From Tribonema minus (Eukaryota; Sar; Xanthophyceae; Tribonematales; Tribonemataceae), in contig JAFCMP010000157.1 in NCBI GenBank assembly GCA_017506865.1, positions 124,001 through 188,000 of the forward strand: DNA of 64,000 nucleotides, in the 5' to 3' direction. Both the position numbers and the translations under genes were made by a program. Under the pieces are notes generated by a model. That model was not told where the DNA came from, searched no databases, and saw nothing but the letters and a program-made list of their open reading frames with translations. Of the stretch, positions 1-64,000 are shown piece after piece. How positions within the stretch are numbered: the first letter of the stretch is position 1; every line of letters starts with the position of its first letter.

Positions 1-1020
1 GGCCCGTGGCTGCAAAGACAGTGCTCGTCACATCTCTCGATTGGGATGACTGGAAGGTCAGTTACAGAACCGCACAAACAACAGGTGCACGACATGTCAT
101 TATTGCAGGGCATATTGTGACGTGCTGACCATCATGGTGCTTCTTGTGAGAGTGATTGTTCTGGAGTAGGGATGAAAACCATTACGTATTGCATTGCGTG
201 ATTGACGCAAGCTTACACATGCCATATGGAGTGGGAGAATGGCAGTTTTAGGGCCTTGTTAGGTGTGAGCTGGTCCCACTGACCAGCTGATTGGCTTGTG
301 TGAGGCCTCACCGCCCGGCTTGATTACCTGAGCTGGTCGGGTCGAGCCCAGCATCTTGCTGGCTTTCGGCTGGCCTGAGTTCTGACCAGCAGCTCACTGA
401 CAGGTGACTGTCAGAGCAGCCTGGCATCAGCAACTTCGACTCTTTTGAAGGCAGCCTGGCATCAGCAGCTTTGGCTTTTGAAAGAAAAGTCGGTCAAAGT
501 CAGCGCCTGCAGCTGTCAAAGAAGGCGCCACTTCGTTGCGCCTGCAAGCTACTCTTCATTTTTCCCAGGCATACCAAGACATTTCCCCCCGTCCCATACT
601 TCTGTGCTTGACACATCAGTAACCGAACGGCTCCACCGGATTGCCAACTTTGCTAAAGCCGGTCAGCTGAGCTGACATTGGATGAATAAAGTATACCTAC
701 TCTACTGTTTTTGCTGTTCTTGTTTACTTTCAGTCCCAACTGATACTTTGGTGATGGCTACTAGCACTTTCGGAAAGATCGTGTTCTTTGTAGTTTTACA
801 TCAGGGATTGCATAGATTGACAACGCTCAATACCTCCAATGCCTTCTCAATTCAAATTATCAATGTGCTGCATTTACTTTTGTGGTTTGCATTGTTAGCC
901 TTGTCTTCCTTTGTGATAGCTTTCATTAGTTAGTTCAACATTTAGAATAATAGCTGCACTTCACTTCACCAAGTCTTGATTCCTGCAGACATAAGCACAT
1001 TAGCAGCTCGCTGACAGCCA
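1..1020. other. No recognisable gene
   Basis: I see only short open frames without motifs or convincing splice sites. The stretch before 1,048 is probably intron or upstream sequence of the Crinkler/RHS-like exon that follows. Confidence 0.5.
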
Positions 1021-1047
1021 TGCGATTATGTTCCTTGTGCAATGCAG

Positions 1048-1677
1048 GAAGCGCAGAAGTGGCCAGGTTCACTCATCAGGCACATGCCGGTGTGGGAGCA
1101 AGATGAGATCCTTGCAGCTCGGGAGCTCATCTTCTCTAAGCGACCAGAGGAGGAGGTGCTGGAGAGATATCGTGTGTGGGGTGGCACACCGCGGTATGTC
1201 CTTCAGCTCACAGACATCGAGCACCAACGGCTGATCAAGCACGCCCTCAACGCGTGCAGCATCGACGAACTCCAGTCTTGCATGCTGAACATCAGCAAGG
1301 CTGCGCAAACCACCGAGTGGCTGCTGCACCTGTTGGTTGAATCCGACTTCACCAAGGGGCCGGTCGTTTTCGCCTCTGACTGGGTGAGAGATGAGCTCCT
1401 TCAGCAATACGTGCAGAGTCAGCACCACCAAGTGCGCGAATTTGCGGCTGCCGCCGGCGGGCCGCCCATTGTGGCGGACTTTAGAGCCAAGGTACAGGAG
1501 GGCCTGGCACAAAGCAGACATTTCAAAGTGGGGGTGACTTCTGGTGCCGAAACTCAAGTTGGTGCGCAGCGGAACCCCTTCACATTCCCGCCATTCGCTC
1601 CCTCCGTACCAGCAGGTCCGTGGGGCCAGCATGGCAGTGCGCACAAGAACGGCCAGTTTCAATCTGGCTGGTGGTGA
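1048..1677 (+). CDS. Crinkler/RHS-like ATPase, C-terminal exon (partial)
   Basis: This open exon starts after an acceptor (aatgcag|gaagcg) and runs about 209 codons to TGA. Near its start it has a Trp/Glu-rich segment (MPVWEQDEI), then RYRVWGGTPRYVL. The WGG-x-x-R-x-VL signature is typical of the P-loop ATPase module shared by oomycete Crinkler (CRN) effectors and trypanosomatid RHS proteins. Upstream Walker motifs were not found in the first kilobase, so the gene is partial or a fragment. After the stop, about 1,800-1,950 reads NDVQLYFVVTPDVFSRY, which resembles the usual end of these proteins; that suggests either a further exon with the 1,677 stop lying in retained intron, or a decayed gene. 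Family assignment rests on motif recognition only, and any ATPase or effector role is inference. Confidence 0.5.
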   Translation, partial: EAQKWPGSLIRHMPVWEQDEILAARELIFSKRPEEEVLERYRVWGGTPRYVLQLTDIEHQRLIKHALNACSIDELQSCMLNISKAAQTTEWLLHLLVESDFTKGPVVFASDWVRDELLQQYVQSQHHQVREFAAAAGGPPIVADFRAKVQEGLAQSRHFKVGVTSGAETQVGAQRNPFTFPPFAPSVPAGPWGQHGSAHKNGQFQSGWW

Positions 1678-1955
1678 ATGAACAAGCCCTTCAATCTAGA
1701 CATGCAGTGGTGCAGCCAAATATGTTGTTCCGGGCAACAGCGTCAAGCGACCATAAGGGATCGACGCGCGTGGCTTCGTAAATCCTGTTCGGGCGCTACG
1801 TGCAGGTGCCAACGATGTGCAGCTGTACTTTGTGGTCACTCCTGATGTCTTCAGTCGCTACACCAGCAGTTGGAGCACATCAGGGGTGATCTTCAACTTG
1901 AAGTTGAGGAGGAACTCGCATTCCATCCATTGCGCAGTTTGTGCTTAAGATCGCC

Positions 1956-3160
1956 TAACCATGCAACATGCACATTGTGCCACTCTGTGGCGATTCACGG
2001 GCTCATTGCATTGAAATTGACATATCTATGGTATTTTGCTATGTACGAAATACATGATGTTGCAACATCGCATGATGAGGCCGCAAAGTGCACGGACATA
2101 AATTGTTGTGTTGGTGTGCTTACGCTTGCCGCATGCACCATTTGTTAAGGGCAGCGCTGTGCTTGTGCTTGTTTTATTATTGCCTGGGGTGAGAAAGGCC
2201 ACTTGTCCCGGATTTGCTCTGCACTTTGAAAATGCAACCCCTTCTCCAAACAAGAGTCTCAACCGTGCGCAGGCTTCCCCACGTTCGCAATCTCACCAAT
2301 ACCCCACCACCAATATACTAAGGTTGCCGCGACGCACACTCGACTCGTGTTGAAAGGCGATGTTTGAACTCGTCTCGTCTTGGAAAAGCTTTGTTTTCAA
2401 AAGAGACATTGCTGCACATGACAGCCTCTTTGCGTCCGAGAACACTATGTCACAGTATGATTTCCTGGCCTGAACATGTCAGTAGCCTTTAGTTGGAAAA
2501 CAAGGTGGTCGCTTGTGGCGCAATCCAGTGTTGGTTCGAATTTCTCACACATCTCTGAATGTTGAGTCGAGTGTTCTGAGATGAACAGCTGGCGTTTCAC
2601 ATATGGATGACCACTGTTCATGCTGCAGGTGCAGGTGGTGATGCTTCTCAGAAGGCAAGTCATCATGTCCAAGCGAAACATTGCTGTATGAAAACGAAGC
2701 AAAAGATCGTAGAGCTTTAGGTGACAAGGTGTGGTCAGCCGTCAAATTGAATGCCTTCCACCAATAACCGTGGTCGCCACACTGTGGCAATTGGCCACGA
2801 GTCAAGCAGTGCCACCATGTCCACAGTAGTCAAAAAAGGACTTCGGTGTGCAAGCTTTTCAGCGTTTGAGGCATGCGTCTTCAGTATGGAACTCAATCAT
2901 GCGGCAGCGCTCAGAGCATCAGCAGCACGTGCAAGCGCAGGGGCAGCTGGGACAAGCAGCAGACACAACGCACTGCCACCTCAGCCAACGACCGGCTCTT
3001 TGACAGATTGTGATGCATTTTCTAACGGCACGGTGGGAAACTGAAACCGCTGCGGCACCGCTCTGGCGGCAGATGACGTCGCAAAGACGCGCGATTTGCA
3101 CTATAAGGCATGCGGGAGAGGAAGTAAGTGTTCGCTGCGATGGCACGTGCACTCAGGCTA
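1956..3160. other. No gene seen
   Basis: Small open frames occur on both strands. None shows motifs, consistent codon use or paired splice sites. Confidence 0.4.
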
Positions 3161-3254
3161 CAAAGACATCGAGAAACATCCGGGGAGGGATCCTGTCTTC
3201 CGGCCGATAATGGCTGCCCCCCGGTCTTGGCCGGGTAATGTGTCAGGGTACAAA

Positions 3255-3800
3255 TATGCGCCGGGGCAGCAACAGCAGCGGCAGCAGCAGCTCGGGGGCA
3301 ATCGGACGCGCAGCGTAGAGAGGTGCAGCGCGGCGCGTGACGCACGGCGGACGCGCAGGCAGCGGCAGTCGCGGCAGGTGTTGAGCTGTGCAGTAACAGC
3401 AGCAGCAGCAGCAGGGCGCAGCGCCTGCAGCAGCAGCGGCGGCAGCAGCACCAGCCGCGTGGCTGCCAAACGTGCAGCAGCAGCAGCAGCAGCAGCCACG
3501 CCTCGCTTGATTGAGCAACGCCGTGGCTGAAAGCTCACGCCGCTGCGCTGTGTGCAGTCGGCAGCAGCCAGCAGCGCTTAGCCACACGGTGCTGCGCCAC
3601 AATTTGAGGTTCAGCGCACAGATGCTGCTCGATGCTAACTACTGCTGCCAGTGGTGCAGCGCGCGTGCCGCTGCCGTCGCTGAGCAGCTGCACTTGGCGG
3701 CCGATGATGCACGGGAAGCAGCTGCAACGCCGCCCATTGCCACTGCCGCTGCTGCTGCTGATGCCGTGCAGACCACTATCAGCCCTGCATGTTGACATTC
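3255..3800. repeat. CAG/CTG and GCC-rich low-complexity tract
   Basis: Runs of CAG, GCA and GCC triplets dominate. Open frames on both strands are homopolymer-like (Ala, Ser, Cys, Arg) and are artefacts of the triplet repeat. The tract lies downstream of the minus-strand carrier gene and grades into copies of that gene's last exon. Confidence 0.7.
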
Positions 3801-4190
3801 ACTGCTCCTGCACTGCACATCGAAGATGCGCCTGAGCGTCTGGCACGGAATGTCGTACACGGCACAGAAGCAGCCACTGCACCGCCGCTATCGCCACCGG
3901 CGTTGCCGCCACAAGCAGCAGCAGCAGCGCGCGCCAGCGCCGACGCTACCCGCCGCCGCGCTGCGCGTTGAAGACGCGGTTCAGCCCCTGGCACGACTTC
4001 GCGTACACGGCGCAGCTGCTGCCGCCACCGCCGCCGCCGCTGCCGCCGTCGCCACCACCACCACCACCACCAGCAGCACAAGCGATTGGCAGTGCCGCAG
4101 CTACCCGCCGCTGCACGTTGAAGACTCGGTCGAGCCCCTGGCGCGATCTCCCGTGTACACGTTCGTGTACACGGCGCAGCAGCTGCTGCC
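3800..4190 (-). repeat. Exon echoes: three degenerate copies of the last carrier exon
   Basis: Blocks at about 3,801-3,870, 3,943-4,020 and 4,101-4,190 repeat the true exon end at 4,259-4,335. On the minus strand each still reads like [16 protein letters not shown] or [22 protein letters not shown]-rich spacers separate them. They lie beyond the stop codon and are not needed for the protein. Confidence 0.75.
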
Positions 4191-4258
4191 ACTGCCGCTG
4201 CCGCTGCCGCCGCCGCCACTGCCACCAGCAGCAGCAGCAGCGATTGGCAGCGCCGGCG

Positions 4259-7200
4259 TTACCCGCCGCCGCGCTGCACATTGAAGACGCGGTTCAGCCC
4301 CTGGCGCGACTTCTCGTACACGGCGTAGCTGATGGCGATCGCGGGCAGCGCCTTGAGGAAGTTGGGCCCGAGGCCGCGGTACAGCCCCTTGATCCCCTGC
4401 CCCCGCACCACCTGCTGGAAGCAGTCGACCATGCCCGTGTACTTGTTGGCGGCGGGGGGGCGCGCGGGGACGCGGCCCACCGTGGGGGGCGCTGCTGACA
4501 GGGATGGCCCCCTGACACCCTGAGGGGGGGCGGGGGGAGGGGGGGGGTTGCGAGTGAGATTAGTCATTTGCAGCAACAAATCACATTCAACAGCGGGGGG
4601 GGCGCGCAGGGACGCGGCCCACCGTGGGGGGCGCTGCTGACAGGGACGGCCCCCTGACGCCCTGGAGGGGGAGGGGGGGGGGGGGAGGTGCGGCGATTGA
4701 GATTAGGGCTTGCGGCGAAGAATTGAAGTGGCCAGATTTTTGTTGGTTATTTTGCAGTTTACCGAGAGGTATAGTGTGTATGCTGGTGGCGGCATGTATG
4801 GGAGCGCTGCGGACAGGGACGGCCCCCTGACACCCTGGGAGGGGACGGGGGGAGAGGGGGGGGATGCGACTGAGATTAGGACTTGCAGCAACAAATCACA
4901 TTCAACAGCGGGGGGGCGCGCGGGGACGCGGCCCACCGTGGGGGGCGCTGCTGAGAGGGACGGCCCCCTGACACCCTAGTGGGGAGTGGGGTGGGGGGGG
5001 AGGGGGATTGGGAGGGGGGAATGCGGCGACTGAGATTACTGTAGGACAGCCTGAGGGGAGGGGGTTGAGATCAGGTGTGCGATTGATCTCAAGGCTTGCG
5101 GCAAATGACATGGGCCAAACTGTTCAAGTATGTACAACGTACCAAGGGCAAGGGGAAGGTTGGGGGGGGTGGGGGGGGGGGGGGGGGGGTCCGGCATTCC
5201 AGCTGACATGTTCAATGTGATATCGCTGCTGGTACACGTAGGTAGCGGTTACCGAGCAATGCGCTGCCGGTTCACATCAATGTCATGAGGCTGAGCAAAG
5301 CTGTTTTGTGGCGCTGGCTTCAGGCTGTTAAACATCAACATGAGGTTGTTGAACTTTGATGCGCCCGCACCTGCGCGCGCGCTGGAAGGGGTAGACGACG
5401 AGCTCGTAGCGCCCAATCAAAATGAAGTTGACTTCCTCCAAACGATTCAAGTATGATCTTCAATATTCAATCTATTGAGTTTTGCAACCTTCAACATTGA
5501 CGCACCTGCGCTTGCAGCTTTGTGCGCACGTGTTGGAAGGGGTACGCAACGAGATGGTCGCGCAAAAATCCACATGAAGTCAAACAATTGAATACATGGG
5601 GGGAAAAGTTATTGACATCTTCTACGACCTTCAAGATTGACGCACCTGCGCTTGAAGCTCTGTGTGCACGTGCTGGAAGGGGTACGCAATGAGCCCATTG
5701 CGCCTCATTCAACATGAAGTTGAACAATTTGAGTATAAACTTGAAGAGCAAAAAAATTTATAAACTTTTGAAGACTTCAACATTGACGCACCTGCACTTC
5801 ATGTTTTGTGCGCACGAGATGGAAGGGGTACGCCACGAGCTGTTGGTGCCCCATTCATCGTGTATTTGAACAATTGAAGCATGAACCTGGGGTAGCAAAT
5901 GTCATGAACCAACCTTCAACATTGACGCACCTGCGCTTGAAGTTTGGTCCGAACGAGCTGGAAGGGGTACGCCACGAGCTGTCCACAGGTAGAGCTCGCG
6001 GCACCAAATGCCAACAGTGTCGTGACGCCAGGCCCTACAATAGAGAAACACGAAAGAAGAAAAAAACTGCAGATTGAACAGCGATAGAATGGTCGGTAGA
6101 TGTTCAACAACAGACCCTTGTACCGTTGGAGACCTGCGTCTGTGCTCCATATGTGCATTGAAGTATTGCACAAGAGAGAACGAGAGGAGAAAACCGTGAA
6201 AAAACACAACAGATTGAACAGAAAGAAGCGCTGTGCCGTCATGACACCAGGCCCTGCAAGAATAAAAACCAAGAAGGAAGAACACAGCAGAGAAGATTAG
6301 GTATAGATAGATGGTAGATGGGGAGCAGCGATAGAGTGTCATGGGCGTCAATGTTTGGCAACAGACCGTTGTGCCGTTGGAAATCTGCACCTGCTCCAGA
6401 TGAGATTTGAAGTACTGCGCAAGCAAGGATGAGGTGGACGAACGAGGAAAATAACACAGCAGATTGAGCAGAAAGAAGCGGGCAGCATAAGCTGATGAAC
6501 ATCGCTTTGCAACAGACCGCTAACCACATGTATACTTCTACATGAGCACGTTTGATGTACACCCTTGAGCGTATGGCATCTGCACCTAACCCTAACCCTA
6601 ACCCTAACCCTAAGCCCTAACCCTAAGCAGCGACGCCAGGCCCGATGTGACACCAGGCCCTGCATGAGGTGTAAACAAGAAGAAGCAATCATCAGATCGA
6701 GCAACGATAGAGGATGTTCTTCAATAGATGTACCGCTGGAGCCTTGAATCTGCTCCAGATACGCTTTGAACTACTACATGCGCAAGAAAGAATGAGTGGA
6801 GCAAAAGAAGAAGCGAAAGAACACGGCAGATGAAGCAGAGAGAAGCGCAGCAGATGGGGCAGCATAGTGCTTTGCAATATGTCAAACGCTGTACCTCCCA
6901 GCTCTGCACACTGTGCTTCCACACACAAGCATGATCCATATACCCTTGAGCGTTTTGCATCTGCACCGCAGCAGCGTGCGCTGAAATTGCGAAACCACGG
7001 CAGATTGATGCAGCAGTGAAAGCTGGGCTGAGCCACTTGAAAGTGCGTTGTGCAACAGACGTTTGTACCTCGTGCATGTATATTGCCATGTATATACTGT
7101 TGAAGTTTTCGCATTCGCACTAAAGCAGTGGTGTCATGTCAGGCCCCGCCAGAGAGAAGCCACGTCAGATGAGCGGCGAAGCCTAGCGAATGTTTGGCGC

Positions 7201-10200
7201 TAATCTGTTATTACCACCCTACATGGGATGCTACATCTTCTGACACGCCGCTTTGCGCATCAAAGATGCGCGTGTAAACTTACTGCTGCAACATACGCAC
7301 ATAATGTTGCACAGGCTTTACTCGTGATGATTACTTCAACTTGAAGTACCTTCGTCGGAGCCGGGGTGCGCTGCCATCCACTGCGACCGCAGCGTGTAGA
7401 AGATGGCCAGGTCCACGCCAGCATACGGTATCACCCCCAGTACACTTGTACCCAGCCCCCTGTACAGCCCCTGCCACCCCCCTGTCGCCACCGTCTTGGC
7501 AACGCAGTCGAAAATTCCGGCAAATTCTCCGCTGCGCGCGACCGCCAGACGCGTCTTGGAAATTTCCAAGGGGTAGATGAGAATCTGACGACAGGGGGGT
7601 ATGAAAGGGGGGGGGGGGATCGGTTCGTTGAACCAGCGGTGCAAGCACGTGTGCGGGTTTATCAGGGTATGCAGCTACGTTTTAGAGCGTGTATGCATGC
7701 ATGAGAGCACCCTGCAGGGTATGTGTGTTGATGAGGTTAGGTACCCACCAAGAAAATGTCTGCGTGTGGAGCGGACGATTCGCAACCCTAACCCTAACCC
7801 TAACCCTAACCCTAACCTCAAGCGTCGACGAGATGCCCGACTTTGAACACGCTGCACACCTAACCCTAACCCTAGGCCGTGCCCTCCGACCTAAGTGCGA
7901 TTGCCTGCAACTTTGGCAAAGAGCGCTGGAGCGTACGCCTAACCCTAGCCCCCCCTAACCCTAACCCCTAAACTTATGGTGGCTGGTGTTGAGGCGCTTG
8001 CTTACCCTCAACCCAACCCTGACTCAACTGTCGTCGGAGCTGAGGCTCAACAGCCACAGCTGCTGCTGCTGCATTCTCCGCCACCTTTCCGGTCAATGTC
8101 TACGTTATCATGCCTGATCCCACATGGTCAATGTTTCTCTGTCAGCAAATGTCTTGCCGATCGTGAATGCTCATAGGTCATCTGACCACGTGTGTCGCTT
8201 GTGATTTACCTTACATGCACAGCTGCAGGTTGCTTTTGAAACATCAGGTTCAGGTTTGGGCTTAGGGTGAGCGCTGGGGTTGATGAGCGCTGCTGCAGCT
8301 TAGGGTTCTAGTTAGCAGAGCAATTGAGGCTGAGGAGAGCTGCTGCGACGTAGAGCTTACGGCGTGGATAAAAAACGGGCTTAGAATGTTGCACTTGGGG
8401 CTACCGTCAGCATCAGGGTTAGGATGAGGAGCGCTGCTGCAGCCTGCTGAAGGTTAGGGCTAGGGTTTGAGTCAGGGAGTGATGAATGCTGCGTAGGGTT
8501 AGACTCAGCATTAGGATCACTCTTGAGGAGCGCTGCTGCAGTCTGCTCACCTGACCCGTACAGCCAACTTAGGATTAGGATTGGGGTCAGGTGTGAGGAT
8601 CGCCGCCGCAGCCTGCCTAGGGTTACGACAAGAGTTAGGGTTAGGTCTGAGGAGCGCTGCTGCTGCATACTCACCTGACCGTGCAGCCCGCTTAAGTTAG
8701 GGTTAAGCCTGAGGATTGTTGCTGCATAAGCCTGAGGATCGCTGCTGCAGCACTAAGGAATAGGTTTAGGGTTGGGCCTGATGAGCGGTGCTGCAGCCTG
8801 CCTAAGTAGGGTTTTGACAAGAGTTGAGAGTTAGGAGGGTTAGGCTTGCGGAGCGCTGCTGCTGCATGCTCACCTGTCCCGTGCAGTTTGCTTAGAGTTA
8901 TCATAAGAGTTACAAATAGGGTTGCTGAGCGATGCTGCAGCCTCTCAGGGTCAGCGTTAGGTGACCTCTGATGTGTGCTGCTGCAGCCTGCTCACTAAAC
9001 CCTTGCAGCTCGCTTAGGGTCAAAGTTGTGGAGCGCTGCTGCAGCCTTAGGGTTGCGATAAATAAGAGGGTTACATTTGCTGAGCACTGCTGCAGCCTGC
9101 TCACCTGACCCGTGCAGCCAGCCAGCGCGCCAGCGATGAAACGCTCTATGATGGTGACCTGGGGGACAAGGAGCGGCAGCGCACATAAAAAAACGCACAA
9201 CAGAGTTCAACTACAGAGTGGTCAATGTCTCACATGCGGAATGAAAAGCGGTCGCAGACTGAAAAATCAGCATCATATGGTCGGGCATGCAGATGGGGGG
9301 GGGGGGGGGCAGGGGGCAGGGCCGATCTAGGGCGTACTGTGGGGCAGAGAGGGGGGGTGTCGAAGTGCAAGGGCAAGGATTAGCCTAACCCTAGGGCATG
9401 CTGTGGAGCAGCAGCATGAAAAAGTGCGTTAAAAGAGTTCAACAGCGAGCCTCGCATGAGTTCGGAACGAATCGAGCGTGGGCGCACGAACGGTGCGACG
9501 CGTGGTCGGACATGTCAATGTGTGTGTGGGGGGGGGGAGGGGGGGATGCGGGGCAAATCTAGGGCATATGGTGCAGGGCCCTGACTGCTGGCATCACATT
9601 GCGCGCATGGCTCACGCGCGTTCTCGCAAAATGGTGCTGTGAAGAGAACCGCAGCTCGCAATGCGATGGGACGCTGTTCACCGTGATCTGTCTAGCCCTG
9701 ACCCTTGCCCTAAATCTAATCACCCCACTGCCTTCATCAAGGGCTGAAACCGATGACTCACCTGCGCACCCTAACCTTTTAAGAATCTCATCACCCCACT
9801 GCCTTCATCAAGGGCTGACACCGATGACTCACCTGCTCCGGGTCCTTGCTAACCACATGTTCTTTCGACAGCACTGGAGCCCATGAACCAGTTTTCTGGC
9901 TCTTGGTACTACTGCGCTTCAAAAAGAAATTGAAGACCACAAGTCCGGTCACACTCTTTTTTTTTGACATTTTGACATTTCGGGTGGTGAAACTGCCGGC
10001 CCGCCTTGTCGGGATCCTAATAAATAATGTGCTTCTTGAAGACAGTGCGCGTCATTCAGCACCGGCTCAACTCAGGTTAGGTCCTTGTTAACGACATGCT
10101 TTCTTGGAGAAACCAAGGCCTCTGGTAAGCAATACCTAAAACTGCTGGCTCACCTCATCGAAGCCTCGTTGGCATCATGTTCCATTGATTATTCGGGGCC

Positions 10201-12724
10201 CACAATGGCGGCCCACGATGTTGCCCATTGGTCAAGGGCTGAAACCGCCGACTTGCCTCATCAGGGCCCTTGAAGCAGATTGGTGACTTGCCGTGCCGGG
10301 GCCGCCTCACTGATAAGGCCCCCCCCCCCTCTACATAGATGAATAATCAAGGGGGGCTGAAACCGCCGGCTCACCTCATCGGGGTCCTTGCTAATGCGCT
10401 TCTTGAAGAAGTCGTAGCCCATGAAGCGGATCGCGCTCTCGGGCATGATCTTGATGACGTTGGCGCCGTTGCCGCGCCAGAACGCGCGCCAGCCCTGCGC
10501 AGCAACGCTCAGCGCACGTGACACCGGAGGGGTAGTAAGTTTTCAGTTATAAATAACAAAACCAGTTTTCACAGCATCATCTTGATGATGTTGGCGCCGT
10601 TGCAGCACGAGAACACGCGCCAGCCCTGCGCAGCAACGCTCAGCGACACCGGAGGGTAGGTAAGTATATTCAAATTTGATAATGATGACGTTGGTGCCGC
10701 GCCAGAACGCGCGCCAGCCCTGCGCAGCAACGCTCAGCACGCACGACGTTCGTGGGGTAGGTAGGTATCATCACATCAGATGCTACAGCGTGAAAGCGCG
10801 CCAGCCCTGCACAGCAATGCTCAGCACGCACAACGTTCGGAGGGTAGGTAGGATTTACTAAATCAGATTCTATAGCGTGAATGCGCGCCAGCCCTCCGCA
10901 GCAAACGCTCAGCACGCATGCACGGGGTGCACTACTGTGGGTGTCAAATTGAAGTTGAAGCGAGTGGCTGTACGTGGCGCCTGTGAACCGTCTCTTCCGC
11001 GCGGCGTACATGGCGGTGTGCGCGCACGGCGACGGCGAGCGCCGCGGCGTCTACAGCGCCGATGCCGACCAGGTATGTGAAGTTCAAGTTGAAGTTAAAC
11101 TCACCCCCTCCGCCCAGATGCCCCTCAGCCCCCCCATGATCGTCCCCCGCTCCGTCCCCGCCTGCAGCAGCACCTGCGCGGCAGCGGGCACGAATAACAG
11201 CAGTTACATATTTAAAATGAAGTAGTTCAAGTACTTGAAGTATGATGAAAACGGCGGCTGCGTCTGAGCATGCTGCCGACGCGTCTGAGACGAGGGCAAA
11301 CTCACAGCACCAGTTGTGGGGAAGACATTTTGAGTCCAAGGCAGTGGTGGAATCAGTGGATGCATGCGCAATGCTTTCCACCTAGCCCTAGCCCTAAGAC
11401 TAACCCTAACCCCACCGTTCAGCGAGACTGAAGCTCGCCGCCGTGCCAGAGGCCGGCAAACCTTAACCCTAACAGTAACCCTAAGCAGACAGGCCGACTC
11501 AAAAAGCGGGGCATGAAGCGGCAGACGCAAGCGCGTGCGAAGCACAGGCCTTAATGTAGGTAGGCAGGACACTGCTAGGGTATGCTGATAGAGGCAGAAG
11601 CACACAGGCCGACCCAAGACCATGAGATGCCACAAGGGAGTGCATGATGCCAAGGAGGGAATACCACCTTATCTTGCCCTAGAACAGAACCGGGGTCAGT
11701 CAGGTTTTTGAGTTGCAATATCGATAATTTGCACAGGCATTGGGTGGAGAGTAGGAAGGGGGGGGGGGGGGGGGGGGGTTGCTCTGGACCGACAAAAAAG
11801 GCGTGGTAGGTGGGGTATTGTTTTCGCTCTATGACTGCTTGCTTCGTTTCCCTCCATTGGCTGACTTGCCGACAGAGGTAATAGATGCAACTCGCACCAG
11901 CACCATGACAGCTGCACAGCGAACACGCCCGCGAGCATGACGCACTTCATGTTGAAGTCAGGGCTCGAGGGGGTTTGCAGGGGCGTTAAAATTGCATGAA
12001 ACACCTATTGGCGCCGTTGTGATTCTGCCCACTTCGCCAGCAAACGTGATCGCGCACAGAATTGACCGCTTTGCCGCTGTACTTCAATTTGAAGTCAGTG
12101 ACGGTAAACAATGCGTGTGACGCACCTTGCGCCTGTCCATCGGCGCTGTCGCGGTTCTGCGCACGCCCGCATCGCACGCGCCAGCACACAGCGTAATGCA
12201 TGTTCCAGGTGAGGGCCAGGGGCATCAGCCATTTTGGGGAGCCATGGCAATACGCACCTGATACATCACTATCATGAAGTAGGCCAGTTAGGATTGTAAG
12301 TTGCTTGACGCACCTTGAGCCTGTCCATCGGCGCCTGTACTTCAACTTTAAGTCAGTGAAACAACGTGTGACGCACCTTGGGCCTGTCTATTGACGCTGT
12401 CGCGATTCTGCTCACGACGCCAGCGAACGCGCCAGCGCACAGAACAAATGCTTTGACGCTGTTTTTCAACTTGAAGTGATCAATGTTCAACAAATGTGTG
12501 ATGCATCTTGAGCCTGTCCATCGGCGCGGTTGTGGTTGTGCTCACGACGCCAGCGATTGCGCCAGCGCACAGGGTGATGCTTCGGCTGTACTTCAACTTG
12601 AAGTCAGCAACGGTTCAAAGAATGCGTGACGCACCTTCAGCCTGTCCATCGGCGCTGTTGCGGTTCTGCTCACGACGCCTGCGAATGCGCCTGCGCACAG
12701 TGTGATGGCGGCTTCGGCTTGGTC
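4259..12724 (-). CDS. SCaMC exons 5-11: three-repeat carrier half
   Basis: The three Px[DE]xx[KR]-type signatures appear as PMDRLK (exon 5), PLEISK (exon 9) and PFQLVR (exon 10; Gln replaces the acidic residue, as the third repeat tolerates). Matching repeat ends are [17 protein letters not shown] (exons 6-7), [21 protein letters not shown] (exon 9, abridged to its core) and [19 protein letters not shown] (exon 11). SSTCGQL in exon 10 is typical of SCaMCs. Coverage of all six helices is complete, so the gene looks functional. Confidence 0.88.
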
Positions 12725-15700
12725 CTGCACAAGTCGCATCAAGCGGCGAGGGCCATCGGTCAGTACTTCAGGTTGTTGCACTTGAAGTTGTGCTGCTGAA
12801 TGTAAGGTAAGACGCGCAGAGATAATGTGCTTGCAGATGTGGTCTACACTTGCCCGCGTGGCTGTTGCGATTTGAGGTGCTTGGTCCATGTACTGCTCCT
12901 GACACAGGGTACGAGTCACCGCACAAACAGATTCCAGTGATACGGAGAGATTGCGTGGCTGTGGGCATGCATGTAGCTGCATTCAATATTGTACCGCACT
13001 CTAACGTACACATGTATTTGCAGTCAAATGCTGCCGCTAGTTCAAACGCATACAACACCATGCACAAGTACATACTGCAAGTGTTGACGTAACGGATGCT
13101 GCTAGTTCAAATGCATACAAACATGTACAATCATGTGCATATTGGAGTGTACGCCGGAAAGGCAGTGTTAGTGCCTACTACTAGCAAGAAGGGGCCTTGC
13201 CTTCAAATGCATACTTGAAGTGAGTCATCAGACGCCGGCATAATGGGAGTCTTGCCTAAAAGCTGTCTGCTGCAGCCAGAGTCTCGCCAATGTCGATGGT
13301 GCTGGCATGTGCCCAGTAGCCAAGTGCATACTTGTTGAAAGGCTACTTCATGGGTGTACTGTAAAAGGCTCTTTTACGTGCCTGCAAGTTGACCCGATGC
13401 GGCGAGGCTCTCGCCTATGTGAGTCACGCTAAAATAGTCGAAGACCTTAAGTTCAAGTGTATTAGTGTATTCTTCACCTTATTCAAGTGTGCCCTTCTTC
13501 AGCAGTCTGCTGAGGAACTGGGCTCGTCAGGTGTCTTGCCTGAGCGCTGTCTGGCGCAACGAGAGTCTCACCAATAACGATGGCGCTGGCGTGCGCCCAG
13601 CAGCAATTGCATACTTCAAGTACCTACTTCATGTGTGTACTTTTAAAAAAACGAGCCTGTTTACATGCCTGGAAGTTGTCCGGTGCGGCGAGAGTCTCGC
13701 CGATGTCAATGGCGCTGGCGTGCGCCCAGTAGTCAAAGACCTTCTCTATGCTGCCGGCGGTGCAGAGCAGCAGGAACTCCTGCGCGACAGACCACGCGGG
13801 GACAGCGGGGGGTATGTAGGTATGTGTGCAACGGGTACGAAGTAACTGTACTAGACACGAGCAACGGGCACAAAATGACTGCATCAGACAACTGGGCGAT
13901 ACCTGTGCTACTGAGTGGCAGGGGGTCGACGTTTCTGAAAAGAAAAAAAAAATGGTATCATGTTCATTTCAAGTATATACATGCACTTCATACTTCGAAG
14001 TATACAGATATCATTAAACACTTGAAAGTATGCAATTCACAGAGACACACGGGGCCGTTGTTGTTGCAGGAACTCCTGCGCGATAGACGATGCGGTGCCA
14101 TGCGGGGGGGTATGTAGGTATGTGTGCAAATGGGCACAAAGTGACTGTATCAGACACATGGGCGGTATCGCAGGCACTGTGTGGCGGGGACCAACGTGTC
14201 TTCTGAGCAAATAGCACCCTGATTGTATCATTGTACTTTCCAAAGTAGTGGTGCACTGCATGCCATTCACAGGCTGACGTGCCTCCTAAACAACAGAGAG
14301 CACCCTAGCCATATATTTGTATACATCCGAAGCAACGGGCACTAGTGACACTTTTGCATCAGGCAAATGGGCGGGACCTGTGCTGCTGATTGGCAGGGAG
14401 CTGGCGTGCCTCGTGGACAACGAAACACTCTTGTAAGCAAATAGCAAAATGAACACTTCAAAGTATGCAGTTCACAGAGACACACGGGGCTGGTGTTGCT
14501 GCGGTCTCCATGCTGCACGGGCTGTCGCCCTTGCTCAACTGCACCTGACCCTAACCGTAACCCTACCACTCACGCAGCACCCAAGTATTTGCCGGTTCCT
14601 GTACATGCACAACGCCAGCACTTGCAGAGCAGGTGACGCAGGTGTACCCGTCACTGATGTGAACCGCAGCTGCATCAACTTCAACATACCAGCTTCAACA
14701 TCAACTTCAACATACCAGCTTCATAGTAAATCTCGCCATCGCTCGTGTGCACATCCAGCCGCCGCATCGCGCGCTGTATTTCATTCAAATTTCAACAACT
14801 GATGCCAGTGTTGCACTTCAACTCTAACTTGCAGCATCAGCAGCGTCCTGCCATTCGCTGAGAGGCAGATGTGCCCGTCGTTGTTGAGGTCCGCGCGCTG
14901 CATCAACTTCAGTATCTCGCCGTCGCTCGCGTGCACGTCCAGGCGCCGCAGTGCGCACCGTATCCGCTCATAGTTTTATAAGCTACTGAGCCATTAGTCG
15001 AACTTGAACAACAACTTCAAGGAGAAGTACCCACCTGCCATTCGCTGAGGCAGATGTGCCCGTCGCTGTTGAGGTCCGCGCGCTGCATCAACTTCAATAT
15101 CTCGCCGTCGCTCGCGTGCACGTCCAGGCGCCGCAGCGCGCGCCGTATGTCGTCCTGCGTGATGAGGCCGTCGCCGTTCGAGTCCAGCGACCGGAAGGCG
15201 CGCGTGAGCGCTTGGTGCCGGCTCAGCGCGTATTGCTGCGCGCACACGGACAAAGGCAGCAGCGCTCAGGGATACTAGCAGCAGTGTGCAATGATACGAA
15301 CTGCGTACGCGTAGGCGCCTGGAGCCAGCTCAGAGGGTATTGCTGCGCCGCGCAGACGAAAGCAGCAGCGCTCAGTATTACTAGCAGCAGTGCTCGAGTC
15401 CAGCGACCGGAACGCGCGCGTGAGCGCCTGGTGCCGGCTCAGCGCGCATTGCTGCATCGAACGCGCAGACAAAAGCAGCAGCGCTCTGGTATACTAGCAG
15501 CAGTGCTCTGCAATACGGACTTCGTGCGCGTGAGTGGCGCATCGCGCAGACAGAAGCGGCAGTTGCTGGTTGATGTCCAGCGCGCAAATCAGAGCTCAGC
15601 TCGTCAGCGCTCAGCAGTCACACAATCGATGAGGTCAAACATTGAGTGTATGTGCTTCACATTGAATACATGTTTCTTGATGTGTGTGTCCTACACTATC

Positions 15701-17656
15701 AAGACAGATGCTATTGACAGCATGTGACTTGCCTCAAACTCCTCATAGTGAATCGCGCCGTCGTTGTTCTCGTCAATGAGGTCAAACATGGAGTGTATGT
15801 GCTCCGGCGACGCCGGCAGCTCCATAAGCTTTAGCGCGGCTCTCATCTCCTCCCGCCGCACCAGGCCGTCGCTGCAAACGCACACGCGTAGCGCACACAC
15901 ATGCTTCAAGTATATGCTGCTCGGCACATGCGTACAAGGCACATTCATATGTATGCTTCATACCACTGACGTTGTCAGCGCTTAGAAGCATGTATCAGAA
16001 GTCAGCACTGCGGTCCTCATCTCCTCCCGCCGCACCAGACCATCGCTGCGGACGCACACACATGCGCATACGGCACAGTTATACGCTACGTACTTCAAAG
16101 TACATCGTTTTTTTTTAGTACATCATATAGGTATCATAAGTCAGCGCAGGGGTGTCAGCACCGGCCTGCATGGACTGGGCCCAGCCTCGCCGGCGTGCTG
16201 AGCGCTGCTGAGGCTCACAAAGCTCAGTTATACGCCTCATACGTATGTATGCTGCTCTGCGTGGACTGAGAGTACACACATGCACACATGGCGCAGTTGT
16301 ATACTTCCGAGTAGTCAACGAAGTATACTTCAAAGTATGATGTTGTGATTGGCGTTCGGGTTATGCATGCTGCTCTGAACGGACTGAGAGTCCAAAACTG
16401 CCAGCGTGCGGAGCACTGCTGCTGAGACCCCGCCTTGCCGGCGGTCCCTGAGCTTCAGCGCTTTAAAGTTAGGGTTAGAGTTATGATTAGGGTTAGCAGT
16501 TCATTTCGAGATGGCAAGGCATTTTGTGAAGCCCAGTGTTGCCAGTACAACTGCGGGAGCTTATGGCAGTCACATGCTCATTGCCGTTTGCACGCCTGAC
16601 GTTTACTGCAGTGACCATGACACTGTGCCGTTGCACAGATTACTGTACCTGCATTCACTTCTAGCAGCACACAACTGGCGTCGGTCTTCTGTTGCACTGG
16701 TCACCTTGATGTATACCTCTAGCGGCGTGAAGCAACAGGCTAGTGCGCAGCAGCTCGCTCAGTTGCGACAGTATGGATTATACGTTATGTATGCAATACA
16801 TGCACAAACGTGCACACAAGCGACAGATGTACGCCTCGCACATCAGTGCCTCCCACATCAGCGTACATCATCATACCGTATGTACCATAGTCAGCGCGGG
16901 GGTGGCAGTGCTGAGCGTCGCTGCGCTGCACGTACGTAGCGCACACGCACACACCCAATCCCACATATGGCACAGTCATACTCTTCGTACGTGGGAGGGG
17001 ATACACATTTTTGACACTGTTATTTGCTTTTTTCTTTCAAGTCGAGAGATGGACTCAGAATTTGGTTTTGAACTCTTCACAGCTGACGCATTCCAAACGT
17101 ACGTAAGTGCGGGCACGCGTTGGTGTGGCAATGCCAGCAGACACTGACACTGTGCGAGCAGCAGCAGTGCTCAGGGCGAGGGAGCGGCGCGCCGCACCTC
17201 GATGGCTGTCTGTGTCTGTCAGTCATTGATCTTCTGTCATCAGAGGTTGATGTTCAAGGTGACGGCAACAGGAGTACAACAACACCTATTGCGCGTGAAC
17301 AGAAGCAGTTCGCTGTGTCATGAAACGGCATTTCATGCGCGCAGGAGCAAAGTTGAAGTTAGCATAAAACAAAACAAGGGTGGGAACAGAGCTGCCATGC
17401 CCTACAGTTCCCAGAGAATACTTTTCAAGAGCATTGCAATTTGGGGCCCCCAGCATGATTTCCTTTGTGCTTACCCGTCTTGATCCAGGTCTTGAAACAC
17501 GCTCCTCACCCGCACCTTGAAGCTCTCCAGCTCCGCCTCATTCGCTTTTGAGTCCCCCGCGTCGCCCTGGTCCAGCCGCAGCGTCAGTCTGCGCCTGAGC
17601 GCAGGGTTGCCCACCGGCACGCTGGGCTTGATGTCGGGTGCAGCTTGCATCACCAT
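4259..17656 (-). CDS. SCaMC: Calcium-regulated mitochondrial ATP-Mg/Pi carrier (SCaMC/APC type), 11 exons
   Basis: Joining exons 17656-17475, 15871-15733, 15235-15035, 13779-13669, 12724-12635, 11173-11105, 10494-10375, 9158-9105, 7584-7350, 6034-5931 and about 4441-4259 gives one frame of roughly 495 aa, close to SCaMC length. The first half holds four EF-hands and the second half three mitochondrial-carrier repeats. Known members exchange ATP-Mg for phosphate across the inner mitochondrial membrane under cytosolic calcium control. The start ATG (17,656) sits in a strong GCGCCATGG context. Phases match at every junction except the last: exon 10 ends in phase 0, whereas the visible CAG acceptors before exon 11 are phase 1, so I used aacaag|tac at 4,441 provisionally. 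Two introns (after exons 2 and 4) need GC donors. Introns are packed with echoes of adjacent exons and telomere-like repeats. Confidence 0.9.
4590..4980 (-). repeat. Tandem copies of the intron 10/exon 11 junction region
   Basis: The GC-rich block next to exon 11 (about 4,450-4,525) recurs at about 4,600-4,665, 4,785-4,840 and 4,915-4,975, separated by G-homopolymer-rich spacers. Copies share the gcgctgctga-cagggacggc core. Confidence 0.7.
4980..5210. repeat. G-homopolymer tracts
   Basis: Long runs of G interrupted by T or A (for example around 5,160-5,190) lie within intron 10 of the carrier gene. They are simple sequence and could form G-quadruplexes. Confidence 0.6.
5355..5850 (-). repeat. 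Exon echoes: four copies of the exon 10 3' end and donor
   Basis: Copies at about 5,355-5,425, 5,500-5,565, 5,637-5,705 and 5,783-5,850 repeat the true exon end at 5,931-5,990. They share gacgcacctgcgctt and ggaaggggtacgc. Each keeps a potential GT donor. They decay outward from the genuine exon. Further short copies of the exon 10 acceptor edge occur near 6,235, 6,640 and 7,135. Confidence 0.8.
6585..6630 (+). repeat. Interstitial CCCTAA telomere-like tract
   Basis: Several near-perfect CCCTAA units lie inside intron 9 of the carrier gene. Confidence 0.9.
7782..7970 (+). repeat. Interstitial CCCTAA tracts
   Basis: Six units occur at about 7,784-7,817, with shorter tracts at 7,859-7,874 and 7,940-7,970. 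They lie in intron 8 of the minus-strand carrier gene. Confidence 0.9.
8085..8165 (+). other. Possible CRN/RHS C-terminal fragment
   Basis: One frame reads [17 protein letters not shown] and then stops. It is similar in pattern to the NDVQLYFVVTPDVF segment near 1,810 and to [14 protein letters not shown] near 16,565. These may be shards of a Crinkler/RHS-like 3' end inside the carrier gene's introns. The resemblance is short and could be chance. Confidence 0.25.
8230..9100 (-). repeat. TTAGGG-like degenerate tracts alternating with exon 8 donor echoes
   Basis: Copies of the exon 8 end and donor (core ctgctcacctgacccgtgca) occur at about 8,540-8,575, 8,662-8,695, 8,862-8,895 and 8,980-9,012. 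The genuine one is at 9,097-9,120. Between them lie degenerate TTAGGG units and gagcgctgctgcagc modules, so the echo and the telomere-like sequence form one compound tandem array. Confidence 0.75.
9820..10320 (-). repeat. Exon echoes: copies of the exon 7 donor edge
   Basis: Segments near 9,825, 9,990, 10,070, 10,140, 10,245 and 10,280 repeat the genuine exon 7 end at 10,365-10,400 (gctcacctcatcggggtcc), with increasing divergence. Spacing is irregular at 40-160 bp. Confidence 0.65.
10570..10925 (-). repeat. Exon echoes: four copies of the exon 7 acceptor edge
   Basis: Copies at about 10,575-10,650, 10,680-10,745, 10,785-10,845 and 10,870-10,920 repeat gcgcgccagccctgcgcagc and neighbouring exon sequence. 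The first still carries the NVIKI-coding stretch with substitutions. Each includes the CAG acceptor. Confidence 0.8.
11383..11490 (+). repeat. Short CCCTAA-like tracts
   Basis: Degenerate ccctagccctaagac and ccctaacc units lie in intron 5 of the carrier gene. Confidence 0.7.
12012..12575 (-). repeat. Exon echoes: five copies of exon 5 with its donor
   Basis: Blocks at about 12,012-12,060, 12,115-12,195, 12,305-12,340, 12,370-12,445 and 12,488-12,570 repeat the genuine exon 5 end at 12,625-12,715. They share gtgacgcacctt, gcctgtccatcggcgc and cgccagcg. The best copies encode the PMDRLK region with one or two changes and keep the GTGCGTC donor. Confidence 0.85.
13268..14105 (-). repeat. Exon echoes around exon 4
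   Basis: Copies of the exon 4 3' edge (gagtctcgccgatgtc, atggcgctggcgtgcgccca) occur at about 13,268-13,325, 13,395-13,425 and 13,545-13,610, before the genuine exon at 13,669-13,779. A copy of its 5' edge (ggaactcctgcgcgatag) lies at about 14,068-14,100. Confidence 0.75.
13669..17656 (-). CDS. SCaMC exons 1-4: EF-hand regulatory half
   Basis: EF-loop 1 ([12 protein letters not shown]) is split by intron 1. Loop 2 is [12 protein letters not shown] (exon 2). Loop 3 is [12 protein letters not shown], with Asp at position 12, and loop 4 is [12 protein letters not shown] (both exon 3). All keep Asp at positions 1 and 5 and the central Gly. Exon 4 ([20 protein letters not shown]) corresponds to the conserved linker that in SCaMCs leads to the first membrane helix. 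This half faces the intermembrane space in known family members and acts as the calcium switch. Confidence 0.88.
14545..14570 (+). repeat. CCCTAA-like tract
   Basis: A short degenerate telomere-type run sits inside intron 3 of the carrier gene. Confidence 0.6.
14850..15655 (-). repeat. Exon echoes around EF-hand exons 2 and 3
   Basis: A long copy of the exon 3 3' half lies at about 14,850-14,975. Copies of its 5' edge lie at about 15,305-15,350 and 15,393-15,475 (genuine exon 15,035-15,235). A short copy of the exon 2 interior is at about 15,625-15,655. A copy of the exon 2 5' edge lies at 16,012-16,052. The long copy retains EF-loop-4 codons but is interrupted. Confidence 0.8.
16060..17470. 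other. Carrier intron 1, no further exon seen
   Basis: This is the large first intron of the carrier gene. It holds a TTAGGG-like tract near 16,465-16,495, short direct repeats of gtatacttc-type sequence and a possible CRN/RHS shard near 16,565. I see no convincing nested gene. Confidence 0.5.
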
Positions 17657-19386
17657 GGCGCTCCTCCTCTGCGGATGTATGTATGAAGTTGGTTGACTTG
17701 AGCCTTTTGCAACAAGCTCGCAGCGCTAGTGATGTTGGCGCCTGCCAGCTGAAAATACACCCCACTGTGCTCTAGATTCAGCAACCAACGAAGCCGCGCT
17801 TCTCGCCAGCCTGGCGGGATGCACAAAAAATGCAACTTCAAAGTGCCAAGATTCAATCTTGTGCGTGCAGCCAACTCTTCCGAATGCGCAGTGGTGCAGT
17901 GGCTCAATGAGCACTTGCGCACCAGACAAGAAACCTTGCAGAGGTCGCGCGCCTCTGCCCTGCTGGCTGCGCCTTGTCTTTCTTTACTTTTCATTCAAGA
18001 AAAAACTTCAAGTTTTAGTTGCAATCTGGAAGGAAGAAATGCCTTTTTACATTTACTTTTCCAGCGCTACTGCATAGCGTGACACCTCAACATGACGACA
18101 GGAATACTTTGAGGAATGGTTTGTCTCGTGTGTCTTGCTTCAGTGCACAGACGCTCAAAAGGAAACAGCGAATGCAGCATCTGGTACTCTGTTGCACTGC
18201 AAGTATGCGTCCTTTCACGGAAACTATAATCACAGACTACGTGCTGATTCTACATACCTTTGACCGTTCGTTACAGAGCTGACAGTTGTTATCTCACAAG
18301 GTTGTGCATAAACCACACGAGATCAAATTGCCCGCTGCACGACGCCCGTGTGCGGTGACACGGCTGCAACACAATCGCAAGCAGTGCGTGGAGGATTCAT
18401 TTTGAGCACCGCCTCACAGGTATTGACGCAAACAGGACGCATCATGATGACAGACTCACAGCGATCAACGCATAGAGCAGCGCAATGGTCCCTGTCAAGT
18501 GCATTTGATGACTGAACACAGCCCCAAGGGTGCACATCAAACAGAAAAGGGACACCAAACTGTTGCATCTTCATTTGTGTTTCAAAGTCTAGTGTCTTTA
18601 GGAGTTATGAGCTAGATGCCCAACAGGGAGTGTATACCTTCTACATATCTGCGCATACTCAAGACATGTATGTTCTAAGTGTGCTGTGCTATTGCGGGCC
18701 CCCTTTGCAGCCCCTGAGCAATGGTACCCCCCCCCTCCCCCCTTCTGACCAAAGCACCGCAGAGGCATCAGCAGCTTGCATCCGATGAGTCGCTGCGGAG
18801 CCCTGCCTAGGTACCTTCACTTGAAGCATAGGTAGGTAGGCATGGTGAGGGTAAACGCGCACGTGTCTCTCTCCGCAGGCCTCGCGGCACGCGCGACAGC
18901 TGCCGCAGCGCCCTGCACGCCCCAGCTTCTCACAACTACGTGCGCCCCCAAGGCAAAAAGGGCACTTTCTACACCAAAAAACACGTGCTCTCGTGCCTGC
19001 AAATAGCGGCAAGCAAAGAACAAAGAACCCCCCTGCGCTGCAGCACGCTGCCGCGGTGCGCCTGCCGCTTGGAGCGCCGCCGCTGCCGGTACGCAGCGCA
19101 GCCGCCGCTGCGCAGCTACGCAGCACTGCCGCCATCAGCACCAGGCTGGCCAGAGCACTGCTACTCGCAAAATCTGCCCTGTGGAGCGCTGCCGCGTGGT
19201 TTACTCGCCGTGCGAGCGCCGCCACTGCTGAAAATGTCCCCCTGCCCTCCTCCCCCCCCCCCCGCCTTCTGCTGGGACTGTCCTGTGCCTCCCCTCCCTC
19301 TCCCACTACACACACTTCACCCCCCCACTTGACTCCCCATGGAAGTATGCAGAGCAAGGGGGAGGGGGGGGGGGAGCAGGGGACAC
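17657..19386. other. Intergenic between two minus-strand genes
   Basis: It would contain the carrier promoter/5' UTR and the 3' flank of the lumen-protein gene. Around 18,880-19,250 a plus-strand frame after a good acceptor (ctctccgcag) stays open, but it has no donor, motif or homologous feel. No gene is assigned. Confidence 0.4.
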
Positions 19387-22276
19387 CTACTGGGAGTAGT
19401 AGGGGCTGCCGATGGGGTCCAGCTCCGCGCCCGCGAGGTACTTGCTGAGCGCTTCCGCGGCGTCGCCATATGACCTGAGCGCTGCTGCCTTGTCGCCGGC
19501 CTTGGCCGCCGCCGCCAGCGCGTTTATGCTCGCCTCAAACTTCTTGGCGTCGCTGCCATGGAACAAGGGATGGGGAAAGGAGGGGGGGGGGGGGGGGGGG
19601 GCAGTTGAAGCCGTCAGTGCGTGCATCATGCCGCTGCCAGGGAATGAAGAAGGAATGGGGGGGAATGGAGAAGGAAATGAGGGGGGGGGGGGGGGGGGCA
19701 GTTGAAGCCATTTGTACGCTGGCACCTGCATCACACAGGGAACGGAGAAGGGATGAAGACGGGGGGCAGTTGAAACCATGAGTGCGCTGGCATCTGGCAT
19801 CTGTGTTCAAACTGTCGGGGTAAGGGGGAGCGGCGGCAGCGAGGTCAGCCTGCAGAATGACAAGCGGGGCGTGGTGAAAGGTGCTGAAACAACAATTGCC
19901 AGCACGCCGAGCACTGACACACCTGCTGGCAGGCCGACATCTGAATTCCTGGTCCGTTCGTTTCTGGAAGAGCGCCAGAATGGCTCTGACTCTGACCCTA
20001 ACCTTACCCCCCACCACTCGTCAGAACTCACTCCATGAGCGCCTGTGACTTGGCGACGGGGTACTCGCCCCACTTCTGAGCGCTGCCGTGCCGTCACTGT
20101 TGCCGCTGGCCCTAACCATAACCCTAACCCTAGCCGCTCGTCAGAACTCACTCCACGAGCGCTCGCGACTTGGCGTCAGGGTACTCGCCCCGCTTTTGAG
20201 CGCTGCCGTAGAGCTCCAGCGCCGGAACCGTCCCCGTGAACCCTAACCCTCAACCCTGACCCTAAGATTGAACCCTAACCGCTCGCCAAAACTCACTCCA
20301 CGAGCGCCCGCGACTTCGGGGTACTCGCCCCGCTTCTGAGCGCTGCTCCAGCGCGGTAGCCATCGCCGCCAACCCTAACTGAAACCCTATTCCTAACCCT
20401 GACCGCTTGTCAGAACTCACTCTACGAGCGCCCGTGACTTGGCGTCGGGGTACTCGCCCCGCTTCTGAGCGCTGCCATACAGTTCCAGCGCCGTAACCGT
20501 CGCCGCCAGCGAGTCCTTCGCGGCAAACGCCTGAGCGCTGTTGAACTTTCCGCCCTCCAGCTCGCCCTTCAGCGCCGCAAACTCCGCCACCGCTGCCTGC
20601 ATGAGGGGAGCGCGGGGGGCACAAGCGGCGTTTGAGTAAAGTTTTTGAGGGACTGTGTGTCTTCAACCTCGAATTCAGTGCCTCCAACGTCAAATTGCAT
20701 CAATCGTCAAATGTGTCCTGTTGCCGCCGTGCAGCGCGCCCTTCAGCGCCGCAAACTCCGCCACCGCTGCCTGCACGGGGGGGGGGGGGGGGGGCGGGGC
20801 GCATGCAGCTTTTGCATGAAGTTTGAGGGACGTACTGAGCGCGCAGGCGTGCCGCAAAGGGGCGCTGAGCGCTGATGCACACTGCAACCTGAAGGAAGGC
20901 AACGCTGAGCACTGGTGCGCACTGCGTTGAGCACTTGTGCGTACCACGCGTGACCTGCTGAGCGTTGGTGCGCACGGCACGAGGCAAGTGCTGAGCGCTG
21001 GTGCGGACTGCAAAGTAATCGCTGAACACTGGTTAGCACTGCTGAGCACTGGTGGGCAAAGGAATTGCTGAGCACTGGTGTGCACCGCAACTGAACTGCG
21101 GAGCACTGGTGTGCACCGCAAAGGTATCGCTGAGCGCTGGAGCGCACCGCTCACAGGAATCACCAAGCTCTGGCGCGCACACATGAAACAAGTGCTGAGC
21201 ACTGCCACACATCCAGTACATGCACTTATCAGCGCTGTGGGCTCCGGAGTGCGCTGCGCGAGGCGACGCCCGCTGCTGCGACGCGCAAGTTCACAGAGGC
21301 GCTTGCGGCGCCGTCGCGCAACCCGCTTCACACACTGTTTTAGGCGATGGCGTCATGCGGGCTGCAGCGCGCTGCGGACGATGAGCTCCGCTGGCGTCGC
21401 AGCACGCGACTTCTTGTGGTTGTGGCAGTCGCGGCAGTGCACGCGTGCAGGCGCGAGCGGCCCTGAGCGGCGCAGGCGCATGCTGCGGGCACTACGTCGC
21501 AGCGCTGTTTGTCGTTTCTTAATATCCGGAAGCTGCATCCGGTGCCGGGACGCTGGGAGCAGCTCCACGCACTGTATGCTGAGACACTACACGAGAAATG
21601 AGTCAAATTACCACTCTTGAACTGTGCGTCATGTGTCAGCCGCAGTTGTTCAACCTCTTTTGGTCTACATCCGTGGGGGATGCAGGGGTAGGGTGGCATG
21701 TATGCATGTGCACTTTGAGGTGGCAGTGATTTTCGCAGCATCAGACTGACCTTGATGCGCGGCTTGTAGCGTTTGGTGGCAGTTGCTTTGCTGGAGAACT
21801 TGCCCGTGCTGCGTCACATGCGCACACATCGGCAAGTCAAATGCCTGGGTCAGATTCAAATCTGGATTTTCGGATCTCGTAGCGCTCGCGAGGATCGCAG
21901 CACGCACAAAAAGCACATCAGCCACGAGCAATGCAAAGCATGTTTTGCAGTCCCGTCCATTGCCGTCGATGCGTGCTTCCCAATCCGCGATCATGTGCAT
22001 GCTCCCAATCGTACATAGTCATGACCTGAAACATCAACTTGCGCACAAGCACACAATAGTGTGCACGCACCTGTCAGCCACTGCTGGCGTAATGCCAGCA
22101 AAAGTAGCAGCAGCAGCCACGCCTCCTGCAACGTGGCCTACAAAGTCGCGGCGGCTCGCCTGTTCAGCCATCAAGATTGCTGTCGTGGACTGGCGAGTGC
22201 ATGGCTGGTGCCATTGCTGGATTGGCGCCAGGAACGCAGAAACGTGTGCCACGCAGAGCACACACAGCACCTGCAT
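19387..22276 (-). CDS. Thylakoid-lumen PsbQ/Psb31-like photosystem II extrinsic protein, 4 exons
   Basis: Exons 22276-22071, 21808-21751, 20596-20421 and 19552-19387 join in phase with GT-AG introns to 201 aa. The leader is tripartite. A short hydrophobic signal (MQVLCVLCVAHVSAF) has SAF-L-AP at its cleavage region, as in red secondary plastids (ASAFAP-type). A transit-like stretch follows, then twin-Arg SRRDF with a hydrophobic run ending AVA, which is a Tat-type lumen signal. The mature protein (about 130 aa, from DSTGKFSSK) is Ala/Lys-rich and helical, includes TKRYKPRIK and ends DPIGSPYYSQ. Four-helix PSII extrinsic subunits (PsbQ, PsbQ', Psb31) look like this. Lumen targeting is well supported; the exact PSII subunit is less certain. 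An upstream ATG at 22,312 would add 12 residues but weaken the signal peptide. Confidence 0.7.
19990..20375 (-). repeat. Exon echoes: three copies of the lumen-protein exon 3 end, with CCCTAA tracts
   Basis: Copies at about 20,030-20,095, 20,148-20,225 and 20,290-20,370 repeat the genuine exon end at 20,414-20,500 (gacttggcgtcggggtactc, cttctgagcgctgcc). They encode variants of GSAQKRGEYPDAKSRALVE and keep the GTGAGTT donor. CCCTAA-like runs separate the copies, as in the carrier gene. Confidence 0.85.
20725..21240 (-). repeat. Exon 3 acceptor echo and a tandem 'ctgagcactggtg' array
   Basis: About 20,735-20,782 repeats the genuine exon 3 start (20,565-20,600), including AAVAEF codons and the CAG acceptor. 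From about 20,865 to 21,200 a roughly 30-45-bp unit containing gctgagc(a/g)ctggtgcgcac is tandemly repeated. It resembles the gagcgctgctgc modules of the carrier introns. Confidence 0.7.
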
Positions 22277-23049
22277 GGTGGCGCTGCTGCAAAACATGGT
22301 CGTCAAACACACTAATCTTTAAGCATCAACTAGTCAAAGTTGAAGTTTCAGACCTTAGAAGTTGAAGTTTCAGAAAACGAAGAGATGCTGTGTGATGTTC
22401 CCCTCAGCCGCGCAAGCCGATCTGCAAAAGTGCAAATGAAATTCAGTTTTCGTGCTCACAGTCACTCGTGAAGGCATCATGGTGTGGCTCGAGGGCAAAT
22501 AGCGTCGCACAAACCGTCCCTATCACTCCGAAAGGTCATCCCAGAACCGCCGTGTACAAGAGGACAGCGCGGCGTGAAGCGGCATACTTGATCACCTCGA
22601 AGGTGAGGTTGTGCCTGTTTTTCCTACTTAGTGCCGGGAATGCGCTAAGCCCGCCCGCCCGCTCGTGCATTTCGTATTTGGCCTTGGGGATAAGAAGATC
22701 TGGCTGTCCACACAGCATTACAATCCCAAAGCAAGCTACAGCAGCACATCATACGCGGCAAGACTTACAACATGAGCTTTCGCGTGCCGTGGCGCAAACC
22801 GGGACCTCTGCCGTGTGCGATAGACACTTTGCGCTTGCTCCTGCTTAGCAACTGGTACGTACAGTATCAAAATATCAATCGGCGCAGCTGATGTCTTCAT
22901 GACAAAGCATTCATAATTGGGAATTTAGATATTTTCTCGCTCTAGTCCCAGTTTCAGGACCGCACTTACCAGGACAAGCCCGTCACACAGGCAAAGTCAG
23001 AGCTTATGTGAAAGCAGGCTGTGCACGTGCTTGTGCCCCCTGCTTGCAG
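22277..23049. other. Intergenic, divergent promoter region
   Basis: It lies between the minus-strand lumen-protein gene and the plus-strand spherulin gene. Open frames at 22,468-22,848 (plus) and 22,536-22,718 (minus) have no recognisable motif. Confidence 0.4.
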
Positions 23050-26000
23050 ATGCCGGCTCTGCTGCTTCTTGGCCTGCTGCCCCTGCTCAGCCAGGCGCGG
23101 GAGCTCCCAGCGCAACACGTCGAACCTGCGGCGGCGGAACGCAACATGGACACCATCAGCACCTGGCCGCCACCGCCGTGCCGTGGCCACAACCTCCTGT
23201 GGGACCAGGGGAATGAGCGCCACAGTGACTGCTGCCACCACCACGACCTGGTGGGCTCTGAGGGCTATATGCAGGAGCATCCCGCTTGCGCGCCGCAGAA
23301 CATGCCGACTGCTGGTGATGCACGACAGCTCGCTGCCACAGCGAAGGTAGGTGCGCACGTGTGATCATCGCTGATCACTGAGACATTTCAAGTTGGCACA
23401 AGTAATTCCCATGGTTCATGTAGATTTTGGCAGCTAGCTTAACATCTATCCATCTTGAGGTTGGCACAAGGTGCTACTGATATATAGACTTTCTCGCAGC
23501 TTGCTTGACACTGTCATCTGGGCTTGTCCGCGCCCTAAGCGAAATTCAATGTTTCAGCAGCAACTTGAGGTAATGCGCGTGGGAGGCCGTGAGTTCAAAG
23601 CATGCGTGCGTAATCATCGGGTTGTGTACTACGCCAAAGGGGTACTACGCCAAAGGGCAAGTGCTTAGAACCATCATTATTTCATTCACTTGACTGATGA
23701 AATTGGCTTCAGTAGTTGCCAGCATGGTAAATGTGGTTGCTGCAATATCGAAAGCAGGTACAGTACTACCACTGCTGCATATGAATGCCGTACTACGGCT
23801 TTTGTGCCTCGGCGTCACGGTGCACTGGCCTCTCAGGATGGCCCTGCTGTTTGGCTACGCGTGTCATGCAAGGATCTACTAATAAAAGCAACGGTGACTC
23901 CCGCTGACTATCCCATCTCCGAGTCGCCTGGAGCCGCGATGACACACATGAAAAGAAGTCGAGGCACACCAACTGCCGCACTTCCTGCCAGCACCAGCGT
24001 CATGCGATGCCGCAGCGCTCTGCGACGATGGCGGAAAGGCTGAGCACTGTTTTGCCCACTGCAGTACTTCCAAATTGATTGGCCCGCTTCGCACTGACAA
24101 CAGACTGTCAATGTGAGCACCTGCGCATGCATAGCGTTGTCGCAGTCCTGCAACCGCCAGTGCTCCTGCTGCTGCATCTGCAAGACTGCAGCAGAAGGGG
24201 CCGCAGCAGCAGCAGTCGTCAGCCTGCATTGTGTTCGCGGTTTAAGATGCACTTCATCACTGAGAGCGCACTCCGCACACGACTTTCATCGCAATAATGA
24301 AGGCATGCCGACAGTGCACGAATTGATGACGATGAGACCCATATGGTTTACCACCAGAATGAGTGCAGACGCATTGCATCGATAGTGTGTGCAGCGGTGC
24401 CATGTGCCACAAGTCGCCGTGGTGCAGTCGTGACCGCCACAACAGTCACTGGCAGGACCATGGAAGGCACCGCAGATACCTGCACTTCAGAAGGCTTGTA
24501 AAGGGTGCACCGGAGGGAATGTATGATGCCACCTGCAGGGTAGATGGGTACATATGCTGTCTGGTCAGAAACTGTGCGCAAATAGCGGTTATGCTTCAGT
24601 CAGGACCATCAAAGGCACCGCAGGTACCTGTACTTCAGAAGGCTCGTGCAGGGTGCACCTGATTGTCGTGAACAGATGTGCTCATCAAACTCCGAACTTG
24701 AGGTCGAGTAGCTGACACTTGTAGCGCCTGTGCCGTACCACCTCCCAGCCAACCACCGCCAAACCAACTCGGAGGCCTACTGCAACCCCCAGTGCTCGGC
24801 CGACAAGGCGCCCCACTGCCAGTCCCACTCGAAGACCAACTGCAACCCCCACCGCCGCGCCAACTTCCGCTCGTCCGACAGCCAAGCCGACCACTGCAAG
24901 GCCCACCGCAACGCCGACAGCCGCGCCTGCTGCAACACTAAAGGTGCCAGGATTCCATCCAACTTGTGTCATTCATGATGTTCTTTGACATCTTACAAAT
25001 GGAACGTACCCCAGCTGTCGACAGTTGAAGACAGTGTCTGCATGCCGAGCCGGTGTAGTCGCAGTACATCACAGAAGTTGAATGTGTACTTGGAGTGCTC
25101 TGGCACAGAGCTCAGCAAACAGGCAGCCCGGCCGATTTTTTTCCTGTGCCTCACGACCTTGATGCCCCCTCGTACTCCACCGCATGCATGAATCCTCGTG
25201 TTCAGGTCTTCATTCCGTACCCATGTGCTGTAGCAATATGCCGCAGCAGTAGACATGGACGCAGCGCTGGACGCAGCACTGGAATGCCCTTAAGTCACTG
25301 TTGTTTTTGACCTGGACGAAGACAATGTCTGTGCATGTGCGTGTATTTGAGTACTTGCTGGGTCAGTACTGACTATGTACGCCATACCAAACATGCCAAT
25401 CTCTATTTCCAAAGCCTTGGGCCTGTAATGTTAAACTTTGTTGCTTGTTTTTTGGCACCATCAGTGGGTATCAGATGCATGCTGGATCCACTCAGAGACT
25501 CTGCCTGTGTATTCTGCATGTTTCACAGCCGACCACTTCGGTGACGCCAACGGCGCAGCCGTCAGGGAAACCGACAACGCTGGATGCACGTAAGTCTCGA
25601 CCAATGTACTCACTCTCTTGGCACGAAACCTGGCCGGTGTCTAGGCTGCTTCATGTGCATGTTGCATGTGCAAGATCACCAGCACCATTTGCATGGTGCT
25701 CTCTCTAAGTAGCTGAACGGAGGTTGCAAGTCTTCTGCGCACTCAAGACGGCGAACGAGTTGTGCGGTTTGACGCTAATGAGTTGTTCGGCTTTACGCTT
25801 TGTCATTGAATGTGCAGGGCATCCGTCTCCTCCTGTTCTGGGTTCTGTGCCACCTCCCACTTGGCGCTGTGTGATGTATATTGGGATGACAGCGCACCCA
25901 CTCTCAGTCAGTGCCAAATCAATTGAAATGAGACTCAAATGACGCAGGTTGAGCGAACATCAGCTGCATCAGCAGCCGCTCACTGGCTGCGAGGTGCTTC

Positions 26001-27043
26001 CTCGGGCTACTCTGGCCATGCACGCTCCTCAGCATCTCAACCCTTTGTGCCCCTCTTCTTGTGGGCATCTCCCGGCAGCATATGGCACCAGTTTCCTGCC
26101 GGAGTCGACGCACCAACTGCAGCAGCAGCAGCAGCCAGCTTCCAGTTGCAGCTTGCCATCGTACTCTTTCAACATCGACACCCTCTCTGCTCCTCTTCTT
26201 GTGCGCCCCTCGTGACCGGCAGCATACGGCACCATCATCCCGCTCTACACATTCCCCGGCACCGACAGCAACCTGGGCATCGACGGCCTCGACGTGTGGC
26301 ACGCGATCGCGGCTGCACACACAAAGTACCCCAGTGTCCCCGTAAAGGCAGTCGTAAACGTCAACAACGGACCCTGCGCGCTGGCGTCCACGGTGCTGGG
26401 GCGCGCGTGCTCGGCCTGCAACCCGCCCGATCAGTCCTTCTACAACGACACTATCAACGCCCTGGCCAGCAGCGGCGTGACAGTGCTCGGATACGTCAGC
26501 ACCAACTACGGCGGCGTGAGCGCCGCGCAGGCGCAGGACAACGTGCAGCTCTGGAAAAAGTGCTTCGGGAGCGCCGTCGGCGGCGTGTTCTTCGACGAGA
26601 TGAGCACTGACTCAGCGCGCACGTCGTACTACTCCGGTCTCTCCAGCTTTGCGGCATCGATCGGCCTCGATGTCACCGTGGGCAACGCCGGCACAGACAC
26701 TCTACCGGCTTACGTGGGCACCGTCGACCACATCATCGTCTACGAGAGCGCAGGCCTTCCGGCCCCGCAGACGCTCGCCGCAGGCGCCAACCCCGACCGC
26801 GCCGCCAGCGTAGACAACTTTGCGGTCATTCCGTACGGCGTTGCCTCCGATATGGGCGCCGTCAGCGCAGCAACGCTCGACTGGATCCGTGCCGCCAAGC
26901 CCTACGTCGGCCACTTCTACGTCACCCCGGACACGCTGAGTAACCCCTGGGACAACTACTGCGCGGCGGGCGACCCGTACCCGTGCACGGACTTCGACGG
27001 CCTGCTGCACAAGCTGTGCCAGCTCAACGGCCAGTGTGCCTGA
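23050..27043 (+). CDS. Secreted protein with Pro/Thr-rich linker and spherulin-4 domain
   Basis: Supported exons are 23050-23346, 24725-24943, 25529-25589 and 26223-27043; the last three join in exact phase. Exon 1 starts with a classic signal peptide (MPALLLLGLLPLLSQA) followed by a Cys/His-rich segment (DCCHHHDLVGSEG). The second exon is a PTxxPT repeat linker (RPTATP, RRPTASP units). The third continues it (PTAQPSGKPTTLDA), a linker style common in stramenopile secreted proteins. The last exon is about 272 aa and matches spherulation-specific family 4: TIIPLYTFPG start, VVNVNNGPC, SGVTVLGYVST, VGGVFFDEM, VIPYGV, HFYVT, and Cys pairs near the end. The family adopts a TIM-barrel-like fold; its substrate is uncertain, probably polysaccharide. 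Additional exons between 23,350 and 24,720 are likely (for example about 24,390-24,488), so exon 1 membership is inferred. Confidence 0.75.
24390..24650 (+). repeat. Possible Cys-containing exon and its echo
   Basis: A short open segment after gtgtgtgcag (24,390) reads VPCATSRRGAVV...GTADTCTSEG up to a GTAAAG donor near 24,488. A diverged copy (ggaccatcaaaggcaccgcag) lies at about 24,600-24,650. It could be an extra exon of the spherulin gene with the same echo habit. Confidence 0.35.
26040..26110 (+). repeat. Exon echo of the spherulin last-exon acceptor
   Basis: The stretch cccctcttcttgtgggcatc...cggcagcatatggcacca repeats the genuine acceptor and exon start at 26,195-26,245, about 150 bp downstream. 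Confidence 0.7.
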
Positions 27044-27149
27044 GCTAATCCCCCATCGACCAGATAGTTTAAGCAGGGTGCAACTGGCAGATGTTTGCCG
27101 TACAATGCAGGGTCTGCGCGCTGCAACATCGATTGTTGTCACTTTTTAG

Positions 27150-27240
27150 GGCACTTGTGAATGTGGTGCAAAGTCGATGGATTTGGATGGCCTGCTGCAC
27201 AAGCTGTGACAGCTCAACGGCCGGTGCTCGTGAGCTGCTC
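27150..27240 (+). repeat. Exon echo of the spherulin 3' end
   Basis: gatggcctgctgcacaagct and gacagctcaacggcc repeat the last codons (genuine copy 26,990-27,045), ending in a diverged stop region. It lies about 120 bp past the true stop. Confidence 0.8.
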
Positions 27241-27653
27241 CCACCTGAAAGCATGGGAATCCGGCGTTTTGATGTAGACGTCAAACACACACAAGTTATC
27301 TATTCAACGACAAATACACATCTGCTTGAGATTTTACAGTCCCCTTCCTGCCTCGCATTGTCTGAGGTCGCTTCAAAAAGCGCGATGCTTTGTGCCTTTG
27401 CTGTTGTTTTGTCTGGAATTTTTCAAAAACAACCTCTATGCATGCACCTGCACGCCATCAAATTCTTTTTAAAAAGGTATATCCCAGCACAAGGCACCTG
27501 CCCTGAGCCTGATTTTCAACAGCACTTGAAGGTGAAGTTGAGGCTGGGGACTCGCCCCTCGGTGCTGAAAAGTTGTGGATTACACTGAATACACAACATA
27601 GAGCATCACAGCAGCCTTGGGGCAGCTGCTCTAGAGGGGACACAGCTAATAGC

Positions 27654-28010
27654 ATGTCTGCTGCGCTGTCCCAGCCGCAACACCATCACGAGCCGCAGAA
27701 GCAGCACCAGCAGTGGCAGCAGAGACAGCCGCTGCGCAAGGCGGAATGTAAGTGCGATGTTCGTGCGCTGTGCTCATCGACTGATGATTTGAGAGGTCTG
27801 AAAGATAGACTATCCGTAACGCAGTGGCTGCTCGGCCGCCAAGGCACATCGGAACAATTTGTAGTGTTTCCTGACCGTAGGCACGTCTCTACGTCTTGGG
27901 AGAGCAAGCTTCGAGAGACGTGTACGAATCTCTCGGAACGCACCAGGGCCTACAGTGTAGCACTTGGGCGCGATCAGAGGAGCAAAGCTCGCGCACCAGC
28001 GACCTTTTGA
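27654..28010 (+). CDS. Small ORF of unknown function, 118 aa
   Basis: I do not recognise it. It opens with a His/Gln-rich stretch (QPQHHHEPQKQHQQWQQRQ) and continues with a basic, mixed-composition segment with two Cys near residues 36-44 (CKCDVRALC). No signal peptide, membrane helix or clear domain is visible. It is the longest frame in the 1.7 kb between the spherulin gene and the recombinase gene, but single-exon support is weak. Confidence 0.3.
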   Translation: MSAALSQPQHHHEPQKQHQQWQQRQPLRKAECKCDVRALCSSTDDLRGLKDRLSVTQWLLGRQGTSEQFVVFPDRRHVSTSWESKLRETCTNLSERTRAYSVALGRDQRSKARAPATF

Positions 28011-29790
28011 ACACTTGGGCCAGCGTAGGGTGCTGAGACGCGCGATATCGTATTTCGAAGTACAGGCACAAAAAAAGTACAGGCACCGAGATGCATGCAT
28101 TTTCATCGATAACACCAGTGTTGTACAGGTACCTGGATACTGCTTTTGCATGCAGAATACCTGTGCGCCGAGCTGCGCATGGTGCCGGCGCACATGCTTT
28201 CAGAGCGAACCATGGTGTGTGCACACACTACGGGAGCGCTGTGGCGCTAACCCTAACCCTAACCCTAACCCTAATGCAATTATGACATGGGACTGCAATT
28301 ATGACATGGGACTGTGATATACAGTGTTGTGCTTGAGAGCGTAAGCGCACTGCCGTATCGGAACCGAAAGCTCAAGGGACCCAAGCAGACACAAGACTTG
28401 CGGCTGGTGCATGTGTTGCCAGACGTGGTCATCATCGCAAAGTCTGCGTGAATAGGCGCATCAGTGCTTAGCAGAAGCTAAACTGTGCTGAACTGTGCAT
28501 TGACGCCGAAGTTGCCGTTGCCCCCACACCAGTCACACAAAACATGCAGATCTACGCGAGCTCTCGTTTCCTTTGTGCTGCTCTTACTTGGTGGTGGTTT
28601 ACCCTAATCCTAATCCTAATGTAACCCTAACCCTACTTGGAGGTGACCGCCGTCGCTCACTTGGCCGAGCGTGCGATCGCCTGCTCTGACCTAAGCCCAA
28701 CCCCTAACTATCTGCCTAACCCACACCCTAACCCTAAACGCAAGTGCGTCGCTGGCGCTGCGCCCAAGCAGATGTGAAGATCACGCGTTGAAGTTTACCT
28801 TCCCCTTCACTATTATTGGGAGTACACGGAAGCATTTTGGTTCAAATGTATGCAATGCGCGCGCAACGCACTAACCTCTTGGGAATATATACCAGCTGAC
28901 GCCGCATAGTACCGGGATGTCAGGCATGGGCCACAACACTCTCACAAACACAGCGGCAGTGGTGCAGTGCAGGGATTGCAGCGTGGTGGCAGGCGCGCAG
29001 TGCTGGGAGTACAGGTGAGAACTGCTGTGCATACCCAGCAGTGTAACGCTGCTGCTGCATCCTCAGCAGTGCAGGCAGCGTCCCCCACTCCGTGCCAATG
29101 AGCCCTGCTGCTGCTTTAAGGCCGCGCCGCACCCTACTGCTGCTGTTGAGTGTGCTGGTGCTCGCTGGGTTTGCCTTTGCTGCTGTAGACTCTGCTGCTC
29201 TTCACCTGCAACGGTAGCGAGTGCTGCTGCTGCCCTCGCTGATGGCAGATGCCCTCGTACCTCCTCCTGCTGCTGCAAATCGTTCGTGCTACTGTGCTGC
29301 CGGTCCCTTCACTGCTACCGCCCTCTGCCTGCACTACAGCTAGGGCCTTTGTTGCTGCTGCTCTGCCAGCTCTCCCCCACATTGCTGCTGCTCTGCCCTG
29401 CTCTCCCCCACTGCATTGACATCTGTATCAAACACACTTGCCTTGCTTACACCATCAACACATATGCTCTATACATGCAACACCGCCACTCAGGTGTAAG
29501 GCAAGACTCGTCACAAGTGCAGACATCACTGACGTGCACGCGGGCAAGAGCGCCAGGTGAGTGCATTGTGACTGTGTTGTGATGTGGGTTTGTGTGTGGC
29601 GCATGTTGGAGATGGGCATGCAGCAGTGATCGCACTGGGCATGCAGCACATATGCGAGCATGTGGTGAACAGGGCATGCAGCTGTGACCGCACTGCTTAC
29701 TGCTTCAGTGCTGTCTGTGTCAATGCCTCACACTAACACGGCACCCCTATACCACTGCCCCTCTGTGTACGCTTGCAGCTCTAGTCACAG
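28011..29790. other. Intergenic with interstitial telomere-like tracts
   Basis: CCCTAA runs occur at about 28,245-28,275 and, degenerate, at 28,600-28,740. CTGCTGCTG-rich sequence at 29,040-29,400 explains the open frames there. gcatgcagc-type short repeats lie at 29,610-29,690, upstream of the recombinase gene's first exon. Confidence 0.55.
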
Positions 29791-32700
29791 ATGTGGGTCG
29801 ACTGGCTCATCATTGTCATCATCAAAGCACTGATGATGGTTGGGCAAGCGGTGGTAAGTCCTTGCCACGATTGACATGCTAATGCTATCTGCGCGCATGC
29901 GTGCATGTGTGGCGTTGGTGTGTGGTAAATGTGATCATGTCGCTGTGCATAGTGGGTACGTCTTGAAAACATGGGTGCAATGCCATTTATACTGCCACTG
30001 TTTTGCCGGCCCCCACAGGTTTACACCGATACGATGATTGACATGGTGTACATGTACTGGCAGGGCATCGCTCAGGTGCCGCTGTGGACTGTGGGTCTGG
30101 TCATCGCTCTGACACTGATCCTGACATGGCTGGCCCGGCACCGCGGTGCGACTCCTGTGCCTGTGCAGACAGTGACGGTGAGTGATTCGCAGTTGCATGC
30201 AATGCGCACCTAGGGATTGCATTGCCATCTTTTCAGCGTTGCAAATACTCATTGCCGTTGCGCTGCTTGTGCACATCCTTTGCACTGCAGCCTGATCAGG
30301 CCACTGTCAACACCAGAGTCAAGAGGTCCAAGCGTCTCAGTCGGCGCGCGAGGATGGCGCTGGACAAGGCTGCATCAGTCCGCTCTCACTGGACGTTCAT
30401 CAACCGCAAGGTGATCTTTGCACTCTAAATGGACCATATGATTGACAGTACACTGACACAAGTTTACTCAATCCCATGTGCTGCCGTCAGTACACTCAAT
30501 TGTGGCAGTTGCCACAAGTTTACTGAACCCCATGTGCTGCCATCAGTATACTCAATTTTGGCAAGACTGTGCGTGTCGCCGACGTGGCACATACATCCAC
30601 CACCACCGCACTCACCCTGCGCCCACATCGCCTTTCCTGTCGCTGCGTCACAGGGTTGCACGGCCAAGCACTACAAGAAGGGCACCGCTGCGCTGCGCAG
30701 GCGCGAGAAGGCACAGGCCAAGCTCGACCAAGCGGCACGCGATGTGAGTTATAGCTTGCTAACGCAAGGACATGCTGCAAGCACGCAAAAGTGTACTGCA
30801 GTCTTGCCAGCATGGTCTACACGGTCTCTTTGCAAATACACACTGCAGTCATTGACTCACCTGCACCCTTGCGTCATGCTTGACGGACACCGCCTGCAGG
30901 CCCAGTGGAAGGCCACGTGTGACTGGCTCAAGTGCGTTGGCAGTGCCATTGCGAAGGGCATTGTGGGAGTGGCGACCGCGATGGTGTCGTACTGTGTACT
31001 GCCCGTCGTCATCGAGCACCGCTGGAGCACGGCAACAGCATTCATCACCACCTTCCTCAGCAGCTTCCTGCACGGCAGCGGTGTGCGCAGCGGCGTCAGC
31101 GTGTCTGGCATCAAATGGCGAGACTTTTTGTGGCTCGGCTGCCTTGTGCTCTGTGTCACCACCGTGGCGGCTGAGGACATGGACGTCGACGCATCTGGAG
31201 GCGGGTCTGCAGCGGTCGAGGCCGCTTGCGCTGCTGCTGGAGCTGTAGTCGGTGCGGCCGCTTCGTCACTCACACTCAAGCGGAAGCGCGCAGCTCCCAA
31301 GAAGACAGTTCCGCACCGGCAGGTGGTGGACGTCATCGGTGCCGGACAGAACACGAGCCACGTGTTGCCAGGCTGGGAAGAGCGTGATGCCGCAGCAGAG
31401 GAGCTGGCAGATACCATCAAACGCCGCCGCAACAGCCAGAAGAAAGTGGACGTTGATGGCGACACCCTGGTCGTGCAGGGCAGTCACCATGCTCAGACAT
31501 TTGCCTACCTGGAGCGGGTCATCACGCGTGAGGTCAGTCATTGTGGGGCACCTGTTTTTGTGTTTGCTTTGATTGCCATTACTGCAGATGCACTGACAGT
31601 TTGCTCCCACACTTGCTCTGCGCGTCATGCTGTACAGGTCTCGCATACGCAAACGGACACACACACCCATGCTCTGTGCGAGACGGCCGAGGGTGCCACG
31701 CCCTACTGCACGACCGCCCCCACCCACGAGGAGGACCTGTGGCTTCTCAACACTAGCTGTCACCCATGCGACACATCGCTCTTCGGCGTGACCCTGGGTG
31801 TGACAACCCTCATTGATGGCGGCGTCGTCACCGCCATGACCTGCGCGGCCGGACCTACACTGTTCGAGATCAAGTATTCCACACCCACCCCACCCACAGC
31901 AGCTGCAACAACGCCTGTGCCAGAGCCATTGCCAGCTGCAACAACGCCAGCGCCAGCACCAGCAACAGCGCCATCTTCAGCAGCCGCAGCAGCGCCATCT
32001 TCATCAGCCGCAGCAGCGTCATCTTCATCAGCCTCAGCAGCGTCATCTTCAACGGGCGGCGCCAAGAAGCGGCAGCCTGCGCAGGCCGTACCTGTTGACT
32101 TTGGCGGCGCTTACGCAGGACGCGACATCTGGTACATGGCGCCGCAGTGTGCCTGTCCGAGCCGCACCTGCAAGGACCTCAAATGTACGGAGTGTGAGGA
32201 CTTCGCGCGGTGCCACAAGTGTGGGATGTGCAGCAGGTGCTTGGCCTGGGTGCCAGCCACACTGATCGCTGTCACCGAGGCGTCCGCCAATGTCTTCAAG
32301 GTCGATGCGCGCATCAACACCAAGTCGCCACTGATCAAGCAGCTGTCATGCACGCTTGATACCCGGCGATTTCAAACCACCAAGAGCGACAAGGCGACGC
32401 TGGGTTCGTGGATCCTCGTTGAGGAGGTTCTCATTGACAGGTACACATCGCTTCTGCGCATCACCTATGAGATCAAGTGTATAGCCGAAGCAGCGCACAG
32501 TTGCTAATCATGTCATATTGTCAGCGCTACCTATCACCACTCTCTACATGTTCTCATGATACATTGCCTCCCCCACTGCTTTGCCTGCTTGCAGTGCGCC
32601 GCCCGCACTGCGGAAGGTGGTGCAGATGCGGAGCACATCCACCACGGCACCCTCTGACGACACCGTGACCGTCGCATCAACTGCTCAGGCTGCCCCAAAG

Positions 32701-35700
32701 GTCACCACAACCACCAGGGCTGCCGCAGCAAGGTTAGCCTTATATTGCACCTCCGCTTTGCACATTGTGATGTGCGCACGCCATGTGTGCTTGAAGCTCA
32801 GGCTTTAGCCCATGCATCTCTGGTGTACCTACATTACAATCTGCACTTTTGAAGTGTGCAAGCACCATGTGTTCACTATGCCAGGCACACCTTGTCACAC
32901 GCATGTGACATACACCTGATGTGCTTCTGTGGCTGACAGCATTTTCAATTTGCCTACACCCATGCTCTGTCACTTGCAGCCGCACCACACCGGCAACACG
33001 CAACATCACCTTCGTTGAGCTGCTGCAGCTGGCTACGCCAAACCGTGGCGTCATCACCCTCACCGAGGCCTGGGCTGTGTACCTGCGCCAACGGAGCATT
33101 GTCTGGCTGAATTGCATCCTCATCCTGCGCACATACCTGCACGACAAGCAGAAACACAAGCGCAGCGGGAAGACCACCACCATTGACCCCGCGAAGCGCA
33201 CCAAGTACAAGATCTTCCGCCCCTCCAAGGATCTTGAGGGGCAAGCATCACGCACTGGCGGCATCGCGCAGCTCATCGTCAAGTCTGTACAAGTGGAGCA
33301 GCTGCTGTGGAGCAGGCATTGTTACGGCGATGACACACCACTCAACGTCAGCTACCTCGACTTCTGCTGGCCAGCTTTAGCCTCGCCCGAAGGCTGGAAG
33401 GTCGTGGAGGAGTTCGAGCTCATGACCGGCGACTTTGTGCGCCAGACGATCGGCGGCGCCAGCGACATCCCTCCCAACAGCTGCATCAAGTTCCTGTCTG
33501 TCGCGGCAACGTTGGGACGGCTGCCCACCTGCACCTCCAACTTCCTGCAGCTCACGCGGCAGGAGTTGCAGTGGCTGTCGTCGCGGTGTGGCAGCGGCAT
33601 CATGGCAGCACTCGGCAGCACCATACATGCGCTACAGCCCCCTGACGCGATCGAAGCGCATGTGCCACCCGCCCTCCAGGCGCTGTTGCGTTCGTGCAGC
33701 GGTGGCGTGGACGCGTGGCAGCTGTCACGGGCACATCAGCTGTTCCGAGCGCTCGAGCAAGGCAGGGCGATCACCGACTACACCTACTCACACCTCAACC
33801 GCAACAACGAGTTCGCCATCTGGATGTACGACACCGTCAGGTATGGATGGCTTTGCCTGTCCCGTTTCGCATGCGTGTTTATTGATTTTGCTCTCAAGCC
33901 TCTCCCGGCACCGCTGTTGTACCTCATTACATCTGCTGCTACCACAAGTGCAAATTGCTTGCATGATGCGCATGGTACTAGGTCAAAGCAGAAGTGATCA
34001 TATCTGACTTGTCTGTGCTTGCCGTCGTGCATACCGTGTGCCTCGTGCAGGTTTCACTTACCTCTAATGGGGTCGTCAAAGAAGGCGGGATACATCCCAG
34101 ACCTGAAGCAACAGCAGACATCCTACCAGACTCACATTCGCATCATGTCGGAGAAGGAGAAAGCCACTAATGATAGAGATGCCGTCAAGCTCCAGAAGGG
34201 ACGGCTGTTGGACGTGGACGACCCTGGCAAGGCACATGGGGAGATGGTGGCCGGCATGCTCGAGGTTTGTGATGTGGTGTGTGGCATATTACTTGATGCC
34301 TTGATGAGTTGATTAATTCACCTGATGAACTTACTTTCATCCCTTGACACCTTCATCCTATGGTCCCTTATGCTTTGACACTGCTCGCTGCAGCGCACCT
34401 GGGTGCCATTCGAGGACGCAATGGGCAAATGGCTGGACGCTGAGGGAGGGGGCATTGCCAAGCTGGACGCGCTTGTGCAGGTCCTGAAGAGCAACCGCGG
34501 CAAGGTCAACGGCAACACCGGCGCGCACCTTTCAGTGGAGTGGGTCACCAAGCTTGCAAAGCATCTTCTGTCGCCAGAGCTGGCGTTCGTCATCCACGAC
34601 TGCGCACGCCTCGAGTGTCTTGCACACATTTATGCGTACGTGCATGGTGCAGTCCGCCCACAAAAGCTCTTTGACAACAAGGCGTCGCTGGTGTACGCGC
34701 AGGCGAGCACTGAGGGGGAGCTCCAGATACACCAGGTGAACAATCACATGTCATGTTGTATAGCACGCGAATTCATGCACCCCAATCCTGTGCGCATCTG
34801 TTGATCAGCATCCTGTGGGGTATCATACTTTTCCATTTGGCACATGCGTCTTACAGCCGTTGTGTGATGCTTTTGCTTTGAACACTCTATGACACAGATC
34901 ATCGACGACGGCGAATCGCACAAGAATGGCGTCACCAGCACAGCTGGGTCCCGCATGGACGTCTCCATCCCAATGCCCATCCAGATGAACCGCATGTTCT
35001 TGACGGTGCTTTTCGTGTGCCGGGAAATGCGGCTCCAAACGTACGGCCCTGTGGACGACCGCATTGTGGGCTTGCCGGGGTATGGCAACAAACAGGTGAA
35101 GGAGGGCGCTTACACCGATGTGTGGCAGAGGATCGGTCGTTGCAATCTGGGCGTCCCATTCTGGAAGGCGTACAGCGTGCGAACCGAGTTCGCCACAGCC
35201 ATTGTAGACAACGCGACCATGGCGGCCAACAAAGGCCAGTGGGGGGCGTCGCAGGCCATTCTAGCAGATGGCGGTGTCGTGTTGAACACTAGCGTCAACA
35301 ACCTCACCGCACATTACACGGCAGCGCGTGTCGTACGCACAGCACCGGGCCCAAGCATGCTGGAGTCAAAGGAGGATATGGCCGCTGCTGTAGAGAGCGG
35401 GCGTCGCGTGAGGCCGTGCATCAACAGGTTTGGCGTACTTGACTCTGACTCCACCAAGCTTAATGGCGGACGCGACGGCAGCGGCAGCGGCAGCGGCGGC
35501 GGCGATGGCGGCAGCGGAGGTGGTGGCGGCAGCGGAGGTGGTGGCGGCAGCGGAGGTGGTGGCGGCAGCGGAGGTGGTGGCAGCAGTGGAGGTGGTGGCA
35601 GCGGAGCTGGTGGCGGTGATGAGTACGACAGTGGTGGCAACGACTACGATGGCGGCGCAGGTGGTGGCGGCGGTGGTGCTGGTCGCGGCGGCGGCGGTGG

Positions 35701-36412
35701 ACGGGCAGCGCAGCAGTCGTCAGCAGCATCGCGGCAGGCAGCCACTGCAGCCGCGCGCCAGTCGTCAGCAGCAGCGCAGCAGGCAGCGCAGCAGGCATCG
35801 CAGCAGGCGGCCACGGCAGCGGCGCAGCAGCAGGCGGCCGCTGCAGCAGCAGCACAGCAGCAGCAAAACATGCTGATGTACTTCAAGCAGCAGGCGGACG
35901 CAGCTGCAGCGCAGCAGCAGCAGGCAGCGCAACAGCAGCAAAACATGCTGATGTTCTTTACACAGCAGGCCGACGCGCAGCGCCAGGCAACACAGCAGCA
36001 GGCCGACGCGCAGCGCCAGGCAGCACAGCAGCAGCAGGCAGCGTGGATGTACGTCGTACAGCAGCAGCAGGCGCAGCAGGCGCAGCAGCAGGCACTGTTC
36101 ATGCAGGCATTGCAGCAGCAGTCGCAGCAGGCGCAGCAGTTTGCACAGCAGCAGGCAGCGCAGCAGCAGGCAGCACAGCACGCACACGAACGTAGCATTG
36201 CCCTTCTCTTGACTGGGAGGGTGCAGGCACCACTGCCAGCGCAGCAGTTGCAGGCGCCACAGCCATCTGCGCCTCATGCACAGTTGCGAACGCTGACAGT
36301 GCCAGCACCGAACCGCGTGTCCCCGCAGTTCTACCTACGCCCGTCATCACAGCCTCCCAACACACCGCCTTCGCAGCCCCCTCAGCACACTCGCCCGCAG
36401 TTGCCCGAGTGA
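29791..36412 (+). CDS. Tyrosine-recombinase-domain protein, 11 exons, about 1,657 aa
   Basis: Exons 29791-29853, 30019-30177, 30291-30410, 30654-30743, 30900-31532, 31638-32476, 32595-32732, 32980-33840, 34051-34264, 34394-34735 and 34898-36412 all join in phase with GT-AG introns. The N-terminus has hydrophobic segments (WLIIVIIKALMMVG; VPLWTVGLVIALTLILTWLA; later WLGCLVLCVTTVA). Basic clusters that could be nuclear signals follow (LKRKRAAPKK, IKRRRNSQKK), then an Ala/Ser/Pro tract and a Cys-rich cluster (CACPSRTCKDLKCTEC, CHKCGMCSRC) suggesting zinc binding. A tyrosine-recombinase domain follows (exons 10-11), then a Gly/Ser linker (about 35,470-35,700) and a Gln/Ala-rich tail to TGA. No RT or transposon ends were found beside it, so it may be a Crypton-type or domesticated recombinase. 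The first exon is the least certain part. Confidence 0.7.
34394..35345 (+). CDS. Tyrosine-recombinase catalytic region (exons 10-11 of the preceding gene)
   Basis: Order of elements: an N-terminal core-binding-like helical part (RTWVPFEDAMGKWLD); Box I with the putative catalytic Arg in AYVHGAVRPQKL; a beta-hairpin-like strand (SRMDVSIPMPIQ) where other enzymes have Lys; Box II KAYSVRTEFAT, in which Tyr stands where His of HxxR is usual; a Trp (GQWGASQ) in the position of the second His/Trp; and the putative nucleophile Tyr in NNLTAHYTA. Spacing follows the integrase family. Assignment rests on motif order; the His-to-Tyr change could reduce activity. Confidence 0.6.
35470..36200 (+). repeat. 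GGC/GGT and CAG coding microsatellites
   Basis: GGCGGTGGTGGC-type repeats encode the Gly/Ser linker. CAG/GCA repeats encode the Gln/Ala tail within the last recombinase exon. Minus-strand Cys-rich frames here are shadows of the CAG repeat. Confidence 0.9.
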
Positions 36413-36913
36413 GCCCCAGTGCTAGCCTCAACAGCTCTGATATGTTTGTTTTACTCGACCGCTTCTACAGCCAGCCCAGGGGCAAATCACAGAGTGTCGC
36501 TGCGCAACGTGCACCTAGTTTAGCGAGTGTCATTTCAAGACATAGTGTATCAGTGCACTGCTTTTTCTGCAACCTCTTTTCTGCACACAATTCAATTGCA
36601 ACATTCTTTTCGTACAGGCGTATGCCAGACAGTGTGTCATGTGAGTCAATGTTGGATGTTGCTCTTGCATGTTTCACCAATGGTGACTTCTACACCTTGA
36701 TGCATGTGAAGCCTTGCAGCATGTGTGCCGTGTGCAAGTAGTGTGACCGTGGCAGTGTTGGATACTGTTGGTACATGGTTCAACAATGTACACTTTTGCA
36801 GCGATTGGTGCTATTGAGGCCAGTGAGCCGCCGTGAAACGCATGGATTCTCTTGAATCAAACATGCAGGGTTGTGCTGATAGTGTCAATGTATGCAGTGT
36901 ATGCACTGTATGC

Positions 36914-36947
36914 AAATCGCGTAGCGATTTATAAGAGCGAAGCTCTT
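36914..36947. repeat. Double-hairpin element 1
   Basis: Hairpin aaatcgc-gta-gcgattt (7-bp stem, 3-nt loop), two bases, then hairpin aagagc-gaa-gctctt (6-bp stem, 3-nt loop). Confidence 0.8.
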
Positions 36948-37124
36948 GCAGTGTGATCAATGTACCTGCACTCGCATAGCACACACTGATGGCACTGGCA
37001 CATTCAAATGAATCGAATGTTTCACTGTCGTGCACCAGCGTCAGTGTGTGCAGATGCTTGCAGTGCATTTGTGCCGGTGACTGTCAATGGTGTCAGTTGA
37101 GTCATATCGTAAAGTGTGTGAAGG

Positions 37125-37154
37125 ATCACCGCAGGTGATGTGGACTTCGTCCAC
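37125..37154. repeat. Double-hairpin element 2
   Basis: Two abutting perfect hairpins: atcacc-gca-ggtgat and gtggac-ttc-gtccac. It is nearly the same element as the one at 44,972. Confidence 0.85.
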
Positions 37155-37574
37155 CCCATTGACTCCTGTGAATCTTGATGCACAAATAGTGCCAATAGCA
37201 CCAAGGAATGAGAAGCTAGCCAACACACCTGTAAGATTCACTCGAGTCAACCCCTTCTATCGCCAGCCCAGCGGTGACAGCAGCGTCGTTTGTGTCAGCA
37301 ATGTCATTCGTGTCAGCAGTGTCATTTGTGTCAACAGTGTCATTTGTGTCAACAGTGTCGTTCGTGTCAAGTGCGTCGGAAATGGCGTGTGTGGTCATCG
37401 CGTCCCTTGGTGTGTGTGAAGCTTTGCATCATGCATGCAGCGCAGCCAGTAGTGTGACCGTGGTGGCGATTGCCTTCAGCAACGTGGGTGTCGAAGGCAA
37501 CGTGGGTGTTGCCCACACTTTGCATACACTTTGGCCACACTTCGCCCACCTCTACCACCACCCCTCACACAGCT

Positions 37575-38490
37575 CATGCACAGCCTGCCTGAGTGCGCCC
37601 GGCTCCCTGATCGCCATTTTACATCTTCGCCCTTTTCGTCCTTTCGCTATTTACAATCACCGATCGGAAGGCCTGCGTAGTTGAAGCCACCGAGTGAAGG
37701 CACGTGCACTCTGGCACAGAGCTCACGATCAAATACAGCAAGCAGCAGCATCTCAAATAGCCACTTGTCCCTCACAGCATGTTCATAGCTCGCCTAAGTG
37801 CACGTCGAGTCCCTGATCGCCAATTTACCTCTTCGACATTTGGCCCTTTCGCAAATTGCAAATACCGATCGGAAGGCCGGTGTAGTTGAAGCCACCGAGT
37901 GAAGGCACGTGCACTCTGGCACAGAGCTCACGATCAAATACAGCAAGCAGCAGCATCTCTCATAGCCACTTGCCCCTCACACAGGTGTTCACAGCTCGCC
38001 TGAGTGCACCTCGGCTCCCTGATCGCCATTTTACCTCTTCAGCATTCAGCCCTTTCGCAAATTACACATACCGACCGGAAGGCCGGCGTAGTTGAAGCCA
38101 CCGAGTGAAGGCACGTGCACTCTGGCTCACGATCAAATACAGCAAGCAGCACCATCTCACATAGCCACTTGTCCCTCACACAGGTGTTCACAGCTCGCCT
38201 GAGTGCACCTCGGCTCCCTGATCGCCATTTTACCTCTTCAGCATTCAGCCCTTTCGCAAATTACACATACCGACCGGAAGGCCGGCGTAGTTGAAGCCAC
38301 CGAGTGAAGGCACATGCACTTTGGCACAGAGCTCACGATCAAATACAGCAAGCAGCAGCATCTCACATAGCCACTTGTCCCTCACACAGGTGTTCACAGC
38401 TCGCCTGAGTGCACATCGGCTCCCTGATCGCCATTTAACCTTTTTTTCCTTTCGCTATTTACAATTACTGATTGAAAGGCCGGCGTAGTT
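37575..38490 (+). repeat. Tandem repeat, about 205-bp unit
   Basis: Units containing ctccctgatcgccattttac, gaaggccggcgtagttgaag and gaaggcacgtgcactctggc recur at about 205-bp spacing (starts near 37,580, 37,790, 38,000, 38,205 and 38,405). The same core reappears at 48,610-49,925. Confidence 0.9.
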
Positions 38491-38494
38491 GAAG

Positions 38495-38578
38495 CAATTT
38501 CTCCAACTTCTCCATTTTTCCAACTTCTCCAACTTCTCCAACTTCTCCAACTTCTCCAACTTCTCCAACCTCTCCAAT
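38495..38578 (+). repeat. 9-bp minisatellite (TTCTCCAAC)n
   Basis: About nine units follow the last 205-bp repeat directly. The same 9-bp motif appears at 50,705-50,860. Confidence 0.9.
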
Positions 38579-39049
38579 ATGCAATATACACGTGTCACTT
38601 GAACAGGGCCACACACAGACCCCTTATGTTGTCCACACAAAACAACCGGCCTTCCTCGCGGCCCTTTTTAATACGAGAATATGAGTGTCATTTCTGCACC
38701 TACACACATACTAATGTTACAGTCCAGAAACCTCTCACTGAGTTTTGGTTACCTCCTGAAAAAGTTTTGACATAGAGATCGTCAGGTAGGACATGGTGTT
38801 CCCTGAACGAGTTTGGCTCCAGAATAAATTTGAATTATTAATTAATTAATTGCCTAATTTAAATAGTGTCAGTATCGTCGTCAAGCGCCGTTTGTGTGCG
38901 GCAGATATAAATATTATTTTTTCAGAATCTGGCCTTCCTAGGGTGCACTCTTGAACGATATGTAGCCACGAAAGTTACTAGGCAATGTTTCTATATCCAA
39001 TAAGTGTTGTATGACTGCGCATGTACCGCTTCTGGGCAGTAGGGCATGG

Positions 39050-39320
39050 AATGTGCAAAGTGCAAAGTGTTGCCATGTGCAACGTGTTGCCATGTGCAAA
39101 GTGCAAAGTGTTGCCATGTGCAAAGTGCAAAGTGTTGCCATGTGCAAAGTGTTGCCATGTGCAACGTGCCAAGTGTTGCCATGTGCAACGTGCCAAGTGT
39201 TGCCATGTGCAAAGTGCAAAATGTTGCCATGCAACCAAGTGTTGCCATGTGCAACGTGCAAAGTGTTGCTATGTGCAAAGTGCAAAGTGTTGCTATGTGC
39301 AAAGTGCACAGTGTTGCGCT
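39050..39320 (+). repeat. 24-bp minisatellite, unit 1
   Basis: tgttgccatgtgcaaagtgc-type units, some shortened to 17 bp, create long Cys/Val-rich open frames on the plus strand and His/Thr/Leu-rich frames on the minus strand. Confidence 0.9.
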
Positions 39321-40069
39321 TCAAATCTCCAACGCCAACTTCAAATCTCCAATATCTCCAACGCCAACTTCAAATCTCCAATATCTCCAACGCCAACTTC
39401 AAATCTCCAATATCTCCAACATCAACTTCAAATCTCCAATATCTCCAACGCCAACTTCAAATCTCCAATATCTCCAACACCAACTTCAAATCTCCAATAT
39501 CTCCAACACCAACTTCAAATCTCCAATATCTCCAACACGAACTTCAAATCTCCAATATCCAACGCCCAACTTCAAATCTTTAAAGTACAAACATGCGATA
39601 TTTCGGCACCTACACTCATATCAAATCTCCAATATCTCCAACACCAACTTCAAATCTCCAATATCCAACGCCCAACTTCAAATCTTTAAAGTACAAACAT
39701 GCGATATTTCGGCACCTACACTCATATCGATGCTACAACACAGAATGTTATCACTCAGGATTTGTATCCCTCCAAAAAAGTTTTGGCACATAGAGAGGGA
39801 GGTAGGACACCTTGTTGGCTGAACGAGTTTTGCTCCAGAATAAATTTGAATTATTAATTAATTAATTGCCTAATTTAAATAGTGTCAGTATCGTCGTCAA
39901 GCGCCGTTTGTGTGCGGCGGATATAAATATTATTTTTCAGAATCTGGCCTTCCTAGGGTGCACTCTTGAACGATATGTAGCCACGAAAGTTACTAGGCAA
40001 TGTTTCTGTATCCAATAAGTGTTGTATGACTGCGCATGTACCGCTTCTGGGCAGTAGGGCATGGAATGT

Positions 40070-41240
40070 GCAAAGTGCAAAGTGTTGCCATGTGCAACGT
40101 GTTGCCATGTGCAAAGTGCAAAGTGTTGCCATGTGCAAAGTGCAAAGTGTTGCCATGTGCAAAGTGCAAAGTGTTGCCATGTGCAAAGTGTTGCCATGTG
40201 CAACGTGCCAAGTGTTGCCATGTGCAACGTGCCAAGTGTTGCCATGTGCAAAGTGCAAAATGTTGCCATGCAACGTGCAAAGTGTTGCCATGTGCAAAGT
40301 GCAAAGTGTTGCCATGTGCTAGGTGTTGCCATGTGCAACATGCAATGTGTTACCACGTGCAAAGTGTTACCACGTGCAAAGTGCTACCACATGCAAAGTG
40401 TTACCACGTGCAAAGTGTTACCACGTGCAAAGTGTTACCATGTGCAAAGTGTTACCGTGTGTAAAGTGTTGCCATGTGCAAAGTGCTACTGTGTGTTAAG
40501 TGTTGCCATGTGCAAAGTGTTACCGTGTGTAAAGTGTTGCCATTTGCAAAGTGTTGCCATGTGCAACGTGCAAGGTGTTACTTTGTGCAAGGTGTTACTT
40601 TGTGCAAGGTGTTACCACGTGCAAAGTGTTACCACGTGCAAAGTGTTGCCATGTGCAAAGTGCAAAGTGTTGCCATGTGCAACGTGCAAAGTGTTGCCAT
40701 GTCCAAAGTGCAAAGTGTTGCCATGTGCAAAGTGCAAAGTGTTGCCATGTGCAACGTGCAAAGTGTTGCCATGTCCAAAGTGCAAAGTGTTGCCATGTGC
40801 AAAGTGCAAAGTGTTGCCATGTGCAACGTGCAAAGTGTTGCCATGTGCAACGTGCAAAGTGTTGCCATGTGCAACGTGCAAAGTGTTGCCATGTGCAAAG
40901 TGCAAGGTGTTACCACGTGCAAAGTGTTACCATGTGCAATGTGTTACCGCGTGCAAAGTGTTGCCGCGTGCAAAGTGTTGCCATGTACAATGTGCAAAGT
41001 GTTGCCATGTGCAAAGTGTTGCCATGTGCAACGTGCAAAGTGTTATCATGTGCAAAGTGCAAAGTGCAAAATGTTGCCATGCAACGTGCAAAGTGTTGCC
41101 ATGTGCAACGTGCCAAGTGTTGCCATGTGCAAAGTGCAAAATGTTGCCATGCAACCAAGTGTTGCCATGTGCAACGTGCAAAGTGTTGCTATGTGCAAAG
41201 TGCAAAGTGTTGCTATGTGCAAAGTGCACAGTGTTGCGCT
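40070..41240 (+). repeat. 24-bp minisatellite, unit 2 (largest)
   Basis: The longest version, with diverged units (accacgtgcaaagtgtt) in its middle around 40,330-40,640. It yields a 480-codon open frame that I regard as an artefact. Confidence 0.9.
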
Positions 41241-41984
41241 TCAAATCTCCAACGCCAACTTCAAATCTCCAATATCTCCAACGCCAACTTCAAATCTCCA
41301 ATATCTCCAACGCCAACTTCAAATCTCCAATATCTCCAACACCAACTTCAAATCTCCAATATCTCCAACGCCAACTTCAAATCTCCAATATCTCCAACGC
41401 CAACTTCAAATCTCCAATATCTCCAACACCAACTTCAAATCTCCAATATCTCCAACACCAACTTCAAATCTCCAATATCCAACGCCCAACTTCAAATCTT
41501 TAAAGTACAAACATGCGATATTTCGGCACCTACACTCATATCAAATCTCCAATATCTCCAACACCAACTTCAAATCTCCAATATCCAACGCCCAACTTCA
41601 AATCTTTAAAGTACAAACATGCGATATTTCGGCACCTACACTCATATCGATGCTACAACACAGAATGTTATCACTCAGGATTTGTATCCCTCCAAAAAAG
41701 TTTTGGCACATAGAGAGGGAGGTAGGACACCTTGTTGGCTGAACGAGTTTTGCTCCAGAATAAATTTGAATTATTAATTAATTAATTGCCTAATTTAAAT
41801 AGTGTCAGTATCGTCGTCAAGCGCCGTTTGTGTGCGGCGGATATAAATATTATTTTTCAGAATCTGGCCTTCCTAGGGTGCACTCTTGAACGATATGTAG
41901 CCACCAAAGTTACTAGGCAATGTTTCGATATCCAGTAAGTGTTGTCTGCCTGCACATATACCGCTTCTGGGCAGTAGGGCATGG

Positions 41985-42510
41985 AATGTGCAAAGTGCAA
42001 AGTGTTGCCATGTGCAACGTGCAAAGTGTTGCCATGTCCAAAGTGCAAAGTGTTGCCATGTGCAATGTGCAAAGTGTTGCCATGTGCAACGTGCAAAGTG
42101 TTGCCATGTGCAATGTGCAAAGTGTTGCCATGTGCAACGTGTAAAGTGTTGCCATGTGCAAAGTGCAAGGTGTTACCACGTGCAAAGTGTCACCATGTGC
42201 AATGTGTTACCGCGTGCAAAGTGTTGCCATGTACAATGTGCAAAGTGTTGCCATGTACAATGTGCAAAGTGTTGCCATGTGCAAAGTGTTGCGATGTGCA
42301 ACGTGCAAAGTATTGCCATGTGCAAAGTGCAAAGTGCAAAATGTTGCCATGCAACGTGCAAAGTGTTGCCATGTGCAACGTGCCAAGTGTTGCCATGTGC
42401 AAAGTGCAAAATGTTGCCATGCAACCAAGTGTTGCCATGTGCAACGTGCAAAGTGTTGGTATGTGCAAAAGGCAAAGTGTTGCTATGTGCAAAGTGCACA
42501 GTGTTGCGCT
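41985..42510 (+). repeat. 24-bp minisatellite, unit 3
   Basis: Same repeat as unit 2, with an internal order nearly identical to unit 4. Confidence 0.9.
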
Positions 42511-42519
42511 TCAAATCTG

Positions 42520-42925
42520 CAACGCCAACTTCAAATCTCCAATATCTCCAACACCAACTTTAAATCTCCAATATCTCCAACACCAACTTCAAATCTCCAA
42601 TATCTCCAACACCAACTTCAAATCTCCAATATCTCCAACACCAACTTCAAATCTCCAATATCTCCAATGCCAACTTCAAACCTCCAATATCTCCAACACC
42701 AACTTCAAATCTCCAATATCTCCAACACCAACTTCAAATCTCCAATATCTCCAACGCCAACTTCAAATCTCCAATATCTCCAACACCAACTTCAAATCTC
42801 CAATATCTCCAACGCCAACTTCAAATCTCCAATATCTCCAACACCAACTTCAAATCTCCAATATCTCCAACACCAACTTCAAATCTCCAATATCTCCAAC
42901 ACCAACTTCAAATCTCCAATATCCA
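42520..42925 (+). repeat. 29-bp minisatellite, longest example
   Basis: Units of ctccaacaccaacttcaaat plus ctccaatat. Shorter versions lie at 39,320-39,565, 41,245-41,485 and 44,135-44,320. Confidence 0.9.
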
Positions 42926-43321
42926 ACGCCCAACTTCAAATCTTTAAAGTACAAACATGCGATATTTCGGCACCTACACTCATATCGATGCTACAACACA
43001 GAATGTTATCACTCAGGATTTGTATCCCTCCAAAAAAGTTTTGGCACATAGAGAGGGAGGTAGGACACCTTGTTGGCTGAACGAGTTTTGCTCCAGAACA
43101 AATTTGAATTATTAATTAATTAATTGCCTAATTTAAATAGTGTCAGTATCGTCGTCAAGCGCCGTTTGTGAGCGGCGGATATAAATATTATTTTTCAGAA
43201 TCTGGCCTCCCTAGGGTGCACTCTTGAACGATATGTAGCCACCAAAGTTACTAGGCAATGTTTCGATATCCAGTAAGTGTTGTCTGCCTGCACACATACC
43301 GCTTCTGGGCAGTAGGGCATG

Positions 43322-44132
43322 GAATGTGCAAAGTGCAAAGTGTTGCCATGTGCAACGTGCAAAGTGTTGCCATGTCCAAAGTGCAAAGTGTTGCCATGTG
43401 CAATGTGCAAAGTGTTGCCATGTGCAACGTGCAAAGTGTTGCCATGTGCAACGTGCAAAGTGTTGCCATGTGCAACGTGTAAAGTGTTGCCATGTGCAAA
43501 GTGCAAGGTGTTACCACGTGCAAAGTGTTACCATGTGCAATGTGTTACCGCGTGCAAAGTGTTGCCATGTACAATGTGCAAAGTGTTGCCATGTACAATG
43601 TGCAAAGTGTTGCCATGTGCAAAGTGTTGCCATGTGCAACGTGCAAAGTGTTGCCATGTCCAAAGTGCAAAGTGTTGCCATGTGCAATGTGCAAAGTGTT
43701 GCCATGTGCAACGTGCAAAGTGTTGCCATGTGCAACGTGCAAAGTGGTGCCATGTGCAACGTGTAAAGTGTTGCCATGTGCAAAGTGCAAGGTGTTACCA
43801 CGTGCAAAGTGTTACCATGTGCAATGTGTTACCGCGTGCAAAGTGTTGCCATGTACAATGTGCAAAGTGTTGCCATGTACAATGTGCAAAGTGTTGCCAT
43901 GTGCAAAGTGTTGCCATGTGCAACGTGCAAAGTGTTGCCATGTGCAAAGTGCAAAGTGCAAAATGTTGCCATGCAACGTGCAAAGTGTTGCCATGTGCAA
44001 CGTGCCAAGTGTTGCCATGTGCAAAGTGCAAAATGTTGCCATGCAACCAAGTGTTGCCATGTGCAACGTGCAAAGTGTTGCTATGTGCAAAAGGCAAAGT
44101 GTTGCTATGTGCAAAGTGCACAGTGTTGCGCT
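43322..44132 (+). repeat. 24-bp minisatellite, unit 4
   Basis: It contains an internal duplication of about 290 bp relative to unit 3 (for example aaagtgcaaggtgttaccac at both 43,498 and 43,782). Confidence 0.9.
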
Positions 44133-44906
44133 TCAAATCTCCAACGCCAACTTCAAATCTCCAATATCTCCAACACCAACTTTAAATCTCCAATATCTCC
44201 AACACCAACTTCAAATCTCCAATATCTCCAACACCAACTTCAAATCTCCAATATCTCCAAAACCAACTTCAAATCTCCAATATCTCCAACACCAACTTCA
44301 AATCTCCAATATCCAACGCCCAACTTCAAATCTTTAAAGTACAAACATGCGATATTTCGGCACCTACACTCATATCGATGCTACAACACAGAATGTTATC
44401 ACTCAGGATTTGTATCCCTCCAAAAAAGTTTTGGCACATAGAGAGGGAGGTAGGACACCTTGTTGGCTGAACGAGTTTTGCTCCAGAATAAATTTGAATT
44501 ATTAATTAATTAATTGCCTAATTTAAATAGTGTCAGTATCGTCGTCAAGCGCCGTTTGTGTGCGGCGGATATAAATATTATTTTTCAGAATCTGGCCTTC
44601 CTAGGGTGCACTCTTGAACGATATGTAGCCACCAAAGTTACTAGGCAATGTTTCGATATCCAGTAAGGGTTGTCTGCCTGCACATTTACCGCTTCGAGAC
44701 AGTAGGGAATGGCATGTGGCGTGCGGGCCCGCTTCGCGACATTCTGTCACGTGCATGTTCTCAATGCTGCCCAGCATCAAGAGACTGCAGTGCACGCATT
44801 GTGTCTCGACATCAACAAGAACATTAGTTTCAATTGACACTCGCGTTTGCCCAGGTGCACAAAATGACGGCAGTGTCTTCACGTGCTCTAGCGCAGCCGG
44901 CAGTGG

Positions 44907-44936
44907 GTGAGCTTCGCTCACGTGGCCTACGGCCAC
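44907..44936. repeat. Double-hairpin element 3
   Basis: Abutting hairpins gtgagc-ttc-gctcac and gtggcc-tac-ggccac. Both stems are perfect. Confidence 0.85.
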
Positions 44937-44971
44937 CCAACCATTGTGACTTTCATACTGTTGGCACGAGG

Positions 44972-45001
44972 ATCACCGAAGGTGATGTGGTCGAAGACCA
45001 C
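44972..45001. repeat. Double-hairpin element 4
   Basis: Abutting hairpins atcacc-gaa-ggtgat and gtggtc-gaa-gaccac. Compensatory and loop changes distinguish it from the element at 37,125. Confidence 0.85.
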
Positions 45002-45163
45002 CCCTAGCGTACACAATGTACACTTTTGCAGCGATTGATGCTATTGAGGCCAGTGAGCCTTGTGGTTGCATGTGCCACCATTGCCGCTCTGGAAAGCATG
45101 GATTCACTTGAATCTGTTGTGCATGGTGTGGTCAGTGCATGCATTGTAAGCACACCGCTCTGT

Positions 45164-45195
45164 GTCGCCGAAGGCGACGTGGCCCTTCGGGCCAC
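45164..45195. repeat. Double-hairpin element 5
   Basis: Abutting hairpins gtcgcc-gaa-ggcgac and gtggccc-ttc-gggccac. Confidence 0.85.
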
Positions 45196-45537
45196 TCGTT
45201 CTGTAAGTGCTCCGCGCTTGCAATGTACCTGCACTCGCGTGTCACACGCAAATGTTGCTGGCACATTTGGTGGAATCGATTGTTTCAATGTGGCACACTG
45301 GAACACGAGTGGTGATGGAGCACGCACAGCATCGCGAGATGTAGGCCTCACTGTGTAAATGGAAACGAATGACTCTGTAGATGCTTTGAGTCAATGCTGG
45401 CATGCATCAGGAGACTCCAGTGCAACACTGTGTCTTGGTACCAACGATAATCAATTGTTTCAATTGACACTTATGTTTGCCCGGGTGCACAGAATGACGG
45501 CACTGTTGTTGCTTGCGTGCCGCGTAGACAGCAGTGG

Positions 45538-45552
45538 GTGAGCTTCGCTCAT
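45538..45552. repeat. Decayed double-hairpin element
   Basis: gtgagc-ttc-gctcat has one mismatch; its second hairpin is lost. The flanks (cagtggg) match element 3. Confidence 0.6.
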
Positions 45553-45721
45553 GTGCCCGTAGTGCAACCGTGGCGGCTATTGAAACTGTTCGCACGTGTC
45601 CAGCAATGTACACTTTGTCACAGTTGATGGTATTGAGGCGAGTGAGTCATATGCGTGCCTGGTTTCAGTATTGCCGCTTTGAAAAGCATGGATTCTATTG
45701 AATTACGCGCGCGTGGTTGGA

Positions 45722-45752
45722 GTGACCTTCGGTCACGTCGCCGCCTGCGGCG
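45722..45752. repeat. Double-hairpin element 6
   Basis: gtgacc-ttc-ggtcac followed by cgccgc-ct-gcggcg. Confidence 0.8.
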
Positions 45753-45942
45753 TCTGTCAACAGGGTCCATGTATTCAGCATAAGACATGTACGAACACTA
45801 GCACACTACATGCAAACGGTGCTGGTACATTCAATTGAATCCATCGTCTCAATGTGGCGCAAGAACCACTCGTTCCAGTTGACATGCAAGCACACTCAAC
45901 AGTGTCAATAGTGTCCATCGCGTCCATAGATGCACTTGAAGG

Positions 45943-45976
45943 GTGGGCTTCGCCCACATCGTGCCTTCGGCACGAT
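45943..45976. repeat. Double-hairpin element 7
   Basis: gtgggc-ttc-gcccac directly followed by atcgtgcc-ttc-ggcacgat. Outer bases aagg...cctt can pair to enclose both. Confidence 0.85.
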
Positions 45977-46056
45977 CCCTTGCAGCAATGCATGATAATC
46001 AAGACAAGCTAAGTTACAGCACTTGCGTCAATTGAAACCATGTATTCTAACGCATA

Positions 46057-46485
46057 CTATGACCACTGCTTGACAGGGGTTGCGTTGATCTCCAGTTCGT
46101 ACTCTGCGTAAAACCCTTGCCTGGGCTTGACCGTGGCACCCAGCCTCAGCCACACGGGGGCCACTGATATGCTACACACGCTCCAAAAGCGCGAATAGTG
46201 CTCCTTCGCCAGGTCCAACATGGCCCTGCACACACCTTGCTTGCGCATGCCACGCCTCACCACGGTGCTGTATATGCACATGACGTCGCTGCTACATGTA
46301 CGGGGAACGATGATCATGTACCCAACGACCTTGTCATCCCCTTCACGGGTGGCGATCACGCACTGCGAGTCACTGTCGTGCCGAGCACCATGACTCTCAA
46401 CCCACTGGGCATCGCAAGCGTGTCTTTCGTTGAACTTCTCCAATTGCGCGCGCACTTCGCACAGCTGATGCATCTCGTACTTCAT
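46057..46485 (-). CDS. GNAT-type N-acetyltransferase-like protein, 142 aa
   Basis: Single-exon frame from ATG (46,485) to TGA/TAG-bounded end. It has the order expected of a GNAT fold: an N-terminal helix region, CVIATREGDDKVVGYMIIV (strands 2-4), then MCIYSTVVRRGMRKQGVCRAML, whose RRGMRKQG resembles the acetyl-CoA pyrophosphate loop (R/Q-x-x-G-x-G/A), and a C-terminal FYAEYELEI strand. Length suits a minimal GNAT. The substrate cannot be told. It stands alone amid repeats. Confidence 0.55.
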   Translation of the reverse strand: MKYEMHQLCEVRAQLEKFNERHACDAQWVESHGARHDSDSQCVIATREGDDKVVGYMIIVPRTCSSDVMCIYSTVVRRGMRKQGVCRAMLDLAKEHYSRFWSVCSISVAPVWLRLGATVKPRQGFYAEYELEINATPVKQWS

Positions 46486-47664
46486 CGTCGTGTGTCTGAC
46501 GGGTGTCTACTATGAGATGCACATTATAACTGGCCAATGAAGAACGCGGTTTCGGACGCAAGTGCGGTCAGCAGCGATGAAATAACATTGCTGTCTCCAT
46601 GGATGTCACATACAACATGCCATATACACCAATGGCATCAATAGAATTCATGTACTCCTATTCCTTTGCCCAAGTTTGCTGCTGATCATGTCCCAAGGTT
46701 GCAAGTGCTTAGGCCTGCTGATGCAACGTACAGATGCCACATGCAATACTGCCTAGCGATCCATTTTTGTAACATGTACACCCGCCTTGACATTGTGTTC
46801 CTGCTGTTTGTATGTGCTTGCTCTTGCATCAGACATCACTTGTTATGTGACGCCCTCCTGAAAATGTTTTGCCACATAGAGTGGACAGTAGGACATGGTG
46901 TTACCTGAACGGGTTTGGCTCGCGAATAAATTTCAATTAAATCAATTAAAATTAATTAATTAGGCTAATTTAAATAGTGTCAGTATCGTCGTCAAGCTCC
47001 GTTTGTGTGCGGCGGATGTAAAAAGTATTTTTTCAGAATCTGGCCTTCCTAGGGTACACTTTTGAACGATCTGTAGCCACCAAAGTTACTAGGCAATGTT
47101 TCGATATCCAGTAAGTGTTGTATGACTGTGTGTGTACCGCTTCGAGACAGTAGGGTATGGTGTGTGTCATGCGGGGTCGCTTCGCGACAATCTGTCACGT
47201 GCATGTTCTCAATGCTGCCTAGCATCAAGAGACTCCAGTGCATGCATCCTGTCTCGGCATCAACAAGAATCAATAGTTTCAATTGACACTCGCGTTTGCA
47301 CAGGTGTACAGAGTGTCGGCATGTTGCATTGTTTTTGCTTGCGTCAAATGTGTCAACTGTGTCTGTTGTGTGGAGTGTGTCCTAGCGTTTCTGGCTTGTC
47401 TGGTGTTGCCAGTCTGTCTTAAGCTTTACATGTGTCTAGTGTGTCCTAGCGTTTCTAGCTTGTCTAGTGTTGCTAGTGTGTCTTATGTTTTACATGTGTC
47501 TAGTGTGTCTTATGCGTCCCACTCGCCACTTATGGGCTTTGCGTTCATTGCGTCAATGGTGTCAATCGTGGCTAGGGCTAACCCTAACCCTAACCCTAAG
47601 CCGAACTGGCTAGGGCTAACCCTAACCCTAACCCTAAGCCGAACATGCCTAATTGTGTGCTGCA
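46486..47664. repeat. Intergenic; diverged AT-rich satellite block
   Basis: About 46,850-47,110 is a diverged single copy of the satellite's conserved blocks (aaattaattaattagg, agtgtcagtatcgtcgtcaa). About 47,150-47,320 is the dispersed repeat seen at 44,700-44,880. CCCTAA runs lie at 47,575-47,605 and 47,613-47,640, each followed by gccgaac. No gene is seen. Confidence 0.75.
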
Positions 47665-48519
47665 ATGCTTGAATGCATGCTGAATTTATCCAGCGCATGT
47701 GCCGCTGGCCATAGCGACAGTGAGTTGGCGTCATGTGACAGTCAGTCGTCGTCATGTGAAAATGATGTACCGCACACCAAGGGTGCATGCTCCACAAAGC
47801 AAGCGCGAAGCAAGCCGAAGCCTGAGTGTCGTACATGCACAGGCACAGTGAAAGAAGCATGGCACACGCAGTGCACGACGTGCTACTGGACACGACGGCG
47901 GCTGGCAGAGGCGCGACGCAAGGCAGCGGAAGAGGCCGCAGCACATATGGCTAGACAAAGGGCGCAAGCAGCGGCAGAACAGAAGCGTGTAGAGGCCATA
48001 GCAGCGATGGAAGCTGCGGCACTCACTGTAAAGGTGCGTGAGGCAGAGGAGAGCTGCTTGCAAGCCTTGCAAGACGCTGCACACATGTGCTTGAAGAGGG
48101 GGCGCGAAGAAGACTCTGCTACTACAGATAGGGCCTTCATTGCTGCAGTCACTCCAGATGACTTCTCTCCAGGTGATATTGCTGGCGACAAGTGGACTTT
48201 GCACTTTCCTGCAAAGCACAGGCTCGTCATGGAGCTAGTGCGAGGAACCGAGAACACTGAACCTCTCCGGGACCTTTGCAACATGCTGGCAAGCAAGGTC
48301 TGCACTATATTCTACACGAGGCAATTCACTCTGGACGGAAGGGGCAGGGTGGACTTAAACATTGGCAGGTCCATTTGGCATTATGAACGAATTCCTGTCC
48401 GTGGCGGGTGTATCTCGCAATGTTTGGACGTGGCAGAGCCACTTGTCCCTCGCACAGCTCATGCACAGGGGCGATGTGATTGTGAGCGAATGTCAAGATT
48501 TAAAGCTTCTTGGTTGTGA
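47665..48519 (+). CDS. Coiled-coil protein of unknown function, about 284 aa
   Basis: I do not recognise it. The first ATG (47,665) begins a Cys/Ser-rich N-terminus. A CxxC-x(10)-CxxC-like cluster follows (CRTCTGTVKEAWHTQCTTCYW), which may bind zinc, then a long Ala/Arg/Glu helix (about residues 75-130) likely to form a coiled coil. After that comes a globular part (FSPGDIAGDKWTLHFPAKH; DLCNMLASKVCTIFYTRQ). The combination of a Cys cluster and a long helix could fit a DNA-associated or transposon-derived protein, but that is speculation. The 3' end runs into the 205-bp repeat family, so the last residues may not be native. Confidence 0.4.
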   Translation: MLECMLNLSSACAAGHSDSELASCDSQSSSCENDVPHTKGACSTKQARSKPKPECRTCTGTVKEAWHTQCTTCYWTRRRLAEARRKAAEEAAAHMARQRAQAAAEQKRVEAIAAMEAAALTVKVREAEESCLQALQDAAHMCLKRGREEDSATTDRAFIAAVTPDDFSPGDIAGDKWTLHFPAKHRLVMELVRGTENTEPLRDLCNMLASKVCTIFYTRQFTLDGRGRVDLNIGRSIWHYERIPVRGGCISQCLDVAEPLVPRTAHAQGRCDCERMSRFKASWL

Positions 48520-48599
48520 TCATTTTGAGGGTTCTTCTAGCTGGTTACAAGTGCGCACCTCAAGCAACCAAGAAGCACGCCATAATTCACTGCTTCAAC

Positions 48600-49940
48600 A
48601 GACACACAGCTTGCCTGAATGCGGCTCGGCTCCCTGATCGCCATTTTACCTTTTCGCCATTTGGCCCTTTCGCTATTTACAATCAAAGATCGAAAGGCCG
48701 GCGTAGTTGAAGCCTGCTGCTGTAGGCACAGGGCCCTGCAGGGATGGCACAGATTCAGCAAAGGATCTCACTACCACATACAGCAAGCAGCAACATCTCG
48801 CAATATTTGGATGTGGCACTGACTTGTCCCTCACACAGCTTATGCACAGCTTGCCTGAGTGCGCCTCGGCTCCCTGATCCCTTTTCGCCCTTTCGCCCTT
48901 ACGCTATTTTCAATCACCGATCGAAAGGCCCGAAGGCCGGCGTAGTTGAAGCCACCGAGTGAAGGCACATGCACTCTGGCACAGAGCTCACGACCAAGTA
49001 CAGCAAGCAGCAGCGTCTAGCAATGTTTGGACATGGCACAGCCTCTTGTCCCTCTTACAGCTTATACACAGCTTGCCCGAGTGCGCCTCGGCTCCCTCAT
49101 CGCCATTTTACCATTTCGCCCTTTCGCTATTTACAATCACCGATCGAAAGGCCGGCGCAGTTGAAGCCTGCTGCTGATGAAGCAATTGGCACAGCGATGG
49201 CACAGATTCAGCAAACGAACGCACAACATAATTTTTTGCTTCAAGGGACACACAGCTTGCCTGAGTGCACCTCGATCCCCGATCGCCGTTTTACCATTTC
49301 GCAATTACATTTCGCAATCAACAATCACCGATCGAAAAGCCCGAAGGCCGGCGCAGTTGAATATATCTGCGGTTGCAGCAGAGTCGCATAAACGGCATAG
49401 GCAGCAAACGAGCACAGCAAATAATACCTTGCTTTAGTAGACCACAGCTTGCCTGATTGCAGCTTGCTCCCAGAGCTCATTTACCTTATGCCATTTCGCC
49501 CTTTCGCAATAAACAGATGCCGATCGAAAGGCCGGCGTAGTTGAAGGCAGCGGTTGCAGCAGAGTCGCTTAAACAGCATAGGCAGCAAGCGAGCACAGCA
49601 AATAATACCTCGCTTCGATGTACACACAGCTTGCCTGAGTGCGCCTCGGCTCCCTGTCCCGCCATTGTACCTATTCGCCTTTTTGCCCTCTCGCAAATTA
49701 TAAATCGCCGACACAACAGCTGGCGGAGTTAAAGCCAGCGGTTGAAGGCAACACTACGGCTCAGCAAACGAATGGACCACCACACACAGCAAATATTACC
49801 TCGCTTCAGTAGACCACAGCTTGCCTGATTGCAGCTTGCTTCCTGACTGCCATTTCACCGATTCGCCATTTCGCCCTTTCGCAATCAACAAATACCGATC
49901 GAAAGGCCAGCGTAATTAAAACCAGCGGTTGAAGGCACAT
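48600..49940 (+). repeat. Second array of the 205-bp repeat family
   Basis: Cores with ctccctgatcgccattttac and gatcgaaaggccggcgtagt recur near 48,610, 48,845, 49,075, 49,255, 49,445, 49,630 and 49,812, more diverged and more unevenly spaced than the array at 37.6-38.5 kb. Confidence 0.85.
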
Positions 49941-50079
49941 GTAGTGTGGCACAGACAGCAAACGAGTTCACGATTGATGGTAGTAAGGTGCATCTTCATC
50001 CCTGTTTTGTAAAGTATGGTTACAAGGCACGAACAAATGACAACCCGGCAGAAGACCAACTGTCAGGCCAATGTGCATG

Positions 50080-51530
50080 CTCTATCAATCACGTACTTTG
50101 TCATATCTATAGACAACCTGTGTTGGAAACTTTGCGTCACAAAGTGTTAAAGATTTGCACGACAAAGTATTACAAACTGTTTGCAGTTCTGGCCCTCCTA
50201 GGCAGTACTCCGGGGTGGACTGTGAAAACATCACTGGGGGTATGACAAGTTTCACAAAGTGGTGTTTGGAGTTGTGTGTACCACACCATAATAGATGGAC
50301 ATGACACATACATGTACATTGTCATATCTATAGACAACCTGTGTTGAAAACTTTGCGTCACAAAGTGTTAAAAGTTTGCGTCACAAAGTGTTATGTCTTG
50401 AAAGTGTTTGCGTCACAAAGTGTTGAAAGTTTGCAGTTTGCGTCACAAAGAGTGTTTTTGCTTCACAAAGTGTTGAAAGTTTGCGTCACAAAGTGTTGAA
50501 AGTTTGCGTCACAAAGTGTTGAAAGTTTGCAGTTTGCGTTACGAAGTGTTTGCGTCACAAAGTGCTGAAAGTTTGCAGTTTGAGTGTTGCCGTTTCAAAG
50601 TGTTCGCGTCACTAAGTGTTGCAGAAAGTTTGCAGTTTGCGTTACAAAGTGTTGCCGTTACAAAGTGTTTGCGTCACAGAGTGTTATTAGTTTGTACATA
50701 TATCTTCTCCAACTTCTCCAACTTCTCCAACTTTTCCAACTTCTCCAACTTCTGCAACTTCTGCAACTTTTGCAACTTCTGCAACTTCTGCAACTTCTCC
50801 AACTTCTCCGGCTTCTCCAACTTCTCCAACTTCTCCAACTTCTGCAACTTTTCCAATGGAGTACAAAGTGTCAAGATGCAGTAAAATTGTGTCATTAAGG
50901 CACCTACATACACACCGTCTACTACTAACAAGAATATCATCACTCAGGTTTTGCATCCCTCCTGAAACAGTTTTGTCCCATAGAGAGGGAGGTAGGACAC
51001 CATGTTACCTGAACGGGTTTGGCTAGCGAATAAATTTCAATTTTATTAATTGATTAGGCTAATTTTAATAGTGTCAGTATCATCGTCAAGCTCCGTTTGT
51101 GTCGGCTGATGTACAAAGTATTTTTACAGAATCTGGCCCTCCTAGGCGGTACTCCGGGGTGACTGTAAGAAACAACATCACTGGGGGTATGAAAAGTTTC
51201 ACAAAGTGGTGTTTGGAGTTGCGTGTACCACACCATAACAGATGGACATGACACATACATGTACATTGCATATCTATAGACAACCTGTGTTAAAAACTTT
51301 GCACCACAAAGTGTTAAAAGTTTGCGTCACAAAGTGTTACAAATGTGTTGAAAGTGTTTGCATCACAAAGTGTTGAAAGTTTGCAGTTTGCGTCAAAAAG
51401 TGTTGAAAGAACACTTTGAAAGTTTGCAGTTTGCGTCACAAAGTGTTGAGTGTTTTTGCGTCACAAAGTGTTGAAAGTTTGCGACACAAAGTGTTGAAAG
51501 TTTGCAGTTTGCGTTACAAAAGCTTAGGAT
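50080..51530 (+). repeat. Minisatellite region (tttgcgtcacaaagtgtt) with 9-bp array
   Basis: gtttgcgtcacaaagtgttgaaa units occupy about 50,120-50,690 and 51,290-51,520. A (TTCTCCAAC/TTCTGCAAC)n array lies at 50,705-50,860. A diverged AT-rich satellite block lies at 50,950-51,170. Sequence around 50,190-50,345 is duplicated at 51,130-51,300. No gene is seen. Confidence 0.85.
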
Positions 51531-51535
51531 TAACA

Positions 51536-51802
51536 TCAATACCAGCGTAACGCATTATAAAACTTCACTTTAAAGTGCGTCTCATATTTGTAACGACAAG
51601 TTGCCATGTCATCATGATCATGTGCAAGTGTCTCTTGGAATGCTGTGTACGCGCTGCCACCATGCCTCGCTTTCTCGTAGCTCTCTTCTGCAGGCGCAAT
51701 GGCGAAGTTTATGTCACGGAAGACGCCATGCGCGCGTTCGGTTCTGCTGCAAAAATGTGCGCCACATCCTGTGTAGGCACACCCCATGCTCCACATCCCC
51801 AA
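51536..51802 (-). CDS. Doubtful ORF cut by the retrotransposon insertion
   Basis: The minus-strand frame stays open for 88 codons up to the LTR boundary (includes AYTAFQETLAHDHDDMATCRY) and is of unknown family. If real, its 5' part would lie beyond 62,934 on the other side of the insertion. No domain is recognised. Confidence 0.2.
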   Translation of the reverse strand: MGMWSMGCAYTGCGAHFCSRTERAHGVFRDINFAIAPAEESYEKARHGGSAYTAFQETLAHDHDDMATCRYKYETHFKVKFYNALRWY

Positions 51803-51806
51803 GCAC

Positions 51807-51810
51807 CGAG
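51807..51810. repeat. Target-site duplication, left copy (CGAG)
   Basis: cgag immediately before the 5' LTR matches cgag immediately after the 3' LTR. Confidence 0.8.
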
Positions 51811-52108
51811 TGTTACGGATTGTACATTGTGGTATCCGTGTCTGATGATACCATTATTAGGGCATACCCCTGGTATGTCGGGTGATGATGCAGGGTTTCA
51901 TACATGTTACTCCTGAGTCAGATCCCCTGGATTGTGCCGAGGATCCAATTGCAACTTGCCAAAAAGGCAGCTGCACACTCACTTCTTTCTCTACCTCCGG
52001 TCTCGGCACAAGACAGCTATAGCTGAGGACACCCCCACCTCCACAGGTCTCCACCGACAACAAGGTAAGTTAGCATGCTGTAGCACACCGCTGAGCTCTC
52101 ATAAAACA
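51811..52108 (+). repeat. 5' LTR, 298 bp
   Basis: It begins tgttacgg and ends ataaaaca. It differs from the 3' LTR only at 51,850 (A; the 3' LTR has G). Near its end, caacaag|gtaagt is a strong splice donor at 52,065. Confidence 0.95.
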
Positions 52109-52109
52109 G

Positions 52110-52176
52110 TGGCACTCGAAGCAGGACCTGAACCTGCAACCCCCCGCTTCGCAGGCGGATGCCCTATCCGATTAGG
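52110..52176 (-). other. Captured antisense tRNA-Arg copy at the primer-binding site
   Basis: Read on the minus strand, this is tRNA nucleotides about 10-76: D-arm; anticodon stem TCCGC/GCGGG with loop CTGCGAA; 5-nt variable loop; T-stem GCAGG/CCTGC with loop TTCAGGT; the acceptor 3' strand TTCGAGT; discriminator G and CCA. Positions 1-9 are missing. The anticodon reads GCG and base 58 reads G. The non-genomic CCA and its position at the PBS show it was copied from the primer tRNA rather than being a tRNA gene. Confidence 0.8.
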
Positions 52177-52211
52177 CTGAGCTCTCATAAAACAGTGGCA
52201 CTCGAATCAGG
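52177..52211 (+). repeat. Duplicated LTR tail plus second PBS
   Basis: ctgagctctcataaaaca repeats the last 18 bases of the LTR. It is followed again by g-tggcactcgaatcagg, which is probably the original PBS (15 of 16 bases match the tRNA 3' end). Together with the tRNA copy this makes an 86-bp insertion. Confidence 0.85.
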
Positions 52212-53053
52212 CGCTTGTGCGTGTCCTCCGCCTTAGCTGCGAGGCCTCGCAACGCTTCACAGCGTTGTGCACGGTCGTCTGCCTCAATGGCGGAGCCACG
52301 CTAAGCTCGACCGCCCTCCGTAGGCTTCCAGGGTAGCACAGCGTAGTGTAGCACAGCGTAGTGTAGCACAGCGTAGTGTAGCACCGCTTGAACGTACACA
52401 TCGTGGCCGCCTCTCGTGGCCAGCTAACGACAATTAACCCGTACACATCGTGGCCGCCTGCCGTGGCTAGCTAACCTCAAGTAGGACGCTCCGCCTTCGA
52501 AGCGAAGTGGCACTAGTTATTTGTGTGTCTGTGTTTGCGCGAAGCAGACGACATTCACTGGCTCGTGCAGTCTCCCGCGGCTGCTCTCCTGTGTTGCTCA
52601 AGCAGGCATGCGCACATGTGTATCCCGACAGCACCCAGGTGCTCGCACATTGCCATGATCGACGCAACGAGCCTTGGATGTTGGCGTTATGTAGTCAGTA
52701 GGGCAGCCCTGACAGAGACTGTCTGCCGCGCCAGCTGCCGTCGGACGCTGGCACTGCCCTCTCCACGCTCAAGATGCGAGGCGTACAGGTGGCCACCCAT
52801 GTTGCATGTCATGACGCCGCCACGGCTTTGGTGGTAGAGCTGTGGACTTCACATGCACCATTCCTCTCGCAGCGACCCCAGCATCATATCGCAATGGGGG
52901 GAGGAGTGGTTTACTGGCAGCAAAGTGCACATGTGATGCTGTGCCCGCTGCTCCTGTTGGTTCATGACCACACGCATGAGCATAAAAACCACCACTGACT
53001 ACATGCACCAAAGTCTTGGAGCTCACCCTCTCCCTACTTTCTCGTCTCAGCAG
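52212..53053 (+). other. Untranslated leader with short tandem repeats
   Basis: A 15-bp unit (gtagcacagcgtagt) is repeated three to four times at about 52,332-52,385. A roughly 62-bp unit containing cgtacacatcgtggccgcct is repeated at 52,391 and 52,440. Short open frames have no recognisable product. Confidence 0.7.
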
Positions 53054-55417
53054 ATGGCAAACAATGAGAGTGGTAACGCGGCTGGGAACCAGGGAGCTGA
53101 GCGCAGGGGCAATGGCAAGCGTGCCGCCGCCGCCAGAGCCGCAGCCCCTGCAACCACTCCGCGTTCGTCCACTGCCGCTGCTGCTGCTGAAGCTGCTGCC
53201 AAGCAGGCGGAGGAAGCCGCTGGCCGTCCCCGTGCACGCTCTGGCGCGGACAACTCTGCCTCGGAGGGTGATGGACGCAGCGAGCGCGCCGCGCAAAACC
53301 CGGTGAGCCGCAGCCAAGACGCACTTTCTAGCACTCCTCCCGCTCCTGGTCGCGCACAGGACACCACCGTCAGGGAGCTTGTTCGCGCATCCAAGGCCAT
53401 AGCTCTCATCCCTGACCCCCCGACAGACGCTCCGGCGGCGGTCAAAGAGCTATTTGTGTCATTGCGCGCTGAGCACACCTCCCTTGCAGAGGAGTCGCGC
53501 CAAGCCTCTGACGCCGTTAACCGGCTCAAGGTTGCTCTGATGTGCGTGGACGCCGACATCCAACGCGCTCAGAAGTCTCTTGTCAAGGCCGCCACTGACG
53601 CTGAGCGCGCCGATATCCGCGAGCAGCTCACTGCTCTCTCCGCCGACAAGTCAGAGTTCGACGCTGCGCTGATCTCTTACAGGGCACCCCGCGAGGCCAG
53701 CAGCACTCAGCTGGTCATCCTACGCGAGCTAGCTACACACGCCCTAAACCTCCTCAACGGTGGCGCCACCGCTGAAGAGGTCGTAAACGCCATCGCCGCC
53801 AAGCGCAACGCTCGCGCAGGTATTGCTAACCCCTCGCCTGCCCACGACGCTCCTCGCGACGCACCCTCCCGCGATCCTGACAGGGAGCGCGTTGCACAGC
53901 TGAACATCATCACCAAACTCCCCTCCACATTATGCCTTGAACCGCTGCAGCTGACATCTGCGCTTTCCTCACGTGAACGCATGTGGCAGCAGTGGGGCGT
54001 GAAGAGGGAGTATTGGTCTGTTGCTCTTGATGCTGCCATCCCTGCAGACAAGCGTGCTGAGGTGTCTGGGCTCTCTGCCACTATTGACGGGGTTACCACG
54101 GGCTGGGACACCCTCACCTATGACCAGCGCGTAGCTGCCCTCACAACCAAATATGATGACTGGACTGCACGCCATACTGCGCGCGATGAGTGGTCTCGCC
54201 TAGTATACGACTGGCATGCTGAGTCCCCGCGTGACTTTGCCAACAGGCTTGACACTTATGGCCGGCGTGTAGAGGGGGGCTCTAACGAGGCCACTCGCCG
54301 TGAGAAGTTTTACAGCTGCATGCCTGACTTTGTTAAGGTCCAGCTGGACAGACGTGACAACTTCTGGCAGGACCCCCTCACAGTCAGCGTGAACCACGCC
54401 GCCGCCGTCTGGCGCACTCACTTGCAAGAGCATGGGATCCCGCTCCCAGACAGCGTTGGCGCTCACGACACTCCCGCTGTCGTCGCCACTGTCACCCCCC
54501 CTAAAGGCACCCCTACGCAGGCGCCTGATGCTGCAAGCCTTCCCCGGCGCAAGGCGTCCAAGGAGGCTAAGCGGCAAGAGTGTGTCCAAGCAGCCCGGTC
54601 TGCACTAGAGGCGGATAACACGGAGTTGGCGTTTGCGCAGCTTGCGGTGCTCCATGGCAAGGGCGCCCCTGCTGCTGCGCCGCCTTCCACGCCTCTCAAT
54701 TCCGGCAAGCGCAAAGCAGCGCAGGACGGCCAGCCGGCCTCTAACCCTAAGCCCGGCTTGACCTACAAGCCGTTCAACAACTGGACATGTAAGCGCTGTG
54801 GTGTGATGGTTACCACTGGCGAACGGTATGCCGATCATCACGCAAGCTCTGAGTGTCGGGACAAACGCCGCGCCCCGTCGCGCAGTCGCAGCCGCGACCT
54901 TGCGCCGCCTGCCTCTGCCGCGCCTGTCTTCGCGATGCAGGGAGCGCCCATCTATGCCATGCCGCCGCAAGTGGTCCCGCAGCTGGCTGCCATGCACGGT
55001 GCCGGCCCCGCAACCTCCTGGCCCACCGTGTACCAGGCACCTGCTGCCGCGGCGCCGGCACCAGCCTCAGCCCCCACTGCGGCCGCTGCCGCAGTGCAGC
55101 CGTGGACGGCCGACATCCAGGCAGCCATCGCCGCCGTCATGGCCACCAAACACAGTGAGTCAGTGCTCGACAGCCGCTTAAGCGTTCACGCACCCCGCTG
55201 CGCGACCGCAATGCTTGCTGCGCTGGGCGTCATGTCGTCTGCTGTAGCTCAGCCTGCCAATGTGTCTGCACCCCACGCCTGTTGCAAGTACCCCTGCTGC
55301 ACCTGCGACATTGCACGCTGCGCGCGCTGCATCGGCATCTACGCCTGTTGCGAGTGCCCCTGCGGCACCGGTGATACCGCATGCTGCGCATGCCTCTGCT
55401 GCATCTGCGCCTACTGA
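53054..55417 (+). CDS. gag: Retrotransposon Gag
   Basis: The start ATG at 53,054 (MANNESGNAAGN) sits just after a splice-acceptor-like tract. The N-terminal 130 residues are Ala/Arg-rich and disordered. Residues about 150-230 form a probable coiled coil (FVSLRAEHTSLAEESRQ; ADIREQLTALSADKSEF). The middle holds a capsid-like helical region (DWHAESPRDFANRLDTYGRR). A single atypical zinc-binding motif (CKRCGVMVTTGERYADHH...C, about 54,787-54,860) replaces the usual CCHC knuckle, followed by an RS-rich basic stretch (RAPSRSRSR). After about 55,270 the frame turns into improbable Cys-rich sequence. The adjacent frame continues as Ala/Pro-rich linker into the methyltransferase, so a frame change, programmed or mutational, lies near 55,270. 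Confidence 0.85.
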   Translation: MANNESGNAAGNQGAERRGNGKRAAAARAAAPATTPRSSTAAAAAEAAAKQAEEAAGRPRARSGADNSASEGDGRSERAAQNPVSRSQDALSSTPPAPGRAQDTTVRELVRASKAIALIPDPPTDAPAAVKELFVSLRAEHTSLAEESRQASDAVNRLKVALMCVDADIQRAQKSLVKAATDAERADIREQLTALSADKSEFDAALISYRAPREASSTQLVILRELATHALNLLNGGATAEEVVNAIAAKRNARAGIANPSPAHDAPRDAPSRDPDRERVAQLNIITKLPSTLCLEPLQLTSALSSRERMWQQWGVKREYWSVALDAAIPADKRAEVSGLSATIDGVTTGWDTLTYDQRVAALTTKYDDWTARHTARDEWSRLVYDWHAESPRDFANRLDTYGRRVEGGSNEATRREKFYSCMPDFVKVQLDRRDNFWQDPLTVSVNHAAAVWRTHLQEHGIPLPDSVGAHDTPAVVATVTPPKGTPTQAPDAASLPRRKASKEAKRQECVQAARSALEADNTELAFAQLAVLHGKGAPAAAPPSTPLNSGKRKAAQDGQPASNPKPGLTYKPFNNWTCKRCGVMVTTGERYADHHASSECRDKRRAPSRSRSRDLAPPASAAPVFAMQGAPIYAMPPQVVPQLAAMHGAGPATSWPTVYQAPAAAAPAPASAPTAAAAAVQPWTADIQAAIAAVMATKHSESVLDSRLSVHAPRCATAMLAALGVMSSAVAQPANVSAPHACCKYPCCTCDIARCARCIGIYACCECPCGTGDTACCACLCCICAY

Positions 55418-56856
55418 CGCTGGCATGACTGCACCGCCGGCACCCTTCCATGCACGCCCTCACGTGGCTGTTCCCCCTCCCCCTGCTGCTGCGACCCCTG
55501 CCGCGCCTCAGATGAGTGAGCGTGCTAGGGAGCAGGCGATGGAGCGCCATCTCACGCACGCGTCGCTGTGCTGCGGGATAGGCGGTTGAGAGGAAGGGTT
55601 TGCGCAGGCAAGTAAACTTGGCTTGCATGTCAACACAGTGCTCGCTGTTGACAACTGCGCGAAGACGTGTGACGCGTATAGGGAGACACACCCTACGTCT
55701 GCCGCACCCCAGTGCATGTCATTTGATGATCCCCGCATCATCCACCAACTGCGCAAGCTGCGCCCTCACCTCACTACGTCCTCTATCTACCCCTTGCACA
55801 GATTTTGCAAACGGGGAGGGAGTGGAGGGAGAGGCGGCGGAGCTGACATACAAGCTGGCCAAGGTGGTTACGGAGGCAGAGCTTGAGTTGGTGTTGTCAG
55901 AGAACGTCCCGCAGATGCTCAAGTCGCAAGCATGGGGTAGGGGGAAGGCCCACCTGTTGGCCAACGGGTACGCAGTCCTTGAGACAGTCATCAAGGCATC
56001 GGAGCTCGACACCTGCTGCAGGCGTACGCGCGCGTTTGTTCTCATTGTGCGCAACCGCTTTGGTGTCAAGGCCGCGCTCCAGCGCCTCTGCGCAGTCCTC
56101 AATGCTATGTGCAATAATGGAATTCCACTTTCCATGAGACACGTTCTGAAGGTTCCACGCCGTGTTCGCGGTTGCTTCTTGCGCCCTCGCGTGCGTTCCT
56201 CCAAAGGCGTGCATGACCTTGATGGACTGTTTGGCAGCCCCACGCGTCGCTGGCCTGGCTTGCCTCCTGTGAACCCTGCTCACTACATCCCATCCCCCGA
56301 TGACGCATGTGATGTACGTGATGCTATGACTGTCACCCCCCGCGACATGGCGCTCATGCTGACGTACAGGTCTGACTTGCCAACTGGCAGCCAAGAGCAG
56401 TTGCAGCTTTGGCTGGCCAACCTTGTCATGCCTGATGTCGCCCACGCATTCTTGCTTGCTGCATGGTGCAGTGGCATCTTTGGCATGCAAGAGTCCAGCC
56501 CCTCTGATGATGGCTTTGCAATGTCATTGGATCGCAACGCGCCCACACCTGAGTGGCTCGCTGACAGCACTGCCGCGCATGAGCACACAGACGGCACAGC
56601 CTTACGAGAGACGCAACACACGCTCGTGCAACGCTGCATCAACGCTGTCCAACGCATCTCCCGCGACAGTGAAAGCACAGCACGTGCCAAGCTGTCTGCA
56701 GTCGACTTAGTGCCAGACAACTCTGGTGAGCAGGAGAGCGACACAGACGCGGTCGCGCCCAGCTTTCTAAGAGAATCAGATGCAGCACCTGACCCAGTCT
56801 CTGCAGACGCTGACTCTGACACTGAGCCCATGGACTGCTCAGAAGAAGGGGGATAA
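55270..56856 (+). pseudogene. C5-cytosine DNA methyltransferase domain inside the retrotransposon
   Basis: An Ala/Pro linker leads into motif I SLCCGIGG (55,563-55,586), an in-frame TGA where Trp is expected, EEGFAQASKLGL and VLAVDNCAKTCDAYRETHP (SAM-binding region). A change to the next frame follows before motif IV TPCTDFANGEG (catalytic Cys at 55,795), then motif VI LSENVPQML (Glu at 55,900), motif VIII-like CCRRTRAFVLIV (56,014-56,049), and motifs IX-X (MTVTPRDMALML; LANLVMPDVAHAFL at 56,413-56,454). These are the ordered motifs of bacterial/DNMT-type C5 methyltransferases, which move a methyl group from SAM to cytosine C5. An acidic tail precedes TAA (56,854), and the protease follows in the same frame. 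The stop and frameshift make this copy inactive unless bypassed. Classification as C5-MTase is strong; subfamily and sequence preference are unknown. Confidence 0.85.
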
Positions 56857-58368
56857 CAACTTCAACAACCCCAACTTCAACTTCAACAACAGCAGCCCCT
56901 TGCGAATCTCGCAGCGCTTAGCTCTTCTCACGTGCCTGTGCAGCCAGGCGAGAAGGTGGCCTACGCCACAGGCAGCCCCAGCGCACAACGGTTCATCAAC
57001 CTCATCGCACGCATGCCCCACCAGCGAGACATCAAAGGGCTGAACATGGAGTGCATGCTGGACAACGGAGCCACGGCAAGCCTGCTGAGCATACAGCAGA
57101 GCGGACGGCTTCCAGAGGGTAGCGTACAACCGCTGCGACAGGGTGACTTCACCGCCATCGAACTCGCAGACAGCAAAACGCGCATCCCTATCACCGGCGC
57201 GGTGCAAATGACTCTGCGGTTCAGGAAGACCCTCGTTCGTCATCGGTTTTATGTGACCGACATACCCATGCCTGCCATCATCGGCGGCGACTTCTTTGGG
57301 AGCTTTGGCAGTAGCCTGTCGTACTCTACAATGGAGTTCTTCCCCACGCCAGACTCCAGCGTTGCCATCCCCATGCGGCACAAGCGAGACGACAAGGCAT
57401 CGAAGTTGTGCAACTTCAAGGGCCTAGTGGACAGAGTCGTCGCAGCCCCTGCTCCCACGCCCACTGCCAAGCGCAGTGCACGCCTCTTAGAGGAGGTAGT
57501 CATGTCACCATTTTCAGAGCAAGTGGTCGAACTCGCACTGTTCCCGCCTCCCAAGGACACGCCAGAGCACACCGCGTTGATTCACGCAAGCCATGACCAG
57601 GTGATGGAGAGCCTAGCTGCGCAGGGCCTTCGCGTAGCCTTCACTGCGGTCACAGTCGCACCCAACAACCCTGTCATGGTCAAGCTTGTCAACACTGGCT
57701 CCTTGCCTGTCCTCATCCGCAAGAACACCTTTGTGGGCACAGCCATTCCTGCCACAGAGGAGGACATCCTTAAGCTTGATGAGCAGACCAGTCAGAGCAC
57801 AGAGCAGCTCAAACGTGAGTTGCAGAAGCGTGTGCTGGAATATGCAGTCAGACACCACCAGTCGAAGGCGTTCAAGCAGGCCGCAGACGCTGCGCTCAAA
57901 GCCCTAGCCTCCGAACCGCCCATACAGGAGTCAGACTTCCCCAGCACTGCGCCAGGCGCACACAGTCCGCAGCGCTCACCTGGCTCCGCCGCCCAAGTGA
58001 ACGCATACCGCTCCGTCTCAGACGTTTGTGGGGATGAGGAGCTGCGCACCATGCTCATGACCGATGGTCAACTCAACCCCATACTCAAAGAGAAGGACTC
58101 GAAGGGGCAACTATGGGCAGACCGAGTCTTTGACGTCTTGAAGCGGCACCGCGCCTGCTTCCCGGCTGACCCGAAAAACCCGCACGTAACAGACACCACC
58201 GAATTCGACATTGACACCGGTGATGCATTGCCCATGGCGGACAGAGCCAGACGCTGGGCCCGCGCAGAGGCTGAGTACATCATGCAACAGGTGGCTCAGA
58301 TGCACGCACGCAAGCAGATTGAGCCCTCCAATAGCCCCTGGGCTTGCAACCCCGTTCTCGCACGATAG
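56857..58368 (+). CDS. pol: Retrotransposon aspartic protease and RT N-terminal region
   Basis: This is in the same frame as the methyltransferase, separated only by TAA. A Gln-rich linker precedes the protease: MLDNGATASLLS (putative catalytic Asp at 57,061; the usual D-T/S-G triad reads D-N-G) and IIGGDFFGSFG downstream. A long region of unknown role (about 57,370-58,060) follows, then the start of RT (TEFDIDTGDA, ARRWARAEAEYIMQQV, IEPSNSPWACNPVLAR), ending at TAG 58,366 in the middle of the conserved RT N-terminus. The frame continues past that TAG without shift, so the stop is a point mutation (CAG to TAG would restore Gln). Confidence 0.85.
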   Translation, partial: QLQQPQLQLQQQQPLANLAALSSSHVPVQPGEKVAYATGSPSAQRFINLIARMPHQRDIKGLNMECMLDNGATASLLSIQQSGRLPEGSVQPLRQGDFTAIELADSKTRIPITGAVQMTLRFRKTLVRHRFYVTDIPMPAIIGGDFFGSFGSSLSYSTMEFFPTPDSSVAIPMRHKRDDKASKLCNFKGLVDRVVAAPAPTPTAKRSARLLEEVVMSPFSEQVVELALFPPPKDTPEHTALIHASHDQVMESLAAQGLRVAFTAVTVAPNNPVMVKLVNTGSLPVLIRKNTFVGTAIPATEEDILKLDEQTSQSTEQLKRELQKRVLEYAVRHHQSKAFKQAADAALKALASEPPIQESDFPSTAPGAHSPQRSPGSAAQVNAYRSVSDVCGDEELRTMLMTDGQLNPILKEKDSKGQLWADRVFDVLKRHRACFPADPKNPHVTDTTEFDIDTGDALPMADRARRWARAEAEYIMQQVAQMHARKQIEPSNSPWACNPVLAR

Positions 58369-61300
58369 GGTGACAAGATTCGCTTCTGCATCGACTTCCG
58401 CAAGCTGAACTCTGTCACCAAGCGAGACAGCCACGGGCTGGGCAACATAGATGACATGCTGCACAAAGTGCAAGGCACCAAGGTGATCAGCACGCTGGAC
58501 ATGGCTGCTGGCTACCACCAAGTGCCCCTCACCGCGGCCGCAAAGCCCAAGACGGCGTTCCGCACGCCTGATGGTGGACTTTGGCAGTACACTGTGGCCC
58601 CTTTTGGCCTGGTGAACTTGCCCGCACAATTCACGCGACTCATGCACGGTGTGCTGGGCGAGGAAGCCCTGAAGGACTACGCAACCGTGTACGTGGATGA
58701 TGTGCTCGTCTATGACACCGACATGGAGGCCCACCTCCAGCACATTGACGCAGTCCTCACGCGCATTGAGGCTGCAGGCATGAGTGTGGCCTGGAAAAAG
58801 TGCCAACTCTTCCGCTCTGAGGTCAAGTTCCTCGGGCATATCATTGGTGCAGGTGGCATCTGCCCTGACCCTGAGAAGGTGAAGGCAATGGCAGACATGA
58901 GCGCACCCCTCAACGCTAGGGGCCTCGCGGACAAGCGGCTCGTACAAGTCGCTCTAGGCGTATTCAACTATTACCGCCGCTACGTGCGCAACTTTAGCGC
59001 CATCGCAGCCCCGCTTGTCGAGCTCACCAAGGATGGCGCGAGCATGGAGTGGAACGCGCGCCGCAGAAACGCTTTTGAGCGGCTGAAGCAGGAGATGTGT
59101 AGCGCTTCCATAGTGATGCATCCCGACTTCTCACTGCCCTTCGTGCTCTACACGGACGCCTCCAAGGTCGCCACCGCCGGTGTTCTCACGCAGTTCCGGC
59201 CGGTCACGGAGCTTGACAGCCCGCTCATGAAAGCCAAGCCACCAACCTGCACTGGGCGCACTAGCCTGGTTGAAGGGACCTTGCAGCGTGAGGTCGTTGT
59301 GGGCTACTTTTCAAAGATGAACTCTGTTCAGGACGCTAAGATGGGAGCCACAGCTCTCGAGTGTCTTGCAGTAGTCTTGTCAGTAAACCACTTTCGGCCT
59401 TACGTCTGGGGCAGGCCATGCACTGTCGTCACCGACGCAGCTGCCCTCCGCTGGCTCCTCACACTTCAATCGAATGACGGCAAGCTGCTCCGCTGGGCAA
59501 TGCGCCTACAAGAGTACGACATCACCGTCCAGCACCGACCTGGCAAGGTCAACTCCAACGCTGATGGACCCTCTCGGCTGCCTCAGCAGGCAGAGCTAGA
59601 CGCGCCCCGCCGTGTCGACCATGCCGATGAGGAGTGGCCCGACTCCATTGCCACTTTTGATGCGCCGCCGTCAGGTGTGCAGTTCGCAGACGACCCAGCC
59701 ACCACACACGCAGTGGAGCGAGCCGACACCACGGAGCCCGGACAGCGCCCCTCCGACGAGCGCGTCGCCACCGTGGCCTCATACAAAGGCTACATCGTGC
59801 AGCACTCTATGGGCACGCCTTTCCGCCTTAACGAGCTTGCAGCCTGCCTGGCCAGCTTTGGAGGCATCGCGCAGTCCCTCAGCGAGGTGACCCCAGAGCA
59901 AGCAAAGCAGCTGCTCCACATGCACGCAGATGAGTCCTCATGTGAGGTCGCATTAGGTGAAGCCGCCACGCTGCTCACCCCGGCCACCATGGATATGCAC
60001 ATGAACGCTCTCCTTGACGAACACTTCAAAGGGGACAGGGACAGCCTCGGCTTGGGCAACTTCGAGCCCTGGCGTCAAAGCAAGAAGCGTCGCAGCAACG
60101 CAGGAAAGGCCGTCCAGGTGGCCACCACCACTGCCACCACAATCGACGCGGACCCTGCTGACGCCGCCGTTGCACGTAACAACTGTGACGGTGAGCGCCC
60201 CCGTAAGCGCACTCTGCCGCGGCCTGAGCCCACGCCTCTTGCTGCGCAGCCAGAGCTTGCCAGTGCTGGACCGCCGCCTACACCTGCCATGCTGAGTCGT
60301 GAGGCCTTCATCGAATTTCAGCGCCGCGACCCCTTCTGCTGTGCAGTGACTCGCCTGCTGGCTGACAAGGAGCTGCCCACGGACAAAGACCTTGCCGTGC
60401 ACTTGATGGTGGCACGCGAGTGCTACAATCTTGAGCATGACGGTCTCCTCATACACTTCGCAAGCAGCCATCCCAAATGCGGACAAGTGCTGTGTCAATG
60501 GGTCGTCCCCGCCACGCTACGCACCCTGGTGCTTCGTCTGTGCCACGACGACGCCAGCGCGGGCCACTCCGGCGTCAGCGCCACCCACATTCGTGTGTTT
60601 GAGCGCTACTACTGGACTGGCATGGCCCATGACATCCGCACCTATGTGACCAGCTGCATGGCGTGCCAGCTGAACAAGAAAGCCAACACATCCCGGTACA
60701 GGACACACCTCTTTCCCCCCACTCGCATGTTCCAACGGCTCAACGCAGACCTAGTCTCGCCGGGCTCGAGGGCAGGAGGGTTTGAGTACATCCTTACTGT
60801 GGTTGAGGCCAGGTCTGGCTTTGTGTGGCTCTTCCCACTCAAGTCTAAAGACTCCAAAGAGGTGTCAGCGCACCTCTACACTGTCATCCTAGAGGCAGGC
60901 GCCCTCGTGGGAGAGATAGTCACTGATCAGGGTGGAGAGTTCATTGCTGGGGTCGTGCATGACTTGTGCACCAGCATGGGCGTGAAGAAGATCCAAACCA
61001 GTGGCTACCACCCCCAGACCAACGGCGTCGCCGAACGCATGAACGCTCGCGTCTTGCAATCACTCCGCCTGTGGGTGAACGACGGCCAAGACAACTGGCA
61101 CGAAGGCCTCGAGACACTACAGTTTCAACTGCGAGCAACTCCTCGCGACGAAACGGGCCTGTCACCGTTCTTCTGCGTCTACGGACGTGAAGCCACCCTG
61201 CCGCACGACGCGTTTCACCACGCAGACCGTCCCATGGACCTACACATGGAGGTCGAAAAGCGCGCTGAGGCACGGCTGTTGGCTGAAAAGGTCATCAGTG

Positions 61301-61956
61301 AAGCCTTCGGCAAGCGTGCTGCCAAAGTGGCAAAGCAAAACGACATTATCAAACGCTCCGTCAACGTCGCCATCGGAGATTGGGTCCTCGTCAGACGAGA
61401 GCCAGTCGAAGAGCGCGCACGCAAGATGGACGAGAAGTACACTGGGCCCTGGCAAGTGATGGAAAAAGCAGGTGACTCAGGACTCTCCTTCACATGTCGA
61501 ATGATGGGCAGCCGCATCAAACAGAAATCTGTGCACGTCACGCACATGAAGCCCTTCCGGCTCCGCCCCAGCCACTTTGAGCACACATCTCCACACGTGC
61601 AACTCACAGCAGCGCAACTGCAAGATCTTCCCCATGAGGAATGGCTCGAACGCATAGTCGACAGACGCGTCGGCCCCAACGGCAAGTGGCAGTACCGCTA
61701 CATCGACAGAACGGGCCAGCAGAGCGACTTCACCGGCGAAGCTGCCATGCTTGAAATGACGCAGCCGTGGGTACTTGACACGTTCCACGCCATGTATGAG
61801 CTGCGTCATGGCGACTCCATACCCCTGTACGCGCGCCGCCCCGAGCCTCCAGCCACGCGACGGCTCTCGGTTGAGGAGGCCCTACAGCGGTTTTCACGCG
61901 GCACGACAGTGGTGCGCGAGGTGACCACCCCCTCTGACTCACGCGAGTACATCTAG
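58369..61956 (+). CDS. pol: Retrotransposon reverse transcriptase, RNase H and integrase
   Basis: RT: FCIDFRKLN, STLDMAAGYHQV, VNLPAQFTRLM, VYVDDVLVY (YVDD at 58,690-58,701), VKFLGHII. RNase H: LYTDAS, ALECLA, VVTDAAAL and SNADGPSRL supply the D-E-D-D residues. A roughly 230-residue spacer of unknown role follows (about 59,590-60,290). Integrase: H-H-C-C zinc finger (CHDDASAGHSG to CMACQ, about 60,542-60,670) and catalytic core with Asp 60,748, Asp 60,925 and Glu 61,033, the last two separated by 35 residues as expected. A GPY/F-like module follows (KYTGPWQVMEKAGDSGLSF). The frame ends at TAG 61,954 but continues without shift beyond it. All catalytic residues are intact. Confidence 0.93.
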   Translation, partial: GDKIRFCIDFRKLNSVTKRDSHGLGNIDDMLHKVQGTKVISTLDMAAGYHQVPLTAAAKPKTAFRTPDGGLWQYTVAPFGLVNLPAQFTRLMHGVLGEEALKDYATVYVDDVLVYDTDMEAHLQHIDAVLTRIEAAGMSVAWKKCQLFRSEVKFLGHIIGAGGICPDPEKVKAMADMSAPLNARGLADKRLVQVALGVFNYYRRYVRNFSAIAAPLVELTKDGASMEWNARRRNAFERLKQEMCSASIVMHPDFSLPFVLYTDASKVATAGVLTQFRPVTELDSPLMKAKPPTCTGRTSLVEGTLQREVVVGYFSKMNSVQDAKMGATALECLAVVLSVNHFRPYVWGRPCTVVTDAAALRWLLTLQSNDGKLLRWAMRLQEYDITVQHRPGKVNSNADGPSRLPQQAELDAPRRVDHADEEWPDSIATFDAPPSGVQFADDPATTHAVERADTTEPGQRPSDERVATVASYKGYIVQHSMGTPFRLNELAACLASFGGIAQSLSEVTPEQAKQLLHMHADESSCEVALGEAATLLTPATMDMHMNALLDEHFKGDRDSLGLGNFEPWRQSKKRRSNAGKAVQVATTTATTIDADPADAAVARNNCDGERPRKRTLPRPEPTPLAAQPELASAGPPPTPAMLSREAFIEFQRRDPFCCAVTRLLADKELPTDKDLAVHLMVARECYNLEHDGLLIHFASSHPKCGQVLCQWVVPATLRTLVLRLCHDDASAGHSGVSATHIRVFERYYWTGMAHDIRTYVTSCMACQLNKKANTSRYRTHLFPPTRMFQRLNADLVSPGSRAGGFEYILTVVEARSGFVWLFPLKSKDSKEVSAHLYTVILEAGALVGEIVTDQGGEFIAGVVHDLCTSMGVKKIQTSGYHPQTNGVAERMNARVLQSLRLWVNDGQDNWHEGLETLQFQLRATPRDETGLSPFFCVYGREATLPHDAFHHADRPMDLHMEVEKRAEARLLAEKVISEAFGKRAAKVAKQNDIIKRSVNVAIGDWVLVRREPVEERARKMDEKYTGPWQVMEKAGDSGLSFTCRMMGSRIKQKSVHVTHMKPFRLRPSHFEHTSPHVQLTAAQLQDLPHEEWLERIVDRRVGPNGKWQYRYIDRTGQQSDFTGEAAMLEMTQPWVLDTFHAMYELRHGDSIPLYARRPEPPATRRLSVEEALQRFSRGTTVVREVTTPSDSREYI

Positions 61957-62451
61957 GGTGCCATCAGCGGTTACCTCCACCCCTACTGGCGCGCTCGCTA
62001 CGACGATGGTGAATGGGAAGAGCTCAACGCAACTGAGGTCAAGGCTGCCATTGCCCAGGCTGAAGCAGTGAAGAGCAAAGCCCAGAGATGCGGCATCACC
62101 GCCAGCAAGCCGCAGATCACTCTTGTCACCAGCCCTCTGCTACCTCGCAACTTCGGTGCAGACAACGTCGGTGATGTGATCCGGTACTACAGCAGCTGCA
62201 CTGGTTGGTCTCGCGGCCGCCTTGTAGCGTACCACCCTCGCCATTCACGGCACACCTTCGATGTGCTGTTCACAGGCGAAGCACGGCCACGGCGCCTGCG
62301 CTTGCGTGAGGGGTACTACAAAGTCAACGAGCAAGACGCCAACGCTCCGCTGACGGATCCCCCCCATAGCACTTGGAATCTCATTGTCGACCAAGCCGAC
62401 ACACCCGTGTCCATTGAGAGTTCCTTGGCTTACATCCGTGCTGTGCTTTAG
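61957..62451 (+). CDS. Tudor-like C-terminal extension of the pol polyprotein
   Basis: It is in frame with integrase after the TAG at 61,954. Two segments have the small beta-barrel pattern of Tudor/PWWP-like domains: GYLHPYWRARYDDGEWEEL (about 61,970-62,025) and GWSRGRLVAYHPRHSRHTF to GEARPRRLRL (about 62,203-62,310). Ty3/Gypsy elements often carry a chromodomain here, which guides integration to particular chromatin; Tudor-like modules could do the same. No chromodomain is seen. Function is inferred. Confidence 0.5.
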   Translation, partial: GAISGYLHPYWRARYDDGEWEELNATEVKAAIAQAEAVKSKAQRCGITASKPQITLVTSPLLPRNFGADNVGDVIRYYSSCTGWSRGRLVAYHPRHSRHTFDVLFTGEARPRRLRLREGYYKVNEQDANAPLTDPPHSTWNLIVDQADTPVSIESSLAYIRAVL

Positions 62452-62616
62452 CCGCCCCCGGATTCACCCTGTGGGGCTCGCCATCCCTCCTACCGCTCTA
62501 CTTGACACCAGCCGCTCATGTGTCAGCATAGAGTCTTAGCGTGCGAGTCCTGTGGGCCCAATGTGCCTCTGTTTGCAGCGCTGATCCCTGAGACCGCCGT
62601 CGAGGACGACGACGAA

Positions 62617-62632
62617 TCGAAGAAGGGGGAGC
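62617..62632 (+). promoter_or_regulatory. Polypurine tract
   Basis: gaagaagggggag, two bases before the 3' LTR, is the expected plus-strand primer site. Confidence 0.85.
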
Positions 62633-62930
62633 TGTTACGGATTGTACATTGTGGTATCCGTGTCTGATGATGCCATTATTAGGGCATACCCCTGGTATGT
62701 CGGGTGATGATGCAGGGTTTCATACATGTTACTCCTGAGTCAGATCCCCTGGATTGTGCCGAGGATCCAATTGCAACTTGCCAAAAAGGCAGCTGCACAC
62801 TCACTTCTTTCTCTACCTCCGGTCTCGGCACAAGACAGCTATAGCTGAGGACACCCCCACCTCCACAGGTCTCCACCGACAACAAGGTAAGTTAGCATGC
62901 TGTAGCACACCGCTGAGCTCTCATAAAACA
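62633..62930 (+). repeat. 3' LTR, 298 bp
   Basis: Identical to the 5' LTR except for one A/G difference. It ends ataaaaca directly before the right CGAG. Confidence 0.95.
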
Positions 62931-62934
62931 CGAG
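62931..62934. repeat. Target-site duplication, right copy (CGAG)
   Basis: Pairs with 51,807-51,810. Confidence 0.8.
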
Positions 62935-63689
62935 CACTAAACTGTCATGGCCATACACACAGGCCACCTGCAGCACATGGCGTACTTAGTGAGTAAACGT
63001 TAGTGCGTCACTCAGATGCCCTGAGGGACAGTCCGGGCGCTTCAGTGCAGGACATGCAAATAATGACACCGAGAGTGGCACACACGGTGCCCAGTCCTGA
63101 TCTTCAGTCGCCTTGAAGACTGACGCACGGCGAGTAAACATCCTCATTACCAGCTAAATGATAAAAGTTGGACGTGACAAACTCTCTTCTTGCGCTCCAG
63201 ACCCTTGATTCGCATAGCCACCGGCAAAGACATCATCGCTATGATTCAACAGCAGGGGATTCAAACCACGTTGCTGCATGCGCATACCTTCGTCCATTGT
63301 GTCTGCTTCACACACCATTTCATGAGTTTTATCGAAGCGTGGATTCAAAATGATTAATGGATCGTACGTGTTCTTGGTGCTAGTAGGCGTGGTCATATGT
63401 CTTGCACGCGTTTGAGTGTCATGCCGCACCTCGACACGGCGTTCATATATATTTGGTGCCTACTGCTTAGGAGTCTTGTCAATGAATATGGTCCTTGTAT
63501 TCATTCAGGGACTTGAACACAGTAATCATAATAAATCGTTCACATGTACCATGCCCTGCAGCTTGCACACGCAGCACAGGTGAGTTGGCCTATTGGCCTT
63601 CAATGTCCTACTGCAAGTGTGATCTACCTGCAACCTCCAGTGACACAGGCATCATTCTTTACAAATGCCCTAGGAAAACAGTGTTCTAC
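62935..63689. other. No confident gene
   Basis: A 91-codon minus-strand frame (63,154-63,429) and short plus-strand frames exist, without motifs. This is the right flank of the insertion. Confidence 0.4.
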
Positions 63690-63990
63690 GATTCACCCCA
63701 GAGTACCGCCTAGGAAGGCCAGATTCTGAAAAAATACTTTTTACATTTGCCGCACTCAAACGGCGCTTGACGACGATACTGACACTATTTAAATTAGGCT
63801 AATTAATTAGATTAATTCATATTTATTCTGGAGCCAAACTCGTTCAGGTGACACCATGTCCTACTGTCCACTCTATATGACAAAACTGTTTTCGGAGGGA
63901 ACCATATCTGAGTTATGATATTCTGGTTAGTAGGAGATGGTGTGTATGTAGGTGCCAAAATGACACATTGACCTTAACTTGTTACAGTGA
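63690..63990 (-). repeat. Inverted copy of the satellite's AT-rich block
   Basis: gccagattctgaaaaaatac, ttgacgacgatactgacact and ttaaattaggctaattaatt are the reverse complement of the blocks at 46,850-47,110 and 50,950-51,170. It is the only inverted copy in the window. Confidence 0.9.
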
Positions 63991-64000
63991 TGCAAACTTT

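Follow-up and report, generated by a model that had tools for sequence, protein, structure and literature searches.

Copies of tRNA-Arg, the probable primer, beside retrotransposon LTRs and the tRNA modifications they may record

Several families of LTR retrotransposons in the genome studied here carry antisense DNA copies of tRNA-Arg next to an LTR, and the bases in which the copies differ from the host genes sit at the usual sites of tRNA modification, so that the genome seems to be a natural record of tRNA modification. We consider it likely (probability roughly 0.84) that the elements are primed by tRNA-Arg(ACG) and tRNA-Arg(CCG), and that plus-strand strong-stop DNA extended into the tRNA was transferred or end-joined, leaving copies that bear the marks of modified bases. 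The sequences of the copies, their substitutions, ends and junctions, and the host tRNA genes were read directly from the assembly. The material was a stretch of 64,000 nt of contig C157 (positions 124001-188000), called the window below, and the genome to which it belongs (158 Mb, 554 contigs).

The window contains a Ty3/gypsy-type LTR retrotransposon at positions 51811-62930. Its LTR pair, beginning with TG and ending with CA, is bounded on both flanks by the short target duplication CGAG (4 bp, 51807-51810 and 62931-62934), it has a tRNA-complementary PBS and a polypurine tract, and the Pfam domains of pol, within 58369-61953, stand in the order RT - RNase H - integrase, all as in Ty3/gypsy elements. 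The integrase rve domain (PF00665) of pol scored 32.3 bits, slightly below the curated cut-off of 32.6. When the RT was used in a similarity search, the matches near the top were mainly environmental proteins with 53-71% identity. Genes for C5 DNA methyltransferases, a partial domain of which is encoded by one of the open frames, have been reported in retrotransposons of dinoflagellates and charophytes (accessible part of PMC5890265). Short tandem repeats form long arrays at 40000-51500 of the window, some of them inside Cys-rich open frames. The features of the element are as follows.

51811-52108, plus strand: 5' LTR (TG..CA, 298 bp), with a single mismatch to the 3' LTR
52110-52177, minus strand: DNA copy of tRNA-Arg(ACG), positions 76 to 10, differing from the gene L011 at 20a, 34 and 58 only
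52110-52127, plus strand: fresh PBS (PBS1), copied from tRNA positions 76-59, complementary in 18/18 bases to the 3' end of tRNA-Arg(ACG) isodecoder 1 plus CCA
52128, minus strand: tRNA position 58 (m1A58 site), G in the copy, A in 4/4 genes
52152, minus strand: tRNA position 34 (inosine-34 site), G in the copy, A in 4/4 genes
52166, minus strand: tRNA position 20a, T in the copy, C in 4/4 genes
52176-52194, plus strand: second copy of the LTR (U5) tail, 19 nt, identical to 52090-52108, with GC (52176-52177) common to the tRNA copy
52196-52211, plus strand: old, RNA-encoded PBS (PBS2), with one mismatch to the tRNA and, apart from single bases, equal to the PBS of the empty elements L005-L008
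52937-55417, plus strand: first long open frame, gag-like by position only, no Pfam match
55582-56856, plus strand: open frame with a partial C5 cytosine DNA methyltransferase domain (PF00145, E 1.4e-6, residues 69-160)
58369-61956, plus strand: pol, with RT, RNase H and integrase (PF00078, PF17917, PF17919 and PF17921 above cut-offs)
62619-62632, plus strand: purine tract GAAGAAGGGGGAGC directly 5' of the 3' LTR, identified by its sequence
62633-62930, plus strand: 3' LTR, its end without any tRNA copy

Relative to its empty relatives, the element has an insert of 86 bp between the 5' LTR and the old PBS, which consists of antisense tRNA-Arg(ACG) from CCA to G10, followed by an LTR tail. A single G (52109) separates the end of the 5' LTR (52108) from the tRNA copy; the sequence then reads TGGCACTCGAAGC.., complementary to the 3' end of tRNA-Arg with CCA, the TGG at 52110 being the CCA end. 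Another G stands between the second LTR tail and the second PBS. The two PBSs match tRNA-Arg(ACG) to different extents, PBS1 in 18/18 and PBS2 in 15/18 bases; compared letter by letter, PBS2 and the tRNA read CGAATCAGG and CGAAGCAGG, with one base different. Since 65 of the 68 nt are equal to a host tRNA-Arg(ACG) gene plus CCA, a chance origin of the copy is excluded. It starts with CCA at the PBS and extends 3' to 5' into the body of the tRNA, as is expected of a primer read-through copy. A sequence-only reading of the window had described an antisense tRNA-Arg with CCA, followed by a second LTR tail and PBS, with G at positions 34 and 58, and all this was found again when the letters were rechecked. 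The length of 67 nt given there has to be corrected to 68 nt if the GC at 52176-52177 is assigned to the tRNA, or to 66 nt if it is assigned to the LTR tail. In a search with the window stretch, 12 other places matched only from the second LTR tail onward, with at least 95% identity, and in the four that were read (L005-L008) the LTR is followed by PBS and internal region, the insert being absent. Other copies of the element, which the same reading had proposed to check for the 86-bp insertion, are mostly without it, as an event predicts.

Four tRNA-Arg(ACG) genes, forming two inverted pairs, were identified by ARAGORN, two with acceptor stems of the CACTCG type (L011, L012) and two of the CAACCG type (L015, L016). 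All four have C20a, A34 and A58. All four also have a T-T mismatch in the acceptor stem. A genome scan with an ACG pattern, in which either base was permitted at 34 and 20a and three mismatches were permitted, yielded 19 sites: the four genes (A34, C20a) and 15 copies distributed over several LTR families, all with G34 and T20a. The reversed-pattern control gave no sites. Position 58 is G in all 11 ACG copy sites that contain the T-arm. The prediction that host ACG genes would match the copy except for A34 and A58 held for both differences and had overlooked a third, C20a>T. Five loci (L001, L009, L010, L013, L014) differ from a gene at 20a, 34 and 58 only; L002 and L003 are also changed at 26 and 59 (two further changes in L002-L004), and L017-L019 at 65, 66, 68 and some other places. 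If 7 of the 64 positions are taken as misreading sites, an assumption modelled on the list in the accessible part of PMC13210174, the chance of three of three changes falling on them is 8e-4.

Four of the 15 copies (family F6; C537 twice, C97 and C104) contain no T-arm and have their start in the variable loop; they are included in the 15 and stand outside the position-58 count and the 16 loci considered below. These sites (L020, L021, L022) begin, after an LTR-like end, in the variable loop instead of CCA, which perhaps indicates an internal tRNA primer site. Two of the four form a 61-bp inverted repeat.

It could be argued that the copies derive from tRNA genes which are missing from the assembly and truly have G34, T20a and G58. 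The assembly is in 554 contigs, the PBS bases 65, 66 and 68 of L103-L105 form three combinations that agree with no gene found, and the host possesses Val(GAC) and Ile(GAT) tRNAs, making an Arg(GCG) tRNA less absurd than elsewhere; in most other eukaryotes Val and Ile tRNAs of this kind have A34. Such genes would, however, be needed for both ACG isodecoders, and in addition T20a CCG genes with A58 and with T58 would be required (see below), whereas both acceptor types of the copies are supplied by the ACG genes found, and T58 or G58 is unusual in a working tRNA. A tRNA-Arg gene with the anticodon GCG, which the sequence-only reading had named, together with G58, as the finding that would speak against it, was seen neither in the pattern scan permitting either base at 34 nor among the 53 ARAGORN genes in the examined loci (60 matches listed, 63 of 2861 first-look candidates scored), and a GCG gene was therefore rejected as the source. 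The list of tRNA genes is incomplete because only 63 of the 2861 candidates were scored. Taken together, an origin from missing genes appears very improbable. The Val(GAC) genes (L055, L062, L063, L073) and the Ile(GAT) genes (L057, L078) lie on large contigs. A third ACG isodecoder is unnecessary to account for the PBS bases of L103-L105 if these derive from the RNA-encoded PBS; the old PBS of L104 is TGGCACACAAGACAG. This does not account for G49A in L017 and L018.

Two genome scans for tRNA-Arg(CCG) found one gene and nine copies. The gene, on C90, has C20a and A58, lacks CCA and is followed by a T run. All nine copies have T20a and all nine retain C34. Six sites (C64, C102, C314, C539, C190, C461) read T at position 58, and the other three, C115 and the two duplicated C521 sites, read A. 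In seven of the nine CCA is exactly joined; in the duplicates C190/C461 the PBS contains an additional T. The loci L108, L111 and L114 differ from the gene only at 20a and 58. Two sites, C29 and C434 (L115, L116), were dropped from these counts, as they show similarity in the T-arm only and have no D-loop. Since the CCG copies keep C34, the A34>G change is confined to the tRNA whose gene has A34, whereas the change at 20a is found in both tRNAs. The acceptor bases of the copies follow the two ACG isodecoders (CACTCG and CAACCG) and the CCG tRNA. As controls, tRNA-Arg(TCG) and tRNA-Trp were scanned; the former gave a single site, the gene with C20a, the latter four sites, all genes with C20, and there were no copies of either. 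Retrocopying is thus not general to tRNAs here, as judged from the two controls scanned.

These data also bear on another explanation, the insertion of an ordinary tRNA pseudogene, a SINE or a piece of genomic DNA beside an LTR. A tRNA-like stretch in a repeat-rich region is what such an insertion would leave, but CCA is exactly joined to the copies although it is absent from the genes found, the copy adjoins the LTR and contains the PBS, its missing part is the 5' end and not the 3' end, and the same architecture is repeated in several families. We therefore give this explanation hardly any credence. A tRNA-derived SINE was rejected: there is no tail, and LTR sequence lies on either side. In TRIMs of the Helenus type a tRNA-like sequence unrelated to the PBS is located within both LTRs (accessible part of PMC10886601). 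This type was rejected as well: in the window the copy is antisense, includes the PBS and is located beyond the LTR, and the 3' LTR is without a copy.

The substitutions were probably caused by tRNA modifications, as their positions suggest. The strongest of the three cases is A34>G: it would reflect a reading of inosine-34 as G, and only the tRNA with A34 shows it. At position 58 the ACG copies read only G, and the CCG copies T or A. For m1A followed by G, mismatches to T and G with low C have been described in the accessible part of PMC4787781. The uniform G58 of the ACG copies is a point against the modification reading, as the mismatches at m1A obtained with other enzymes are mixed (PMC4787781, same part); it could also mean one ancestral copy. 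Position 20a, which is T in all 24 copy sites of the two tRNAs and C in all five source genes, is no less uniform, and this too counts against the reading. Our first choice is that C20a>T is probably a misread m3C, although we know of no case in which m3C is read only as T. In T. cruzi tRNAs m3C has been predicted at position 20 (accessible part of PMC13210174).

C and T forms of genes at D-loop position 20/20a, with T-run terminators, were also observed among other host tRNAs. This base is the only difference in Val-CAC (L051/L060), Lys-CTT (L052-53/L064-65) and Ile-GAT (L057/L078), whereas in Gln-CTG (L066/L067-68) the acceptor stem is also different. The Val, Lys and Ile sets look as though the difference had no consequence in the RNA, but all these sets are a hint only, because a freely varying loop base would give the same picture. 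C-to-U editing of nuclear tRNAs of the host at D-loop position 20/20a seems rather unlikely; in its favour are the T in 24 of 24 sites and the gene sets differing at 20/20a. If it did occur, the LTR elements would record an unknown tRNA editing system besides the known marks. No report of C-to-U editing at position 20 of nuclear tRNAs was found in the open literature, subscription papers being mostly outside the coverage.

Counting the segmental duplicates L002/L003/L004, L117/L118 and L112/L113 each as one locus, 16 distinct loci contain the T-arm, nine ACG and seven CCG. When matched strictly, 15 of the 16 have copies that reach G10 or stop short of it, the last copied position being G10 (L001, L108, L109, L111, L112/L113), 12 (L002-L004, L009, L010, L017), 13 (L019, L110), 14 (L114), 15 (L013, L018) or 17 (L014). 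The end of L110 is ambiguous, being at 13 or, with one mismatch permitted, at up to 9. In L117/L118, which were read by eye, the copy runs to position 3, past G9 without a change at 9, and the 5' half of the acceptor stem is present here only. Copying as far as G10 and the 2-nt GC overlap, both part of the sequence-only reading, agree with the sequence of the window. As to its further claim that the tRNA was copied to the modified base 9, the stop at G10 is there, whereas m1G9 itself is presumed and L117/L118 were copied past 9 unchanged.

The junctions beyond the tRNA copy are diverse. The U5 tail preceding the old PBS measures 19 nt in L001, 9 nt in L002-L004, 5 nt in L100 and 2 nt in L111; in L101 about 140 nt of LTR (the LTR being partly duplicated) are followed by the old PBS, and in L099 the joint is three bases inside the old PBS. 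In L102 (4543-5098) the series LTR, PBS, tRNA copy continues into part of the same LTR in inverted orientation, adjoined by a pol frame on the other strand; this is a palindromic product. The junction of L104 consists of a TTAGGG-like stretch (about 5060-5135), then 27 nt of LTR tail and the old PBS. The telomere-like stretch between tRNA copy and LTR tail looks like the trace of a switch by the enzyme to telomeric sequence. Other junctions are without an LTR tail. In five CCG loci TGTCGTACAGG, whole or in part, comes after the tRNA copy; elsewhere this sequence stands after the purine tract GGGGGCGAT (L124-L126), and our guess is that these loci contain a joint to the start of another LTR.

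In the LTR family F3, the four insert-bearing loci have four different junctions. The F3 joints (40 scored of 88 candidates) comprised these four, 17 in which LTR and internal region are directly adjacent (four of them read), and three with a 13-14-nt version, in which TGGCACTCG is followed by TTTCA again (one base shorter in C66), corresponding to an 8-9-nt tRNA-like copy. In an F3 element present in three copies (L122, L128-L132), both LTRs carry the TGGCACTCG stretch at their ends; the three copies represent one duplicated insertion because the 3' flank is common to all.

Since the junctions differ between loci, most captures look independent. Alternatively, a single tRNA copy with the substitutions might have been captured once in an ancestor and carried from one LTR family to another by template switches at the PBS. 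Switching between elements is naturally expected there, 15 of 15 ACG copies are alike at 34 and 20a and 11 of 11 with the T-arm have G58, and in a small lineage a short stretch derived from a tRNA has indeed become fixed in the LTRs (L122, L128-L132). A single capture is difficult to reconcile, however, with four junctions in one LTR family, with the partly duplicated LTR of L101 and the inverted LTR of L102, or with the 5' half of the acceptor stem being in L117/L118 only. T20a is found in a second tRNA as well, loci of one and the same CCG LTR family differ at position 58 (T in some, A in L110), and five ACG copies have no other change whereas the older-looking L018 and L019 have more. As to INDEPENDENCE, we argue that the junctions, the two tRNAs, the two ACG acceptor types and the T or A at 58 favour repeated capture, and that the uniform G58 and T20a oppose it. 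On balance, a single capture is improbable.

Repeated capture probably proceeded as follows. The primers of the LTR retrotransposons would be tRNA-Arg(ACG), in its two isodecoders, and tRNA-Arg(CCG). The tRNA would remain attached after minus-strand synthesis, and plus-strand strong-stop synthesis would pass out of U5 into it. The usual fate of the tRNA-extended product would be an early stop (m1A58) or disposal, but sometimes the RT would get past m1A58 with misincorporation, copy the anticodon arm (inosine-34 as G) and the D arm (C20a as T), and stop around G10, short of the usual m1G9. Through microhomology, the 3' end would then switch template. A frequent acceptor would be the U5 end on a minus strand reaching past the PBS into U5, which gives the arrangement seen in the window (LTR - PBS - tRNA copy - U5 tail - old PBS); at other loci the switch would be onto other DNA, or the tRNA-bearing end would be joined to another DNA. 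Every integrated copy would record the modification of its tRNA. Position 9 of tRNAs, which is next to the G10 stop, is usually m1G; it is from this that we infer a stop at m1G9, and the order of events is likewise inferred.

A U5 tail between the tRNA copy and the old PBS implies that the minus strand must reach into U5, as in the Ty1/Ty3 type of transfer (accessible part of PMC5371799). The old PBS downstream of the copies keeps its own mismatches to the tRNA, as extension of the minus strand into U5 predicts. By sequence match alone, the old PBS fits the tRNA well in F1 (16/16 in the empty L005), over 10 bases in F2 and over the first 6-7 bases only in F3, and the PBS of empty F2, F3 and some F1 copies also keeps mismatches to the tRNA, as is expected where, in the manner of Ty1/Ty3, the PBS is not rewritten from the tRNA. 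In HIV-1, m1A58 is held to stop plus-strand strong-stop DNA (accessible part of PMC13191261). According to the accessible part of a review on Ty3 (PMC5371799), plus-strand strong-stop DNA extends into the tRNA, forming dead-end products that pile up; the sequence of the primer is not passed on, and transfer takes place by R-U5 homology at a minus strand that reaches past the PBS. The loci described here look like rare products in which the tRNA-extended strand was used. The earlier reading of the copy in the window as a primer read-through product with modification-derived bases is supported.

Some of these steps have counterparts in known systems. A reverse-transcribed tRNA at an LTR end is likewise known from circular MuLV DNA, in which it lies between the two LTRs (Colicelli and Goff 1986, via the accessible part of PMC12220202); the MuLV case was, however, a laboratory circle with a spurious tRNA-Gly, whereas here many integrated copies of the elements' own likely primers carry substitutions at modification sites. 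In HIV-1, tRNA-mediated recombination induced by a hairpin (work of the Berkhout laboratory, via the same source) brought 63 and 65 nt of tRNA into the genome by template switching, to be compared with 61-68 nt in most loci here. In that case an engineered hairpin in nef was replaced and not an LTR-PBS joint, and the description as given in this part of PMC12220202 contains no modification signature. Yeast Ty1 and Ty3 have in common with our elements the plus-strand strong-stop DNA entering the tRNA, the PBS that is not rewritten and the minus strand extending into R-U5; there, however, the tRNA-extended product is a dead end and the primer is not inherited (accessible part of PMC5371799), whereas in our loci it was put to use or joined and has stayed in the genome. 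The same reading of errors and stops at 9, 20, 34 and 58 underlies misincorporation-based tRNA sequencing (OTTR, PMC12140624; T. cruzi, PMC13210174; accessible parts of both), which is done in a tube, in contrast to natural retrotransposons over evolutionary time. Genomic LTR elements with primer-tRNA copies bearing modification signatures were not found reported in the open literature (subscription papers are mostly outside its coverage). Read-through copies of tRNA are already known from retroviruses in culture (accessible part of PMC12220202).

These results suggest that genomes archive tRNA modification states. In eukaryotes with tRNA-primed LTR elements, CCA-initiated copies at the PBS could be searched for, and I34, m1A58, position 20 and the stop at 9 could be read from them without RNA. 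Strong-stop DNA that has run into its primer tRNA leaves heritable products here, in up to 4 of 21 sampled F3 junctions (40 scored of 88 candidates), and the uniform C20a>T is a testable hint of m3C at 20a or of an undescribed editing of nuclear tRNAs. Among the ARAGORN calls there was also a tRNA with the anticodon TTA (L076, C379:477377-477448), which would read UAA; its body resembles organelle tRNA-Gln.
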